Part shown: positions 1 to 54,715 of the stretch, in pieces
How positions within the stretch are numbered: position 1 is the stretch's first letter
Layout of the letters: the number at the start of each line of letters is the position of its first letter
NCBI GenBank assembly: GCA_029218405.1
Contig: JAQXRG010000129.1
Span: 1-54,715 of the forward strand
Direction: 5' to 3'
Source of the DNA: Bacteroidales bacterium
Lineage (GTDB): Bacteria; Bacteroidota; Bacteroidia; Bacteroidales; Bacteroidaceae
DNA: 54,715 nucleotides
Position numbers and translations under genes: made by a program
The notes under the pieces: model-generated
What the model was told of the DNA's origin: nothing
The model's database searches: none
The model's input: the letters and a program-made list of their open reading frames with translations, nothing else

Positions 1-1
1 T

Positions 2-151
2 CCGATAATTGCGGAACTGCTAGAGAAGATTGCATGCCTCTTCGGTTCTACGCTCGATGACCTCCTTGAAAGAGCCATGGCAGATGAAGGGACGAGGCAT
101 GTCCTCGAATGCATCCTCAGATATAATCAAAATTTCGATGACCGGGCATAG
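2..151 (+). CDS. Partial XRE-like transcriptional regulator, C-terminal end
   Basis: The reading frame is open from the left edge and ends in TAG, giving 49 residues. The segment ELLEKIACLFGSTLDDLL has the shape of the last helices of a Cro/C1 (XRE) helix-turn-helix domain, where the pattern LxxIAxxFGVSLDDL is common. About 25 more residues follow, with no recognised domain. The 5' part lies outside the window, so the identity rests on one short stretch. It sits 123 bp upstream of the porin gene on the same strand and could be unrelated to it. Confidence 0.55.
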   Translation, partial: PIIAELLEKIACLFGSTLDDLLERAMADEGTRHVLECILRYNQNFDDRA

Positions 152-274
152 GCTTTACACTTTTTAAGCAAAAAGAGAGAAAGACCTAAATATGAATTGT
201 TTAACATTAAAAACCAGAGTGCCAATCCCTACTACAGCTGCTTCTATAGATGTGGGAAACTCAAGTTATCAAAA

Positions 275-1567
275 ATGAGTAAAAAGAAAATCTTATTCGG
301 ACTGTGTTCGCTGTTGGCGGTAGAGGCATTACAGGCGGCGGACGATGACTACGGCCAGTTCCGTGTGGGGGGCTATGGCGAGATGGTGGCCAAGTTTATG
401 GACTACGGTACGAACCGTTTTTATGGTGGGACGGACAACAGCGACCACCGGAACTCAGTATCCATTCCTCGTTTTGTGCTGGCGCTCGACTACAAGTTCT
501 CGCCCCGTTGGATACTGGGTGTAGAGATAGAGTTCGAGTCGGGCGGTGTGGGGATGGAAACGGAGCTGGAGAACTCGGAGAACGGGGAGTACGAGACAGA
601 GATGGAAAAAGGGGGCGAGGTGGCGCTGGAGCAGTTTCACATCACGCGCCTTGTCCATCGCTCGTTCAACGTGCGGGCCGGCCACCTGATTGTGCCGGTG
701 GGGCTGACGAACGCTCACCATGAGCCCATTCATTTCTTCGGCACCTCGCGTCCGGAGGGTGAGACGGTCATCCTGCCTTCTACCTGGCACCAGACGGGAC
801 TGGCGGTCTATGGTACCTTCGGGAGGGGGAAAGCCACTTTCGACTACCAGGCAATGGCCGTGGCGGGTATGAGTGCCGATGGATTCGGACGTGACTATTG
901 GGTGGCTGGCGGCAGACAGGGACTGTTCGAGGAGGACAACTTCACGTCGCCGGGTTATGCAGTGAGGGTGGACTATCGGGGATTGCCGGGACTGCGCGTG
1001 GGCGTGTCGGCCTATTACTGCCGCGACGTGACCGCCAATACGGACAAACCCTACAAGTACAGTGCCGTGGGGCGCTCGGGCTTGGCCATCGCCTCCGCCG
1101 ACGCTCAGTTCAAGAACCGTTTCGTGACCGCCCGGGCAAACCTGATTTACGGCGCGTTGGAGAACTCCGGCAAGATAGGTGCCGTTTCTCTCTCCAATAA
1201 GTCCAGCTACTACCAGGGTGTCCTGCGGAAGGTGGCGAAGAATGCCTTGGCCTACGGCGCCGAGGTGGGCGTGAACCTGCGGTCGGTGCTGTCCGCTCCC
1301 CTTTGTCCGGTCATTTATCCCTTTGCCCGTTACGAATACTACAATCCGCAAGAACGGGCCGTGAGGGGAGGAACCGTGGAGCGGCGCAACCAGGTGAGCA
1401 AGTGGACTGCTGGCGTGAACTGGTACGCATTGCCCAACCTGGTGGTGAAAGCAGACTATACCACCCGGCAGATAGGTACGCGGAAGGTGTTTGGGACCTC
1501 CGATTACAAAAGCGAGAACGAGTTGGCCATAGGAGTGGCGTATGTGGGATGGTTCTTTGGCAAATGA
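275..1567 (+). CDS. Outer-membrane beta-barrel porin (first of two in the cytochrome block)
   Basis: The protein has 430 residues from the ATG at 275. An in-frame ATG at 197 exists, but only the 275 start places a clean signal peptide (MSKKKILFGLCSLLAVEALQA) at the N-terminus. The mature protein is rich in alternating aromatic and polar strands, with Gly/Tyr-rich turns, and resembles phosphate-selective or DcaP-like porins of Bacteroidetes. A GHLIVPVGLTN segment followed by a stretch of His, Pro and Phe residues is typical of this barrel group. It begins the block leading to the imelysin and haem proteins, 135 bp upstream of the imelysin gene, so it may supply their substrate across the outer membrane. 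The substrate cannot be read from the sequence, and a general porin remains possible. Confidence 0.75.
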   Translation: MSKKKILFGLCSLLAVEALQAADDDYGQFRVGGYGEMVAKFMDYGTNRFYGGTDNSDHRNSVSIPRFVLALDYKFSPRWILGVEIEFESGGVGMETELENSENGEYETEMEKGGEVALEQFHITRLVHRSFNVRAGHLIVPVGLTNAHHEPIHFFGTSRPEGETVILPSTWHQTGLAVYGTFGRGKATFDYQAMAVAGMSADGFGRDYWVAGGRQGLFEEDNFTSPGYAVRVDYRGLPGLRVGVSAYYCRDVTANTDKPYKYSAVGRSGLAIASADAQFKNRFVTARANLIYGALENSGKIGAVSLSNKSSYYQGVLRKVAKNALAYGAEVGVNLRSVLSAPLCPVIYPFARYEYYNPQERAVRGGTVERRNQVSKWTAGVNWYALPNLVVKADYTTRQIGTRKVFGTSDYKSENELAIGVAYVGWFFGK

Positions 1568-1593
1568 ACGAATCCCGTGTGAAAACCCTTGCA

Positions 1594-1648
1594 AACAATC
1601 ATCAAACGGTGTTCGAACGGTGATTGAACGCTGTTCAAATCCTGTTCA
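1594..1648 (+). repeat. 11-bp tandem repeat array, four good copies and one decayed
   Basis: Copies are AACGGTGTTCG (1605-1615), AACGGTGATTG (1616-1626), AACGCTGTTCA (1627-1637) and AATCCTGTTCA (1638-1648). A weaker copy, AACAATCATCA, precedes them at 1594-1604. The period is exactly 11 bp, close to one helical turn, and the array lies between the porin stop and the imelysin start. It may be an operator with stacked sites or simply a decayed slippage repeat. Confidence 0.6.
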
Positions 1649-1702
1649 GCCAGTGATGGAACAATGGAATAGAAAATGATAAACCAATAACGATTAGAAG
1701 AG

Positions 1703-2827
1703 ATGAGAAAGTACATTTGTATGGCTGCCCTGATGGGCGGCATGGCCTGGATGGCCACAGCTTGCAGTGACAACGAGGCACCTGTCCAGCAGGAGCAGGA
1801 AGCCAAGAACCTGGACTATACGACGGACAACGCCGCCAGCTGGGGCAACTACATGCGTGTAGTGGCGCAGCTGCTGGTGAACGATGCCACCACCCTCTAT
1901 ACGGACTGGACCGTGTCCTACAACAACGGGCAGAGTTATGCCGACTTCTTTAAGGGGCAGGACGAGATGCTGAGCGTGGAACAGCTGATTGACGGATGCG
2001 CCGACATCGCCAACGAAGTGGGGACGGCCAAAATAGGCGACCCCTATGACCTCTATGTGAGCGGCCAGACAGAGAAGGCCCTTTATGCGGTGGAGTCGTG
2101 GTACAGCTGGCACTCGCGCGAGGACTACCGCAACAACATCTATTCCGTCCGCAACGCTTACTACGGTTCTCGCGACGGCAAGATAGGAGCACGGTCGTTG
2201 GCTGCGGCGGTGCGGGCGGCAGACGAAGCGCTGCATGCGAAGGTGACCAGTGCCATTGACGGTGCGGCAGCAGCCATCTGGGCCATCCCCAGTCCGTTCC
2301 GCAACCATATCAACAGCAGCGAGGCCAAGGCGGCCATGGAAGCCTGCGCGGAGCTGCAGGAGGTGCTGGTCAGGGAGTTGAAGCCCGCTGTGCAGCAGTT
2401 GGACAAGACGAAGTTGGCCCAGGCGGTGGCCGACTATGTGGACGTGGTCGTAGTGCCTACGTACAAGGACCTGAAGGAATGCAACCAGTCCCTGCTGGAA
2501 GCAGTGGAGGCCTTCCGCCAGTCGCCTTCCAACGCCGGATTCAAGGCTTGTGCCAACGCTTGGTTGGCTGCCCGTGAACCCTGGGAGACGAGTGAGGCCT
2601 TCCTGTTCGGTCCGGTGGCCGACAAGGGACTGGACCCCAATATGGACAGTTGGCCGTTGGACCAGGACGGCATCGTACAGGTGCTGACATCGGGTAGTTA
2701 CGACTCGCTGGACTGGAACGGGGATTACGACGAGGAGAGCGACGCCATCGCTTCGGCGCAGTCATTGCGCGGCTTCCATACGTTGGAGTTCCTCTTGTTC
2801 AAGGATGGCAATGCCCGAAGTTTCTGA
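1703..2827 (+). CDS. Imelysin-family lipoprotein, permuted type
   Basis: The protein has 374 residues with a lipoprotein signal ending at Cys21 (MATAC-S), so it is probably anchored in the envelope. The imelysin signature GxHxxE is present as GFHTLE, with Gly357, His359 and Glu362. It lies only about a dozen residues from the C-terminus, whereas canonical imelysins carry it much nearer the N-terminus. This fits the circularly permuted imelysin fold reported for a Bacteroides ovatus protein. The family was once listed as peptidase M75 but is now thought to act in iron uptake and probably not as a peptidase. The stop lies 4 bp before the start of the two-haem lipoprotein gene, so the two are almost certainly co-translated. 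Bound metal and ligand are unknown. Confidence 0.88.
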   Translation: MRKYICMAALMGGMAWMATACSDNEAPVQQEQEAKNLDYTTDNAASWGNYMRVVAQLLVNDATTLYTDWTVSYNNGQSYADFFKGQDEMLSVEQLIDGCADIANEVGTAKIGDPYDLYVSGQTEKALYAVESWYSWHSREDYRNNIYSVRNAYYGSRDGKIGARSLAAAVRAADEALHAKVTSAIDGAAAAIWAIPSPFRNHINSSEAKAAMEACAELQEVLVRELKPAVQQLDKTKLAQAVADYVDVVVVPTYKDLKECNQSLLEAVEAFRQSPSNAGFKACANAWLAAREPWETSEAFLFGPVADKGLDPNMDSWPLDQDGIVQVLTSGSYDSLDWNGDYDEESDAIASAQSLRGFHTLEFLLFKDGNARSF

Positions 2828-2831
2828 TGCC

Positions 2832-4271
2832 ATGAACTGTCGATCATTTATTGTTTCTTCCCTGCTGGGGTCCTCGTTGTGGGCCGTGACGGCTTGCAGC
2901 GGGGATACCCTGCTGGGGGAGGACGAGATAGAGGTGCCGGCCGGCTATGCCCTGTCGGCAGGCACTTCCACCAATTTCCTGACCTCCACCTTTGCCTACG
3001 ATACAGAGGCCGACTGGGTGAGCGGGGTGTACGCCAAGCGGTTCACGAGCGGCGACGGCCTGTACGACGATGTGCGGACCAGCAGCAACGGGACCGGTGG
3101 CGGGCTGGGACCGGTCTATGCGGGCTATTCCTGCGGCAGCTGCCACCGCAACGCAGGCCGCACCAAACCCACGTTGTGGAGTGAGGGGGGCAGCGGGAGC
3201 TACGGCTTTTCCTCCATGCTGGTCTATATCACCCGCCGCAACGGTGCCTTTTTTCAGGACTATGGGAGGGTGCTGCACGACCAGGCCATTTATGGCGTGA
3301 AAGCCGAGGGTAAGCTCAAGGTGGACTATACGTATGAGAAATTCCGTTTCCCCGATGGGGAAGAGTACGAGTTGTGCAAGCCTGCCTACCGCATTACCGA
3401 ATGGTATGCGGACAGTATCCGTCCCGAGGACCTGTTCTGTACGGTCCGTATTCCGCTTCGGCATGTGGGACTGGGGCCGATGATGGCCCTTGATCCTGTG
3501 GAGATAGAGGCATTGGCCCGCCAAAGCAACTATCCGGAGCTGGGCATCAGCGGCCGCTGCAATTATGTCACGGAGCGGGGAGTCCGGTGCTTAGGACTCT
3601 CGGGCAACAAAGCCCAGCATGCCGACCTGACCGTCGAGCTGGGATTCTCCAGCGATATGGGAGTGACCAACAGTCGCTATCCGGAGGAAATCTGTGAGGG
3701 GCAGGCGCAGGTGGCGCAAGGCAGCATGATGGGGCTGGCTTACGACCGGCTGGACTGCACGACGGAGGAGATGGAGGACGTGGACCTGTACATGCAGTCG
3801 TTGAGCGTTCCCGCGCGGCGCAATGTGAACGACCCGCAGGTGATGCGCGGCGAGCGGAAGTTCTTCGAGGCCAAGTGTCACCTCTGTCACGTCACGACCC
3901 TCCACACACGTCCCCGGGGAAGCACCCTGCTGAACGGTACCCACCTTCCGTGGCTGGGCAACCAGACCATCCATCCGTATTCCGACTACCTGCTGCACGA
4001 CATGGGGTCGGAAATCATGGGTGTGGGACTGAACGATCATTACGTGAGCGGACTGGCCCGGGGCAACGAGTGGCGCACTACGCCACTGTGGGGCATTGGC
4101 CTGCAGCAGACGGTGAACGGGCACACCTATTTTCTTCACGACGGACGGGCCCGTAACCTCTTAGAAGCCATCATGTGGCATGGAGGGGAAGCGGAAGCGT
4201 CGAGAAACCTGTTCAGGCAGATGAGCAAGGAAGACCGCGATGCGGTAGTGGCCTTCCTCAACAGCCTGTAG
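2832..4271 (+). CDS. Two-haem DUF1111 (COG3488) oxidoreductase lipoprotein
   Basis: The protein has 479 residues from the ATG at 2832. A start at 2805 would overlap the imelysin gene and put nine extra residues before the lipoprotein signal, which ends at Cys22 (AVTAC-S). Two c-type haem sites are visible: Cys101-Cys104-His105 (CGSCH) and Cys349-Cys352-His353 (CHLCH). Layout and length match the di-haem oxidoreductase family DUF1111, often labelled a putative thiol oxidoreductase without proof. Genes of this family commonly neighbour imelysin genes in other bacteria, as they do here. It probably works in the periplasm or at the outer membrane, transferring electrons to or from a metal or small substrate. 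The reaction is not known. Confidence 0.9.
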   Translation: MNCRSFIVSSLLGSSLWAVTACSGDTLLGEDEIEVPAGYALSAGTSTNFLTSTFAYDTEADWVSGVYAKRFTSGDGLYDDVRTSSNGTGGGLGPVYAGYSCGSCHRNAGRTKPTLWSEGGSGSYGFSSMLVYITRRNGAFFQDYGRVLHDQAIYGVKAEGKLKVDYTYEKFRFPDGEEYELCKPAYRITEWYADSIRPEDLFCTVRIPLRHVGLGPMMALDPVEIEALARQSNYPELGISGRCNYVTERGVRCLGLSGNKAQHADLTVELGFSSDMGVTNSRYPEEICEGQAQVAQGSMMGLAYDRLDCTTEEMEDVDLYMQSLSVPARRNVNDPQVMRGERKFFEAKCHLCHVTTLHTRPRGSTLLNGTHLPWLGNQTIHPYSDYLLHDMGSEIMGVGLNDHYVSGLARGNEWRTTPLWGIGLQQTVNGHTYFLHDGRARNLLEAIMWHGGEAEASRNLFRQMSKEDRDAVVAFLNSL

Positions 4272-4305
4272 CAGCAGTATCCAACCAACAATAACAAAGC
4301 AAGCA

Positions 4306-5517
4306 ATGAAAACAGCGATTATACTGGCGCTGGCTACCCTGTTGCCCTTAGCGGCATTGGCCCAGCACGAAGAAGAAACAGAGAATGGCGTCGTGTCACT
4401 GGCAGGGCGCGAAGGCTTTACCATCGGTACGAAGCAAGGCGACTTTGTGTTCAAGCCTTACCTGCTGGTGCAGACAGCCGCTAATTTTAACTGGTATGAC
4501 GATGAAGGGCTGGACAAGGCCTACAACCAGGACAATGTGGCCAACTCGGGCTTTTCCATTCCGTATGCGGTCATGGGATTCACCGGGAAGGCGTTCGGCA
4601 AGGTATCGTTCAACCTCTCCCTCAACGCGGCGGCCAGCGGGGGTGCCTTGCTCCAGCAGGCATGGTTCGATGTGCGCCTGCGCGAGAGCCTGGCCGTGCG
4701 GGTGGGCAAGTTCAAGACCCCCTTCTCGCACGCTTACCTGACCACCCTCGGCGAGACCCTGCTGCCTCAGTTGCCCGTATCGCTCACGGCGGCGGTCATC
4801 CTGCCCTATTCGCTCAATGCGGTCACGCCTGCTGTCGGGACGGGGTTCGATCTCGGTGTGGAGGCCCACGGTCTGTTGGGCGGAAAGTTCGGTTATGAGC
4901 TGGGCATCTTCAACGGCACTGGAGCGGCGGTCAATACGGCAGGAAAGACCTTCAGTGACGACTGGCACATCCCCTCGCTGCTGTATGCCGGCCGCCTGAC
5001 CTACCTGCCCCGAGGGGTGATGCCCTCCACGCAAGGAAATCCCGACCGCCTGAAGGAGGACAAGTGGATGGTGGGCGTTTCGGCCTCGGTCAATGTGGAA
5101 AGTGAGAACGAGAGCACCAACGACACTCGGGTGGGGGCCGAGTTCGCGCTCTTGCACCACCGGCTCTATCTGGCGGCAGAGGCGTACTGGATGCACGTGG
5201 ACTTCACGCGGCGGCAGAAAATCAGCGAGTCCTACAACTACCTGGGCGGCTACGTACAGGGAGGTTGGTTCGTGGCTCCCCGCGTGCAGGCGGCGTTGCG
5301 CTATGATTTCTTCAACCGCAACGGGACCGGCAAAGACGGGTTCCTGAACATGCCTGCCGTGGGCGTGAACTACTTCTTCAAGGACAGCGGACTGAAGTTG
5401 CAGGCCATGTATCAGTACATCGCCCGCAGTGGGCACGCCACGCAGCTGGACCGCGACAACGACAATCTGGGACTGGCCACCCATTCGGCTGTCGTGATGT
5501 TACAATATTGTTTCTGA
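4306..5517 (+). CDS. OprO/OprP-type porin (second porin of the block)
   Basis: The protein has 403 residues. A signal peptide (MKTAIILALATLLPLAALAQ) is followed by a beta-barrel-like sequence ending in Phe, the usual last residue of an outer-membrane barrel. The N-terminal GREGFTIGTKQGDFVFKPYLLVQ and the later VRVGKFKTPFSHAYL and GYELGIFNGTG segments are typical of the phosphate-selective porin O/P family, whose Bacteroidetes members have mostly untested substrates. It lies 34 bp after the two-haem gene and 7 bp before the cytochrome lipoprotein gene, so it belongs to the same transcript. Having two different porins in one short operon suggests either two substrates or one for entry and one for a partner. 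Confidence 0.82.
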   Translation: MKTAIILALATLLPLAALAQHEEETENGVVSLAGREGFTIGTKQGDFVFKPYLLVQTAANFNWYDDEGLDKAYNQDNVANSGFSIPYAVMGFTGKAFGKVSFNLSLNAAASGGALLQQAWFDVRLRESLAVRVGKFKTPFSHAYLTTLGETLLPQLPVSLTAAVILPYSLNAVTPAVGTGFDLGVEAHGLLGGKFGYELGIFNGTGAAVNTAGKTFSDDWHIPSLLYAGRLTYLPRGVMPSTQGNPDRLKEDKWMVGVSASVNVESENESTNDTRVGAEFALLHHRLYLAAEAYWMHVDFTRRQKISESYNYLGGYVQGGWFVAPRVQAALRYDFFNRNGTGKDGFLNMPAVGVNYFFKDSGLKLQAMYQYIARSGHATQLDRDNDNLGLATHSAVVMLQYCF

Positions 5518-5524
5518 GGAAAAA

Positions 5525-6256
5525 ATGAAAACAGCAGGAAAAGATTTTCGGATGTGGAGGGTTTTCTGTATCTTCGCCGCACTCGCGGCCGCCTGTGATG
5601 ACGGGCGTATCCAGGAGCAGGAGACGGAGACCTACGAGGAAGGTTACAGCGTGCGGCTCATCGGTGCGGTCAGTGGTGTCGGCAGTTGGACGGACGGCTA
5701 CAGCGTCGTTCTGGCCGGGTTCGAGGATGGTAACGACTATGCGGTCATCTCGAAGGCGCTCCCTTTGGGGGACGAGGCGGTCGATATGGAACTGAACGGC
5801 ATCGGTCAGGAGGTGGACGAGCTGCGGCTGTGCGTGGTGAACCGTCTCCGGGAGAGTGTGTTCGACTATTATACGTGGCGGACCGAGGAGTTGGACCTGT
5901 CGGCCGGTGTGCTCCGGCTGTCGATGCCCGACAGTGTGGCCGCCGACATGTACACCTGCCTCCAGCGGGCGGTGTTCGACCGTACGTGTGTGGCTTGCCA
6001 TGGAGTAGGGGGCCGGGCGGCGGCCGGACTTGACTTGTGCGAAGGGAAAAGCCGTCCCGCTTTGGTGGGACAGCCGGCGACGGTGGTCGATGGCGGTGTG
6101 CGCGTAGTCCCGGGCGATGCCGACAGCAGTGTGCTGTATCAAATGGTGGCGACGGGACTGAGCCAGTCGATGGGTATTGACCATTCGGACATGCTGTCCG
6201 CCGACGGTACTGAAATGAAATTATTGAAAGATTGGATAGACCATGGAACAGATTAA
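5525..6256 (+). CDS. One-haem cytochrome c lipoprotein
   Basis: The protein has 243 residues. A hydrophobic leader ends at Cys24 (LAAAC-D), a likely lipobox. A single haem site, Cys155-Cys158-His159 (CVACH), opens a C-terminal domain of about 90 residues that closes with LLKDWIDHG, the usual end of class I cytochromes c. A Met suitable as second haem ligand lies in the MVATGLSQSMGI or DHSDML segments. The first 150 residues match no domain I recognise. It probably hands electrons to the two-haem protein or accepts them from it. Its end overlaps the next gene by 14 bp, which implies coupled translation. Confidence 0.82.
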   Translation: MKTAGKDFRMWRVFCIFAALAAACDDGRIQEQETETYEEGYSVRLIGAVSGVGSWTDGYSVVLAGFEDGNDYAVISKALPLGDEAVDMELNGIGQEVDELRLCVVNRLRESVFDYYTWRTEELDLSAGVLRLSMPDSVAADMYTCLQRAVFDRTCVACHGVGGRAAAGLDLCEGKSRPALVGQPATVVDGGVRVVPGDADSSVLYQMVATGLSQSMGIDHSDMLSADGTEMKLLKDWIDHGTD

Positions 6257-7388
6257 GGACAAGCAGCCCTCCGCTCGGGTGGAGACCTTCCGGATGGAGG
6301 GGCGTGGAGGTGTGACGGAACTCCACCTGATGATTCATGCCACCGACGTGCGGGCCACTTTCGCCGAGCAGTTGGAGGCGGTGCTGGCAGCCTATTCGGA
6401 CGCGCGTAGGGCAGAGGGGCCGGAGGCGGTCAGCGTGTTCTGGCGTTGTTTTGTGAGCGATGCCGCCAATCAGGAGGATGAGGTGGTGAGCCGGCTGCTC
6501 GACACGACCGATTGTGCGGTTTCGGTGGTGGAGCAGGCACCGTTGGACGGCACGAAAGTGGCCCTGTGGGCGTACTTGATGACAGGGGTACGTACACGGT
6601 TGTTGCCGGGCGGAGGCTGTGAGGTGGCGCACGGTGCCTATCGTCACTGGTGGACGGCAGGTTGTCGCAACCTGGAGGAGGGATCGGAATGGCAGACCCG
6701 GCTGCTGCTGAACGACTATGTGTTGCGCTTGGCGGCACTGGGCGGACGGCTGGCGCAGCACTGCCTGCGCACGTGGTTCTTCGTGCAGAATGTGGACGTG
6801 AACTATGCCGGCTTGGTGAAGGCACGCAACGAGGTGTTCGTCACGCAGGGACTGACCCCTCAGACGCATTTCATTGCCAGTACAGGCATTGCCGGACGGG
6901 CGGCCGACCCCCGGGTGAAGGTCTTGATGGACGCCTACGCGGTGGACGGGCTGTGCGAGGGACAGGTGTGTCATTTGCACGCACCTGCCCACATGAACCC
7001 GACTCACGAGTATGGGGTCAGTTTCGAGCGGGGCACACAGGTGGATTACGGCGACCGCCGACAGGTCTTCATCTCCGGGACGGCGAGCATTGACAACCAA
7101 GGGCAGGTGGTGTGGCCGGGCGACATCCGGCGGCAGACGCAGCGGATGTGGGACAATGTGGAGGCACTGCTGCAAGAGGCGGAATGCACGTTCGATGAGG
7201 TGGGGATGATGATTGTCTATCTGCGTGACGGCTCGGACTATACGGTGGTACGCGAGTTGTTCGACGAACGGTTCCCTCGGGTGCCGAAAGTCATCGTGCG
7301 GGCGGCGGTCTGCCGTCCGGGATGGCTCATCGAGATGGAGTGCATGGCCGTCAAGACCTTGCCGCCCAACGGATTTCCGGATTTTTAA
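6243..7388 (+). CDS. Rid-family enzyme, chorismatase-like (XanB2/FkbO type)
   Basis: The protein has 381 residues and no signal peptide, so it is cytoplasmic. The C-terminal half has the YjgF/Rid pattern: VFISGTASID, then WDNVEALLQEAECTFDEV, then AAVCRPGWLIEMECMAV. The Cys-Arg-Pro and the two Glu residues fall where Rid and chorismatase proteins keep their active-site residues. The N-terminal half, with NVDVNYAGLVKARN and FIASTGIAG, resembles the first domain of chorismatases such as XanB2, FkbO and Hyg5, which cut chorismate to hydroxybenzoates or a dihydroxy acid plus pyruvate. No biochemical match can be shown by eye. It overlaps the cytochrome gene by 14 bp and precedes the CcsBA gene by 10 bp. 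An aromatic acid product could serve in quinone, redox-mediator or chelator synthesis. A plain imine deaminase role is the alternative. Confidence 0.65.
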   Translation: MEQIKDKQPSARVETFRMEGRGGVTELHLMIHATDVRATFAEQLEAVLAAYSDARRAEGPEAVSVFWRCFVSDAANQEDEVVSRLLDTTDCAVSVVEQAPLDGTKVALWAYLMTGVRTRLLPGGGCEVAHGAYRHWWTAGCRNLEEGSEWQTRLLLNDYVLRLAALGGRLAQHCLRTWFFVQNVDVNYAGLVKARNEVFVTQGLTPQTHFIASTGIAGRAADPRVKVLMDAYAVDGLCEGQVCHLHAPAHMNPTHEYGVSFERGTQVDYGDRRQVFISGTASIDNQGQVVWPGDIRRQTQRMWDNVEALLQEAECTFDEVGMMIVYLRDGSDYTVVRELFDERFPRVPKVIVRAAVCRPGWLIEMECMAVKTLPPNGFPDF

Positions 7389-7398
7389 GGACAAGCCG

Positions 7399-8784
7399 AT
7401 GCGAAAACGAATGGTAATAGGGAGCTATGTCACCCTGATGGTGGTGCTGGCGGTCGCCACCGGACTGGAACACCGTTACGGAACCGAGTTCGTGGGTCGG
7501 CAAGTGTATGGCACCGGTTGGTTCTTTGCCTTGTGGGCGGTGCTGGCCGTAGGCATCGGAGGAGCCATCGTGAGGGCACGCCTGTGGCGGAACTGGGCGG
7601 TAGGAGGGCTGCACCTCGCTTTCTTGTGGATGTTGGCAGGGGCGGCCGCCACTGCCCTGACCGGTCGGCAAGGGCATGTCCGCCTCTTTCCCGGTGTGCC
7701 GGTGCGACATTATACGGACGCTGCGACGGACGGCCGGCAGGAGCTGCCGTTCGTCTTGTGCCTCGACAGTTTTCGGATTCGTCTGCACCGGCAGACGCTG
7801 CATCCATCGGATTACGTGAGCTATCTCCGGATAGACGGACAGCCCGCCCGGGTGTCGATGAACCGGGTGCTGGAGCGGCGGCACTACCGCTTCAGCCAGG
7901 CTTCTTACGAAGAGGACGGCAGTAGTTGGCTGTCGGTGAGCCGCGACCCGTGGGGAATCGGCCTCACCTACGTGGGGTACGGACTGTGGGGAGTATCCGT
8001 CGTCGGTTTGCTCTTTTTCCGGAAAAGGCTGCCAGACGGAGACGTAGAAAGAGAGAGCGGCTCGACGGTCCGTGTCCGGTCGAAACGACCGTGGGGCGAT
8101 GCCGTACAGACCCTCGCTTCCGTTTCCGTACTGCTCCTCCTGTTCCTTCAGTTCGGGCTTCGGTGGAAAAAAGGAGGACATATCCCCTTGAGCAACGGTT
8201 TCGAGACACTGCTCTTCCTGGCCCTTTGTGTGCTCTCCGTTTCGATAGCGTACAGCCGCCGCTTTCCCATCTTGCAGCCGGTCGGGCTGTGGTTGTCGGC
8301 GGCCGCGCTGGTCATGGCGTTTCTCGGTCCCATGGACGCGTCCGTCTCTCCCTTGGCCCCTGTGCTGGCTTCACCGTTGCTGGGTTTCCATGTGGCCACG
8401 GTGATGGCAGGCTATGCGTTGCTGGCATTGGTCTTTGCCGTCGGAGTGGCTGGCTTGTTGCGGCCGGCCCGGCGGGAGGAGCTGGCCCGTCTTTCCCGAA
8501 GGCTGCTCTATCCGGCAGTCTGTTTCTTAGGGACAGGTATCTTTCTGGGAGCGGTGTGGGCCAACCAGTCGTGGGGTCGGTATTGGGCGTGGGACCCCAA
8601 GGAGGTGTGGGCGTTGGTCACGTTCATGGTGTACGGTGTGGCTTTCCACCGCCGCAGTCTCGCCTGGCTGCGCAGGCCGCTGGGATGGCATCTTTACCTC
8701 ACGGGGGCGTTCCTGACGGTGCTGATGACCTATTTCGGGGTCAACTTTCTGCTGGGTGGGATGCACAGTTACATGGGCGGTTAA
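7399..8784 (+). CDS. CcsB-CcsA (ResB-ResC) cytochrome c assembly fusion
   Basis: The protein has 461 residues from the ATG at 7399; the frame stays open upstream but overlaps the previous gene. The N-terminal part has about three membrane segments and a short periplasmic ResB-like loop, then another helix near residues 190-210. The C-terminal half is a multi-helix CcsA/CcmC domain with the tryptophan-rich haem-handling motif WAWDPKEVW at residues 396-404. Histidines on nearby loops (GFHVATVMAGY, HRRS, MHSYMGG) are candidate haem ligands. System II proteins of this kind carry haem across the membrane and attach it to CxxCH apoproteins. The two cytochrome genes just upstream are its obvious clients. 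The gene ends the block. Confidence 0.9.
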   Translation: MRKRMVIGSYVTLMVVLAVATGLEHRYGTEFVGRQVYGTGWFFALWAVLAVGIGGAIVRARLWRNWAVGGLHLAFLWMLAGAAATALTGRQGHVRLFPGVPVRHYTDAATDGRQELPFVLCLDSFRIRLHRQTLHPSDYVSYLRIDGQPARVSMNRVLERRHYRFSQASYEEDGSSWLSVSRDPWGIGLTYVGYGLWGVSVVGLLFFRKRLPDGDVERESGSTVRVRSKRPWGDAVQTLASVSVLLLLFLQFGLRWKKGGHIPLSNGFETLLFLALCVLSVSIAYSRRFPILQPVGLWLSAAALVMAFLGPMDASVSPLAPVLASPLLGFHVATVMAGYALLALVFAVGVAGLLRPARREELARLSRRLLYPAVCFLGTGIFLGAVWANQSWGRYWAWDPKEVWALVTFMVYGVAFHRRSLAWLRRPLGWHLYLTGAFLTVLMTYFGVNFLLGGMHSYMGG

Positions 8785-8793
8785 GGAAAAAAG

Positions 8794-8824
8794 TTGTAAA
8801 TATCACACTGATTGCCTAACTTTG
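8794..8824 (+). promoter_or_regulatory. Bacteroidetes-type promoter for the fucosidase gene
   Basis: TTG at 8794-8796 and TAACTTTG at 8817-8824 are separated by 20 bp, an exact match to the TTG-N19/20-TAnnTTTG consensus. It lies after the CcsBA stop and 31 bp before the fucosidase ATG, so that gene has its own start of transcription. Confidence 0.8.
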
Positions 8825-8855
8825 TCCGCTGTAATCATAACCTAACTGAAAAACC

Positions 8856-10172
8856 ATGAGACGATTGACGAAAGCATTGATAGGTTGTGCCCTTTCGGGG
8901 GCACTGGCCACCTCTGCCGTAGCGCAGGAAGGCTATCAGCCTACGCCCGAGAACATCGAGGCGCGCAGGCAGTTTTCAGACAACAAGTTCGGTATCTTCC
9001 TCCACTGGGGCATCTACAGCCTATTCGGGCAGGGCGAATGGTACCTCCAGTCTAACCACATCCACAAGGACGAGTACGCCAAGGCCGCCGGCGGCTTCTA
9101 CCCGGCACGCTTCGACGCGGCGCAGTGGGTGGCCGCTTTCAAGAAGGCAGGAGCGAAATACATCTGCTTCACCACGCGCCACCACGACGGTTTCTCCATG
9201 TTCGATACGAAGTACTCCGACTATGACATCATCGATGCCACCCCCTTCAAGCGCGACATCGTGGGCGAGCTGACCGCGGAGTGCAAGAAACAGGGGCTGA
9301 AGGTGCATTTCTACTACTCGCACATTGACTGGACGCGCGAGGACTACCCGATGGGATACAGCGGACGCAATACCGGAAAGGACCCGAAGAAGGCAGACTG
9401 GAAGTCGTACTACGCTTTCATGAACCACCAGTTGGAGGAGCTGATCCGCAACTATGACCCCGATGCCATCTGGTTCGACGGGGTGTGGGACCACAACCCT
9501 AAGACCACGGACTTCGACTGGCAGTTAGAGGAGCAATATGCCTTTCTTCACCGCCTGAAGCCGTCTATCCTCGTTGGCAACAACCACCACCTGGCCCCCT
9601 ATCCGGGCGAGGACTTCCAGATGTTCGAGCGCGACCTGCCCGGCGAGAACAAGGCGGGCTTCAGCGAGGGCACGGAGGTGAGCCGCCTGCCCTTGGAGAC
9701 CTGTGAGACGATGAACGGCATGTGGGGCTATAAGATTATCGACCAGAACTACAAGTCGGTGCGCGACCTGGTGCGCCTGTTAGTGGGGGCAGCCGGAAAG
9801 GGGGCGAACCTGCTGCTGAACATCGGCCCGCAACCCGACGGCGAGTTGCCTGCCACGGCCTTAGAGCGGCTGGACGGCATGGGGGCCTGGCTGGCGAAGT
9901 TTGGCGAGACCGTCTATGGCACTACGGCGGGCGACGTGCCCACGCGGCCTTGGGGCGTGACGACCCGCAAGGGCGACAAACTGTACGTGCATATCTTCTC
10001 GTTGGACGACGAGCAGCTCTTCCTGCCACTGACCGGCAAGGTGAAGTCGGCGGTAGTCTTTGAGGACCGGCAGCCCGTGAAGTTCCGCCAGACACGCGAG
10101 GGCGTGCTCCTCGGTGTGGGCCAGCGGCCCGATGTAGCCGACTACGTGTTGGAGCTGACCGTGGCCGACTGA
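8856..10172 (+). CDS. Secreted alpha-L-fucosidase, GH29
   Basis: The protein has 438 residues with a signal peptide ending near TSAVAQ. Family GH29 hallmarks follow in order: FGIFLHWGIYS, YICFTTRHHDGFSMFD, IVGELTAECKKQGLKVHFYYS and DAIWFDGVW. Asp208 in the last motif is the expected catalytic nucleophile; the acid/base residue cannot be fixed by eye in this family. A late GKGANLLLNIGPQPDG stretch is also typical. It should release terminal L-fucose from mucin or other host glycans in the periplasm or at the surface. Secreted esterase and glycosidase genes follow, but no SusCD pair lies in the window, so this is not a classical complete PUL. Confidence 0.93.
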   Translation: MRRLTKALIGCALSGALATSAVAQEGYQPTPENIEARRQFSDNKFGIFLHWGIYSLFGQGEWYLQSNHIHKDEYAKAAGGFYPARFDAAQWVAAFKKAGAKYICFTTRHHDGFSMFDTKYSDYDIIDATPFKRDIVGELTAECKKQGLKVHFYYSHIDWTREDYPMGYSGRNTGKDPKKADWKSYYAFMNHQLEELIRNYDPDAIWFDGVWDHNPKTTDFDWQLEEQYAFLHRLKPSILVGNNHHLAPYPGEDFQMFERDLPGENKAGFSEGTEVSRLPLETCETMNGMWGYKIIDQNYKSVRDLVRLLVGAAGKGANLLLNIGPQPDGELPATALERLDGMGAWLAKFGETVYGTTAGDVPTRPWGVTTRKGDKLYVHIFSLDDEQLFLPLTGKVKSAVVFEDRQPVKFRQTREGVLLGVGQRPDVADYVLELTVAD

Positions 10173-10248
10173 TGTCCGGAGGGGAAGATTATCGACAGAT
10201 TCCTATTCTTTGCGTACATTCTCCAAGTCCGGTTCCAACGGAAAGCCG

Positions 10249-10256
10249 TACTTTTG
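10249..10256 (+). promoter_or_regulatory. Probable -7 element for the beta-propeller glycosidase
   Basis: TACTTTTG matches TAnnTTTG and lies 25 bp before the ATG at 10282. No good TTG is present at the -33 distance, so the call rests on the -7 box and its position. Confidence 0.45.
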
Positions 10257-10281
10257 CGTCTGTAACCAACGAACAGGAATC

Positions 10282-11919
10282 ATGAAATATCTACAGACAA
10301 TCTTAGCATGCGGCCTGCTGCTGGCAGGAATGCCGGCCCAGGCACAAGTCACGGAACGCGAGCGCCCGGAGGAGTGGAAGAACTTGGTGACGGGAGGACG
10401 CTTTGCCGACCGTTTCGAAGCCATGCCGCAGGGACAGCTCAGCGACAAGAACTGGGGATGCGCCGACGTGCAGCCCCGCTATGTGGACAACGGCATCGAG
10501 CGCGAGGACCTCTCCTTCTGGGGTGGAAACATCCTGAAGGGCGATGACGGACGCTACCATCTCTTCGTCTGCGGCTGGAAGGAAAACTCTCCGCGTGGCC
10601 ACATGTTCTGGTCGAAATCGACCGTGTTCCACACCGTGGCGGACAAGCCCTACGGGCCTTACCACATCGTGAACTCCATCGGCAAGGGGCACAATCCGGA
10701 GGCGTTCCGCCTGACGGACGGACGTTACGTGGTGTATGTCATCGACGGCTGTTACATCGCCGACCGCCTGGAAGGCCCGTGGCTCTACAGCCGCTTCAGT
10801 TTCGACCCGCGCGACCGGCGCATCATCGAGGGGCTCTCGAACTTGAGCTTTGCCTCGCGTCCGGACAACTCGAAGCTGATGGTGTGCCGCGGTGGAGGCA
10901 TCTGGGTGAGCCGGGACGGACTGTCGCCCTACCAGCAGCTGACCGACAAGCGGGTCTATCCGGCGGTGGAAGGCGAGTTCGAGGACCCCGTCATCTGGCG
11001 CGACGAGCTGCAGTACCACCTTATCGTGAACGACTGGCTGGGCCGTGTGGCTTTCTATGAGCGCTCGTTAGACGGCCTGCACTGGGTGGTGGAGGACGGC
11101 GAGGCATACGTGCCGGGCATCTCCCGCCATGCGGACGGAAAGGTGGAGAACTGGTTCAAGTACGAACGCCCCAAGGTGCTGCAGGACGAATACGGACGGG
11201 TGACGCAGATGAACTTTGCCGTCATTGACACCATCAAGTGGGAAGACCTGCCGAACGACCGGCACAGCTCGAAGAACATCTGTATCCCGATGAACCGCGG
11301 GTTGCGCATGGAGGTGAGGAACACGGCGCCCATCGGACCCAAGACGAAGAAAATCGAGTTGCTCATCAAAGGGGATGCTGACGGACGGCCCTTGGCCGAC
11401 CTGGATTTTGCATCGCTGCGCTTCGGTACGCATAGCGAGGTGAACTACGGACGCGGAGCGAAGGCCGTGAAAGCCGTCCCGCAGGGCAACGACCTGCTCG
11501 TGACCTTCCAAGGAAAGGACAGCGGCATTACCGATGAAGAGTTCGCTCCGAAGCTCATTGGTGCGTACAAGGACGGCCAGCTGGCCTTCGGCTATGCCCG
11601 TCTGCCTTACCTTAATTATAAGCCGGCCCTTCTCTCGGCTCGTCTGCCGGTGGCGCAGGACGGTGGCATGGCCGTCGAGGTGCAGAACTTCGGACTCTCG
11701 GCTTCCGAGCCTTGCACCGTCAGCGTGACGCTCAATGGGCAGCTCCTCGGCCGGACGGAAGTCCGCGTGCTGCAACCCTACGAGGCGGTAACCTGCAGTG
11801 TGCCTTCTGTCACGTACCGGCCGCAGGAGAAGGATGTGGTCGAGGTGTGCTTTGAACGCGCTGGAAACGTGTTTGAACGGAACACCTTGGTGGTAGAACC
11901 GAAGCAAGAGAAAAAGTAA
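10282..11919 (+). CDS. Secreted beta-propeller glycosidase, GH43-like
   Basis: The protein has 545 residues from the ATG at 10282, which gives a signal peptide ending at PAQAQ; an upstream in-frame start at 10210 would overlap the probable promoter. Blade-like repeats are visible: GDDGRYHLFVCGW, YGPYHIV, NPEAFRLTDGRYVVYV, GLSNLSFASRPDNSKLMV and EFEDPVIWRDELQYHLIVND. This is the usual look of five-bladed propeller glycosidases of GH43 and related families, with acidic residues in NPEAF and EFEDPV as candidates for catalysis. The last 170 residues look like beta-sandwich material. The sugar it acts on cannot be told. It stands between the fucosidase and a sialate-type esterase, so a host-glycan substrate is likely. 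Confidence 0.65.
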   Translation: MKYLQTILACGLLLAGMPAQAQVTERERPEEWKNLVTGGRFADRFEAMPQGQLSDKNWGCADVQPRYVDNGIEREDLSFWGGNILKGDDGRYHLFVCGWKENSPRGHMFWSKSTVFHTVADKPYGPYHIVNSIGKGHNPEAFRLTDGRYVVYVIDGCYIADRLEGPWLYSRFSFDPRDRRIIEGLSNLSFASRPDNSKLMVCRGGGIWVSRDGLSPYQQLTDKRVYPAVEGEFEDPVIWRDELQYHLIVNDWLGRVAFYERSLDGLHWVVEDGEAYVPGISRHADGKVENWFKYERPKVLQDEYGRVTQMNFAVIDTIKWEDLPNDRHSSKNICIPMNRGLRMEVRNTAPIGPKTKKIELLIKGDADGRPLADLDFASLRFGTHSEVNYGRGAKAVKAVPQGNDLLVTFQGKDSGITDEEFAPKLIGAYKDGQLAFGYARLPYLNYKPALLSARLPVAQDGGMAVEVQNFGLSASEPCTVSVTLNGQLLGRTEVRVLQPYEAVTCSVPSVTYRPQEKDVVEVCFERAGNVFERNTLVVEPKQEKK

Positions 11920-11981
11920 CGCGCCGCACGGCCCCGAAGGATTTCGGAGGGCAGAATGTATGTTATTCGTATGTTTTTCTG

Positions 11982-11989
11982 TATCTTTG
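11982..11989 (+). promoter_or_regulatory. Probable -7 element for the two-domain esterase
   Basis: TATCTTTG is an exact TAnnTTTG match, 19 bp before the ATG at 12009. The -33 region lacks a clear TTG. The closeness to the start implies a very short leader. Confidence 0.6.
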
Positions 11990-12008
11990 CCGAAAAACAG
12001 AAAAATAT

Positions 12009-14105
12009 ATGTGGAAAACTTGGCTTTTGGCTGCCGGATGCCTGTTGGCAAGCAGCCGGATGACGGCTCTCGACGCAAAGCCCCCTGTCAAGGTGGCGTG
12101 TGTGGGCAACAGTGTGACGTATGGGTATCTTCTTCCCGACCGGGAGGAGAACTGCTACCCCGCCCAGCTGCAGCGGTTGCTGGGCGAAGGGTATGATGTG
12201 CATAATTTCGGACGGAGCGGTGCCACGCTGTTGCGGCGGGGGCACCGCCCGTATCATCAGATGGAGGAGTGTCAGGAGGCGTTGCGCTTTGCGGGCGACA
12301 AGGTCATCATCCACCTGGGACTGAACGATACAGACCCCCGCGACTGGCCCAACTACCGCGATGATTTTGTGAAGGATTACCTGCAACTCATCGATGCGTT
12401 CCGCGCGGCCAACCCGAAGTGCGAGGTGTGGATTTGCCGGATGACTCCCATCTTTCATCCGCACCCCCGTTTCAAGTCGGGCACCCGCGACTGGTTCTGG
12501 CAGATTCAGGCGAAGATAGAAGAGGTGGCGCGACTGTCGGGCGCGGGACTGATTGACCTGCATCCGGCCCTCTACGACCGCCCTGACCTGTTTCCCGACG
12601 CGTTGCATCCCACGGCGGAGGGTGCCGGCCTGCTGGCACGGAAGGTCTATGGACACCTGACGGGCGACTTCGGCGGATTGTGGCTCCCGGAGGTTTATTC
12701 GGACAACATGGTGCTGCAACGGGGAAAACCGTTGCGCGTGGCCGGACGCGCCAATGCGGGTGAGGCGGTGACGGTGGCCGTGGCCGGACGGAAAGCCCGT
12801 ACGACGGCGGGACCGGACGGACGCTGGGAGCTGCGGCTTCCGGCCCTCGAAGTCGGCGGACCCTATACGTTGCGGGTGCAGGCGGCATCGGGCCGTCGTG
12901 AGTTCACCAACGTGCTGGTGGGAGAGGTGTGGCTCTGCTCCGGACAGTCGAACATGGCGTTCCGGGTGGACCAGTCGGTGAAGGAGGAAGTGGAGGCGTC
13001 GCTCCAGGCGGCCGCCCGCCGTCCGGCTGTCCGCCTGTTCCATATGCAGCCCCGCTGGATGACCAACGATGTGGAGTGGGGGGCCTCGGTGCTCGACTCG
13101 CTGAACCACCTGCAGTATTTCACCTCCACGCAGTGGACGGAGTGCGGTGAGGAGGAGGTGAAGCGTTTTTCGGCCATCGCCTTCGCTTTCGGTAAGATGC
13201 TGGCAGACAGCCTGCAGGTGCCCATAGGACTCATCAACAATGCGGTGGGTGGTTCGCCCACAGAGGCCTGGATTGACCGCAAGACGCTGGAGTTTGAGTT
13301 CCCCGACGTATTGTATGATTGGAAGAAGAACGACTTCGTGCAGGGATGGGTGCGCGGACGTGGGGCGAAGAACATCGCGAAGTCCGCCCATGCGCTCCAA
13401 CGCCATCCGTACCAGCCGTGCTATCTCTATGAGGCCGGTATCGCCCCCTTGAATCGCTTCCCGGTTCAGGGTTTCCTGTGGTATCAGGGCGAATCGAACG
13501 CCCACAACATCGAGGCCCACGAGCGGCTGTTCCGCTTGCTGGCGAAGAGCTGGCGGGTGGAGTGGCAGGAGGAGCTGCCGTTCTACTATGTGCAGCTGTC
13601 CAGCCTGAACCGTCCCAGCTGGCCTTGGTTCCGCGACAGCCAGCGGCGGCTGATGGCCGAGGTGGCTCCTGCCGGCATGGCGGTCTGCACCGACCGAGGA
13701 GACTCGCTCGACGTGCATCCCCGTCGCAAGCGCGAGGTGGGCGAGCGGCTGGCCCGGTGGGCGTTGCGCCAGACGTACGGGCATGCCTGTGTGCCGTCCG
13801 GTCCCTTGTTTCGCTCGGTAGAGGTGCGCGGCGGCGCGGCGTACGTGTCGTTCGACTATGCCGAGGGACTGCGCAGTGCCGATGGCGCCGCCTTGCGCAC
13901 GTTCGAAGTGGCGGAGCAGGAGGACCTGTTCTACCCGGCGCATGCGGAAATCGTTGGTGGACAAGTGAAGGTATGGAGCGAGCAGGTGCGTCGTCCGCGT
14001 TTCGTGCGCTATGGCTGGCAGCCGTTCACGCGGGCGAACTTAGTGAACGGAGCGGGCCTGCCGGCATCGACGTTCCGGAGTGAATGCATGTATTTCTATC
14101 AATAA
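12009..14105 (+). CDS. Two-domain SGNH hydrolase / sialate O-acetylesterase
   Basis: The protein has 698 residues with a leader MWKTWLLAAGCLLASS. The first domain, about residues 25-215, is a GDSL/SGNH esterase: block I GNSVTYG with Ser35, block III GLND, and block V DALHPTAEG. The second, from about residue 225, is a sialate O-acetylesterase-type domain: a beta-rich lead, then VWLCSGQSNMAF with Ser314, GGSPTEAWI, LWYQGESNA and DVHPRRKREVGERLA with the catalytic His. Two esterases in one chain would strip acetyl groups from sialic acid or other sugars so that glycosidases can act. The layout resembles dual-domain esterases of oral and gut Bacteroidales. The exact ester is not known. The next gene follows directly. 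Confidence 0.88.
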   Translation: MWKTWLLAAGCLLASSRMTALDAKPPVKVACVGNSVTYGYLLPDREENCYPAQLQRLLGEGYDVHNFGRSGATLLRRGHRPYHQMEECQEALRFAGDKVIIHLGLNDTDPRDWPNYRDDFVKDYLQLIDAFRAANPKCEVWICRMTPIFHPHPRFKSGTRDWFWQIQAKIEEVARLSGAGLIDLHPALYDRPDLFPDALHPTAEGAGLLARKVYGHLTGDFGGLWLPEVYSDNMVLQRGKPLRVAGRANAGEAVTVAVAGRKARTTAGPDGRWELRLPALEVGGPYTLRVQAASGRREFTNVLVGEVWLCSGQSNMAFRVDQSVKEEVEASLQAAARRPAVRLFHMQPRWMTNDVEWGASVLDSLNHLQYFTSTQWTECGEEEVKRFSAIAFAFGKMLADSLQVPIGLINNAVGGSPTEAWIDRKTLEFEFPDVLYDWKKNDFVQGWVRGRGAKNIAKSAHALQRHPYQPCYLYEAGIAPLNRFPVQGFLWYQGESNAHNIEAHERLFRLLAKSWRVEWQEELPFYYVQLSSLNRPSWPWFRDSQRRLMAEVAPAGMAVCTDRGDSLDVHPRRKREVGERLARWALRQTYGHACVPSGPLFRSVEVRGGAAYVSFDYAEGLRSADGAALRTFEVAEQEDLFYPAHAEIVGGQVKVWSEQVRRPRFVRYGWQPFTRANLVNGAGLPASTFRSECMYFYQ

Positions 14106-14115
14106 GCAACTAACC

Positions 14116-16572
14116 ATGATTCAGATGAAGAAAATAGGAATCGCCACATTGGCCTTGTGCTGTGGCATGGGGGCAGCCGCCGATACGCTGCCCGTCAACA
14201 CGTTTAAGTATGCGGGACCCTTTGTCCTGCAGCAACCGTATCGGGTCGATGAAGTGGATGTGAACAACCGGGCGTTCGAGGTGGCGCGTTTTCTCGACAC
14301 ACCGCTGTCGTTCGCGGTCCTGCAACGGCAGGGACAGGCAGTGGAGGCACTGCCGGGTACGGCGGAAGGATGTGCCCTCCACCTGGCCGGCTTCGTGGTG
14401 GAGAACACCCGCTACACCGAAGCGGAAGTGAAGGTGGAGGGGCTGAGGCACTACCAGCTCTTTGTGGACGGCGAGAAGCGGGAGAAAGGAACGTTGAAGC
14501 TCGAGCCTGCCACCCACGAGGTGGTCATCAAGTACCTCTCCGAGGCCGGGACGGCAGAATCGCCCAAGGTGAGCGTGGAGACGGCGGAGGCCACCAAGCT
14601 GACGCTCCGCGAGGGAGGGCAGCGGATGTACACGCTGGACGACGTGCTGCACGGTGTCCGCATGGCGGGCGCGTCCTTGTCGGCCGACGGCAAGTTCCTG
14701 CTGGCCTCCTTCCGCACGAACAAGGTCGGCGGAAAGTCTGAGACCCTGAACCGCGTCACGGAAACCGCGACCGGACGGGTGGTGGCGGAGCGGACCGAGC
14801 CGCTGCACTGGATGCCGCGCTCCACGGCCTACTGGTACATCCGCAACGGAGTGGACGGCCGGCAGTTGGTGACGGTGAACCCGGTCACGGGTGCCGAGAC
14901 CGTGGTGGCGGAACCGCTGCCCGAAGGCTCCTTCCAGTGGTCGCCAACGGAAGATTACCTGCTCTATTCGCTCACGCAGGAAGGTCCCGCGGAGCGGGAG
15001 GACGTGTACGAGGTGGTGCATCCCGATGACCGCCAGCCGGGCTGGCGCACCCGCACGTACCTGGCCAAGTACGATTTGCAGACAGGGCTGATGCAGCCGC
15101 TCACTTTCGGTTTCCACCAAGTGCGGGCCAACGACATCTCGGCGGACGGCCGTTACGTGCTGATGTCGGTAAAGTCCAGCCGGCTGACGGCCCGTCCCAC
15201 CTCGCTCACCTCGCTCTACCGGCTGGATGTGCGGACGTTGGAGGCCGAGCCCTTGGTGAAGGACGACGGTTTCTTGGGCAGCGCGTGCTTCTCACCCGAC
15301 GGACAGGAAGTGCTGTTGTCCGGTTCACCGGAGTGTCTGGGCGGTGTCGGCAAGAACGTGCGCGAGGGACAGACCCCGAGCATGTACGACATGCAGCTGT
15401 ACCTGCTGCGCTTGTCGGACAAGGTGGTCACGCCGCTCACCCGCGACTTTGCGCCCAGCGTCGGGCGGTTCGAATGGAGTCCGGCGGACGGTCATGTGTA
15501 CTTCACGGCCGAGAACCGCGACTGCGTGAGCCTGTACCGCTTGGACGGACGGTCGCACCGCATCGAGCCGTTGTCCGTGGGCGAGGACATCGTGAAATCC
15601 TTCTCCTTGGCGGCTGCCGCTCCGCAACTGGCCTGCTACGGCGAGAGCGCGGCGAACGGAGAGCGGCTCTACACGATGAACACCCGGACCCGGAAAACGA
15701 ACCGGGTGCGCGACCTCTTTGCGGAGCAGATGGGTGACATCGCCTTCGGCGAGTGCCGGGCGTGGGACTTCACCAACTCGCGCGGGGACACCATCTGTGG
15801 GCGCTACTACCTGCCGCCTCATTTTGACCCTGCCCGGAAATACCCGATGATTGTGAACTATTACGGAGGCTGCTCGCCTACCAGCCGTAACTTTGAGGGC
15901 CGTTATCCGCACCATGCCTACGCCGCGTTGGGCTATGTGGTCTATGTCATCGAGCCGAGTGGCGCCACGGGCTTCGGTCAGGAGTTCTCGGCCCGTCATG
16001 TCAACACGGCGGGTGATTATGTGGCGGACGACATCATCGAAGGTACGCGCCGGTTTGCGGAGGACCACCCGTTCGTGGACGCGAAGAAGATAGGCTGCAT
16101 CGGGGCTTCCTACGGTGGCTTCATGACGCAGTACCTGCAGACCAAGACCAACCTCTTCGCCGCGGCCATCTCGCATGCGGGCATCAGCGACCATACCAGC
16201 TATTGGGGTGAGGGCTACTGGGGCTATTCCTACAGCGAAGTGTCGATGGCCAACAGCTATCCGTGGGCGGACCGGTCGTTGTTTGTGGACCACAGTCCGC
16301 TGTACAACGCCGACAAGATTCACACGCCGTTGCTCTTTGTCCATGGTGACGCTGACCACAATGTGCCGGTGGGCGAGAGCATCCAGCTGTACACGGCCCT
16401 GAAACTCCTGGGTCGGGAGACAGCGATGGTGTTAGTGAAGGACCAGGACCATCACATCCTGGACTACGGCAAGCGCATCCGTTGGCAGGCCACCATCTTC
16501 GCGTGGTTCGCGAAGTGGCTGCAGGACGACCCGGCGTGGTGGAACGCGATGTACGGGCCGAAGGCACTGTGA
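14116..16572 (+). CDS. Dipeptidyl peptidase IV-type serine peptidase (S9)
   Basis: The protein has 818 residues from the ATG at 14116; a second ATG at 14125 (MKKIGIATLALCCGMGAAA) is equally good and gives the same signal peptide. The middle of the chain is a beta-propeller with repeats such as FSPDGQEVLLSG and FEWSPADGHVYFTAEN. The C-terminal alpha/beta hydrolase has GASYGGF with Ser665, HGDADHNVP with Asp747 and DQDHHI with His779 (numbered from 14116), in the order and context of DPP IV. A DPP IV enzyme removes X-Pro or X-Ala dipeptides. The N-terminal 170 residues look like an added beta domain and differ from classic DPP IV, so another S9 specificity is possible. Confidence 0.88.
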   Translation: MIQMKKIGIATLALCCGMGAAADTLPVNTFKYAGPFVLQQPYRVDEVDVNNRAFEVARFLDTPLSFAVLQRQGQAVEALPGTAEGCALHLAGFVVENTRYTEAEVKVEGLRHYQLFVDGEKREKGTLKLEPATHEVVIKYLSEAGTAESPKVSVETAEATKLTLREGGQRMYTLDDVLHGVRMAGASLSADGKFLLASFRTNKVGGKSETLNRVTETATGRVVAERTEPLHWMPRSTAYWYIRNGVDGRQLVTVNPVTGAETVVAEPLPEGSFQWSPTEDYLLYSLTQEGPAEREDVYEVVHPDDRQPGWRTRTYLAKYDLQTGLMQPLTFGFHQVRANDISADGRYVLMSVKSSRLTARPTSLTSLYRLDVRTLEAEPLVKDDGFLGSACFSPDGQEVLLSGSPECLGGVGKNVREGQTPSMYDMQLYLLRLSDKVVTPLTRDFAPSVGRFEWSPADGHVYFTAENRDCVSLYRLDGRSHRIEPLSVGEDIVKSFSLAAAAPQLACYGESAANGERLYTMNTRTRKTNRVRDLFAEQMGDIAFGECRAWDFTNSRGDTICGRYYLPPHFDPARKYPMIVNYYGGCSPTSRNFEGRYPHHAYAALGYVVYVIEPSGATGFGQEFSARHVNTAGDYVADDIIEGTRRFAEDHPFVDAKKIGCIGASYGGFMTQYLQTKTNLFAAAISHAGISDHTSYWGEGYWGYSYSEVSMANSYPWADRSLFVDHSPLYNADKIHTPLLFVHGDADHNVPVGESIQLYTALKLLGRETAMVLVKDQDHHILDYGKRIRWQATIFAWFAKWLQDDPAWWNAMYGPKAL

Positions 16573-16581
16573 GGAACGGGG

Positions 16582-16628
16582 CGTCCGTAGGAGGAATTTC
16601 TTGGATGTTTCCCTCGGACGGCCGCCTT
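16582..16628 (+). terminator. Possible terminator after the S9 peptidase
   Basis: CGTCCG (16582-16587) pairs with CGGACG (16615-16620), extended by AGG/CCT across a bulged T, and is followed by a short pyrimidine run. The tail is weak for an intrinsic terminator. Confidence 0.35.
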
Positions 16629-16705
16629 TCTGATGATCCCTCTCAGTCTGTTCTGATAATCAGACGTTCCCCTTCCTAATTTCTCTTCGATGCGCTATTT
16701 GATAT

Positions 16706-16792
16706 CGACCGGACGTGGTCCGGTCAAGTGAACGCCCGAGGTCGGTCAATTGAACGGCCAAGGTCGGTCGATTGGCCGACCTCGTCCGGTCG
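16706..16792. repeat. Nested inverted repeat built from three 22-23 bp units
   Basis: Three related units stand in tandem: 16717-16739, 16740-16761 and 16762-16783, each beginning GGTC(C)GGTC and sharing a core like CAATTGAACG. The outer arms CGACCGGACG (16706-16715) and CGTCCGGTCG (16783-16792) are exact reverse complements. Inside are a small hairpin GACCGGAC-GTG-GTCCGGTC (16707-16725) and a second, GGTCGGTC-GATT-GGCCGACC (16762-16781). No gene covers it. The 16573-16993 gap otherwise holds only the terminator-like elements at its two ends. Confidence 0.7.
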
Positions 16793-16934
16793 CTCTTAGA
16801 AGAGGCTTCGAAGGGGAACGATGGAGGGGGAAATGGCGGTATTCATTTACGCAGGCGCACGCGGTCACTTCCGCAAGAGAGAGATGCCTCGAATACTTTC
16901 TCCGGTACCGTAAAACCAAGGATACATGCAGATG

Positions 16935-16979
16935 AAAAATAAAGCCAAGGCTCAGGAAATTCACCCGACGCCTTGGCTT
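16935..16979 (-). terminator. Intrinsic terminator of the MORN-like gene
   Basis: On the minus strand, AAGCCAAGGC and GCCTTGGCTT form a 10-bp stem with an 18-base loop and run into TTATTTTTC. It begins 15 bp after the TAA of the minus-strand gene. Confidence 0.75.
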
Positions 16980-16993
16980 CGTTGTCTAACTGT

Positions 16994-17494
16994 TTATGCT
17001 TCCTTTATCACAAAGCACAGTCCGTCGGCCCGTCCTTCTTCGTCGCAGTTTCCCTGGATGCGCCGGTCGGCGATGCTGGCTTCCATCCGTCCGGTGGGCC
17101 GATCGTTACTGAGGCGGGTGTTCAGCCACGAAGTTATCTGACGTTTGTGGATGGAGACCTTGTAGTCTCCTTCGTGGATACCGTTGCGGTAAGTGACGGT
17201 GAGACGGGTCTTTTTCCGGTCGATGCCCTCCTGACGTTTCAGGTAGTTCCAGACCCCGTCCTTATGGTTGTTCCGGTAGTTCCCTTCGATGCGGGTTTGG
17301 GGCAGGAACCAAATGCTGCCCGCCTTCCGGTAGCAGAACGCGCCGTCGAGTACCGGCTCACTGAATCCCGGATAGTAGAAGTAAGCGGTTTCCCGTCGGG
17401 ACTCCCGCTCGTAATGAAGAAGACGTTTGGATTTTACCCCCCCCCCATTCTTTTTGCCAAACAGCGCCTTACAGCGCATTGAAATGATGCCCAT
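16994..17494 (-). CDS. MORN-like / YwqK-like small protein with a G10 tract near its start
   Basis: The protein has 166 residues from the ATG at 17494; an in-frame ATG at 17479 is also possible. The frame stays open upstream, but the promoter at 17523-17553 rules out a longer form. Segments such as VLDGAFCYRKAG, IEGNYRNNHKDGVWNY and LTVTYRNGIHEGDYKV have the G-x-Y-x-N-G-x-x-x-G rhythm of MORN or YwqK-type repeats. There is no signal peptide or lipobox. Codons 17-19 and the next base are a run of ten G (C at 17438-17447 on the plus strand). With ten the frame is open, with nine TAA follows at once, and with eleven the frame shifts. It stands alone with its own promoter and terminator. Function is unknown. 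Confidence 0.65.
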   Translation of the reverse strand: MGIISMRCKALFGKKNGGGVKSKRLLHYERESRRETAYFYYPGFSEPVLDGAFCYRKAGSIWFLPQTRIEGNYRNNHKDGVWNYLKRQEGIDRKKTRLTVTYRNGIHEGDYKVSIHKRQITSWLNTRLSNDRPTGRMEASIADRRIQGNCDEEGRADGLCFVIKEA

Positions 17495-17522
17495 AGTTAT
17501 CAATAGCGTATAGAATTCGCTA

Positions 17523-17553
17523 CAAAGATAGACACTTTCCGAGAACTTACCAA
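17523..17553 (-). promoter_or_regulatory. Promoter of the MORN-like gene
   Basis: Read on the minus strand, TTG (17551-17553) and TATCTTTG (17523-17530) are 20 bp apart, an exact consensus match. The ATG at 17494 is 28 bp downstream of the -7 box. Confidence 0.8.
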
Positions 17554-17619
17554 GTGGAACGTCCGAAAACAGTTCATTCTTTTTAAGAAAACAACGGAGG
17601 GAAGTACGGAAAATATCGT

Positions 17620-17627
17620 TATTTTTG
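17620..17627 (+). promoter_or_regulatory. Possible -7 element for the TPR gene
   Basis: TATTTTTG fits TAnnTTTG and lies 25 bp before the ATG at 17653, but no TTG stands at the -33 distance. Together with the promoter at 17523-17553 it would make the region divergent. Confidence 0.45.
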
Positions 17628-17652
17628 CCCGCAGGAACCAATTCGAATAGCA

Positions 17653-18579
17653 ATGATGACAATGAAGATAACGATACGGGTCTTGGGGCTGTGGTTGCTG
17701 CTGGGACTGCCCGTGGCCGCCGTGGGACAGGAAGCGGGCAACGGAGAACGCCACGAGGAGCGCGCCGCAGATGGCGGAGCTTCGGACGGGGCGGCTCACA
17801 ACGACAGCGATGACGATCGCTACCGTCGCTTGGTGGAGCAGGCGATAGACTGCACGCGCAAGGACAGCCTGCGCCAGGCTGAACAATTGTACCGCGAGGC
17901 CCTGCAGCTGGACCCGACGAACGCACGCAACGCCTTGCTCTTCTCCAACCTCGGTACGGTGCTGCGCCGCCAGGGACGGGCGGACGAGGCCGTGGAGGCC
18001 TATACCCTGGCCTTGAACATTACACCTTATTCTACTGCCATGCTGCTGAACCGCGCCTCGCTCAACCTGGAGCAAGGGCGTGACGACCTGGCCTACGTGG
18101 ATTACTGCAATGTGGTGGACCTGCTGCCCGACGAGCCGGAGGCACGGCTGATGCGGGCCTATATCTACCAGCGGAGGCGGCAGTACAAGGAGGCGCGGGC
18201 CGACTATAACGCCGTGCTGCGGCAGGACTCCCGGCACAAGACGGCCCGGATGGGTCTGCTAATGGTGGACGAGAAGGAAGGACGGCAGATGGCGGCCATG
18301 GAGGAGATGAACCGCTTGGTGCAGGAGTATCCCGATGACACCACCCTGCTGCTGATGCGCGCGAACCTCTATTTAGATCGCGAGCAGTGGGAAGTGGCGC
18401 TGCTGGACTTGGAGACGGTGGTGGAGCGGGAGGCGCAGGACCCTGCGCCTTGCATCCTGATGGGAGACGCGTGCCTGCGGGTTGGACGGAAGTCGGAAGC
18501 GCGGAAGGCGTTCGAGCAGGCCATTGCCCGTGGGGTGCCGCCCGCCGAACTGCGCGAGCGGCTGAAGGAATGCAAGTGA
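17653..18579 (+). CDS. Secreted tetratricopeptide-repeat protein
   Basis: The protein has 308 residues. A signal peptide ends near PVAAVGQ, followed by an acidic, Ala/Gly-rich linker to about residue 50. From there six or seven TPR-like helix pairs follow, for example ALQLDPTNARNALLFSNLGTVLRRQGRADEAVEAY broken over two repeats, and RRRQYKEARADYNAVL. TPR proteins are scaffolds that bind partner proteins; in Bacteroidales secreted ones are common and mostly unassigned. The start could be any of three close Met codons. It runs tail to tail toward recQ with only a repeat-filled gap of 57 bp between them. Confidence 0.8.
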   Translation: MMTMKITIRVLGLWLLLGLPVAAVGQEAGNGERHEERAADGGASDGAAHNDSDDDRYRRLVEQAIDCTRKDSLRQAEQLYREALQLDPTNARNALLFSNLGTVLRRQGRADEAVEAYTLALNITPYSTAMLLNRASLNLEQGRDDLAYVDYCNVVDLLPDEPEARLMRAYIYQRRRQYKEARADYNAVLRQDSRHKTARMGLLMVDEKEGRQMAAMEEMNRLVQEYPDDTTLLLMRANLYLDREQWEVALLDLETVVEREAQDPAPCILMGDACLRVGRKSEARKAFEQAIARGVPPAELRERLKECK

Positions 18580-18583
18580 GGCG

Positions 18584-18625
18584 CGAAGGAAGGCCGGCGA
18601 GATTCGAAGGAAGGCCGGCGAGGCG
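18584..18625. repeat. Two 21-bp direct repeats between convergent genes
   Basis: The units at 18584-18604 and 18605-18625 share CGAAGGAAGGCCGGCGAG exactly and differ only in the last three bases. A partial third copy (GTGAAGGCCG) follows. They fill the gap between the TPR stop and the recQ stop. The GCCGGC cores can pair with each other, so they may act as a weak two-way terminator. Confidence 0.7.
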
Positions 18626-18636
18626 TGAAGGCCGTC

Positions 18637-20460
18637 TCAGCGGACAAACTGGGTGATGACCTCCAGAAAGTCCTTTCCATACTTCTCTTTCTTGAACTCG
18701 CCGATGCCGCTGACCTCGCCAAAAGCCGCGAGGGTGACGGGGCGGACGGTCGCCAGCTGATGGAGGGTCTTGTCCGACAGCACCAAGTAGGCGGGAATGG
18801 CCTGCTGGTCGGCCAGCCGCTTGCGCAACTGCCGCAATGCCTCGAACAGGTGCGGGTCCTCGCCTTCAAAGAAAGCGGGCGAGAGGGTCGGCTCCACCAG
18901 CGTGTAAGCCGGTTTTCCTTTTTTCCCGGCCGTCCGCACGACCCTTTCCTCGCGCCGGATGACCACCAGTTCCGCCCGTTCGTGTCCGAAGAGCACCTTC
19001 CGTCCCGCTTCTGTAATCTTCAGGCGGTTGCCCTCGTTGTAGGCAATCTCGAAATAGCCCAGGTTCAGCATCTGCAGCAGGTAGTCCTGCCAGTCGCGTC
19101 CCGGGATGTCGCGCCCCACGCCGTAGGTCTTCAGCTTGTCATATCCTTTCTCGATGACCTCCTGCGACACCGACCCTCGGAGCAGGTCGATGAGCGTGCG
19201 GGTGCCCACTTGCTCGCCGGTGCGGGCGATGCCGCTCAGCGCCTTCTGCACGATGACGGTGCCGTCGAACCGCTGGGGCGGGTTGCGGCACACGTCGCAG
19301 TTGCCACAGTCGTGGTCGGTGGTCTCGCCGAAATAGTTCAGGAGGATGCGCCGGCGGCAGATGTCCGCTTCGGCGTACTGCTCCATGCGGCGCAGCTTTT
19401 CCTCGTTGATGTCCTGCTGGTTGCTCTCCTGGGCGAACTTCTTGAGCAGCACGATGTCACCGATGGAGTAGAACAGCAGCGTGTCGCTGGGCAGGCCGTC
19501 GCGTCCCGCCCGTCCGATTTCCTGGTAATAACTCTCGATGCTCTTGGGCAGGTTGTAGTGGACCACCCAGCGCACGTTCGACTTGTCGATGCCCATGCCG
19601 AAGGCGATGGTCGCGCAGACCACCTGCACCCGGTCGTTGATGAAGTCCTCCTGGGCCTCGTCGCGCTGGCGGACGCTTAGTCCGGCGTGATAGACCGCCG
19701 TGCGGATGCCCTGCTCCTCCAGTTTCTCCGCCACCTTCTCGGTGGTGTTGCGGCTCATGCAGTACACGATGCCGCTCTCGCCCCGGTGGCGGCGGATGAA
19801 CTCGAAGAGCGTGCGCAGCTTCTCCTTCTGCTGGTAGCCCCGGCGGACATCCAAGCTCAGGTTGGGACGGTCGAATGACGAGATGAACGTCTGCGGGTCG
19901 CGCAGCTCCAGCTGGCGCACGATGTCCTCGCGCGTGATTTTGTCGGCGGTGGCGGTCAAGGCCACGATGGGCACGTCGGGAAATTGCCGGCGCAGCACGT
20001 TCAGCTGCGTGTATTCCGGGCGGAAGTCGTGCCCCCATTGCGAGATGCAGTGCGCCTCGTCGATGGCGAAGAGCGACACCTTGATGTCTTTCAGCAGGTA
20101 GTTGGTCTCCAACAGCAACCGTTCGGGCGAGATGTAGAGCAGCTTGACCCTCCCTTGCCGGCATTCGAACCGGATGTTGGCGTTGGTGGTCTCGTCGCAG
20201 CCGCTGTTGAGGGCGCGGGCGATGATGCCGTTGTTCTGGAGGCTCTCCACCTGGTCTTTCATCAGGGAGATGAGTGGAGACACCACGATGGCCGTGCCTT
20301 CCATCAGCAAGGCGGGCAGCTGGTAGCAAATGGATTTGCCGCCCCCGGTGGGCATGAGCACAAGCGCATCCTTCCGGGCGAGGATGTGCCGGATGACCGC
20401 TTCCTGCAAGGGGCGGAAGTGGGTGTAGCCGAAGTAGGACTTCAAGGTCTTTTCTATCAT
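18637..20460 (-). CDS. recQ: ATP-dependent DNA helicase RecQ
   Basis: The protein has 607 residues from the ATG at 20460. A start at 20481 would overlap the -7 box, so the second Met is preferred. Walker A is TGGGKS at residues 38-43 and the DEAH box is at 134-137, followed by CISQWGHDFRPEY, the aromatic-rich loop of RecQ. Motifs IVYCMSRNTTEKVAEKL, FGMGIDKSNVRWVVHY and QEIGRAGRDGLPS complete the helicase core. A zinc site follows in CRRRILLNYFGE...CGNCDVCRN, then a winged helix and a C-terminal HRDC domain. It unwinds recombination and repair intermediates 3' to 5'. It is divergent from the AraC-type gene. Confidence 0.96.
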   Translation of the reverse strand: MIEKTLKSYFGYTHFRPLQEAVIRHILARKDALVLMPTGGGKSICYQLPALLMEGTAIVVSPLISLMKDQVESLQNNGIIARALNSGCDETTNANIRFECRQGRVKLLYISPERLLLETNYLLKDIKVSLFAIDEAHCISQWGHDFRPEYTQLNVLRRQFPDVPIVALTATADKITREDIVRQLELRDPQTFISSFDRPNLSLDVRRGYQQKEKLRTLFEFIRRHRGESGIVYCMSRNTTEKVAEKLEEQGIRTAVYHAGLSVRQRDEAQEDFINDRVQVVCATIAFGMGIDKSNVRWVVHYNLPKSIESYYQEIGRAGRDGLPSDTLLFYSIGDIVLLKKFAQESNQQDINEEKLRRMEQYAEADICRRRILLNYFGETTDHDCGNCDVCRNPPQRFDGTVIVQKALSGIARTGEQVGTRTLIDLLRGSVSQEVIEKGYDKLKTYGVGRDIPGRDWQDYLLQMLNLGYFEIAYNEGNRLKITEAGRKVLFGHERAELVVIRREERVVRTAGKKGKPAYTLVEPTLSPAFFEGEDPHLFEALRQLRKRLADQQAIPAYLVLSDKTLHQLATVRPVTLAAFGEVSGIGEFKKEKYGKDFLEVITQFVR

Positions 20461-20480
20461 AAATTGCGTATTTGAGACCA

Positions 20481-20488
20481 CAAAATTA
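20481..20488 (-). promoter_or_regulatory. -7 element of recQ
   Basis: TAATTTTG on the minus strand matches TAnnTTTG and lies 20 bp before the ATG at 20460. The -33 region is AT-rich without a clear TTG. Confidence 0.55.
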
Positions 20489-20572
20489 GTGAAAAAGTGC
20501 GAAAAAGCTGGATTTTTATAAATATTAAGGAAAAAGCTGGAAAAGTAGTAGTGAAAAACGAAATATTCTTCC

Positions 20573-20580
20573 TAAATTTG
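20573..20580 (+). promoter_or_regulatory. -7 element of the AraC-type regulator gene
   Basis: TAAATTTG matches TAnnTTTG, 42 bp before the ATG at 20623. The -33 site is weak (GTG at 20551-20553). It is divergent to the recQ element at 20481-20488. Confidence 0.55.
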
Positions 20581-20622
20581 TGTTGTGATTATAGAAATGA
20601 TCAAACTATAAAATCGGAACAG

Positions 20623-21090
20623 ATGAGAGAAATCGAGAAAAACACGGCTTCTGAAGGGAAGCCCAACAAATTGCCTTACAATCTTCGCGAGAAGAAGATT
20701 AAAAACGCGCCGTACCGTGACATGATTCGTGCGGAACTGGCGGATGACTTATACGATAAGATATTGAGCATTATTGTCGTAGGTAAGAAATACAAGGACC
20801 CGAACTATTCGGCCAAAGACTTGGCGAAAGACCTGAAGACCAATACCCGTTACTTGTCGGCGGTCATCAACTCCCGTTTTGGCATGAACTATTCGTGCCT
20901 GTTGAACGAGTACCGCATCAAGGACGCGCTGCACCTGCTGACGGACAAGCGCTACGCCGAGAAAACCATTGAGGAAATCAGTGCGATGGTGGGCTTCTCG
21001 AACCGGCAGTCGTTCTATGCGGCTTTTTATAAATATGTAGGATCCACTCCTGCAGGCTTCCGGAAACAGAAATGGGAACAGAAGAAGTAA
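20623..21090 (+). CDS. HTH-only AraC-family regulator
   Basis: The protein has 155 residues from the ATG at 20623. The frame is open back to 20497, but that part overlaps the promoter. Residues from about 50 form an AraC/XylS DNA-binding domain: first helix-turn-helix NYSAKDLAKDLKTNTRYLSAVINSRFG, linker YRIKDALHLLTD, second helix-turn-helix TIEEISAMVGFSNRQSFYAAFYKYVGSTPAGFRK. There is no sensor domain; the first 45 residues are basic and short. Such proteins in Bacteroidetes often derive from the output domain of hybrid sensor regulators. Its last 19 bp overlap the DPP III gene, so the two are probably co-expressed. Its targets are unknown. Confidence 0.85.
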   Translation: MREIEKNTASEGKPNKLPYNLREKKIKNAPYRDMIRAELADDLYDKILSIIVVGKKYKDPNYSAKDLAKDLKTNTRYLSAVINSRFGMNYSCLLNEYRIKDALHLLTDKRYAEKTIEEISAMVGFSNRQSFYAAFYKYVGSTPAGFRKQKWEQKK

Positions 21091-23030
21091 TCGCTGTTGA
21101 CCGTTTTGCTGACATCCAGGTGCTTCGGTACGAGGTACCTGGATTTGACTGTCTGACCCTGCGCCAGAAGCGGCTGGTGTATTACCTGTCCGAGGCGGCA
21201 TTGTGGGGGAGGGATATTCTTTTTGACCAGAACGGCAGCTACAACCTGCGGATTCGCCGGTTGCTGGAGGCCGTTCTTCCGTATGTGCCCCAGGAGGCGG
21301 ACGAGGCAGAGCGTCAGGCACTGTTGACCTATCTGAAGCGGGTCTGGTTCTCCAACGGCATCCATCACCATTATTCGTGTGACAAGTTAGCGCCAGGCTG
21401 CTCGGAGGAATTCCTCCGCCGCTGTGTGCTGGCCACGCCGACGGCGGAGCTGCCCTTGGTGGAGGGAGAGGACGTGGAGGCAATGTGCGCCCGTCTGTTC
21501 CCGGTCATCTTCCGTCCGGAGGTGTTGCCCAAACGGGTGAACCAGGAGGACGGGCAGGACTTGGTGGCCACTTCGGCCGCCAATTATTATGAAGGGGTCA
21601 CCCAACAGGAAGCGGAAGACTTCTACGCCCGGCTGAAGGACAACGGGAACCCCGACCGCCCCGTCATGTACGGGCTGAACAGCCGCTTGGTGAAACAGGA
21701 CGGGGTGGTGAAGGAACAGGTCTGGAAAATCGGAGGCATGTATGGTCCGGCACTGGAGCGGATTGTCGGCTGGCTGGAAAAAGCGGAGGAGGTGGCGGAG
21801 AACGACGCGCAACGCGAGGTCATCCGTCTGCTCGTGGACTTTTACCGTACGGGCGACCTGCAGGTGTTCGACGACTATTCCATTGCCTGGCTCCGCGACA
21901 CGGAGTCGAGGGTGGATTTTGTCAACGGCTTCATCGAGACGTACGGCGACCCGCTCGGACTGAAGGCCAGCTGGGAGTCGATTGTCAACTTCAAGGACCT
22001 GGAGGCCACGCACCGTACGGAGACCATCAGCGAGAACGCGCAGTGGTTCGAGGACCATTCGCCGGTGGATGTCCGTTTCAAGAAACCTCACGTGAAAGGC
22101 GTGTCGGCCAAGGTCATTACGGCGGCGATGCTGGCGGGCGACCTGTATCCGTCTACGGCCATCGGCATCAATCTCCCCAACTCAAACTGGATCCGGAGCG
22201 TGCACGGCTCGAAATCGGTGACCATCGGCAACCTGACCACTGCCTATGGCCGGGCTGCCCGGGGCAACGGTTTCCGCGAGGAGTTCATCGCCGACGCGGC
22301 CGAACTGGAGCGGGTGAACCGCTATGCCGATATTACGGACGACCTGCATACCGACCTTCACGAATGCCTGGGACACGGGTCCGGACAACTGCTGCCCGGT
22401 GTGGACCCGGATGCCCTGAAGGCGTACGGGGCGACCATCGAGGAGGCCCGTGCCGACCTGTTCGGGCTGTACTACCTGCCGGATGAACGCCTGGTGGAGC
22501 TGGGACTGACGCCGGACAGCGAAGCCTACAAGGCCGCCTACTATACTTATATGATGAACGGACTGATGACCCAGCTGGTCCGCATCGAGCCGGGCTGCAC
22601 GGTGGAGGAGGCGCACATGCGCAACCGCCAGCTCATTGCCCGCTGGGCCTTGGAACAGGGCCGGGAGGAGGGTACCGTGGAACTGGAGCGACGGGACGGC
22701 AAGACGTATGTCCGTATCCACGACTATGTCCGTCTGCGCGCCTTGTTCGCCCGCTTGCTGGCCGAGGTGCAGCGCATCAAGAGTGAGGGAGACTACGAGG
22801 CCGCCCGCCGCTTAGTGGAGGACTATGGCGTGCAAGTCGATCCGCAGCTCCATGCCGAGGTGCTGGAGCGCTACCGCCGTCTGGACCTGGCTCCGTACAA
22901 GGGGTTTGTCAATCCCCGCTACCGCCCTGTCTTTGATGAGCAGGAGCGTTTGGTCGATGTGAAGCTGGATGCCACGGAGTCGTTCACGGAGCAGATGCTC
23001 CGCTACAGCCGCGACTACAGTTGTTTGTAA
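21072..23030 (+). CDS. Dipeptidyl peptidase III (M49)
   Basis: The protein has 652 residues. The zinc motif HECLGH is at residues 430-435 and the second motif EEARAD at 457-462. Both define family M49, and HECLGH is the form known from Bacteroides thetaiotaomicron DPP III. The enzyme removes dipeptides from the N-terminus of short peptides. There is no signal peptide from this start, so it appears cytoplasmic. The start overlaps the end of the AraC-type gene by 19 bp and no later Met is better placed. It fits peptide catabolism inside the cell, after import of products made by enzymes such as the DPP IV-type peptidase at 14116-16572. Confidence 0.93.
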   Translation: MGTEEVIAVDRFADIQVLRYEVPGFDCLTLRQKRLVYYLSEAALWGRDILFDQNGSYNLRIRRLLEAVLPYVPQEADEAERQALLTYLKRVWFSNGIHHHYSCDKLAPGCSEEFLRRCVLATPTAELPLVEGEDVEAMCARLFPVIFRPEVLPKRVNQEDGQDLVATSAANYYEGVTQQEAEDFYARLKDNGNPDRPVMYGLNSRLVKQDGVVKEQVWKIGGMYGPALERIVGWLEKAEEVAENDAQREVIRLLVDFYRTGDLQVFDDYSIAWLRDTESRVDFVNGFIETYGDPLGLKASWESIVNFKDLEATHRTETISENAQWFEDHSPVDVRFKKPHVKGVSAKVITAAMLAGDLYPSTAIGINLPNSNWIRSVHGSKSVTIGNLTTAYGRAARGNGFREEFIADAAELERVNRYADITDDLHTDLHECLGHGSGQLLPGVDPDALKAYGATIEEARADLFGLYYLPDERLVELGLTPDSEAYKAAYYTYMMNGLMTQLVRIEPGCTVEEAHMRNRQLIARWALEQGREEGTVELERRDGKTYVRIHDYVRLRALFARLLAEVQRIKSEGDYEAARRLVEDYGVQVDPQLHAEVLERYRRLDLAPYKGFVNPRYRPVFDEQERLVDVKLDATESFTEQMLRYSRDYSCL

Positions 23031-23051
23031 TCATTCATCACTACGGATTCT

Positions 23052-23618
23052 ATGACCGATTTACACGAAACCATCCGGGACATCAAGTCCCGTTTCCGCC
23101 TTTACATGAACGGCCCCGTCTCGCAGAGCATGCGCGAGAAGGGGCTGGGTTATAAATTGAATTTCGGGATTGAGTATCCCCGCATCCGGGAGATAGCCGC
23201 CGATTTCCCCCGCGACCACCAGCTGGCGCAGGCGTTGTGGAAGGAGAACATCCGCGAATGCAAGATCCTGGCCGGCTTGCTGCAGCCTGTGGAGACTTTT
23301 TATCCGGAGATAGCCGATATCTGGATTGAGGACATGTGCTATCCCGAACTGGCGCAATACACCGTGATGCATTTGTTCCAGCACCTGCCCTACGCCTCCG
23401 AGGCGGCCTTTCGCTGGATGGCCGACGAGCGGGAGTATTTCCAGATGTGCGGCTTTCTGCTGATGGCACGGCTGCTGATGCAGGGCCGGCCGTTGAACGA
23501 ACGGGCGGAAGCGGAGTTCCTGGACCAGGCCCGTACGGCGGCGTCCGACGCTTCCTTGCCTACCGTGCAGCGTGCCGCTGCCACCGCCTTGCAGAAGTAT
23601 GAGGAGCTGAAGGAATAA
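23052..23618 (+). CDS. AlkD-like DNA alkylation repair / HEAT-like protein
   Basis: The protein has 188 residues, all helical in appearance. IRDIKSRFRLYMNGPVSQSMREKGLGYKLNFGIEYPRIREIA is like the N-terminal repeats of Bacteroidales proteins annotated as DNA alkylation repair (ALK/HEAT repeat) proteins. Later helices such as LWKENIRECKILAGLL and DIWIEDMCYPELAQY follow the same pattern. It is shorter than AlkD of Bacillus, and the residues that hold the damaged base there cannot be matched by eye, so glycosylase activity is uncertain. It starts 21 bp after the DPP III stop and is probably in the same transcript. Confidence 0.7.
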   Translation: MTDLHETIRDIKSRFRLYMNGPVSQSMREKGLGYKLNFGIEYPRIREIAADFPRDHQLAQALWKENIRECKILAGLLQPVETFYPEIADIWIEDMCYPELAQYTVMHLFQHLPYASEAAFRWMADEREYFQMCGFLLMARLLMQGRPLNERAEAEFLDQARTAASDASLPTVQRAAATALQKYEELKE

Positions 23619-23636
23619 AAAATTCTATTTTCTTTC

Positions 23637-23664
23637 TTGGTTTGACGGAAAAAGCCTATCTTTG
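23637..23664 (+). promoter_or_regulatory. Promoter of the Fur-family gene
   Basis: TATCTTTG (23657-23664) is an exact -7 match, 25 bp before the ATG at 23690. TTG at 23637-23639 is 17 bp upstream, slightly short of the usual 19-20. Confidence 0.6.
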
Positions 23665-23689
23665 AACGCTGAACTGAAAAACGCCCAGT

Positions 23690-24163
23690 ATGGAGGAAAA
23701 CGTAAGAAATACAGTCAAGCAGATTCTCATGGAGTACCTGCTGAAGAACGGACACCGCAAGACGCCCGAGCGTTTTGCCATACTCGATACTATCTATTCC
23801 ATGACGGGCCATTTCGACATTGACGGACTGTACAAGCACATGGCGGAGAAGGAGAAGTTCCGTGTCAGCCGCGCCACCCTCTACAACACCATCATCCTGC
23901 TGATTGACGCCGGCTTGGTCATCAAGCATCAGTTCGGCAATTCCTCCCAGTACGAACGGGCCTACCACAACGGTACCCACCACCACATGATCTGTACCTC
24001 GTGCGGCAAAGTGACCGAGTTCGAGGACGAGAGCATCAAAGAGGCCATCGCCCGCAGCCAGCTCAAGGGATTCTCCGTGTCCCACTATTCGCTGTATGTG
24101 TATGGCCTTTGCAGCAAGTGCGTGACCACCGCCCGTCGGAAAAAGAAACCATCGAATCAATAA
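23690..24163 (+). CDS. Fur-family metal-responsive repressor
   Basis: The protein has 157 residues. The winged helix spans about residues 20-85, with TPERFAILDTIYSMTGHFDIDGLY and VSRATLYNTIILLIDAGLV. HHHMICTSCGKVTEFED gives the His-rich metal site and Cys102-Cys105; Cys141-Cys144 (CSKC) gives the second pair of a structural zinc site. These are standard for Fur, Zur and PerR; which metal or peroxide it senses cannot be told from the sequence. It lies 26 bp before purA, with its own promoter upstream, and could regulate iron-related genes such as the imelysin block. I saw no clear Fur box there. Confidence 0.92.
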   Translation: MEENVRNTVKQILMEYLLKNGHRKTPERFAILDTIYSMTGHFDIDGLYKHMAEKEKFRVSRATLYNTIILLIDAGLVIKHQFGNSSQYERAYHNGTHHHMICTSCGKVTEFEDESIKEAIARSQLKGFSVSHYSLYVYGLCSKCVTTARRKKKPSNQ

Positions 24164-24189
24164 TCACAAATCATAAAACTTGAAGAATC

Positions 24190-25458
24190 ATGAAAGTAGA
24201 TGTCTTGTTAGGTTTACAATGGGGCGACGAAGGTAAAGGGAAAGTCGTGGACGTGCTGACTCCCCGCTACGATGTTGTCGCCCGTTTCCAGGGAGGCCCC
24301 AATGCGGGTCATACCCTCGAATTTGAAGGACAGAAATACGTGCTCCGTTCCATCCCCTCCGGTATTTTCCAGGGCGACAAGGTGAACATCATCGGCAATG
24401 GCGTGGTGCTCGACCCCTCATTGTTCAAGGCGGAGGCAGAGGCGCTCGAAGCGTCCGGCCATCCGTTGAAGGAACGCCTCCACATCTCGAAGAAGGCGCA
24501 CCTCATCCTGCCGACCCACCGCATCCTCGACGCGGCCTACGAGGCGGCCAAGGGTGACGCGAAAGTGGGCACTACCGGAAAGGGCATCGGGCCTACCTAT
24601 ACCGACAAAGTGAGCCGTACCGGCCTGCGTGTGGGCGATATCCTGCACAACTTCGAGCAGAAATATGCCGCAGCGAAGGCCCGTCACGAGCAAATCCTGA
24701 AGAGCTTGAACTACGAATACGATATCACCGAGATGGAGAAGACCTGGCTGGAAGGCATTGACTACCTGCGTACCTTCCACTTGGTGGACAGTGAGCACGA
24801 GGTGAACAACCTGCTGCGTGCCGGCAAGAGCGTGCTGTGCGAGGGTGCCCAGGGAACGCTGCTCGACGTGGACTTCGGCTCTTATCCGTTTGTCACTTCC
24901 TCCAACACCATCTGTGCGGGTGCCTGCTCCGGACTCGGACTGGGACCGAACAAGATCGGTGAGGTGTATGGCATCATGAAGGCCTACTGCACCCGTGTGG
25001 GAGCCGGACCGTTCCCGACCGAGCTGTTCGATGAGACCGGGAAGACCCTCCGTAACCTGGGCCACGAGTACGGAGCCGTGACCGGACGTGAGCGCCGTTG
25101 CGGCTGGGTGGACCTTGTCGCCTTGCGCTATGCCATCATGCTGAACGGCGTCACCCAGCTCATCCTGATGAAGAGCGACGTGCTGGATGGCTTCGACACC
25201 ATCAAGGCGTGTGTGGCCTACAAGGTGAACGGCGAGGAAATCGATTACTTCCCCTTCGACATCACCGAAGGCGTGGAGCCGGTCTATGCCGAGCTGCCAG
25301 GCTGGAAGACCGACATGACGAAGATTACCTCCGAGGACGAGTTCCCCGAAGAGTTCAATGCCTACATCACGTTCCTCGAAGAGCAGCTGGAAACCCCTAT
25401 CAAGATTGTTTCTGTGGGTCCTGACCGTGCACAGACCATCGAGAGATACGTAGATTGA
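24190..25458 (+). CDS. purA: Adenylosuccinate synthetase
   Basis: The protein has 422 residues, close to the usual 430. The N-terminal GLQWGDEGKGK holds catalytic Asp13 and is diagnostic. NAGHTLEF, GTTGKGIGPTYTDK, CEGAQGTLLDVDFGSYPFVTSSNT and TGRERRCGWVDLV follow in family order. It joins IMP and aspartate with GTP in the first committed step to AMP. It sits between the Fur-family gene and etfB, with gaps of 26 and 35 bp, so read-through among them is likely. Confidence 0.98.
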   Translation: MKVDVLLGLQWGDEGKGKVVDVLTPRYDVVARFQGGPNAGHTLEFEGQKYVLRSIPSGIFQGDKVNIIGNGVVLDPSLFKAEAEALEASGHPLKERLHISKKAHLILPTHRILDAAYEAAKGDAKVGTTGKGIGPTYTDKVSRTGLRVGDILHNFEQKYAAAKARHEQILKSLNYEYDITEMEKTWLEGIDYLRTFHLVDSEHEVNNLLRAGKSVLCEGAQGTLLDVDFGSYPFVTSSNTICAGACSGLGLGPNKIGEVYGIMKAYCTRVGAGPFPTELFDETGKTLRNLGHEYGAVTGRERRCGWVDLVALRYAIMLNGVTQLILMKSDVLDGFDTIKACVAYKVNGEEIDYFPFDITEGVEPVYAELPGWKTDMTKITSEDEFPEEFNAYITFLEEQLETPIKIVSVGPDRAQTIERYVD

Positions 25459-25493
25459 GTGGAAAAAATACTAATACCAAACAACTATTTCTA

Positions 25494-26381
25494 ATGAGCT
25501 TGAAAATTGTAGTATTGGCCAAACAAGTACCCGACACCCGCTGTGTGGGGAAAGACGCCATGAACGCCGACGGCACCATCAACCGTGCGGCCCTTCCGGC
25601 CATCTTTAACCCGGAAGACCTGAATGCCTTGGAACAGGCGCTTCGTCTGAAAGACGCTCATCCCGGTTCTACCGTGACCATCCTGACCATGGGCCCCGGA
25701 CGCGCCGCTGAAATCATTCGTGAAGGACTTTATCGGGGAGCCGACAACGGTTACCTGCTGACCGACCGCGCTTTTGCGGGGGCCGACACGTTGGCCACCT
25801 CGTACGCGCTGGCCACGGCCATCCGCAAGATTGGGGAATACGATATCATCGTGGGCGGACGCCAGGCCATCGACGGCGACACCGCGCAGGTAGGCCCTCA
25901 GGTGGCGGAGAAGCTGGGATTGACACAGGTCACTTACGTGGAGGAGATCCAGTCGGTCGCTGACGGCCGCATCCGTGTGAAACGCCATATCGACGGCGGT
26001 GTGGAGACCGTGGAGGCTCCGCTGCCCATCGTCCTCACCGTCAACGGGAGCGCGGCTCCCTGCCGTCCGCGCAACGCAAAACTGGTGCAGAAGTACAAAC
26101 GCGCCCTGGGCGCACAGGAGAAGGCGGCACTTACGAAGGACGGTGCCGAGCTGCCATATGCAGCCCTTTACGAGGAGCGTCCTTACCTCACGATTCCTGA
26201 ATGGAGTGTGGCCGATGTGAACGGCGACACCCGGCAGTGCGGACTCTCCGGCTCTCCCACGAAGGTCAAGAAAATCGAGAACATCATTTTCCAGGCTAAG
26301 GAAAGCAAGACGCTCTCCGGCAGCGACGCGGATGTCGAGAATTTGATTGTAGAACTGTTGGCTAACCATACTATCGGATAA
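25494..26381 (+). CDS. etfB: Electron transfer flavoprotein, beta subunit
   Basis: The protein has 295 residues from the ATG at 25494 (MSLKIVVLAKQVPDT). An in-frame TTG at 25455 overlaps the end of purA and is not needed. NPEDLNALEQALRLKD, VTILTMGP and GRQAIDGDTAQVGPQVAEKLG are typical of EtfB and form the AMP- or FAD-binding fold. With EtfA, encoded 8 bp downstream, it makes the soluble dimer that takes electrons from acyl-CoA dehydrogenases. The length is somewhat above that of mitochondrial-type EtfB, as in the anaerobic group that includes bifurcating ETFs. Confidence 0.95.
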   Translation: MSLKIVVLAKQVPDTRCVGKDAMNADGTINRAALPAIFNPEDLNALEQALRLKDAHPGSTVTILTMGPGRAAEIIREGLYRGADNGYLLTDRAFAGADTLATSYALATAIRKIGEYDIIVGGRQAIDGDTAQVGPQVAEKLGLTQVTYVEEIQSVADGRIRVKRHIDGGVETVEAPLPIVLTVNGSAAPCRPRNAKLVQKYKRALGAQEKAALTKDGAELPYAALYEERPYLTIPEWSVADVNGDTRQCGLSGSPTKVKKIENIIFQAKESKTLSGSDADVENLIVELLANHTIG

Positions 26382-26389
26382 AAAGAACT

Positions 26390-27409
26390 ATGAACAACGT
26401 ATTTGTATATTGCGAGATGGAAGGCCGTCAGGTGGCCGATGTCAGTCTCGAACTGTTAACCAAGGGACGGAAGCTCGCTACCCAGCTGGGTTGCCAGCTG
26501 GAGGCCATCTGTGCCGGTTCCGACCTTGCCGATGTTGAGAAACAAGTGTTGCCCTACGGCACCGACCGTGTCCACGTGTTCGATGCTCCGGGCCTCTTCC
26601 CTTATACTTCCCTTCCCCATACTTCCATCTTGGTGAACCTCTTCAAGGCGGAGCAGCCGCAGATTTGCCTCATGGGCGCTACGGTCATCGGCCGCGACCT
26701 GGGTCCCCGTGTGTCGTCCGCGCTGACCAGCGGCCTTACCGCCGACTGCACGCAGCTGGAAATCGGCAGCCACGAGGACAAGAAGGCCGGCAAGACCTAC
26801 GAGAACCTGCTCTATCAGATCCGTCCGGCGTTCGGCGGCAACATCGTGGCCACCATCGTCAATCCGGAACACCGTCCGCAGATGGCGACCGTCCGCGAGG
26901 GCGTGATGAAGAAGGAAATCCTCGACCCGGACTATCAGGGTGAGGTAATCCGTCATGACGTGGCCAAGTTCGTGCCCGAGACCGACTACGTAGTGAAGGT
27001 CATCGACCGTCACGTGGAGAAGGCCAAGCACAACCTGAAGGGCGCTCCCATCGTGGTGGCCGGCGGTTACGGCATGGGCAGCCGCGAAGGCTTCAACATG
27101 CTGTTCGAGCTGGCGAAGGAACTCCATGCCGAGGTGGGTGGCAGCCGTGCGGCGGTCGATGCCGGTTTCTGTGACCATGACCGTCAGATCGGCCAGACAG
27201 GTGTCACCGTTCATCCCAAGCTCTACATCGCTTGCGGCATCTCCGGCCAGATTCAGCACATCGCCGGTATGCAGGACGCAGGCATCATCATCTCTGTGAA
27301 CAATGATCCGAACGCTCCCATCAACACCATCGCCGATTATGTCATCAACGGTACGGTGGAGGAAGTGATTCCGAAAATGATCAAGTATTATAAGAAGAAC
27401 AGTAAATAA
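26390..27409 (+). CDS. etfA: Electron transfer flavoprotein, alpha subunit
   Basis: The protein has 339 residues. The C-terminal FAD domain is clear: VVAGGYGMGSREGFNMLFELAKEL, GGSRAAVDAGF, QIGQTGVTVHPKLYIACGISGQIQH and ISVNNDPNAPI. The N-terminal half has the ETF alpha fold with TVIGRDLGPRVSSAL and LTADCTQLEI. Whether it bifurcates electrons cannot be judged from the sequence alone. It lies directly after etfB and 55 bp before the acyl-CoA dehydrogenase gene, its likely electron donor. Confidence 0.96.
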   Translation: MNNVFVYCEMEGRQVADVSLELLTKGRKLATQLGCQLEAICAGSDLADVEKQVLPYGTDRVHVFDAPGLFPYTSLPHTSILVNLFKAEQPQICLMGATVIGRDLGPRVSSALTSGLTADCTQLEIGSHEDKKAGKTYENLLYQIRPAFGGNIVATIVNPEHRPQMATVREGVMKKEILDPDYQGEVIRHDVAKFVPETDYVVKVIDRHVEKAKHNLKGAPIVVAGGYGMGSREGFNMLFELAKELHAEVGGSRAAVDAGFCDHDRQIGQTGVTVHPKLYIACGISGQIQHIAGMQDAGIIISVNNDPNAPINTIADYVINGTVEEVIPKMIKYYKKNSK

Positions 27410-27464
27410 AAGGAGTTAATGGAGATAAGGAAGTGACGGCTTCCTGTAAACCGATAGAAAAGAT

Positions 27465-29171
27465 ATGGCAAATTATTATACTGAACGTCCCGAGCTCAAG
27501 TTCCACCTGAACAACGAGCTGATGCAGCGTATCTGTCAGTTGAAAGAACGCGACTATAGAGACAAAGATGAGTTCGACTATGCGCCACAGGACTATGCCG
27601 ACGCAATCGACTCGTACGATAAAGTGTTGGAAATTACCGGTGAGATTACCGGCGAGGTGATTGCTGCCAATGCGGAAGGCGTGGACCAGGAAGGCCCGCA
27701 CCATACCAATGGCCGTGTGGAGTACGCCAGCGGCACGAAGCAGAACCTGGATGCAATGGTGAAGGCCGGACTGAACGGCATGACCATGCCCCGCCGCTTC
27801 GGCGGACTGAACTTCCCCATCACGCCCTACACCATGTGCGCCGAGATTGTGGCACAGGCCGATGCCGGCTTCGGCAACATCTGGTCCTTGCAGGATTGTA
27901 TCGAGACCTTGTATGAGTTCGGCAACGAGGACCAGCACAGCCGTTTCATCCCCCGCATCTGCGCCGGAGAGACCATGTCGATGGACCTGACCGAACCAGA
28001 TGCCGGCTCTGACTTGCAGAGTGTGATGCTGAAGGCTACGTTCGACGAGGCCAACAACTGCTGGCGCCTGAACGGTGTGAAGCGCTTCATCACGAACGGT
28101 GACGCCAACCTGCATCTCGTGCTGGCCCGCTCGGAGGCGGGTACCAAGGACGGCCGCGGACTCTCGATGTTCATCTACGACAAGAACGACGGAGGCGTGG
28201 ATGTGCGCCGCATCGAGAACAAGCTGGGTATCCATGGCTCGCCCACCTGCGAGCTGGTCTATAAGAACGCCAAGGCCGAGCTGTGCGGCGACCGCAAGTT
28301 GGGTCTGATTAAGTACGTCATGGCACTGATGAACGGCGCCCGCCTCGGCATCGCCGCCCAGTCCGTCGGCCTGAGCCAGGCCGCCTACGATGAGGCGTTG
28401 GCTTATGCCAAGGACCGCAAGCAGTTCGGCAAGGCCATCATCGAGTTCCCTGCCGTTTACGACATGTTGTCCACCATCAAGGCCAAACTGGACGCCGGCC
28501 GTGCCCTGCTGTACCAGACCGCCCGTTACGTGGACATCTACAAGGCCCTCGATGACATCGCCCGCGAGCGCAAGCTCACGCCCGAGGAACGCCAGGAGCA
28601 GAAGCGCTTCGCGAAACTGGCGGATGCCTTCACGCCGTTGGCCAAGGGTATGAACTCCGAATACGCCAACCAGAACGCCTACGACTGTATACAGGTGCAC
28701 GGCGGTTCGGGCTTCATGATGGAATACGCCTGCCAGCGCATCTACCGCGACGCACGTATCACCAGCATTTATGAAGGTACCACCCAGCTGCAGACCGTAG
28801 CGGCCATCCGTTACGTCACCAACGGTTCCTACTCGTCCATCCTGCGTGAGTACGAGGCACAGCCTTGCGCTCCCGAGTACGAAAGCTTCCTCCACCGCAT
28901 CCAGGAGATGACGGCCAAGTTTGATGCCTGCACGTGTGCCGTGAAGGACGCGCAGAACCAAGAACTGCTCGACTTTGTGGCCCGCCGCCTCTACGAGATG
29001 GCTGCCCTCAACGTGATGAGCTGCCTGCTGCTGCAGGATGCCCAAAAGGCTCCCGAACTGTTCGCCAAGTCACTGGATGTCTATGTGAACTATGCGGAGG
29101 CGGAAGTGGAGAAACACTTTAACTTCATCCGTAAGTTCCAGGCTGACGAACTGGTGAACTACCGGAAATAA
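27465..29171 (+). CDS. Acyl-CoA dehydrogenase with C-terminal extension
   Basis: The protein has 568 residues, against about 380 for simple acyl-CoA dehydrogenases. The core holds MDLTEPDAGSDLQSV, RFITNGD, ARLGIAAQSVGLSQAAYDEALAYAKDRKQFGKAI and IYEGTTQLQTVAA, where the Glu of YEGT is the expected catalytic base in short-chain members. The last 120 residues are the helical C-terminal domain found in the longer group. It should oxidise an acyl-CoA to enoyl-CoA, or run in reverse, with EtfBA as partner. The acyl chain is unknown. It ends the run that starts at etfB, just before a strong terminator. Confidence 0.93.
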   Translation: MANYYTERPELKFHLNNELMQRICQLKERDYRDKDEFDYAPQDYADAIDSYDKVLEITGEITGEVIAANAEGVDQEGPHHTNGRVEYASGTKQNLDAMVKAGLNGMTMPRRFGGLNFPITPYTMCAEIVAQADAGFGNIWSLQDCIETLYEFGNEDQHSRFIPRICAGETMSMDLTEPDAGSDLQSVMLKATFDEANNCWRLNGVKRFITNGDANLHLVLARSEAGTKDGRGLSMFIYDKNDGGVDVRRIENKLGIHGSPTCELVYKNAKAELCGDRKLGLIKYVMALMNGARLGIAAQSVGLSQAAYDEALAYAKDRKQFGKAIIEFPAVYDMLSTIKAKLDAGRALLYQTARYVDIYKALDDIARERKLTPEERQEQKRFAKLADAFTPLAKGMNSEYANQNAYDCIQVHGGSGFMMEYACQRIYRDARITSIYEGTTQLQTVAAIRYVTNGSYSSILREYEAQPCAPEYESFLHRIQEMTAKFDACTCAVKDAQNQELLDFVARRLYEMAALNVMSCLLLQDAQKAPELFAKSLDVYVNYAEAEVEKHFNFIRKFQADELVNYRK

Positions 29172-29186
29172 CCGAAGACAGACGAA

Positions 29187-29242
29187 CCGGAAAGTCCGGT
29201 GGGCGGAATCAGACCGTCCCTCCGGACTTTCCGGATTGTTTT
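29187..29242 (+). terminator. Intrinsic terminator after the acyl-CoA dehydrogenase gene
   Basis: CCGGAAAGTCCGG (29187-29199) and CCGGACTTTCCGG (29222-29234) form a perfect 13-bp stem followed by ATTGTTTTA. It begins 15 bp after the stop codon. Confidence 0.85.
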
Positions 29243-29322
29243 ATCGGCACGACGCTGCTCGTCAGGCGCCGTGTTTACCTTTCAGAACATTCTATAATAA
29301 CCTTATCCATACTGACTTGAAT

Positions 29323-29988
29323 ATGAAAAAACTCATTTTTTCGCTGGCCTTGTGCCAGTTGCTGATGACCAATGCTTGGGCTCAGGCCCGTAAATACACC
29401 ACCTTCTACGAACAACGCGCCACACTTTTCGATGTGTTGCCGGTCGGTCCCGAAGACATTATCTTTTTGGGAAACAGCATCACGAACGGAGGCGAGTGGG
29501 CGGAGCTGTTCAACAATCCCCATGTGAAGAACCGTGGCATCAGCGGTGACATCTGCGAAGGGGTGTACGACCGGCTCGATGCCATCACATCGGGAAAGCC
29601 CGCCAAAATCTTCCTGCTTATCGGCATCAACAACGTGTCGCGCGGCCTCTCTGCCGACAGTATCGCCGCCAATGTGCGGCGGGTGGTCCGCAAGATTAAG
29701 GCCGACACGCCGCGTACCCGTGTGTATGTGCAGAGCGTGCTGCCCGTGAACGACACGCTGGGTATGTTCCATGATCACACCTCGCGCTGGCAGATGATTC
29801 CCCAAATCAATGCCTTGCTGCGTCCGATGGCCCGTGAGGAAGGAGTGGAATACATCGACCTTTACACCCATTTCGTGGACGCTGCCACCGGCAAGATGAA
29901 TACGGCCTATACGAACGATGGCCTGCATCTGCTCGGAAAGGGGTATCTGTTGTGGCGCGACGTGGTGCTCCCGTATGTCAACGACTGA
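29323..29988 (+). CDS. Secreted GDSL/SGNH esterase
   Basis: The protein has 221 residues from the ATG at 29323, which gives a signal peptide MKKLIFSLALCQLLMTNAWAQ. An in-frame start at 29236 would begin inside the terminator tail. Block I is FLGNSITNGGEW with the catalytic Ser, block II has Gly in NRGISGDICEG, block III is LIGINN, and block V is NDGLHLLGKGY with the catalytic His. Small secreted SGNH proteins of this kind in Bacteroidales are mostly sialate or carbohydrate O-acetylesterases. It stands alone between a terminator and the alpha-2-macroglobulin-like gene. A lipid substrate cannot be excluded. Confidence 0.85.
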   Translation: MKKLIFSLALCQLLMTNAWAQARKYTTFYEQRATLFDVLPVGPEDIIFLGNSITNGGEWAELFNNPHVKNRGISGDICEGVYDRLDAITSGKPAKIFLLIGINNVSRGLSADSIAANVRRVVRKIKADTPRTRVYVQSVLPVNDTLGMFHDHTSRWQMIPQINALLRPMAREEGVEYIDLYTHFVDAATGKMNTAYTNDGLHLLGKGYLLWRDVVLPYVND

Positions 29989-30008
29989 TGCCCGAGCTGT
30001 CGCATTGA

Positions 30009-30043
30009 TTCGCTGACAACACTGCTCGTTCGCTGACAACACT
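30009..30043. repeat. Repeated 15-mer upstream of the alpha-2-macroglobulin-like gene
   Basis: TTCGCTGACAACACT occurs at 30009-30023 and again at 30029-30043, exact copies 20 bp apart. They lie about 70 bp before the ATG at 30113. The spacing, close to two helical turns, would suit a paired operator. Confidence 0.6.
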
Positions 30044-30112
30044 TTTTAAGCCTCCTCCGAGCAGTGATTTCCCGAAATCTTCGTTTCTTTAGCAAACCAA
30101 CTTAGAGATTGT

Positions 30113-33100
30113 ATGAAACGAATGATGCGAAACTGGGTGTGCGGCACCCTTGTGATGGTGGTGTGGCTGTGCCTGCAGGGAATGGCCGTGCAGGCACAGG
30201 CTCCCTCCTACGAACGGTTGTGGGCGAAGGTGGACTCGTTGGTCCGGCAGGACTTGCCGCGTTCCGTCCTGAAAGCGGTGGAGGAGATTGCGGCCAGGGC
30301 GGAGGCGGAGCGCAATGTGCCCCAACTGATGAAGGCGTACCTGACGCGCTCGGCCTGTCGGGTGCAGCTCACGCCCGACAGCTTGTCTGCTGAACGGAAA
30401 GCATTGACGGCCTGGGCGGAACAAGAGACAGACGTGGTGGCCAAGGCCGTGCTCTACAACGTGCTGGGGGGCCAGTGGCTGGACGGGACGGAGAAGGATG
30501 TCCAGCAGGCGGTCCATTACTTTCGGCTGTCCTTGCAGGCGAAGGAGCGGTTGGCCGAGACACCGGCCGGCAACTTTCGGCCGATGACGGTACCCGGCCG
30601 GCTCAGTGAACGTTATTTCAAGGATAATCTGTATGACTTATTGGTACGACAGGCAATTCGCAAGCTGTCCTCCCAGGCTCCTTGGGCGGAGCGTGACAAG
30701 GCCCTGGAAGTCTGCTGGGACTGGTACGAGGAGCTGTCAGCCTGGTATGAAGGGAAGGGCGACCGTCAGGCGGCGTTCCTGACCCGTGAGGCGCAGTTGT
30801 GGTTCCAGTTAGAACGGATGGCCCATCTGCGCCGTTATGTGTTGGAGAAAGACGAGGCGGAGCGGCGGTTGCGCTCGCTGGTCCAGGCGGGCGAGGAACT
30901 GTCGGTCGGGGCGGATGCAGCGGTCAAACTGGCTGAATGGTACCTGCGGCAGGACGAACGGGAGAAGGTCGTGGAAGTGGCTCAGGAGGCATTGCGCCGT
31001 TTCCCGAAAGGGGAGTGGGCGGACCATCTGCACCGCTATGTCCGGGCGGCGGTCCGGCCGGAACTGCAGGCGAGGCTGCCTTTCGTCTATCCGGACCGTC
31101 TGGCCGATGTCCATGTCCGGTTCGCCAACCTTACCGGGGTGACGTTCGAGTGTTATCGGCTGTCACTGCCGCCCGCGTCTCCGCTGTTAAGAGGAGACCT
31201 CAAGGAGGCGGAGCTGGCGCGCCGGTATGGGAAAAAAGTCTCGTCGGCCTCCTTCTCCTTAGTACCGAGGAAGGATTACCGGGCCGCTGATACCGTGCTG
31301 CAGGTCCAGCTGCCGGAAGCAGGTGTTTATCTCATGAAGCAGGTACCCAAGGGGCATGCGGACAAGGCGGCCTATACCTTGCTGCATCTTTCTCCTTACC
31401 AGGCGGTCTTCGTTCCGGTGGATGCCCGACGGATGGAGGTGGTAGCGATGGACAAGCTGACCGGTCAGCCCGTGGCGGGTGCCGAACTGGTAACCTATCG
31501 GTATATGGGCGGAGAATACCAGCAGCAACACGTCTTTCCTGCCGGCCCGGACGGCAGTGTGGTGTGGGAATTGCCTGATAAAGGAACGGTTTATTACAAT
31601 GTCCGCACGTCGGGCAATGATTTCATGCCGGTCTGTGCGAGAAGTGCCCGGCTGCGGGGGACCTACCAGCGGCAGGAGGGGACGGAACTGAAAGGAAGAC
31701 TCTATACCGACCGTGCCCTGTACCGTCCGGGGCAGGTGGTGCATGTCTCGGGACTGCTGTGGCGGCAGAACGGGGACTCCCTGCACGTGGCCGCCGGCGA
31801 GCGGCGGCAGTTGTCGTTGGTGACGGAGGCGGGAGAACTGGCCCGTCTGGAGGTGGTCACGGATATGATGGGAGTACTGCAAGGCGAACTGGTCCTCCCG
31901 TCTTCCTTGCGTCCGGGCACTTATACGGTGCGTTGTCAGGAGGCGGCACGTACCTTCCGGGTGGAAGAATACAAGCGCCCCACCTTTGGGGTGGAGTTCC
32001 AACCCTATGATGCGCCCTATCACTTCGGAGACTCCGTGGAGGTGAAGGCAGTGGCCCGGACGTTCGCCGGCGCACCGGTGCAGGAAGCCGTCGTGCGTTA
32101 CCGGGTGTTGCGGCAGGAACGGCGGTGGTTCCGGTGGGGATCCGTCCGGGAGGAACAGGTGGCGGCAGGTGTGACCCGCACCGATGCGGAAGGTTGGCTG
32201 TGCGTGCCGGCCCGGTTGGCCGAACCGGAAGGACTGGAACGGGAGAATTATGTCCTCTACCGCTTGCTGGCCGAAGTGACCAACGGGGCCGGTGAGACCC
32301 AAGAATCGGTGATGGAACTGCCCGTGGCCCGTCAGTCCGTCGGTTTGCAGGTCAAGGGCTTGCCCGAGGTCTGGCAGAAGGAACAGGCACTTGACCTACA
32401 ATTCCAGGCCCTCAATCTGAAGGGCCGTTCCGTCGAACTGTCGGTGGGCTACCAGGTCGAGGCGGTGGGGGACGATGGCCGGCCGGTGGCCGTGGCCTTG
32501 AAGGGCGAGGCGATGTCGAACCGCCCGGTGGATACATCTGCCTTCCAGGCCTTGGCGTCCGGACGCTACCGCTTAGTGCTGACCGTTAGCGACACGGAAG
32601 GGGAAGTCAGTCAGGTGGAGCGAGAGTTTGTCCTCTTCTCGGGAGAAGACCGGCGGATGCCTTACACGACGGACGCTTGGTTTCATGCCGACGGCTCGGT
32701 CTTCGGACCCGGTCAGGAGGTGACCTGCTATGCAGGCAGCAGTTGTCAGGAGGTGTACCTGTTAGTGGACGTGTATTGTGGCACCCGACGCATCGAGTCG
32801 CGCCGGGAACGTATGGACAATGAGGTGCGTGCGTTCCGTTTCGCCTACCGTCCGGAGTACGGCGATGGCCTGTTGGTCAGCTTTGCCTTTGTCAAGGAGG
32901 GCGTGCTCTACAGCCATATCCAGCGAATTGAGAAGGCACGTCCCGACCAGCGGTTAGAGGTGCGGTGGACATCGTTCCGTGACCGCCTCCAGCCCGGCGC
33001 GCAGGAAGAGTGGCAGTTGAAGGTCACCGACCCGTTGGGCCGTCCTGTCGCCGCCAGTCTGATGGCCACGCTCTACGATGCCTCCCTCGATGCGCTGGTT

Positions 33101-35743
33101 CCCCATGGATGGGACTTGTCGCTGGACCTTCCCCGACGGATTCCTTACCATCAGGTGGAGTCGTCCTGGGCCGGCTCCATGGCCTATATGGGAGCCGATT
33201 TCCCCTTTGTGCGGGTGGACGACGGCCTACAGGTAGTGGATGGTGCTTATAGCCGGTTGTTCGAGTCGGTTCCTTGGCGGCGGATAGACCTTGTGCGTCC
33301 GTTATTGAGGGCGAACGCCAGCGTGAAAAGCGCCGTCCTGTCGGCGGACGCGGAAACAGCGTCGGTAGCAGCCGCTCCCCGGAGCTGGAAGCAGACGGGA
33401 GAGGAGCAGGTGGCAGAAGAGGCCGTGATGACGGACGAGAACAGGGGGGCGGAAGCACCGTTGCCCGAGGGGACCTTACGGAGCCACCTGGCGGAGACCG
33501 CCTTCTTCTACCCTTGTCTCCGTACGGATTCGGCAGGCAGGGTCAGCCTGACCTTTACGATGCCTGACGCGCTGACACGTTGGCGCTTCCTGGGACTCGC
33601 CCACACGGCGTCCCTGCAATACGGACTGTGCACGGCCGAAGCGGTGACGCAGAAAGCGTTCATGGTGCAGCCCAACTGGCCTCGCTTCTTCCGCCGGGGA
33701 GACCGTGCGACGGTGGCGGCCGCTATCGTTAACCTTTCCTCGCAGCCGGTGGCCGGCACGGCCTTCCTGGAACTGCGTGACCCTGAGACGGAGCAAGTGG
33801 TGCTCAGGCGCACCCTGCCGTTCGACGTGGCCGCAGGAGCAACCACGGACGTGCGTTTCGACTGTCCCGTTCCGCAGGGACACAGCCTGCTGGTAGGCCG
33901 TCTGTTGGCCGAGGGCGGTGCATTGGCCGATGGTGAGCAGCAGTATGTGCCCGTCCTCACCGACCAGGAATGGGTGACGGAAACCGTTCCCTTCCAGCTG
34001 TACGACGGAGAGACGGTGACGGTACGGCAAAAGGAATTGTTCAACCGCCAGAGCCGGACGGCGCAAGGGCACCGGCTGACACTGGAGCTGACGGCGAATC
34101 CCGACTGGTACGCGGTGCAAGCACTGCCGGTGTTGGCCGACCCACAGACCGACGATGCCCTGGCGTGGGCGACGGCGCTGTACGTACAATCAGTGGCGGC
34201 CCAGATCGTAGAGACCCGGCCTCGCCTCCGCGAGCAGTTGGCGGCTTGGCAGGGGCAGGGTACCACCGCCTCCGAGGTGGCCAGCCGTCTGGAACAGAAC
34301 CCCGACCTGCGTCAACTGCTGCTGGCAGAGACCCCCTGGGTGGTAGAGGCGGCCGAGGAGAGCGACCGACAGCGGCGGATAGCGGTGCTGCTGGAGCTGA
34401 ACGGGCTGCGAGACCGGCAGCAGCGGGCGGTCCGCCGCCTGAAAGCCTTGCAGGGTGCCAACGGGGCGTGGAGCTGGTTTGAGGGAATGGCTGGCAGTGC
34501 GTCCGTGACCTTGCGGGTGGTGGAACTGCTGGCCCGGCTGCAGGCCATGGGCGTGGCGTTGGACACGGATACCCGGTCACTGTATGAACGGGGACTGTCG
34601 TTCTTACGGCGCGATGTGGCGGAGACGGTGCGGCGGATGCAGGAGCAGCCGGCGGCACAACCGCTGCTCTCTCCGCAAAGCGAGGCAGTGGGTTACCTGT
34701 ATGTTTGTGCCATCGATTCGTTGGCTGGCCGCTGGGCGGACCGGGCGGTGAACGACTGGTTGTGCACGCGGTTGGAGAACCGCTCCGCCGACTTTTCCAT
34801 CCAGGAGAAGGCACGGCTGGCGATAGTACTGCAGTCGGCCGGCCGGTCCGAACAGGCGGCGGTCCTGATACGTTCGCTGCAGGAGCATTTGGTGAGCGCA
34901 CCGGGGATGGGACAGTATTTCGATACCGGGAAGGCAGAATACACGTTCGGCAGCTATCGTATTCCGACCCACGTGGCCGCGATGGAGGCCCTTGCCCGGT
35001 TAGCTCCCGACGAGACAGTGCTCGACGCCATGAAGTTGTGGTTGCTCCGCCAGAAGCAGGTACAGGTTTGGGAGTCTCCTTTGGCGACGGCAGATGCCGT
35101 CCATGCGTTCTTCTGCCTGGGCGGACAGCGTCCGGCGGAAGGAGGTGTGCTGCAGGCGACCATCGGCAAGGAACGGGTGGAAACACCGGCTGGCGCCCAG
35201 GGCTATGTGCGCCGTACGCTGACAGGTTCTGCCGCCCGTCGTGCGGATATCCGTGTCAGCCGTCAGGGCAGCGGAATGGGCTGGGGAGCGGTCTATGCCC
35301 AATACTTAGAGGAGCAGGACAAGCTGCAGGCACACACCCTTCCGGAGTTACGGGTGGAGCGGACCTGGTTCCGGGAGGGCCACCCGTTGGACGAAGGGGC
35401 GGCCTTACAGGTGGGCGACCGGGTGACCGTACGGCTGACGGTGACAGCCGGTCGCGACATGGATTTCGTGCAGCTGACGGACAGCCGTCCGGCGTGCATG
35501 GAACCCGTGGAAGCGTTGTCCGGATACCAATGGAACGGAGGAACGGGCTGTTACCGGATCGTGCGCGATGCTTCCACCCAGTTCTTTTTTGACCATCTGC
35601 GCAAAGGCACGCACGTGCTGGAATACACCGTCCGCATCGACCGGCAGGGCACCTATCAGGCAGGCACCGCCACTGTACAGTCGGCCTATGCCCCTGAACT
35701 GGCCGCCCATACGGCCGGCAGACGGTGGGTGGTGGCTCCCTGA
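30113..35743 (+). CDS. Giant alpha-2-macroglobulin-like envelope protein (no thioester seen)
   Basis: The protein has 1876 residues with a signal peptide ending near AVQAQA and no lipobox. Residues to about 330 are helical. MG-type beta domains follow, with LKGRLYTDRALYRPGQVVHVSGLLWR and FRVEEYKRPTFGVEFQPYDAPY as clear family marks. Further on, SLTFTMPDALTRWRFLGLAHT and AFMVQPNWPRFFRRGD lead into a helical thioester-type domain and a C-terminal beta domain. The thioester CxEQ motif is absent: the matching place reads TDDALAWATALY. Bacterial homologues are thought to trap or block attacking peptidases in the envelope. Without a thioester it would act by shape only. No pbpC-like partner is nearby. 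Confidence 0.88.
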   Translation: MKRMMRNWVCGTLVMVVWLCLQGMAVQAQAPSYERLWAKVDSLVRQDLPRSVLKAVEEIAARAEAERNVPQLMKAYLTRSACRVQLTPDSLSAERKALTAWAEQETDVVAKAVLYNVLGGQWLDGTEKDVQQAVHYFRLSLQAKERLAETPAGNFRPMTVPGRLSERYFKDNLYDLLVRQAIRKLSSQAPWAERDKALEVCWDWYEELSAWYEGKGDRQAAFLTREAQLWFQLERMAHLRRYVLEKDEAERRLRSLVQAGEELSVGADAAVKLAEWYLRQDEREKVVEVAQEALRRFPKGEWADHLHRYVRAAVRPELQARLPFVYPDRLADVHVRFANLTGVTFECYRLSLPPASPLLRGDLKEAELARRYGKKVSSASFSLVPRKDYRAADTVLQVQLPEAGVYLMKQVPKGHADKAAYTLLHLSPYQAVFVPVDARRMEVVAMDKLTGQPVAGAELVTYRYMGGEYQQQHVFPAGPDGSVVWELPDKGTVYYNVRTSGNDFMPVCARSARLRGTYQRQEGTELKGRLYTDRALYRPGQVVHVSGLLWRQNGDSLHVAAGERRQLSLVTEAGELARLEVVTDMMGVLQGELVLPSSLRPGTYTVRCQEAARTFRVEEYKRPTFGVEFQPYDAPYHFGDSVEVKAVARTFAGAPVQEAVVRYRVLRQERRWFRWGSVREEQVAAGVTRTDAEGWLCVPARLAEPEGLERENYVLYRLLAEVTNGAGETQESVMELPVARQSVGLQVKGLPEVWQKEQALDLQFQALNLKGRSVELSVGYQVEAVGDDGRPVAVALKGEAMSNRPVDTSAFQALASGRYRLVLTVSDTEGEVSQVEREFVLFSGEDRRMPYTTDAWFHADGSVFGPGQEVTCYAGSSCQEVYLLVDVYCGTRRIESRRERMDNEVRAFRFAYRPEYGDGLLVSFAFVKEGVLYSHIQRIEKARPDQRLEVRWTSFRDRLQPGAQEEWQLKVTDPLGRPVAASLMATLYDASLDALVPHGWDLSLDLPRRIPYHQVESSWAGSMAYMGADFPFVRVDDGLQVVDGAYSRLFESVPWRRIDLVRPLLRANASVKSAVLSADAETASVAAAPRSWKQTGEEQVAEEAVMTDENRGAEAPLPEGTLRSHLAETAFFYPCLRTDSAGRVSLTFTMPDALTRWRFLGLAHTASLQYGLCTAEAVTQKAFMVQPNWPRFFRRGDRATVAAAIVNLSSQPVAGTAFLELRDPETEQVVLRRTLPFDVAAGATTDVRFDCPVPQGHSLLVGRLLAEGGALADGEQQYVPVLTDQEWVTETVPFQLYDGETVTVRQKELFNRQSRTAQGHRLTLELTANPDWYAVQALPVLADPQTDDALAWATALYVQSVAAQIVETRPRLREQLAAWQGQGTTASEVASRLEQNPDLRQLLLAETPWVVEAAEESDRQRRIAVLLELNGLRDRQQRAVRRLKALQGANGAWSWFEGMAGSASVTLRVVELLARLQAMGVALDTDTRSLYERGLSFLRRDVAETVRRMQEQPAAQPLLSPQSEAVGYLYVCAIDSLAGRWADRAVNDWLCTRLENRSADFSIQEKARLAIVLQSAGRSEQAAVLIRSLQEHLVSAPGMGQYFDTGKAEYTFGSYRIPTHVAAMEALARLAPDETVLDAMKLWLLRQKQVQVWESPLATADAVHAFFCLGGQRPAEGGVLQATIGKERVETPAGAQGYVRRTLTGSAARRADIRVSRQGSGMGWGAVYAQYLEEQDKLQAHTLPELRVERTWFREGHPLDEGAALQVGDRVTVRLTVTAGRDMDFVQLTDSRPACMEPVEALSGYQWNGGTGCYRIVRDASTQFFFDHLRKGTHVLEYTVRIDRQGTYQAGTATVQSAYAPELAAHTAGRRWVVAP

Positions 35744-35809
35744 CCGCTTGCGGAAAAGAACAAGATAGGAAAGCAATGGTCCCGGTCCGCCAAAATAGCG
35801 GGCGAAAAA

Positions 35810-35841
35810 TTTGCGGGAGTGCCATTCTTTTCCTATCTTTG
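35810..35841 (+). promoter_or_regulatory. Promoter of the DUF1573-meaB pair
   Basis: TTTG (35810-35813) and TATCTTTG (35834-35841) are 20 bp apart, a full consensus match. The ATG at 35894 is 52 bp further on. Confidence 0.82.
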
Positions 35842-35893
35842 TTTCGTTGAACCCAGGAGTCCTTCGTGATTCTATTAATATATTCTTGCACCG

Positions 35894-36973
35894 ATGAAAC
35901 AACTCTTCATGATGATATGTGGGCTGCTGCTGGCCGTCCAGGGACTGCAGGCGCAGCCGAAAATTACTTTTCAACAAGAAAACCAGGAACTGGGATATGT
36001 CTTGTGGCGTAACCCGGTGACGATACAGTTCTCGTTTACCAATACCGGCGACAAGCCCTTGGTCATTTCGAACGTCACCGCTTCGTGCGGTTGCACGAAG
36101 GCCACCTGGACGGAAGCTCCCGTTCCGGCCGGAGGCAAGGGAGTGGTGACCGCCGTGTTCGATGCCGAGGCTATCGGACACTTTTATAAAGAGGTGGGCG
36201 TGTACTGCAACGCCGCTTCCCGTCCCATTTACCTCACGTTTAACGGCGAAGTGACCGCCGATGCCCGCAACTACAGCTTCACGCATCCCTTCGGGTTCGG
36301 TCCCATCCGTACGGACAAGGATGAGCTGGACTTCGACGATGTGAACAAGGGAGAACAGCCGGTCATCGAGATAGGAGTGGCCAATACCTCTTCGAAAGCC
36401 TACACCCCCGTGCTGATGCACCTGCCGCCGTACCTGCGTGCGGTGGCCGAGCCGGAGACCCTGGGCAAGGGCAAGGCCGGGAAGATACGGGTGACGCTGG
36501 ATACCGGCAAGTTGCCGAAGTGGGGCATTACCCGTGCGTCGGTTTACCTCTCCCGTTTCCCTGGCGACAAGGTCGGCAGTGACAACGAGTTGCCGCTTTC
36601 CGTGGTGTTGTTGCCCGATTTTTCGAACCTTACGGAGCAGGAGAAGGCGAATCCTCCTGTCCTCTCGCTCTCTACGGCAGGCAAGGAACTGGATTTCGGT
36701 GTGCTGGAAGGCCGTCAGAAGAAGTCACAGACCGTGGTGATTACGAACACGGGACGTTCCACCCTGCTGATACAGGACATGCAGGTGTTCAGCATGGCCC
36801 TGGCGGTGAAACTGAACAAACGCTCGCTGAAGCCGGGCGAGAGCGCCAAGATGAAGGTGACGGTGCTGGCAGAGAATCTTCCGCGGGTGAAGGGAACTCC
36901 CCGCATCCTGATGATAACGAATGACCCGCAACAGCCCAAGGTGTCGGTGCGGGTGAAAGCAACCTTAAAATGA
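35894..36973 (+). CDS. Secreted DUF1573 repeat protein
   Basis: The protein has 359 residues with a signal peptide MKQLFMMICGLLLAVQGLQA. The first repeat is a textbook DUF1573: FSFTNTGDKPLVISNVTASCGCTKATW, with the paired cysteines in SCGC. Two more Ig-like repeats follow: LDFDDVNKGEQPVIEIGVANTSSKAY and LDFGVLEGRQKKSQTVVITNTGRSTLLI. These lack the cysteines. The fold is like ASH or MSP domains. Role is unknown, though such proteins are numerous in Bacteroidetes. The stop is one base from the meaB start, so the pair is one operon. The functional link between a secreted protein and a cytoplasmic chaperone is unclear and may be only positional. Confidence 0.88.
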   Translation: MKQLFMMICGLLLAVQGLQAQPKITFQQENQELGYVLWRNPVTIQFSFTNTGDKPLVISNVTASCGCTKATWTEAPVPAGGKGVVTAVFDAEAIGHFYKEVGVYCNAASRPIYLTFNGEVTADARNYSFTHPFGFGPIRTDKDELDFDDVNKGEQPVIEIGVANTSSKAYTPVLMHLPPYLRAVAEPETLGKGKAGKIRVTLDTGKLPKWGITRASVYLSRFPGDKVGSDNELPLSVVLLPDFSNLTEQEKANPPVLSLSTAGKELDFGVLEGRQKKSQTVVITNTGRSTLLIQDMQVFSMALAVKLNKRSLKPGESAKMKVTVLAENLPRVKGTPRILMITNDPQQPKVSVRVKATLK

Positions 36974-36974
36974 A

Positions 36975-38129
36975 ATGCGTATGGAACATCCAGAGAACAG
37001 TGAAGAATACAAGGGCTTGACGGTGAACAAGGGCATTGAGCAGCCGGCGACCGTAAACCCGTACCTGCAGTTCCGCAAGAAAGCCAAACGCCGTCACTTT
37101 ACGGTGGGCGAGTATGTGGAAGGCATTCTGAAAGGCGATGTGACGGTGCTGAGCCAGGCCGTGACATTGGTGGAAAGCGTGAAGCCGGAGCACCAGGCCG
37201 TGGCGCAGGAAGTCATTGAGAAATGCCTGCCGTATTCGGGCAAGTCGTTCCGCATCGGCATCAGCGGTGTGCCCGGAGCGGGCAAGAGCACCAGCATCGA
37301 TGCGTTTGGCGTGCATGTGCTGGAGCGGTATGGCGGCAAGCTGGCGGTGCTGGCCATCGACCCCAGCAGCGAGCGGTCGAAGGGCAGTATCCTGGGCGAC
37401 AAGACCCGGATGGAGAAACTCTCCGTGCATCCCGATTCGTTCGTACGTCCCAGTCCCACGGCTGGTTCGCTGGGAGGCGTGGCGCGGAAGACGCGTGAGA
37501 CCATTATCCTGTGCGAGGCGGCGGGTTTTGACAAAGTGTTTGTCGAGACGGTGGGGGTCGGACAGAGCGAGACGGCCGTCCACTCCATGGTGGACTTTTT
37601 CCTGCTGATTCAGTTAGCGGGCACGGGTGACGAGCTGCAGGGCATCAAGCGCGGCATTATGGAGATGGCAGACGGCATCATCATCAACAAGGCCGACGGC
37701 AGCAACCTGGAGAAGGCGAAGCTGGCCGCTGCGCATTTCCGGAACGCCCTGCATCTGTTCCCCGCTCCCGAGTCGGGTTGGACCCCCAAGGTGCTCACCT
37801 ATTCGGGCTTCTACGGGTTGGGTATCCGGGAAGTGTGGGACATGGTGTACGAGTATTACCACTTTGTGCAGGCGAACGGCTATTTTGAGCACCGTCGCAA
37901 CGAGCAGGCCAAGTACTGGATGTACGAGACCATCAACGAACACCTGCGCGACAGTTTCTACAACAATCCGGAGATGGCCGCTTTGCTGGCGCGGGAGGAG
38001 CAGGATGTGCTGCGGGGAGCCACCACGTCCTTCACGGCCGCCCGCAAACTGCTGGAAACCTACGCCAGGCTTTCAGGCAGCCTTTCCGTCCCCACACTAG
38101 GGCAAGGGCAAAGAGCAGACGGGTGCTGA
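36975..38129 (+). CDS. meaB: Methylmalonyl-CoA mutase GTPase chaperone MeaB
   Basis: The protein has 384 residues; a second Met two codons in is equally possible as start. Walker A is GVPGAGKS at residues 98-105. LAIDPSSERSKGSILGDKTRMEKL, VRPSPTAGSLGGVARKTRE, VFVETVGVGQSE and IIINKADG are diagnostic of MeaB/ArgK. It protects and reloads B12-dependent methylmalonyl-CoA mutase, which serves propionate formation in this group; the mutase genes are not in this window. The C-terminus seems about 20 residues longer than usual: after AARKLLETY it continues with an unusual tail that overlaps the convergent gene. Confidence 0.95.
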   Translation: MRMEHPENSEEYKGLTVNKGIEQPATVNPYLQFRKKAKRRHFTVGEYVEGILKGDVTVLSQAVTLVESVKPEHQAVAQEVIEKCLPYSGKSFRIGISGVPGAGKSTSIDAFGVHVLERYGGKLAVLAIDPSSERSKGSILGDKTRMEKLSVHPDSFVRPSPTAGSLGGVARKTRETIILCEAAGFDKVFVETVGVGQSETAVHSMVDFFLLIQLAGTGDELQGIKRGIMEMADGIIINKADGSNLEKAKLAAAHFRNALHLFPAPESGWTPKVLTYSGFYGLGIREVWDMVYEYYHFVQANGYFEHRRNEQAKYWMYETINEHLRDSFYNNPEMAALLAREEQDVLRGATTSFTAARKLLETYARLSGSLSVPTLGQGQRADGC

Positions 38130-38970
38130 CTAACCAAAGGGCGGGGATGCCGGCGAGGGAGAAGACGATGGTGTCCTCTAACAGGGAATGGTTCATGATG
38201 AGGTGGTAGTTGACGGCGTTCGCTTCCTTCCGGTTGACCAGTCCCTGCTCCTCCAGTTCCAGCATCACTGCCGAACCATAGCTGATGCCGAGAACGTTGC
38301 CCACCAACCACATGTAGGCGGCATGGCGCGGCAGGCCGAACACGCGCATCAGGGGGGAGAGCGAGCGGGAGAGGGGTTGCAGCAGTCCGTAGGCCTCCAG
38401 CAGCCGCTGGACCACCATCAGCGCGTAGATAATCAGGAAGACCATCACCGCCATCTTCAGTTGGGAGAGGCCCCAGGTGGTCATTACCTCTCCCCATGAG
38501 CTGTCGGCCGCCGCTCCCAGGTAGAGGAAGCTACCCGGCAGTTCGGGCAGGAGTCGGTTCATCAGCAGGGCACAGGAAAAGGCCATCGTGATGCGGAGAA
38601 CGGCCATTTCCCAAAAGGAGGAGCCGGTGCGCCGGTTCACCTCACATTCCATGGGCAGGGCGTGGCAGAGCGCGGTCATCAGGCTCAGGAGGGTGGCCTG
38701 CTTGAGTGTCAAGGGGACTGCCATCATGGCGGCGATGCCTGCATAGGTGCCTGCGGCGGCTCCTGACAGGAAGATGACCGCCGACGAGCCCGGCAGCCCG
38801 AGGTGGACGAAGACCGGATGGAGGTAGCCTGCCATCCAGTCTAGGACACCCCAGTGCTGGAGCAGTGTCACTCCCAGCGAGATGGGAATCATGAGTTTGA
38901 GCAGCCATGTGGTGCTTTTGCGGGTCGCGGGCAAGGCGGCCCGCAGACTTTGAATCAGTTTGTTGTTCAT
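38032..38970 (-). CDS. Nucleoside-recognition (Gate) domain membrane protein
   Basis: The protein has 312 residues from the ATG at 38970. The frame is open to 39060, but the extra part has no membrane signal and MNNKLIQSLRAALPATRKSTTWLLKLMIPISLG is a natural start. It has about eight membrane segments. IFLSGAAAGTYAGIAAMMAVPLT and VGNVLGISYGSAVMLELEE are typical of the SpmA/SpmB-like Gate domain. Such proteins are predicted transporters or membrane regulators; the substrate is unknown. The 3' end overlaps the end of meaB on the other strand by 98 bp. Its promoter is at 39089-39119, leaving a leader of roughly 110 bases. Confidence 0.8.
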   Translation of the reverse strand: MNNKLIQSLRAALPATRKSTTWLLKLMIPISLGVTLLQHWGVLDWMAGYLHPVFVHLGLPGSSAVIFLSGAAAGTYAGIAAMMAVPLTLKQATLLSLMTALCHALPMECEVNRRTGSSFWEMAVLRITMAFSCALLMNRLLPELPGSFLYLGAAADSSWGEVMTTWGLSQLKMAVMVFLIIYALMVVQRLLEAYGLLQPLSRSLSPLMRVFGLPRHAAYMWLVGNVLGISYGSAVMLELEEQGLVNRKEANAVNYHLIMNHSLLEDTIVFSLAGIPALWLVSTRLLFALALVWGRKGCLKAWRRFPAVCGRP

Positions 38971-39088
38971 TTTACTTCCAGCGTTACCATCAACTTGGCC
39001 GACAGTCGTACGGTCGGTCCTCTTCGTCGCGAGCCGTGCATCGCGGACCTCCGAAGACATTCCGTGGGTCGGGGTTGAAAATTCTCGG

Positions 39089-39119
39089 CAAAGCTACTCA
39101 TTCGTCCTGGATTATTCAA
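39089..39119 (-). promoter_or_regulatory. Promoter of the Gate-domain gene
   Basis: On the minus strand TTG (39117-39119) and TAGCTTTG (39089-39096) are 20 bp apart, a full consensus match. The gap 38971-39295 holds this promoter, its long leader and the arabinose control region; I see no gene in it. Confidence 0.8.
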
Positions 39120-39175
39120 AGAAACCAGCGTAAAATTTGCGGTAAGAGGAATAAAAAAGAAAATAATCGGAAAAC

Positions 39176-39258
39176 ATGTTGCATAACAGGTGGATATATT
39201 AGAGTATTATTACACTTATTCGTAATGTTGCAACCGGAATGAGTGTGGAATATACACT
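39176..39258 (+). promoter_or_regulatory. Putative control region of the arabinose operon
   Basis: TAATGTTG (39223-39230) is one base off TAnnTTTG and is a possible -7 box. An inverted repeat AGTGT-N7-ACACT (39242-39258) lies just downstream, where a repressor would block transcription. A related stretch, GAGTATTATTACACT, is at 39202-39216. ATGTTGCA occurs twice, at 39176-39183 and 39225-39232. The palindrome is a candidate AraR operator, but I could not compare it with a known AraR motif. Confidence 0.4.
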
Positions 39259-39295
39259 ATGGATTCTTACCGATGACTTACCTGAAAAATTCTAT

Positions 39296-40459
39296 ATGAA
39301 ACGAACAACGAACAAACAACTACAAGGGCTTCTGGCTTTCGGTACGGCTGTTTTTCTCATGGGCAGCTGTACCGGCGGCGGGAGCGATGAGGTGATGACC
39401 TTGTCGGGCCTGCGGCCCTCGGACTTTGAGACAACCGTGGACGGCACGCGGCAGACACATCTTTATACATTGAAGAACGCGCGGGGCATGGAAGTCTGCG
39501 TGACGAACTTCGGCGGACGCATCGTGTCGCTGATGGTGCCCGACCGCGACGGAAAGATGACGGATGTGGTACTGGGCTTCGATAAGGTGGCCGATTACCA
39601 GACCATCCCGAGCGACTTCGGGGCCTCTATCGGACGGTACGCCAACCGCATCGGTCAGGGGCGTTTCGTGCTGGATGGTGACACCATCCGCCTGCCCCAG
39701 AACAATTTCGGACATTGCCTGCACGGCGGCCCTACCGGCTGGCAGTACCAGGTGTATGAAGGACGGCAGGAGAACGACAGCACGCTGACACTGACCCTGC
39801 AGTCGCCTGACGGCGACAACAACTTCCCGGGCAACGTGACCGCCCAGGTGACCTACCGGCTGACACCCGACAATGCCGTTGACATCGCCTACGAGGCGGT
39901 GACGGACAAGAAGACCATCCTCAACATGACCCATCATTCCTACTTTAACCTGAACGGTGACCCTTCCCGTCCCGCAATGGACCAGGTACTGTATGTGGCG
40001 GCGGACAGCATCACCCCCGTGGACAGTACGTTCATGACCACGGGTGAAATGATGGCGGTCGCCGGTACTCCGTTCGATTTTACCATTCCCAAGCCCCTGG
40101 CGCCTTCCGTAGAGGACAGTGCCAATGAACAGGTGCGGTGCGGCAACGGGTTCGACCATAACTGGGTGCTGAAGACCAAAGGGGACCTCACCCAAGTGGC
40201 CGCCCGGCTGAGCAGTCCCACGACAGGGATTGTGCTGGAAGTCTATACCGACGAGCCGGGCATCCAGGTCTATACCGGCAACTTCCTCGACGGGACCGTG
40301 AAGGGGAAACACGGCATTGTCTATCCGCAGCACGCCTCCGTCTGCTTGGAGACCCAGCATTATCCCGACAGCCCCAACAAGCCGCAATGGCCTTCCGTGG
40401 TGTTGGAGCCGGGACAAAAATACACCAGCCGTTGTATCTATCGGTTCGGGAAAGAATGA
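39296..40459 (+). CDS. Aldose 1-epimerase lipoprotein (arabinose mutarotase)
   Basis: The protein has 387 residues from the ATG at 39296, which gives a lipoprotein signal ending FLMGSC-T. The 39239 start would place 19 residues before it. GalM family marks are present: FGASIGRYANRIGQGRF, NNFGHCLHGGPTGWQYQVYE, MTHHSYFNLNG and a late Glu-rich LEVYTDEPGIQVYTGNFLDG. It interconverts alpha and beta anomers outside the cytoplasm, which speeds sugar uptake. As first gene of the arabinose operon it matches the epimerase position in the Bacteroides thetaiotaomicron ara operon, where it is called araM. Confidence 0.92.
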   Translation: MKRTTNKQLQGLLAFGTAVFLMGSCTGGGSDEVMTLSGLRPSDFETTVDGTRQTHLYTLKNARGMEVCVTNFGGRIVSLMVPDRDGKMTDVVLGFDKVADYQTIPSDFGASIGRYANRIGQGRFVLDGDTIRLPQNNFGHCLHGGPTGWQYQVYEGRQENDSTLTLTLQSPDGDNNFPGNVTAQVTYRLTPDNAVDIAYEAVTDKKTILNMTHHSYFNLNGDPSRPAMDQVLYVAADSITPVDSTFMTTGEMMAVAGTPFDFTIPKPLAPSVEDSANEQVRCGNGFDHNWVLKTKGDLTQVAARLSSPTTGIVLEVYTDEPGIQVYTGNFLDGTVKGKHGIVYPQHASVCLETQHYPDSPNKPQWPSVVLEPGQKYTSRCIYRFGKE

Positions 40460-40528
40460 AATCTGACGGAAGGAAGACTGAACGGCTCCTGTTGAAAGAA
40501 TGATTGTTTAACTTTAAAATAAGTAATT

Positions 40529-42217
40529 GTGGAAACATTAGATTGGATTGTCATTGCCCTGTTCTTTGTGGCATTGGTAGGAATTATTGTCTGGGTTGTG
40601 AGCCAGAAGCAGAACAACTCGGCGGATTATTTTTTGGGTGGCCGTGACGCGACATGGATTGCCATCGGTGCGTCGTTGTTCGCCTCCAACATTGGTTCAG
40701 AACATTTGATTGGCCTGGCGGGAGCAGGTGCTTCCAGCGGTATGGCCATGGCGCACTGGGAAATCCAGGGGTGGATGATTCTGATATTGGCGTGGGTGTT
40801 CGTGCCCTTCTATACACGGAGTATGGTCTATACCATGCCCGAGTTCCTGGAGCGGCGCTACAACTCGCAGTCGCGGACCATCCTGTCGGTCATCTCGCTC
40901 GTGAGCTACGTGTTGACGAAGGTGGCCGTGACGGTCTATGCCGGTGGCCTGGTCTTCCAGCAGGTGTTCGGCATCAAGGAATTGTGGGGAATTGACTTCT
41001 TCTGGATTGCCGCCATCGGACTGGTCATCCTGACCGCTCTTTATACCATTTTCGGCGGTATGAAGTCCGTGCTGTACACATCTGTACTGCAGACCCCCAT
41101 CCTGCTGTTAGGTTCGTTGGTCATCCTGGTGCTGGGCTTCAAGGAACTGGGCGGCTGGGACGAGATGATCCGCACCTGTAGCGCCGTGACGGTGAACGAG
41201 TATGGCGACACGATGACCAACCTCATCCGTAGCAATTCCGACCCTGAGTTCCCGTGGTTGGGAGCCTTGGTCGGCTCGTCCATCATCGGCTTCTGGTACT
41301 GGTGTACCGACCAGTTCATCGTGCAGCGTGTCCTTTCCGGCAAGAACGAGAAGGAAGCCCGTCGGGGTACCATCTTCGGGGCCTACCTGAAGCTCCTGCC
41401 CGTGTTCCTGTTCCTCATTCCGGGTATGATTGCCTTCGCGCTGCATCAGAAGACCCTGGGCGACGGTGGCTTCCTGCCCCTGTTGGCCAACGACAACCCC
41501 AACGCTGACGCCGCTTTCCCCGTGCTGGTGGCCAAGCTGTTGCCGGCAGGCATGAAAGGACTGGTGGTATGCGGCATCCTGGCCGCACTGATGAGCTCGC
41601 TCGCCTCGCTGTTCAACTCGTCCGCCATGTTGTTCACCATCGACTTCTACAAGCGCTTCCGTCCCCAGACCTCCGAGAAGAAGCTCGTGGTCATCGGCCA
41701 GGTGGCCACGGTGGTGATTGTGGCCTTGGGTATCCTGTGGATTCCCATCATGCGTTCCGTGGGTGATGTGCTCTATACGTACCTGCAGGATGTCCAGTCT
41801 GTCCTGGCGCCCGGTATCGCCGCCGCCTTCCTGCTGGGTATCTGCTGGAAGCGCACCTCGGCACTCGGTGGCATGTGGGGCTTGCTCTCTGGCATGATTA
41901 TCGGTCTGACCCGTCTCGGCGCGAAGGTGTACTACAGTAACGCTGCTGACGCGGCCGACAGTGCCTTCAAGTACCTCTTCTACGACATGAACTGGCTGTT
42001 CTTCTGCGGCTGGATGTTCCTCTTCTGCCTCGCGGTGGTCATTGTGGTGAGCCTGCTCACCGAGGCACCCGCTCCGGAGAAGATTCAGGGACTGGTGTTC
42101 GGCACCGCCACGCCCGAGCAGATCGCACAGACCCGTGCCAGCTGGAACCGCTGGGATGTGGTTCACTCCCTCATCATCGTGGGAATCACGGCAGCGTTCT
42201 ACTGGTATTTCTGGTAA
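40529..42217 (+). CDS. Sodium/solute symporter, probable L-arabinose importer
   Basis: The protein has 562 residues and begins with GTG at 40529; no ATG is closer to the first membrane helix. It has about 14 membrane segments. SADYFLGGRDATWIAIGASLFASNIGSEHLIGLAGAGA, YTMPEFLERRYN and WYWCTDQFIVQRVLSGKNEKEARRG are hallmarks of the SSS sugar group close to SGLT. The operon context makes L-arabinose the likely substrate, carried with sodium. The gap to araR is 64 bp and contains a strong hairpin. Confidence 0.93.
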   Translation: METLDWIVIALFFVALVGIIVWVVSQKQNNSADYFLGGRDATWIAIGASLFASNIGSEHLIGLAGAGASSGMAMAHWEIQGWMILILAWVFVPFYTRSMVYTMPEFLERRYNSQSRTILSVISLVSYVLTKVAVTVYAGGLVFQQVFGIKELWGIDFFWIAAIGLVILTALYTIFGGMKSVLYTSVLQTPILLLGSLVILVLGFKELGGWDEMIRTCSAVTVNEYGDTMTNLIRSNSDPEFPWLGALVGSSIIGFWYWCTDQFIVQRVLSGKNEKEARRGTIFGAYLKLLPVFLFLIPGMIAFALHQKTLGDGGFLPLLANDNPNADAAFPVLVAKLLPAGMKGLVVCGILAALMSSLASLFNSSAMLFTIDFYKRFRPQTSEKKLVVIGQVATVVIVALGILWIPIMRSVGDVLYTYLQDVQSVLAPGIAAAFLLGICWKRTSALGGMWGLLSGMIIGLTRLGAKVYYSNAADAADSAFKYLFYDMNWLFFCGWMFLFCLAVVIVVSLLTEAPAPEKIQGLVFGTATPEQIAQTRASWNRWDVVHSLIIVGITAAFYWYFW

Positions 42218-42225
42218 GCCTGCCT

Positions 42226-42262
42226 GCAGGTTCCGGTCGGCCGGGACCTGCTCCTTCCTTGA
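42226..42262 (+). terminator. Intercistronic hairpin between the symporter and araR
   Basis: GCAGGTTCCGG (42226-42236) and CCGGGACCTGC (42241-42251) form an 11-bp stem, one pair being G-U, with a TCGG tetraloop. A CT-rich stretch follows rather than a pure T-run, so it is likely a partial terminator or an RNA-stabilising end than a full stop. Confidence 0.5.
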
Positions 42263-42281
42263 ATTCTAAACAATCAACCGT

Positions 42282-42959
42282 ATGCCTGAATATTATAGCA
42301 GTAACCCAAAGTTTTACGTGTCGGTGGACTGTATTATCTTCGGGTTCGACAAGAAAGAACTATACTTGCTGATTCTCCGTCGCAATTTCCAGCCCGCCGA
42401 GGGCGAGTGGTCCCTGATGGGAGGCTTCGTGCAAGCCGGCGAAAGCACCGATGACGCCGCCAAGCGCGTGCTGAAAGAGCTGACCGGACTCGACAAGGTC
42501 TATATGGAACAGGTGGGCACCTTCGGGGCGGTGGACCGTGACCCCGGCGAACGGGTCATTTCGGTGGCCTATTACGCGCTCATCAACATCAACGAGTACG
42601 ATGCCGAGCAGGTGCGCCTGCACGATGCCCACTGGATTCGGATGAACGAGCTTCCTCCGCTCATCTTCGACCACGAGCAGATGGTGGAGAAGGCACGTGA
42701 GCGGATGAAGACCCAGGCCTCCGTGGCTCCCATCGGCTTCAACATGTTGCCGCGGCTCTTCACCCTGACCCAGCTTCAGCACCTCTACGAGGCCATCTAC
42801 GGCGAACCCATCGACAAACGCAACTTCCGCAAGAAGGTGGCGGAAATGGGCTTTATCGAGAAGACAGACAAGATAGACAAGACCGGATCGAAGCGGGGAG
42901 CGGCCCTGTACAAGTTCAACAACCGCGTGTACCGCAAGGACCCGAGATTTAAATTATAA
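42282..42959 (+). CDS. araR: Nudix-type arabinose repressor AraR
   Basis: The protein has 225 residues. The N-terminal Nudix domain holds GGFVQAGESTDDAAKRVLKELTGL at about 47-70. The Nudix box G-x5-E-x7-REUxEE is degenerate: Gly48, Glu54 and Arg62 are kept, but the catalytic Glu positions 63 and 67 are Val and Leu, so hydrolysis is not expected. The C-terminal 80 residues are a winged helix (NMLPRLFTLTQLQHLYEAIYG, KRNFRKKVAEMGFIEKT). This is the NrtR-like layout of AraR, the L-arabinose-responsive repressor of Bacteroides. Being third in the operon it should control its own level. Confidence 0.92.
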   Translation: MPEYYSSNPKFYVSVDCIIFGFDKKELYLLILRRNFQPAEGEWSLMGGFVQAGESTDDAAKRVLKELTGLDKVYMEQVGTFGAVDRDPGERVISVAYYALININEYDAEQVRLHDAHWIRMNELPPLIFDHEQMVEKARERMKTQASVAPIGFNMLPRLFTLTQLQHLYEAIYGEPIDKRNFRKKVAEMGFIEKTDKIDKTGSKRGAALYKFNNRVYRKDPRFKL

Positions 42960-42988
42960 ACTGCATGACCAAATCATAACTGAAGAAT

Positions 42989-43675
42989 ATGCTTGAAGAA
43001 CTGAAAGAAAAAGTATTCCGCGCCAACCTCGACCTGGTGAAGCACGGACTGGTGATTTTCACGTGGGGGAATGTGTCCGCCATCGACCGCGCTACCGGAC
43101 GGGTAGTCATTAAGCCCAGCGGTGTGTCGTACGAGGCCATGAAGGCCGACGACATGGTGGTGGTCGATCTGGACGGTAACGTGGTGGAAGGCCGTCTGCG
43201 TCCCTCCAGTGACACGCCGACCCACCTCGTCCTTTACAAGGCTTTCCCCGAGATAGGAGGCGTGGTCCATACCCACTCCACGTACGCCACGGCGTGGGCA
43301 CAGGCCGGCAAGGACATTCCTAATATTGGCACCACCCACGCCGACTATTTCCACGATGCCATCCCTTGTACGGCCGACATGACCGAGGAGGAGGTGAAGG
43401 GCGCTTACGAGCGGGAGACCGGTAACGTCATCGTGAAGCGGTTTGAAGGCCTCAATCCGGTCCACACGCCCGGTGTGCTGGTGAAGAACCACGGCCCGTT
43501 CTCCTGGGGCAAGGATGCCGATGATGCCGTCCACAATGCCGTCGTGATGGAGCAGGTGGCCAAGATGGCCAGCATCGCCTACCTGGTGAACCCCCAGCTC
43601 ACCATGAATCCCCTGCTGGTGGAGAAACACTTCAGCCGTAAGCACGGTCCGAACGCTTACTACGGACAAAAATAA
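42989..43675 (+). CDS. araD: L-ribulose-5-phosphate 4-epimerase
   Basis: The protein has 228 residues, the normal size. [25 protein letters not shown] binds the phosphate end, [16 protein letters not shown] holds two of the zinc His residues, and [25 protein letters not shown] holds the later ones. It is a class II aldolase-fold enzyme that turns L-ribulose-5-phosphate into D-xylulose-5-phosphate, linking arabinose to the pentose phosphate pathway. It lies 29 bp after araR and 29 bp before araA, within the operon. Confidence 0.97.
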
Positions 43676-43704
43676 CCGAACTACGAATACTCAACGAAGA
43701 TAAT

Positions 43705-45219
43705 ATGATGAACAATTACGAAGTATGGTTCGTGACAGGGGCTCAGCTCCTGTACGGAGGTGATGCCGTCATTGCTGTTGACGCGCACAGTAACGAAATG
43801 GTAGCCGGCCTGAACGCCGGCGGAAAACTCCCTGTCAAGGTGGTGTACAAGGGCACCGCCAACTCCTCGAAAGAAGTGGAGGCCGTGATGAAGGCCGCCA
43901 ACAACGACGACCGCTGCATCGGTCTCATCACGTGGATGCACACCTTCTCACCGGCCAAGATGTGGATTCATGGACTGCAGCAGCTCCGCAAGCCGTTGCT
44001 GCACCTTCACACTCAGTACAACCGTGAGATTCCGTGGGACACCATGGACATGGACTTCATGAACCTCAACCAGTCCGCCCACGGCGACCGTGAGTTCGGC
44101 CACATCTGCACCCGCATGCGCATCCGCCGCAAGGTGGTGGTGGGCCATTGGCAGGACGAGGAGACCCAGCGTAAGATCGCTGTCTGGATGCGTGCCTGCG
44201 CCGGCTGGGCCGATGCCCAGGATATGCTCATCCTCCGTTTCGGCGACCAGATGAACAATGTGGCCGTGACGGACGGTGACAAGGTGGAGGCCGAGCAGCG
44301 GTTGGGATACCACGTGGATTATTGTCCGGTCAGCGAACTGATGACCTACCATGCCCGGGTGAAGGACGAGGAGGTGGACGCGCTCGTCGCCGACTATTTC
44401 GCCAGCTATGACCACGATGCCGCCCTGGAGGACAAGACGACCGAGGCCTACCAGAAGGTATGGAACTCTGCCAAGGCCGAGCTGGCTCTGCGTGCCATTC
44501 TGCAGGCGAAGGGAGCCAAGGGCTTCACCACGAACTTCGATGACTTGGGACAGACCGACGGCAGCTTCTTTGACCAGATTCCGGGACTGGCCTCACAGCG
44601 TCTCATGGCCGAAGGCTATGGCTTTGGCGCGGAAGGTGACTGGAAGTCGGCCGCGCTCTACCGCACCGTATGGGTCATGAGCCAGGGCGTAGGCTGCTCC
44701 TTCCTCGAAGACTATACCTTGAACTTCGATGGCGCCAACAGTTCCATCCTGCAGGCGCACATGCTGGAAGTCTGCCCCCTCATCGCTGCCGCCCGTCCGC
44801 GTTTGGAGGTGCATTTCCTCGGCATCGGTATCCGCAAGAGCCTGACCGTCCGTTTGGTCTTCACCTCGAAGACCGGCACAGGCTGTACCGCCACGGTCAT
44901 CGACCTTGGCAACCGCTTCCGTCTGATTGTGAACGACGTGGAATGCATCGAGCCGAAGCCGCTCCCCAAGTTGCCCGTGGCATCCGCGCTCTGGATTCCC
45001 ATGCCTAACTTCGAGGTAGGGGCCGGTGCCTGGATTTTGGCCGGTGGCACTCACCATTCCTGCTTTTCGTACGGCCTGTCGGCCGAGTATTGGGAAGACT
45101 ATGCGGAGATCGCCGGTATCGAGATGGTACACATCCACAAGGACACCACCCTCAGCGAGTTCAAGAAGGAGCTGCGCATGAATGAAGTGTATTATATGTT
45201 GAACAAGGCGCTCTGCTGA
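43705..45219 (+). CDS. araA: L-arabinose isomerase
   Basis: The protein has 504 residues, close to the E. coli enzyme. [73 protein letters not shown] in two parts, and [19 protein letters not shown] are diagnostic. Metal-site Glu and His residues lie in the [15 protein letters not shown] and [10 protein letters not shown] segments. It converts L-arabinose to L-ribulose in the cytoplasm and needs manganese in known members. Position in the operon is fifth. Confidence 0.98.
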
Positions 45220-45244
45220 TGCGGCGCGCCCTATCCTGAACACC

Positions 45245-46840
45245 ATGAATTCAGCAGCAAAATCCACCATTGAGGCGGGCAAGGCCATTCTCGGTATCGA
45301 GTTTGGCTCTACCCGCATCAAGGCGGTGCTCATCGATACGGAGTACCGCCCCTTGGCGCAAGGCAGTCATACGTGGGAGAATCAGTTGGAAGACGGGTTG
45401 TGGACCTACAGCCTCGATGCCATCTGGGACGGGGTACGCGCCTGCTACGCCGATCTCCGTGCCAACGTGCGCCGTCAGTACGATGCCGAACTGGAGACAT
45501 TGGCCGCCATCGGCGTGAGTGCCATGATGCACGGCTATATGGCCTTCAACAGCCGGCAGGACCTTCTCGTGCCCTTCCGTACGTGGCGCAACACCCATAC
45601 CGGTCCCGCCGCCGCCGCCCTTTCTCAGCTGTTCGCCTATAACATTCCCCTGCGCTGGAGCATCGCCCATCTCTACCAGGCCATCCTGAACGGCGAGGAG
45701 CATGTGGGCGAGATGGATTACCTGACCACGCTGGCGGGTTACATCCACTGGCAGCTGACCGGCCGTCGGGTGCTTGGCATCGGTGACGCTTCGGGCATGT
45801 TGCCCATCGACCCGGTGGTGAAGGATTATTCAGCGGCCATGATCGAGAAGTTCGACCGTCTCGTGGCGCCTTACGGCTACGCCTGGAAGTTGTCGGACAT
45901 CCTGCCCCAGGTGTTGCCCGCCGGTGCCGATGCGGGAGTCCTCACGCCGGAAGGCGCGCGCCGCCTGGACCCGACCGGCCATCTGCAGGCCGGCATTCCG
46001 CTGTGTCCGCCCGAAGGGGACGCCGGCACGGGGATGGTTGCCACGAACGCCGTGAAGTGCCGCACCGGCAACGTGTCGGCCGGCACCTCCTCCTTCTCCA
46101 TGATTGTGCTGGAGAAAGAACTGTCGAAGCCTTACGAGGTGATTGACATGGTGACCACGCCGGACGGCAGCTTGGTGGCGATGGTCCACTGCAACAACTG
46201 CACGTCCGACCTCAACGCCTGGGTGACCCTTTTCCGGGAATACCAGGAGCTGCTGGGGGTGAAGGTGGACATGGACGAGGTCTATGCCAAGCTCTACAAC
46301 CACGCCCTGACAGGCGCCGCCGACTGTGGCGGCTTAGTGTCCTTCAACTACATCTCCGGCGAGCCGGTCACCGGACTGGCCGAGGGCCGTCCGCTCTTCG
46401 TGCGTTCGGCCACCGACTCCTTTACCTTGGCCAATTTCATGCGGACCCATCTCTACGCTTCGGTGGGTGTGCTGAAGATGGGCAACGACATTCTCTTCAA
46501 CGAGGAGCACATCCAGGTGGACCGCATCACGGGCCACGGCGGACTGTTCAAGACCCCCGGTGTGGGACAGCGTGTGCTGGCCGCCGCCCTCAACTCGCCC
46601 ATCTCGGTCATGGAGACCGCCGGCGAAGGAGGTGCCTGGGGCATTGCCCTGTTGGGGGCGTATCTCGTGAACAGCCACGGCGAAACGCTGGCCGACTTCC
46701 TCGACCGGAAGGTCTTTGCCGGAAACGCCGGAGTGGAAATCGCTCCTTCTCCCGAGGAGGTGGCCGGCTTCAACGCTTACATTGAGCGCTACAAGGCCGC
46801 CCTTCCTGTAGAGCAGGCCGCTGTAGCCGCTCTTCGATGA
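45245..46840 (+). CDS. araB: L-ribulokinase, FGGY family
   Basis: The protein has 531 residues. [17 protein letters not shown] is the N-terminal phosphate-binding motif of the FGGY kinases, and [26 protein letters not shown] is the C-terminal ATP motif. [18 protein letters not shown] closes the domain. The position after araA and the arabinose context make L-ribulose the substrate; the sequence differs from E. coli AraB and is of the Bacteroidetes type. It starts 25 bp after araA and ends 31 bp before the arabinofuranosidase gene. Confidence 0.93.
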
Positions 46841-46871
46841 ATGATTGTTATCCATAACCTATTAGAACCGT

Positions 46872-48845
46872 ATGAAACTTACCTATTTATTAACCGCTTG
46901 CGCCCTCGGCTCCTCTCTCAGCCTGGGCGCGCAAGCAGTCAACGAGCTGGTCGTTCAGACCCATAAGCCGGGAGCGGAGATTCCCTCGACCCTCTATGGC
47001 CATTTCTTCGAGGACATTAACTTCGGCGCCGACGGGGGACTCTATGCCGAGCTCATCAAGAACCGTTCGTTCGAGTTCACCTATCCCCTCATGGGCTGGG
47101 ACGCTTTCGGACGTGTCACCGTGAAGGACGACGGACCCTTCGAACGGTGCCCTCACTATGTACGGCTGGAGTATCCCGGCCACGATGAGAAACGTACCGG
47201 ACTGGAGAACGCCGGTTTCTTTGGCATCGGACTGAAGAAGGACGCCACCTACCGCTTCACGGTATGGGCCCGGGGAGAGGCGCAGAAAATCCGCGTGCAG
47301 CTCATTGACAAATATACCCGTGGCGCTTCGCAGGTCATCGTGACGCAGGACCTGAAACTGACCTCCGCCGACTGGAAGAAGTACGAGCTGACCTTCACGT
47401 CGCCCGTCACCATCGACAAGGCCCATCTGCGCATCTTCCTCAAGTCGAAAGGCGGCGTGGACCTGGAGCACATCTCGCTCTTTCCCACCGACACGTGGAA
47501 GGGACGGGAGAACGGCTTGCGCAAGGACCTGGTGCAGGCGTTGGTGGACACCCGGCCCGGCATTTTCCGCTTCCCGGGCGGCTGCATCGTGGAGGGGACC
47601 GATCTCGCCACGCGCTACAACTGGAAGAACTCGGTAGGGCCGGTGGAGAACCGCCCTGTCAACGAGAACCGCTGGCATTACACCTTCGAGCACCATTTCT
47701 TTCCCGACTATTACCAGACCTATGGGATGGGCTTCTTCGAGCTCTTCCAACTGGCGGAGGACATGGGGGCGGAACCCCTGCCCATCGTGAACTGCGGACT
47801 GGCGTGCCAGTACCAGAACAAGGAGGAACACGCCCACGTGCCGGTGGACCAGCTCGACGGGTACATCCAGGACGCGCTCGACCTGATTGAGTTCGCCAAC
47901 GGCGACCCTACCACCACGACGTGGGGAAAGCTCCGCGCGGACATGGGGCACCCCGCTCCCTTCGGCATGAAGTTCATCGGGGTGGGCAACGAGCAGTGGG
48001 GGCCTGAGTACCCTGCCCGTCTCGCCCGGTTTGTCACCGCTATCCGCAAGGCCTATCCCGACATGAAGATTGTCGGCTCCTCCGGCCCCAATTCCGAAGG
48101 CAAGGACTTCGAGTACCTCTGGCCCGAGATGAAGAAACTGAAAGTGGACCTGGTGGACGAGCACTTCTACCGTCCCGAGCAATGGTTCATGGCTTCCGGC
48201 AACCGATACGACCATTACGACCGGAAGGGACCGAAGGTCTTTGCCGGCGAGTATGCCTGCCACGGCAAGGGGAAGGGCTGGAACCATTTCGAGGCCGCCC
48301 TGCTGGAGGCCGCATTCCTGACAGGCGTGGAGCGCAATGCGGACGTGGTGGAGATGGCCACCTATGCTCCGTTGCTGGCGCACGTGGAAGGCTGGCAGTG
48401 GCGTCCCGACCTGATTTGGTTCGACAACCTGCGCAGCGTCCGTTCCTGCAGCTGGCACGTGCAGTCGCTCTACGGGCACCACAAGGGCACCCGCGTGCTG
48501 CCGCTGACCATGGACAAGCAGGCAGTGGCCGGCAACGAGGGACAGAACGGACTCTTTGCCAGTGCCGTGTGGGACGATCCTACCCGGTCGTACATCGTGA
48601 AGGTGGTCAACACCTCCGCTTCCGACCAGCCGCTGCAGCTGCGTTTTGAGGGGCTGAAGAAGAAGGACACCCTGGCCGGCGGTAGCGTCATCACCTTCCA
48701 CAGCGATGACCTCGATGCGGAGAACACGCTCGACGAACCGGACCGCATCGTACCGAAGGAGGCACAACTGCAGGCCGAAGGCACTGTCGTGAATACGGTC
48801 ATCGGCGCCAAGACCTTCGCCGTCTATCGGCTCGTCCGGAAGTGA
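46872..48845 (+). CDS. Secreted GH51 alpha-L-arabinofuranosidase
   Basis: The protein has 657 residues with a signal peptide ending near LSLGAQA. IPSTLYGHFFEDINFGADGGLYAELIKNRSFE opens the family. An inserted CBM4-like beta domain spans about residues 75-200. The catalytic acid/base is Glu374 in GVGNEQWG; Glu460 in FAGEYACHG is the likely nucleophile. A C-terminal beta-sandwich follows. It cuts terminal arabinose from arabinan or arabinoxylan fragments, and the sugar then enters through the symporter of the same operon. It is the last gene before a two-way terminator. Confidence 0.95.
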   Translation: MKLTYLLTACALGSSLSLGAQAVNELVVQTHKPGAEIPSTLYGHFFEDINFGADGGLYAELIKNRSFEFTYPLMGWDAFGRVTVKDDGPFERCPHYVRLEYPGHDEKRTGLENAGFFGIGLKKDATYRFTVWARGEAQKIRVQLIDKYTRGASQVIVTQDLKLTSADWKKYELTFTSPVTIDKAHLRIFLKSKGGVDLEHISLFPTDTWKGRENGLRKDLVQALVDTRPGIFRFPGGCIVEGTDLATRYNWKNSVGPVENRPVNENRWHYTFEHHFFPDYYQTYGMGFFELFQLAEDMGAEPLPIVNCGLACQYQNKEEHAHVPVDQLDGYIQDALDLIEFANGDPTTTTWGKLRADMGHPAPFGMKFIGVGNEQWGPEYPARLARFVTAIRKAYPDMKIVGSSGPNSEGKDFEYLWPEMKKLKVDLVDEHFYRPEQWFMASGNRYDHYDRKGPKVFAGEYACHGKGKGWNHFEAALLEAAFLTGVERNADVVEMATYAPLLAHVEGWQWRPDLIWFDNLRSVRSCSWHVQSLYGHHKGTRVLPLTMDKQAVAGNEGQNGLFASAVWDDPTRSYIVKVVNTSASDQPLQLRFEGLKKKDTLAGGSVITFHSDDLDAENTLDEPDRIVPKEAQLQAEGTVVNTVIGAKTFAVYRLVRK

Positions 48846-48864
48846 CGCATCCTTCCTGACGGGT

Positions 48865-48917
48865 ACAAAAAAGCTCCAGGCTTGCACGGACACCGCAAGG
48901 GCCGCGCAAGCCTAGAG
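48865..48917. terminator. Two-way terminator between the arabinose operon and pgk
   Basis: AGGCTTGC (48878-48885) and GCAAGCCT (48906-48913) form the core stem, widened by CT/AG pairs outside. On the minus strand it is followed by GCTTTTTTG, a good T-run for pgk. On the plus strand the tail is weaker (TTATTCTTG) but placed for the GH51 gene. Confidence 0.75.
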
Positions 48918-48947
48918 TTATTCTTGTCACAAGGACCGTCGGTCAGC

Positions 48948-50201
48948 TTATTCGCCGCAGATGGCAGCTACACCCGGCAACACCTTGCCTTCGATGGCTT
49001 CCAGCAGAGCACCGCCACCGGTAGAGATGTAAGACACCTGGTCGGCCATGCCGAACTTGTTGATGCAGGCAACAGAGTCACCGCCACCAATCAGGGAGAA
49101 GGCACCGTTGGCAGTAGCCTTGGCGATGGCTTCAGCGATGGCACGCGAGCCAGCCGTGAAGTTGTCGAATTCGAACACACCGGCAGGACCGTTCCACAGG
49201 ATGGTCTTCGCATCTTCGATAGCAGCAGCGAATGACTTCTGGGTCTCCGGACCGGCATCCAAGCCTTCCCAGCCTTCGGGGATAGCGTTGGCAGGTACAA
49301 TCTGCGTGTTGGCGTCGTTCGAGAAGTCGTCAGCAGCCACACAGTCGGTACCCAGTACCAGGTTCACACCCTTAGCCTTGGCCTTTTCGATGATGTCGAG
49401 AGCCAGCTGCAGCTTGTCGTCCTCGCAGATGGACTTACCAATCTGTCCACCCTGTGCCTTGGCGAACGTATAGGTCATACCGCCGCAGAGGATGAGGTTG
49501 TCCACCTTGTCCATCAGATTCTCGATGATGCCGATTTTGGTCGATACCTTCGAGCCACCCATGATAGCGGTGAACGGACGCTTGATGTCCTTCAGCACGT
49601 TGTCAACGGCCTTCACTTCCTTTTCCATCAGGTAGCCCAGCATCTTGTGGTCAGCGTCGAAGTAGTCAGCGATGACAGCGGTAGAAGCGTGCTTGCGGTG
49701 AGCGGTACCGAAAGCGTCCATCACATAGCAGTCAGCGTAAGAAGCCAACGTCTTGGCGAATTCCTTCTGCGAAGCCTTCATGGCCTTCTTGGCGTCGTTG
49801 TAGGCAGGGTCTTCCTTGTCGATGCCTACGGGCTTGCCTTCTTCTTCCGGATAGAAGCGGAGGTTTTCGAGCAGTAACACTTCACCGGGCTTCAGGGCGG
49901 CGGCAGCCTCCTGTGCCTTGGCGCAGTCGGGAGCGAACTGTACGGGTGCGCCGAGAGCGGCGGCCACAGCGTCCACAATCTGGCTCAGCGAGAACTTGGC
50001 ATTCACCTTGCCTTTGGGCTTGCCCATGTGCGACATGATGATCAGCGCGCCGCCGTCGGCCAACACTTTCTTCAAAGTGGGGAGTGCGCCACGGATACGG
50101 GTGTCGTCAGTGATTTTACCATTCTCGTCCAGGGGCACATTGAAGTCCACGCGTACGATTGCCTTCTGTCCGGCAAAGTTGAATTTGTCAATAGTCATCA
50201 T
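48948..50201 (-). CDS. pgk: Phosphoglycerate kinase
   Basis: The protein has 417 residues; the first two codons are both ATG, so 50198 is an equally good start. Family marks are [22 protein letters not shown] in two parts, [57 protein letters not shown] and [14 protein letters not shown]. It makes ATP and 3-phosphoglycerate in glycolysis. It stands alone on the minus strand with its own promoter and terminator, apart from gapdh or tpi genes. Confidence 0.98.
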
Positions 50202-50253
50202 AATATCAATTCTTTATGTTAAAAATTTGTTGTTGATGTTTCTATAGGTTGTA

Positions 50254-50261
50254 CAAAGGTA
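50254..50261 (-). promoter_or_regulatory. -7 element of pgk
   Basis: TACCTTTG on the minus strand is an exact TAnnTTTG match 52 bp before the pgk ATG. A TTG lies too close (10 bp away) to be the -33 box. Confidence 0.6.
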
Positions 50262-50334
50262 AGAAAAAAAGCAACCGCTTGTTCGTTTCTGACGGATTTT
50301 TTTTATTGCTTTCCGGGGGAAGGCAGCAAAGAGT

Positions 50335-50364
50335 CCCCTGGCCGCAAGGAAGTGCGGACAGGGG
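50335..50364 (-). terminator. Hairpin after the FadL-type gene
   Basis: CCCCTGGCCGCA (50335-50346) pairs with TGCGGACAGGGG (50353-50364), with one mismatch. It begins 29 bp after the minus-strand stop, but the T-run that should follow is short, so termination strength is doubtful. Confidence 0.45.
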
Positions 50365-50393
50365 GCTGTAAGCGTAAGGGGTCACTCCGTCGG

Positions 50394-51929
50394 TCAGAAG
50401 TGGTAGTTCAGGCTGAGGCCGAACACCTTGTTGGTGCGGTCGTAAACGTTGGAACCCTTGATGTTGGCCAGGCCGTAATAGTGGTCACTGTCCTTCTGGT
50501 ACTTGCCGTAGTTGGTCCAGAAGTAGGCCACGTCCATGCTCAGCTGCTCGTTCAGGTGCACACGCGCACCGAAACCGTAGGAGTAGGAGCTGCAGTAGAA
50601 GCTGGTGTCGGTCTGGAAGTTGTCGCTCACGCCGTAAGAAGTGCGCTGCATGCCACAGCTGACGGTGAGCCGCCGGTCAACGTCCCATTCGATACCGCCG
50701 AGGAACTCGTTCGTGCCGCGCTTCAGCGTGTTCTGCTTGCCCGTGGTGGTGCCGTCGGGCAGGGTGACTTCAGCCATGCCGGCGTTCTTATCGTCAAAGA
50801 AGTGGTATTCGGCCGACACACGCAGCGAGGGCAGGATGGCGTACTGAGCGCCCACGGAGAGCATGGCAGGGATGTCGCTCGGGGTGTTCACGCCGTGTGC
50901 GTAGGGAGCCAGCACGGCCTCGGCCTCGGCGGGGCACTCCAGCTTGTGCGTCTTGTTCTCGATGTTCATGTTGGTCACGAACTCGTACTTCGCGCCGATG
51001 TTCAGCGGCCCGAACTTGGCGTCCACGCCGATGATGGGAGTCAGTCCCCAGCCCGACTGGTCACAGTCCAGCTCAATCTTGGCGTTCTCCAGCTTCTGCT
51101 GCATGGCGGGAGCGGCGGCCTGTACCTGCTGGGCGGCCTGCTGCATGATTTCCGCCTTGTGCTGCAGGGCCTGCTGCTGGGCCGTTTCCTGCGGGAGGCC
51201 GGCCTGCACCAGCTGGTTTGTCAGCTGCTCGATGCCCAGTTGGGTATATTTTGCGACCAGGGTAGCTCCGGCCTGTTCCATCGCGCCTTCCTTGAGGCCG
51301 ATGTTCAGGAAGCCCTTGTAGCCGCCCGAGAAGTAGTTCATGCGTCCGCCCGCATACACCGAGAGCCAGTCGTTCACCTTATAGGTAAGTCCCAGCTGGA
51401 GACCATAGATGTACTGGCGGCCTTCCATCGACGAGTTGATGTCGTACATGGAGGGAGTGAGCGCGCCCTGGCTCAGCTGGCTGATGAGGCCCATGGCAGC
51501 CGCGTCGAACATGGGCAGACCGCTGTCGAACGAGGCTTTACCGCCGCCCGCCGTGATGGCGAAGCAGGTCGAGAGGGTCCAGTTGTCTTTCTTGTAAGCG
51601 GCGTGGAACGAGGGGATGATGGGTGCCGAGGCCTGACCCTCGTACAGGCGGGTAGTGTTCTGTCCGTCCTGCGTCCACAGCGGGGTGGTGGCCGAAATGT
51701 TACGGGTCTGGTAAGCGCTCTGTCCGGAGAAGGAGAGGTAGAAGCCGTCCTTCGGCAGGAAAGCCAGGCCGGCAGGGTTGCTCAGGGCACCGTCGATGTC
51801 GATGCTGGCACCGCGCGCTACCATGCGCAGGAAAGCGGTGTGTTGGTTGGTGTTCGTCAAATAATCTCCCGCAAAAGTTGGGAATGAAACCATCAGTGTC
51901 GCTGCACTGACAAGAAGCGTTTTTTTCAT
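50394..51929 (-). CDS. FadL/OmpP1/TodX-family outer-membrane transporter
   Basis: The protein has 511 residues with a signal peptide MKKTLLVSAATLMVSFPTFA. Next comes the family-typical hatch region NQHTAFLRMVARGASIDIDGALSNPAGLAFLPKDGFYLSFSGQ, written here in two parts, which in FadL plugs the barrel. A helical Gln/Ala-rich stretch near residues 235-275 (GLPQETAQQQALQHKAEIM) is an insertion of this group. The end GLSLNYHF closes with Phe, as for barrels. FadL proteins admit hydrophobic compounds such as long-chain fatty acids; the substrate here is unknown. Confidence 0.9.
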   Translation of the reverse strand: MKKTLLVSAATLMVSFPTFAGDYLTNTNQHTAFLRMVARGASIDIDGALSNPAGLAFLPKDGFYLSFSGQSAYQTRNISATTPLWTQDGQNTTRLYEGQASAPIIPSFHAAYKKDNWTLSTCFAITAGGGKASFDSGLPMFDAAAMGLISQLSQGALTPSMYDINSSMEGRQYIYGLQLGLTYKVNDWLSVYAGGRMNYFSGGYKGFLNIGLKEGAMEQAGATLVAKYTQLGIEQLTNQLVQAGLPQETAQQQALQHKAEIMQQAAQQVQAAAPAMQQKLENAKIELDCDQSGWGLTPIIGVDAKFGPLNIGAKYEFVTNMNIENKTHKLECPAEAEAVLAPYAHGVNTPSDIPAMLSVGAQYAILPSLRVSAEYHFFDDKNAGMAEVTLPDGTTTGKQNTLKRGTNEFLGGIEWDVDRRLTVSCGMQRTSYGVSDNFQTDTSFYCSSYSYGFGARVHLNEQLSMDVAYFWTNYGKYQKDSDHYYGLANIKGSNVYDRTNKVFGLSLNYHF

Positions 51930-51958
51930 TTACTTGCTGTTTTTGATTAAATCGGCGG

Positions 51959-51989
51959 CAAAGGTACGATTTTTCTGCACACTGACCAA
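51959..51989 (-). promoter_or_regulatory. Promoter of the FadL-type gene
   Basis: On the minus strand TTG (51987-51989) and TACCTTTG (51959-51966) are 20 bp apart, a full consensus match 29 bp before the ATG. The 308-bp gap 51930-52237 holds this promoter and that of ffh, back to back, and no gene I can support. Confidence 0.8.
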
Positions 51990-52163
51990 ATGTTTGTGCG
52001 AAAATCTGCTGAAGAAGTATAGTTAGAAACAGTTTCGAGTGAAACAAAGCGATGGGAGGACTTGTGCCAGGCGGCCGCCTCTTTGGGAGGCTGGACATGT
52101 GGTAGGGCTGGCCGGAACGCAAGGCCTGAAAACGGAATTTGCGCAAGTTTCCCGTGAATATGG

Positions 52164-52193
52164 TTGGCGTGTGCCGATTTTTTTGTACCTTTG
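52164..52193 (+). promoter_or_regulatory. Promoter of ffh
   Basis: TTG (52164-52166) and TACCTTTG (52186-52193) are 19 bp apart, matching the consensus. The ATG at 52238 is 44 bp further on. Confidence 0.8.
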
Positions 52194-52237
52194 CACCTCA
52201 TTGTAAACGAAGTGAATAAGAAAAACAAGGAAAAGAT

Positions 52238-53560
52238 ATGTTCGATAATTTAAGTGAAAGACTGGAGCGGTCATTCAAGATTCTGAAGGGTGAGGGCAAG
52301 ATCACCGAAATCAATGTGGCCGAAACGTTGAAGGACGTGCGCCGCGCGTTGCTGGACGCCGACGTGAACTACAAGGTGGCGAAGACCTTTACGGACACCG
52401 TGAAGGAGAAGGCGCTGGGACAGAACGTGCTGACGGCCGTGAAGCCGAGCCAGCTGATGGTGAAGATTGTCCACGATGAGCTGGCCAAGCTCATGGGCGG
52501 CGACACCGTGGAGATTGAGTTGAAGAACCGTCCGGCGGTCATCCTGATGTCGGGTCTGCAGGGTTCGGGTAAGACCACGTTCTCGGGCAAGCTGGCCCGG
52601 ATGTACAAGGCAAAGAAGAACCGCAAGCCGCTGCTCGTGGCCTGCGATGTCTATCGTCCGGCCGCCATCGAACAGCTGAAGGTGCTGGGCGAACAGATTG
52701 GCGTGCCCGTCTATAGCGAGTTGGACAGCAAGGACCCGGTACAGATTGCGTTGAACGCCATCCAGCAGGCCAAGGCCAAGGGGCAGGACCTGGTGATTGT
52801 CGATACGGCGGGCCGTCTGGCCATTGACGAGCAGATGATGAACGAGATTGCGGCCATCAAGGAAGCCATCCGTCCCGATGCCACCCTCTTCGTGGTGGAT
52901 GCCATGACGGGTCAGGACGCGGTGAACACGGCGCGCGAGTTCAACGAGCGGCTGGACTTCACCGGCGTGGTGCTGACGAAGCTCGACGGTGACACCCGTG
53001 GCGGTGCGGCGTTGTCCATCCGCACGGTGGTGACGAAGCCCATCCTGTTCGTGGGTACAGGCGAGAAGATGGATGCTGTCGATCAGTTCCATCCGGCCCG
53101 TATGGCCGACCGTATCCTCGGCATGGGTGATATTGTCTCCTTGGTGGAGCGTGCGCAGGAGCAGTTCGACGAGGAGGAAGCGAAGAAGCTGCAGCGCAAA
53201 ATCCAGAAGAACCAGTTCGACTTCGATGACTTCCTGGGCCAGATCCAGCAGATCAAGAAGATGGGTAACCTGAAGGAACTGGCATCAATGATTCCGGGGG
53301 TGGGTAAGGCCATCAAGGACATTGACATCGATGACAACGCCTTCAAGAGCATCGAGGCCATCATCTACTCCATGACACCGCAGGAACGCAAGCATCCTGA
53401 AATCCTGAACGGCAGCCGCCGCAACCGCATCGCGAAGGGCAGCGGCACGAACATCCAGGAGGTGAACCGCCTGCTGAAGCAGTTCGAGCAGACCCGCAAG
53501 ATGATGAAGATGGTCACCGGCAGCAAGATGGCTGGACTGATGCAGAAGATGAAGCGCTGA
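52238..53560 (+). CDS. ffh: Signal recognition particle protein Ffh
   Basis: The protein has 440 residues. The N domain leads to the GTPase motif GLQGSGKTT at residues 106-114, then ACDVYRPAAIEQL, DTAGRLAIDE and TKLDGDTRGGAALSI. The M domain near the end is methionine-rich (MMKMVTGSKMAGLMQKMKR) and holds SGTNIQEVNRLLKQFEQTRKMM, the 4.5S RNA-binding region. It takes nascent membrane proteins to FtsY. No 4.5S RNA gene was seen nearby. The gene is single with its own promoter. Confidence 0.98.
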   Translation: MFDNLSERLERSFKILKGEGKITEINVAETLKDVRRALLDADVNYKVAKTFTDTVKEKALGQNVLTAVKPSQLMVKIVHDELAKLMGGDTVEIELKNRPAVILMSGLQGSGKTTFSGKLARMYKAKKNRKPLLVACDVYRPAAIEQLKVLGEQIGVPVYSELDSKDPVQIALNAIQQAKAKGQDLVIVDTAGRLAIDEQMMNEIAAIKEAIRPDATLFVVDAMTGQDAVNTAREFNERLDFTGVVLTKLDGDTRGGAALSIRTVVTKPILFVGTGEKMDAVDQFHPARMADRILGMGDIVSLVERAQEQFDEEEAKKLQRKIQKNQFDFDDFLGQIQQIKKMGNLKELASMIPGVGKAIKDIDIDDNAFKSIEAIIYSMTPQERKHPEILNGSRRNRIAKGSGTNIQEVNRLLKQFEQTRKMMKMVTGSKMAGLMQKMKR

Positions 53561-53623
53561 CACCGGCTGCGGTGTGCGTTGACACGAAACGTATCTATAC
53601 ATTATTTTTATGTATCGGGTAAT

Positions 53624-53660
53624 GGCCACAGCCGCTCTGTCAGGGACAGCGGCTGTGGCC
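53624..53660 (+). terminator. Strong hairpin after ffh
   Basis: GGCCACAGCCGCT (53624-53636) and AGCGGCTGTGGCC (53648-53660) form a perfect 13-bp stem with an 11-base loop, 63 bp after the ffh stop. The T-run after it is poor. The rest of the 53561-53891 gap holds only the promoter-like sites of the next gene. Confidence 0.65.
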
Positions 53661-53786
53661 GTTCCGTTAACTGACAAACGAGTGAAAGGAGAGGCTGAGT
53701 TTATTCAGACTCTCCCGAGAGAGAAGGAAGAAGGCGAAACCAATGCCTTAATGAAAAGAAAGCGAACATATTCTGAATAAAGGGCG

Positions 53787-53853
53787 TATCTTTGCAGGCG
53801 ATTCAAATTTCTTCTCTATTCCTTTGAGGTATCGTTTATTTTTCGTATTATTG
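53787..53853 (+). promoter_or_regulatory. Possible promoters of the AAA-ATPase-like gene
   Basis: TATCTTTG at 53787-53794 fits the -7 box but has no good -33 partner. TTG (53824-53826) with TATTATTG (53846-53853), 19 bp apart, is one base off consensus and nearer the ATG at 53892. Either may serve. Confidence 0.45.
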
Positions 53854-53891
53854 CAGCGTGAAAAGAGTTTGTTTAAAAAAATGCAGGTGAT

Positions 53892-54715
53892 ATGAGCAGA
53901 TTCAAGTATCCTGTAGATACCGACCAGTTTCAGAGGATTCGTGAAGATGGTAAGGTGTATGTTGACAAGACCGACATGATGTATAACCTTGTCAACAAGT
54001 ATCAGTATGTCTTTCTTGCCCGTCCCCGCCGTTTCGGCAAGTCATTATTGTGCAATACCTTCAAGGCTTATTTCCAAGGTCAAAAGGAACTATTTGAGGG
54101 ATTGAAAATCATGGATTTGGAAAAGGAGTGGAAGACATATCCCGTGCTGCATTTCACAATGAGCGGACTGAAGAACCTTAAGGTGAGTGAGGCGAAGACA
54201 AAGCTGGGAAACTTCATTGCCGACTACGAAAGACTTTATGGACGTAATAAGGAGGAGGAAACTCCTGGAGCGCGCTTCCGCGGCTTGATCCACAGGGCTT
54301 GTGAAAAGACAGGCGAACGTGTCGTGGTAATACTCGACGAATACGACGCGCCTGTCATGCGATTGCTCTACGACACTGGGCAGCTTGAAGAAATGCGTAT
54401 GATGCTACGTGAGTTCTATCAGGTGCTGAAGGACGAAGGGGCATATCTTAAGTTTGTATTTATCACAGGAGTAACTAAATTTTCCCAGATGAGCATTTTC
54501 TCGGAGCTGAATAATCTGAATCAGATATCCATGATAGACGAATATTCAGGTCTGTGCGGCATCACCCAAGAGGAGCTCAACACCGCCTTGCGCCCATGTG
54601 TCGAGGAATATGCATCCAACCTTGAGATTACAACCGACGAGGCATACGCTTTGCTGAAAGCGAAATACGATGGCTATCACTTTGCAAGAAAGAGTCAGGA
54701 TATATATGCTCCTTT
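53892..54715 (+). CDS. AAA-ATPase-like / DUF1703 protein, partial at the right edge
   Basis: The frame is open from the ATG at 53892 to the edge, giving 274 residues; an ATG at 53881 stops after four codons. FQRIREDGKVYVDKTDMMYNLVNKYQYVFLARPRRFGKSLLCNTF is the standard opening of the AAA-ATPase-like family (PF09820), with RRFGKS as a short phosphate loop. VVVILDEYDAPV is the Walker B stretch, and FVFITGVTKFSQMSIFSELNNL follows as in relatives. Full proteins run to about 520 residues and end in a PD-(D/E)xK nuclease-like domain, which lies beyond the window. Codon use and base content are more AT-rich than in the upstream genes, suggesting recent gain. These families occur in many copies in Bacteroidales, and their role is unknown. 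Confidence 0.85.
   Translation, partial: MSRFKYPVDTDQFQRIREDGKVYVDKTDMMYNLVNKYQYVFLARPRRFGKSLLCNTFKAYFQGQKELFEGLKIMDLEKEWKTYPVLHFTMSGLKNLKVSEAKTKLGNFIADYERLYGRNKEEETPGARFRGLIHRACEKTGERVVVILDEYDAPVMRLLYDTGQLEEMRMMLREFYQVLKDEGAYLKFVFITGVTKFSQMSIFSELNNLNQISMIDEYSGLCGITQEELNTALRPCVEEYASNLEITTDEAYALLKAKYDGYHFARKSQDIYAP

Follow-up and report, generated by a model that had tools for sequence, protein, structure and literature searches.

The seven genes A to G of a Bacteroidales genome form, in our favoured reading, an iron-starvation operon that builds a surface or outer-membrane iron-handling complex, with the enzyme F supplying a small aromatic; we hold this reading with moderate confidence. Its ordinary parts, the pairing of imelysin with DUF1111 and the induction by low iron are already known; the novel elements are the promoter box, the signals for a surface location and F as a chorismatase-type enzyme.

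Layout of the block

The window, i.e. the whole stretch of 54,715 nucleotides that was analysed, is an entire contig of an assembly that is 83% complete. ORF calling in combination with Pfam and NCBIfam revealed seven ORFs on the plus strand between positions 275 and 8784, which bears out the seven co-directional, tightly packed genes of the initial annotation. Gene A (275..1567, +) encodes an outer-membrane porin-like barrel with a weak Porin_O_P match (E 1e-6, 28.7 bits at a cut-off of 20.9). It is separated by 135 bp, in which a crude scan listed no terminator-like site, from gene B (1703..2827, +) for a circularly permuted imelysin lipoprotein (Peptidase_M75). Gene C (2832..4271, +) encodes a two-haem DUF1111/DHOR lipoprotein and has an alternative ATG at 2805, so B and C share 23 bp with the earlier start codon of C and are separated by 4 bp with the later one. 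Then follow gene D (4306..5517, +), encoding a porin (Porin_O_P, E 5.1e-67), gene E (5525..6256, +), encoding a one-haem lipoprotein, gene F (6243..7388, +), encoding a chorismatase-fold enzyme (Hyg5/FkbO-like) and predicted hydroxybenzoate synthase, and gene G (7399..8784, +), encoding a haem-attachment protein of the CcsBA type (System II) in a short form. The reading frames of E and F share 14 bp, and the remaining gaps downstream of B measure 34, 7, and 10 bp. The "three lipoproteins in a row" described earlier do not hold, since the porin D separates C from E.

Upstream of A, the contig edge truncates an ORF of which the 3' end is left (2..151, +, frame 2, stop at 149-151). Since this ORF has no Pfam match (best E 0.29), it is by position only that we take it as the counterpart of the helix-turn-helix regulator BT2482 of B. 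theta. On the 3' side of the block, positions 8856-16572 encode an alpha-L-fucosidase, a GDSL/sialate esterase protein and an S9 peptidase, which suggests glycan use and apparently no relation to the seven genes; a bacterial alpha-2-macroglobulin of 1876 residues is encoded at 30113-35743.

Conservation of the gene order

Using F as query over genome contigs, 390 relatives were found, the best 80 of which were retained as loci. Among these 80 F-loci, a C relative is present in 50, an A relative was called in 46, and all seven genes as called are intact in 29, always in the order A-B-C-D-E-F-G; the other loci are truncated by contig ends or miss members. In a survey of 201 genomes of the family, C (E <=1e-10) occurs in 135 and F (E <=1e-40) in 132. 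Where C is close (49 genomes), F lies 2.0-4.4 kb downstream on the same strand in 43 genomes, elsewhere in 4, and is absent from 2; where C is divergent (86 genomes), the respective numbers are 15 downstream, 43 elsewhere, and 28 absent, second pieces of one C gene having been dropped from this distance table in six genomes. Altogether, F is found only away from C in 47 of the 135 family genomes with a C match, and 27 of the 132 that carry F have no C match. At the level of the order, F (E <=1e-10) was detected in 18 of 198 genomes, 14 times as a long strong match. Longer stretches were examined for 13 of these 18 and for the source genome, and in five of the 13 C adjoins F (L106, L108, L109, L110, and L117). 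The arrangement varies among the loci: porin-imelysin-longer C-CcsBA-F (L090, L102, L110), A-B-C-D-E-G-F (L109), or A-F with haemerythrin and LuxR genes behind it (L106, L117). On the tree of F, 16 changes of the operon label are required. The conserved seven-gene order exceeds chance and, as the intact loci and both surveys show, is not unique to the source genome, which was the neighbourhood check proposed at the outset. From the family and order counts it follows that the block, which occurs in numerous gut Bacteroides and relatives, is frequent in the family and scattered outside of it.

Response to iron

The genes BT2473-BT2482 of B. theta are reported to be up 62.7-323.7-fold in iron-depleted medium (transcriptome, PMC10434189), a range that the running text of the paper gives as 69.4-323.7, and those of them included in Table 7 of the same source are about 14-33-fold up in a colitis data set. 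Their annotations comprise fimbrillin, CcsA, hypotheticals, porin, thiol oxidoreductase, peptidase M75, and HTH (PMC10434189), and the order is that of the window: HTH, hypothetical (A), M75 (B), thiol oxidoreductase (C), porin (D), hypothetical (E), and CcsA/hypothetical (F, G). We equate both blocks because of order and annotation, the match of B to the imelysin PIBO, and the identity of >50% reported among permuted imelysins, that of B. theta included (PMC3143127); the orthology is therefore a putative one, by order, annotation, and PIBO. In the passages of PMC10434189 that were consulted, these genes are treated as regulated and strongly iron-repressed, and F carries no enzyme assignment; what the window block adds is the chorismatase fold of F, the short G, and its tracing across Bacteroidales. 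The initial annotation had linked imelysin-DUF1111 pairs to iron and the block to a metal, and had named a lack of response to metals as evidence against itself; the strong iron repression of the matching B. theta block (PMC10434189) supports a tie of the block to iron and leaves this objection without ground.

Flavodoxin, DUF2023, and haemerythrin protein genes are of kinds named as low-iron-induced (PMC10434189), and at least one of them stands near the block in 31 of 50 loci with C, compared to 2 of 30 loci without C, a contrast that is favoured by the possibly greater length of the loci with C. The haemerythrin protein was seen near the block in 24 of the 50 loci with C (e.g. L025, L050, L054, L057, L061, L067, and L073); in many loci it adjoins or is fused to a LuxR-type regulator, and it may sense iron or haem. 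Since the ligand of imelysins is described as undefined (PMC3143127), the substrate could also be another metal or metal complex, such as copper, manganese, or cobalamin, with iron merely as the signal. The size of the iron response and the low-iron-type neighbours make this very unlikely.

A promoter box upstream of gene A

Of 44 regions upstream of A, as many as 29 contain the same 8-mer, compared to at most 11 in shuffles, and 22 the same 10-mer, compared to 5. Combined, these k-mers give RGGTATTG-N20-TAnnTTTG, whose half TAnnTTTG we take to be the Bacteroides -7 box; a left half-site, TACC, is often present and turns the box into an inverted repeat. Although 6-22 spacer bases were allowed, all 41 matches in 1.43 Mb of loci have a spacer of 20, and 33 of them stand directly before A. 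Counting only genes with 310 bases upstream, the exact box precedes A in 33 of 46 cases (42 of 46 with at most one mismatch), B in 1 of 44, and F in none of 47 in loci with C and none of 29 in loci without C. As the box is present before A, nearly absent before B, and absent before F, a single promoter before A probably drives the whole block. The first 300 bases of the window have no box even if 3 mismatches are allowed, and the promoter of the window block may be located ahead of the truncated upstream gene.

In 20 genomes of the genus, 65 matches to the box were found in 18 genomes, compared to 2 for a reversed control. Of these sites, 36 precede genes for porin A, TetR, TonB receptors, calycin-like proteins, pyruvate formate-lyase, phosphoglycerate-mutase-like proteins, or AhpC, classes assigned by Pfam for representatives and by BLAST clustering for the rest. 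The remaining 29 precede small or single classes (UvrA, a cysteine-rich protein, and housekeeping genes among them), yielded no ORF, or, in two cases, were left out of the classification. The genes reported as low-iron-induced (PMC10434189) include TetR, gpmA, ahp, and pfl genes as well, and the box can be regarded as the mark of a candidate iron-starvation regulon of Bacteroides. A TonB-dependent receptor of the source genome (G000:C173; L186:2-2158) carries the box with a full inverted repeat; the regulon therefore seems to be present in this genome, although the window block is without a box.

Another conceivable role of C is that of a peroxidase in a low-iron oxidative-defence unit that removes surface peroxide, with the imelysin as scaffold. 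DHOR proteins are annotated as putative peroxidases, peroxiredoxin genes have the same promoter box, and the B. theta counterpart is reported as induced in colitis (PMC10434189). However, two porins, an imelysin, and a chorismatase would be superfluous for removing peroxide, three haem centres per set would be costly for pure defence in iron starvation, and the neighbours of the block are of the low-iron type; we therefore consider the defence unit unlikely.

The imelysin B and the location of the lipoproteins

The two halves of the M75 profile are swapped in B (119-284 precedes 2-116), a GxHxxE motif is located near the C-terminus (GFHTLE at 357-362), and B matches PIBO of B. ovatus (3n8u) with E 1.2e-124. 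The swapped halves together with the C-terminal motif place B among the permuted imelysins (PIBO/IrpA family), and the permuted topology is common to PIBO and B (PMC3143127). In the window and 43 loci, permuted and ordinary imelysins occupy one slot in otherwise collinear blocks (33 versus 11 by rule, L062 among the 11 being probably permuted as well, with its motif at 330 of 413), which argues that permutation altered the imelysin and not its place. The pairing of imelysin with DUF1111 in other bacteria, as mentioned in the initial annotation, was published in 2011 together with the permuted Bacteroidales imelysin (PMC3143127); PA4370-PA4373 of P. aeruginosa likewise comprises an imelysin and a di-haem DUF1111 protein (PMC3143127). 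Beyond such a pair, the window block has CcsBA, a chorismatase-like enzyme, two porins, and a further cytochrome. It also resembles the ferrous iron transporter EfeUOB in using an imelysin domain and a haem redox protein for iron, but its haem protein is a c-type DUF1111 protein and the block has no inner-membrane transporter; in the source genome (83% complete) no FTR1/EfeU match was found. PIBO is reported to have bound neither haem nor ferric ion in a thermofluor test (PMC3143127).

The lipobox of B in the window is followed by C-SDNEA, many B relatives start with C-SDDDD-like and many C relatives with C-DDDG-like sequences, and SDDDD has been proposed as a surface signal of B. fragilis (PMC5080379). 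By a strict lipobox definition, 21 of 45 B, 23 of 47 C, and 19 of 44 E proteins qualify. Among these, at least three acidic residues in the five positions after the cysteine are present in 12 of 21 B, 19 of 23 C, and 0 of 19 E, compared to 0 of 44 other lipoproteins, a small comparison set drawn from the same loci. With at least two acidic residues, the numbers are 16 of 21, 23 of 23, and 17 of 19, compared to 13 of 44. Under a looser rule, B, C, and E have a lipobox in 33, 27, and 24 of 37 loci, respectively, with at least two acidic residues in 28, 22, and 18. As B, C, and E of the window itself have 2, 1, and 2 acidic residues of five, the case for a surface location is weaker there. The B. 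theta protein BT_2479 was detected in supernatants of E. coli and B. theta cocultures, its mutant showing no loss of protease activity in the assay reported (PMC6282197), and its signal peptide is described to send cargo to vesicles (PMC13192842, preprint). Of the surface or periplasmic complex suggested initially, likely outer-membrane lipoproteins thus remain, and B is better read as surface-exposed than as periplasmic.

Haem proteins and haem attachment

C belongs to the DUF1111/DHOR di-haem family by its PF06537 match (E 9.3e-64; 216 bits at a cut-off of 22) and its two CxxCH motifs, both kept in 45 of 47 called C relatives. No cytochrome model scores above its cut-off for E, despite its one CxxCH, which is present in 44 of 44 called E relatives; the predicted structure (mean pLDDT 90.0) consists of an N-terminal beta domain and a C-terminal cytochrome c domain. 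Di-haem enzymes that oxidise residues of a partner protein have a precedent in MauG/MbnH, and C could, instead of being a reductase, be such a maturase, oxidising conserved Trp or Tyr residues of the imelysin into a metal site. Among the 44 imelysins of more than 360 residues that were aligned, W69, W294, and W317 of B are invariant, as are the G, H, and E of GxHxxE. However, the invariant Trp may be structural, and C matches PF06537 and not the MauG family PF03150. None of the papers found in the literature search joined imelysin with MbnH, MbnP, or kynurenine, and altogether we regard the maturase as quite improbable.

G contains ResB and CcsA parts, the WWD motif, and four histidines, in agreement with the earlier claim that the block carries its own CcsBA. 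The histidines are presumably the two transmembrane and two periplasmic His of CcsBA, and the five patterns are found in 34, 50, 49, 48, and 49 of 51 G relatives. The NCBIfam CcsB equivalog TIGR03144 gives 142.7 bits, which is below its cut-off of 187.6 and makes G a related protein. The motif and the histidines are common to G and System II CcsBA, but with 461 residues G is without a central segment (about 200-240 residues) that most relatives have and that 47 of 51, with 613-750 residues, could hold by length. In the B. theta transcriptome, nrfAH and its ccsAB are down 30-36-fold in low iron (PMC10434189), which would explain why the block brings its own haem attachment; that another ResB/CcsA pair, BT1604-5, is 2.3-fold up (PMC10434189) weakens this reason. 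A second cytochrome unit of the source genome (G000:C181; L105:5665-8796) has ResB and CcsA as separate genes and, behind them, a di-haem peroxidase of the MauG type.

The enzyme F

Pfam and NCBIfam assign a Ribonuc_L-PSP domain to the C-terminus of F and a weak FkbO/Hyg5 match, and comparison of the predicted structure gives a chorismatase fold over the whole length. With Hyg5 (5a3k, 5ag3) and FkbO (4bps) the fold is common over ~300 residues, as are the catalytic and class-II residues, but identity is 18-21% and F is set among iron and haem genes. Since the NCBIfam chorismatase model TIGR04444 gives 41 bits, far below its cut-off of 325, F is not filed in that subfamily, and chorismatase-like remains our working designation. 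Chorismatases have the catalytic Glu334 and a set of class-II residues (PMC7170507), which in Hyg5 numbering, i.e. the paper's numbers converted by +9, are Gly173, Gly240, and Cys327. E364, G215, G279, and C357 of F align to Glu334, Gly173, Gly240, and Cys327, respectively, and are kept in 48 of 48 sequences. The catalytic Arg of RidA, which we take to be Arg105 in E. coli numbering, aligns by our reading to position 349 of F, where R is found in 3 and K in 31 of 48.

These data bear on the reading of F as an ordinary Rid imine deaminase or a passenger unrelated to the redox block. RidA-type proteins are indeed its best sequence matches, F is often located elsewhere in genomes, and the low TIGR04444 score fits as well; but the changed RidA Arg position, the fully kept chorismatase residues, the whole-length fold, and the position of F, which follows C in 43 of the 49 genomes where C is close, argue against it, and we give this reading a low probability. 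The aromatic-acid enzyme considered possible in the initial annotation thus gains a whole chorismatase fold and an intact catalytic set, both at the level of prediction. F is accordingly predicted to be a chorismatase-type enzyme making hydroxybenzoate of the 3-hydroxybenzoate type, bearing in mind that chorismatase products are reported as not accurately predictable from sequence alone (PMC3949708). The tie of F to the block is weakened by its location outside of the block in many genomes, by the label changes on its tree, and by the lack of a box before F in loci without C. A literature search, with most subscription journals outside its scope, found no activity of F and no mechanism of the block assigned, nor any assay of the block for uptake or enzyme activity.

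A model for iron handling

In the iron-starvation operon that we favour, B and probably C and E would be outer-membrane lipoproteins, B most likely facing outward, and the porins A and D would be channels replacing a TonB receptor. C, aided by E, would use its haems for redox chemistry with iron, or with an iron ligand bound by B, and thereby make iron available, with final entry as Fe2+ by FeoB as the likely inner-membrane step. G would attach haem to C and E, and a private CcsBA is probably encoded here since low iron shuts down the CcsAB linked to nrf. In the cytoplasm, F would convert chorismate to hydroxybenzoate, which may act as iron ligand or reductant and so be used in iron handling. 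Gene order, protein families, the predicted fold of F with its conserved catalytic residues, and the iron induction of the B. theta counterpart are established here or in the literature; that C and E sit at the surface, the redox step with its direction, and the product of F with its iron link are what we infer. The electron source is the weak point of the model, as a search of the source genome (83% complete) gave no NapC/NirT-type link between quinol and cytochrome.

More speculative, and in our view rather doubtful, is a TonB-independent iron route in which, under iron starvation, the hydroxybenzoate of F is exported via the porins of the block and serves as ligand or electron carrier for C and E, with iron delivered through B. 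If true, a siderophore-like system of porins, chorismatase, and cytochromes would exist across gut Bacteroidales.

The B. theta counterpart is a strongly iron-repressed locus of a model gut commensal and is reported as colitis-induced (PMC10434189), with no function given to it in the literature consulted. F as a chorismatase-type enzyme would lead to a testable small-molecule product, the surface signals show where the proteins should be sought, and the promoter box provides a handle on a candidate iron-starvation regulon of Bacteroides. A co-regulated private CcsBA would explain how cytochromes are made while the nrf haem-attachment genes are down, and the role of imelysin-DUF1111 pairs becomes testable by gene removal.
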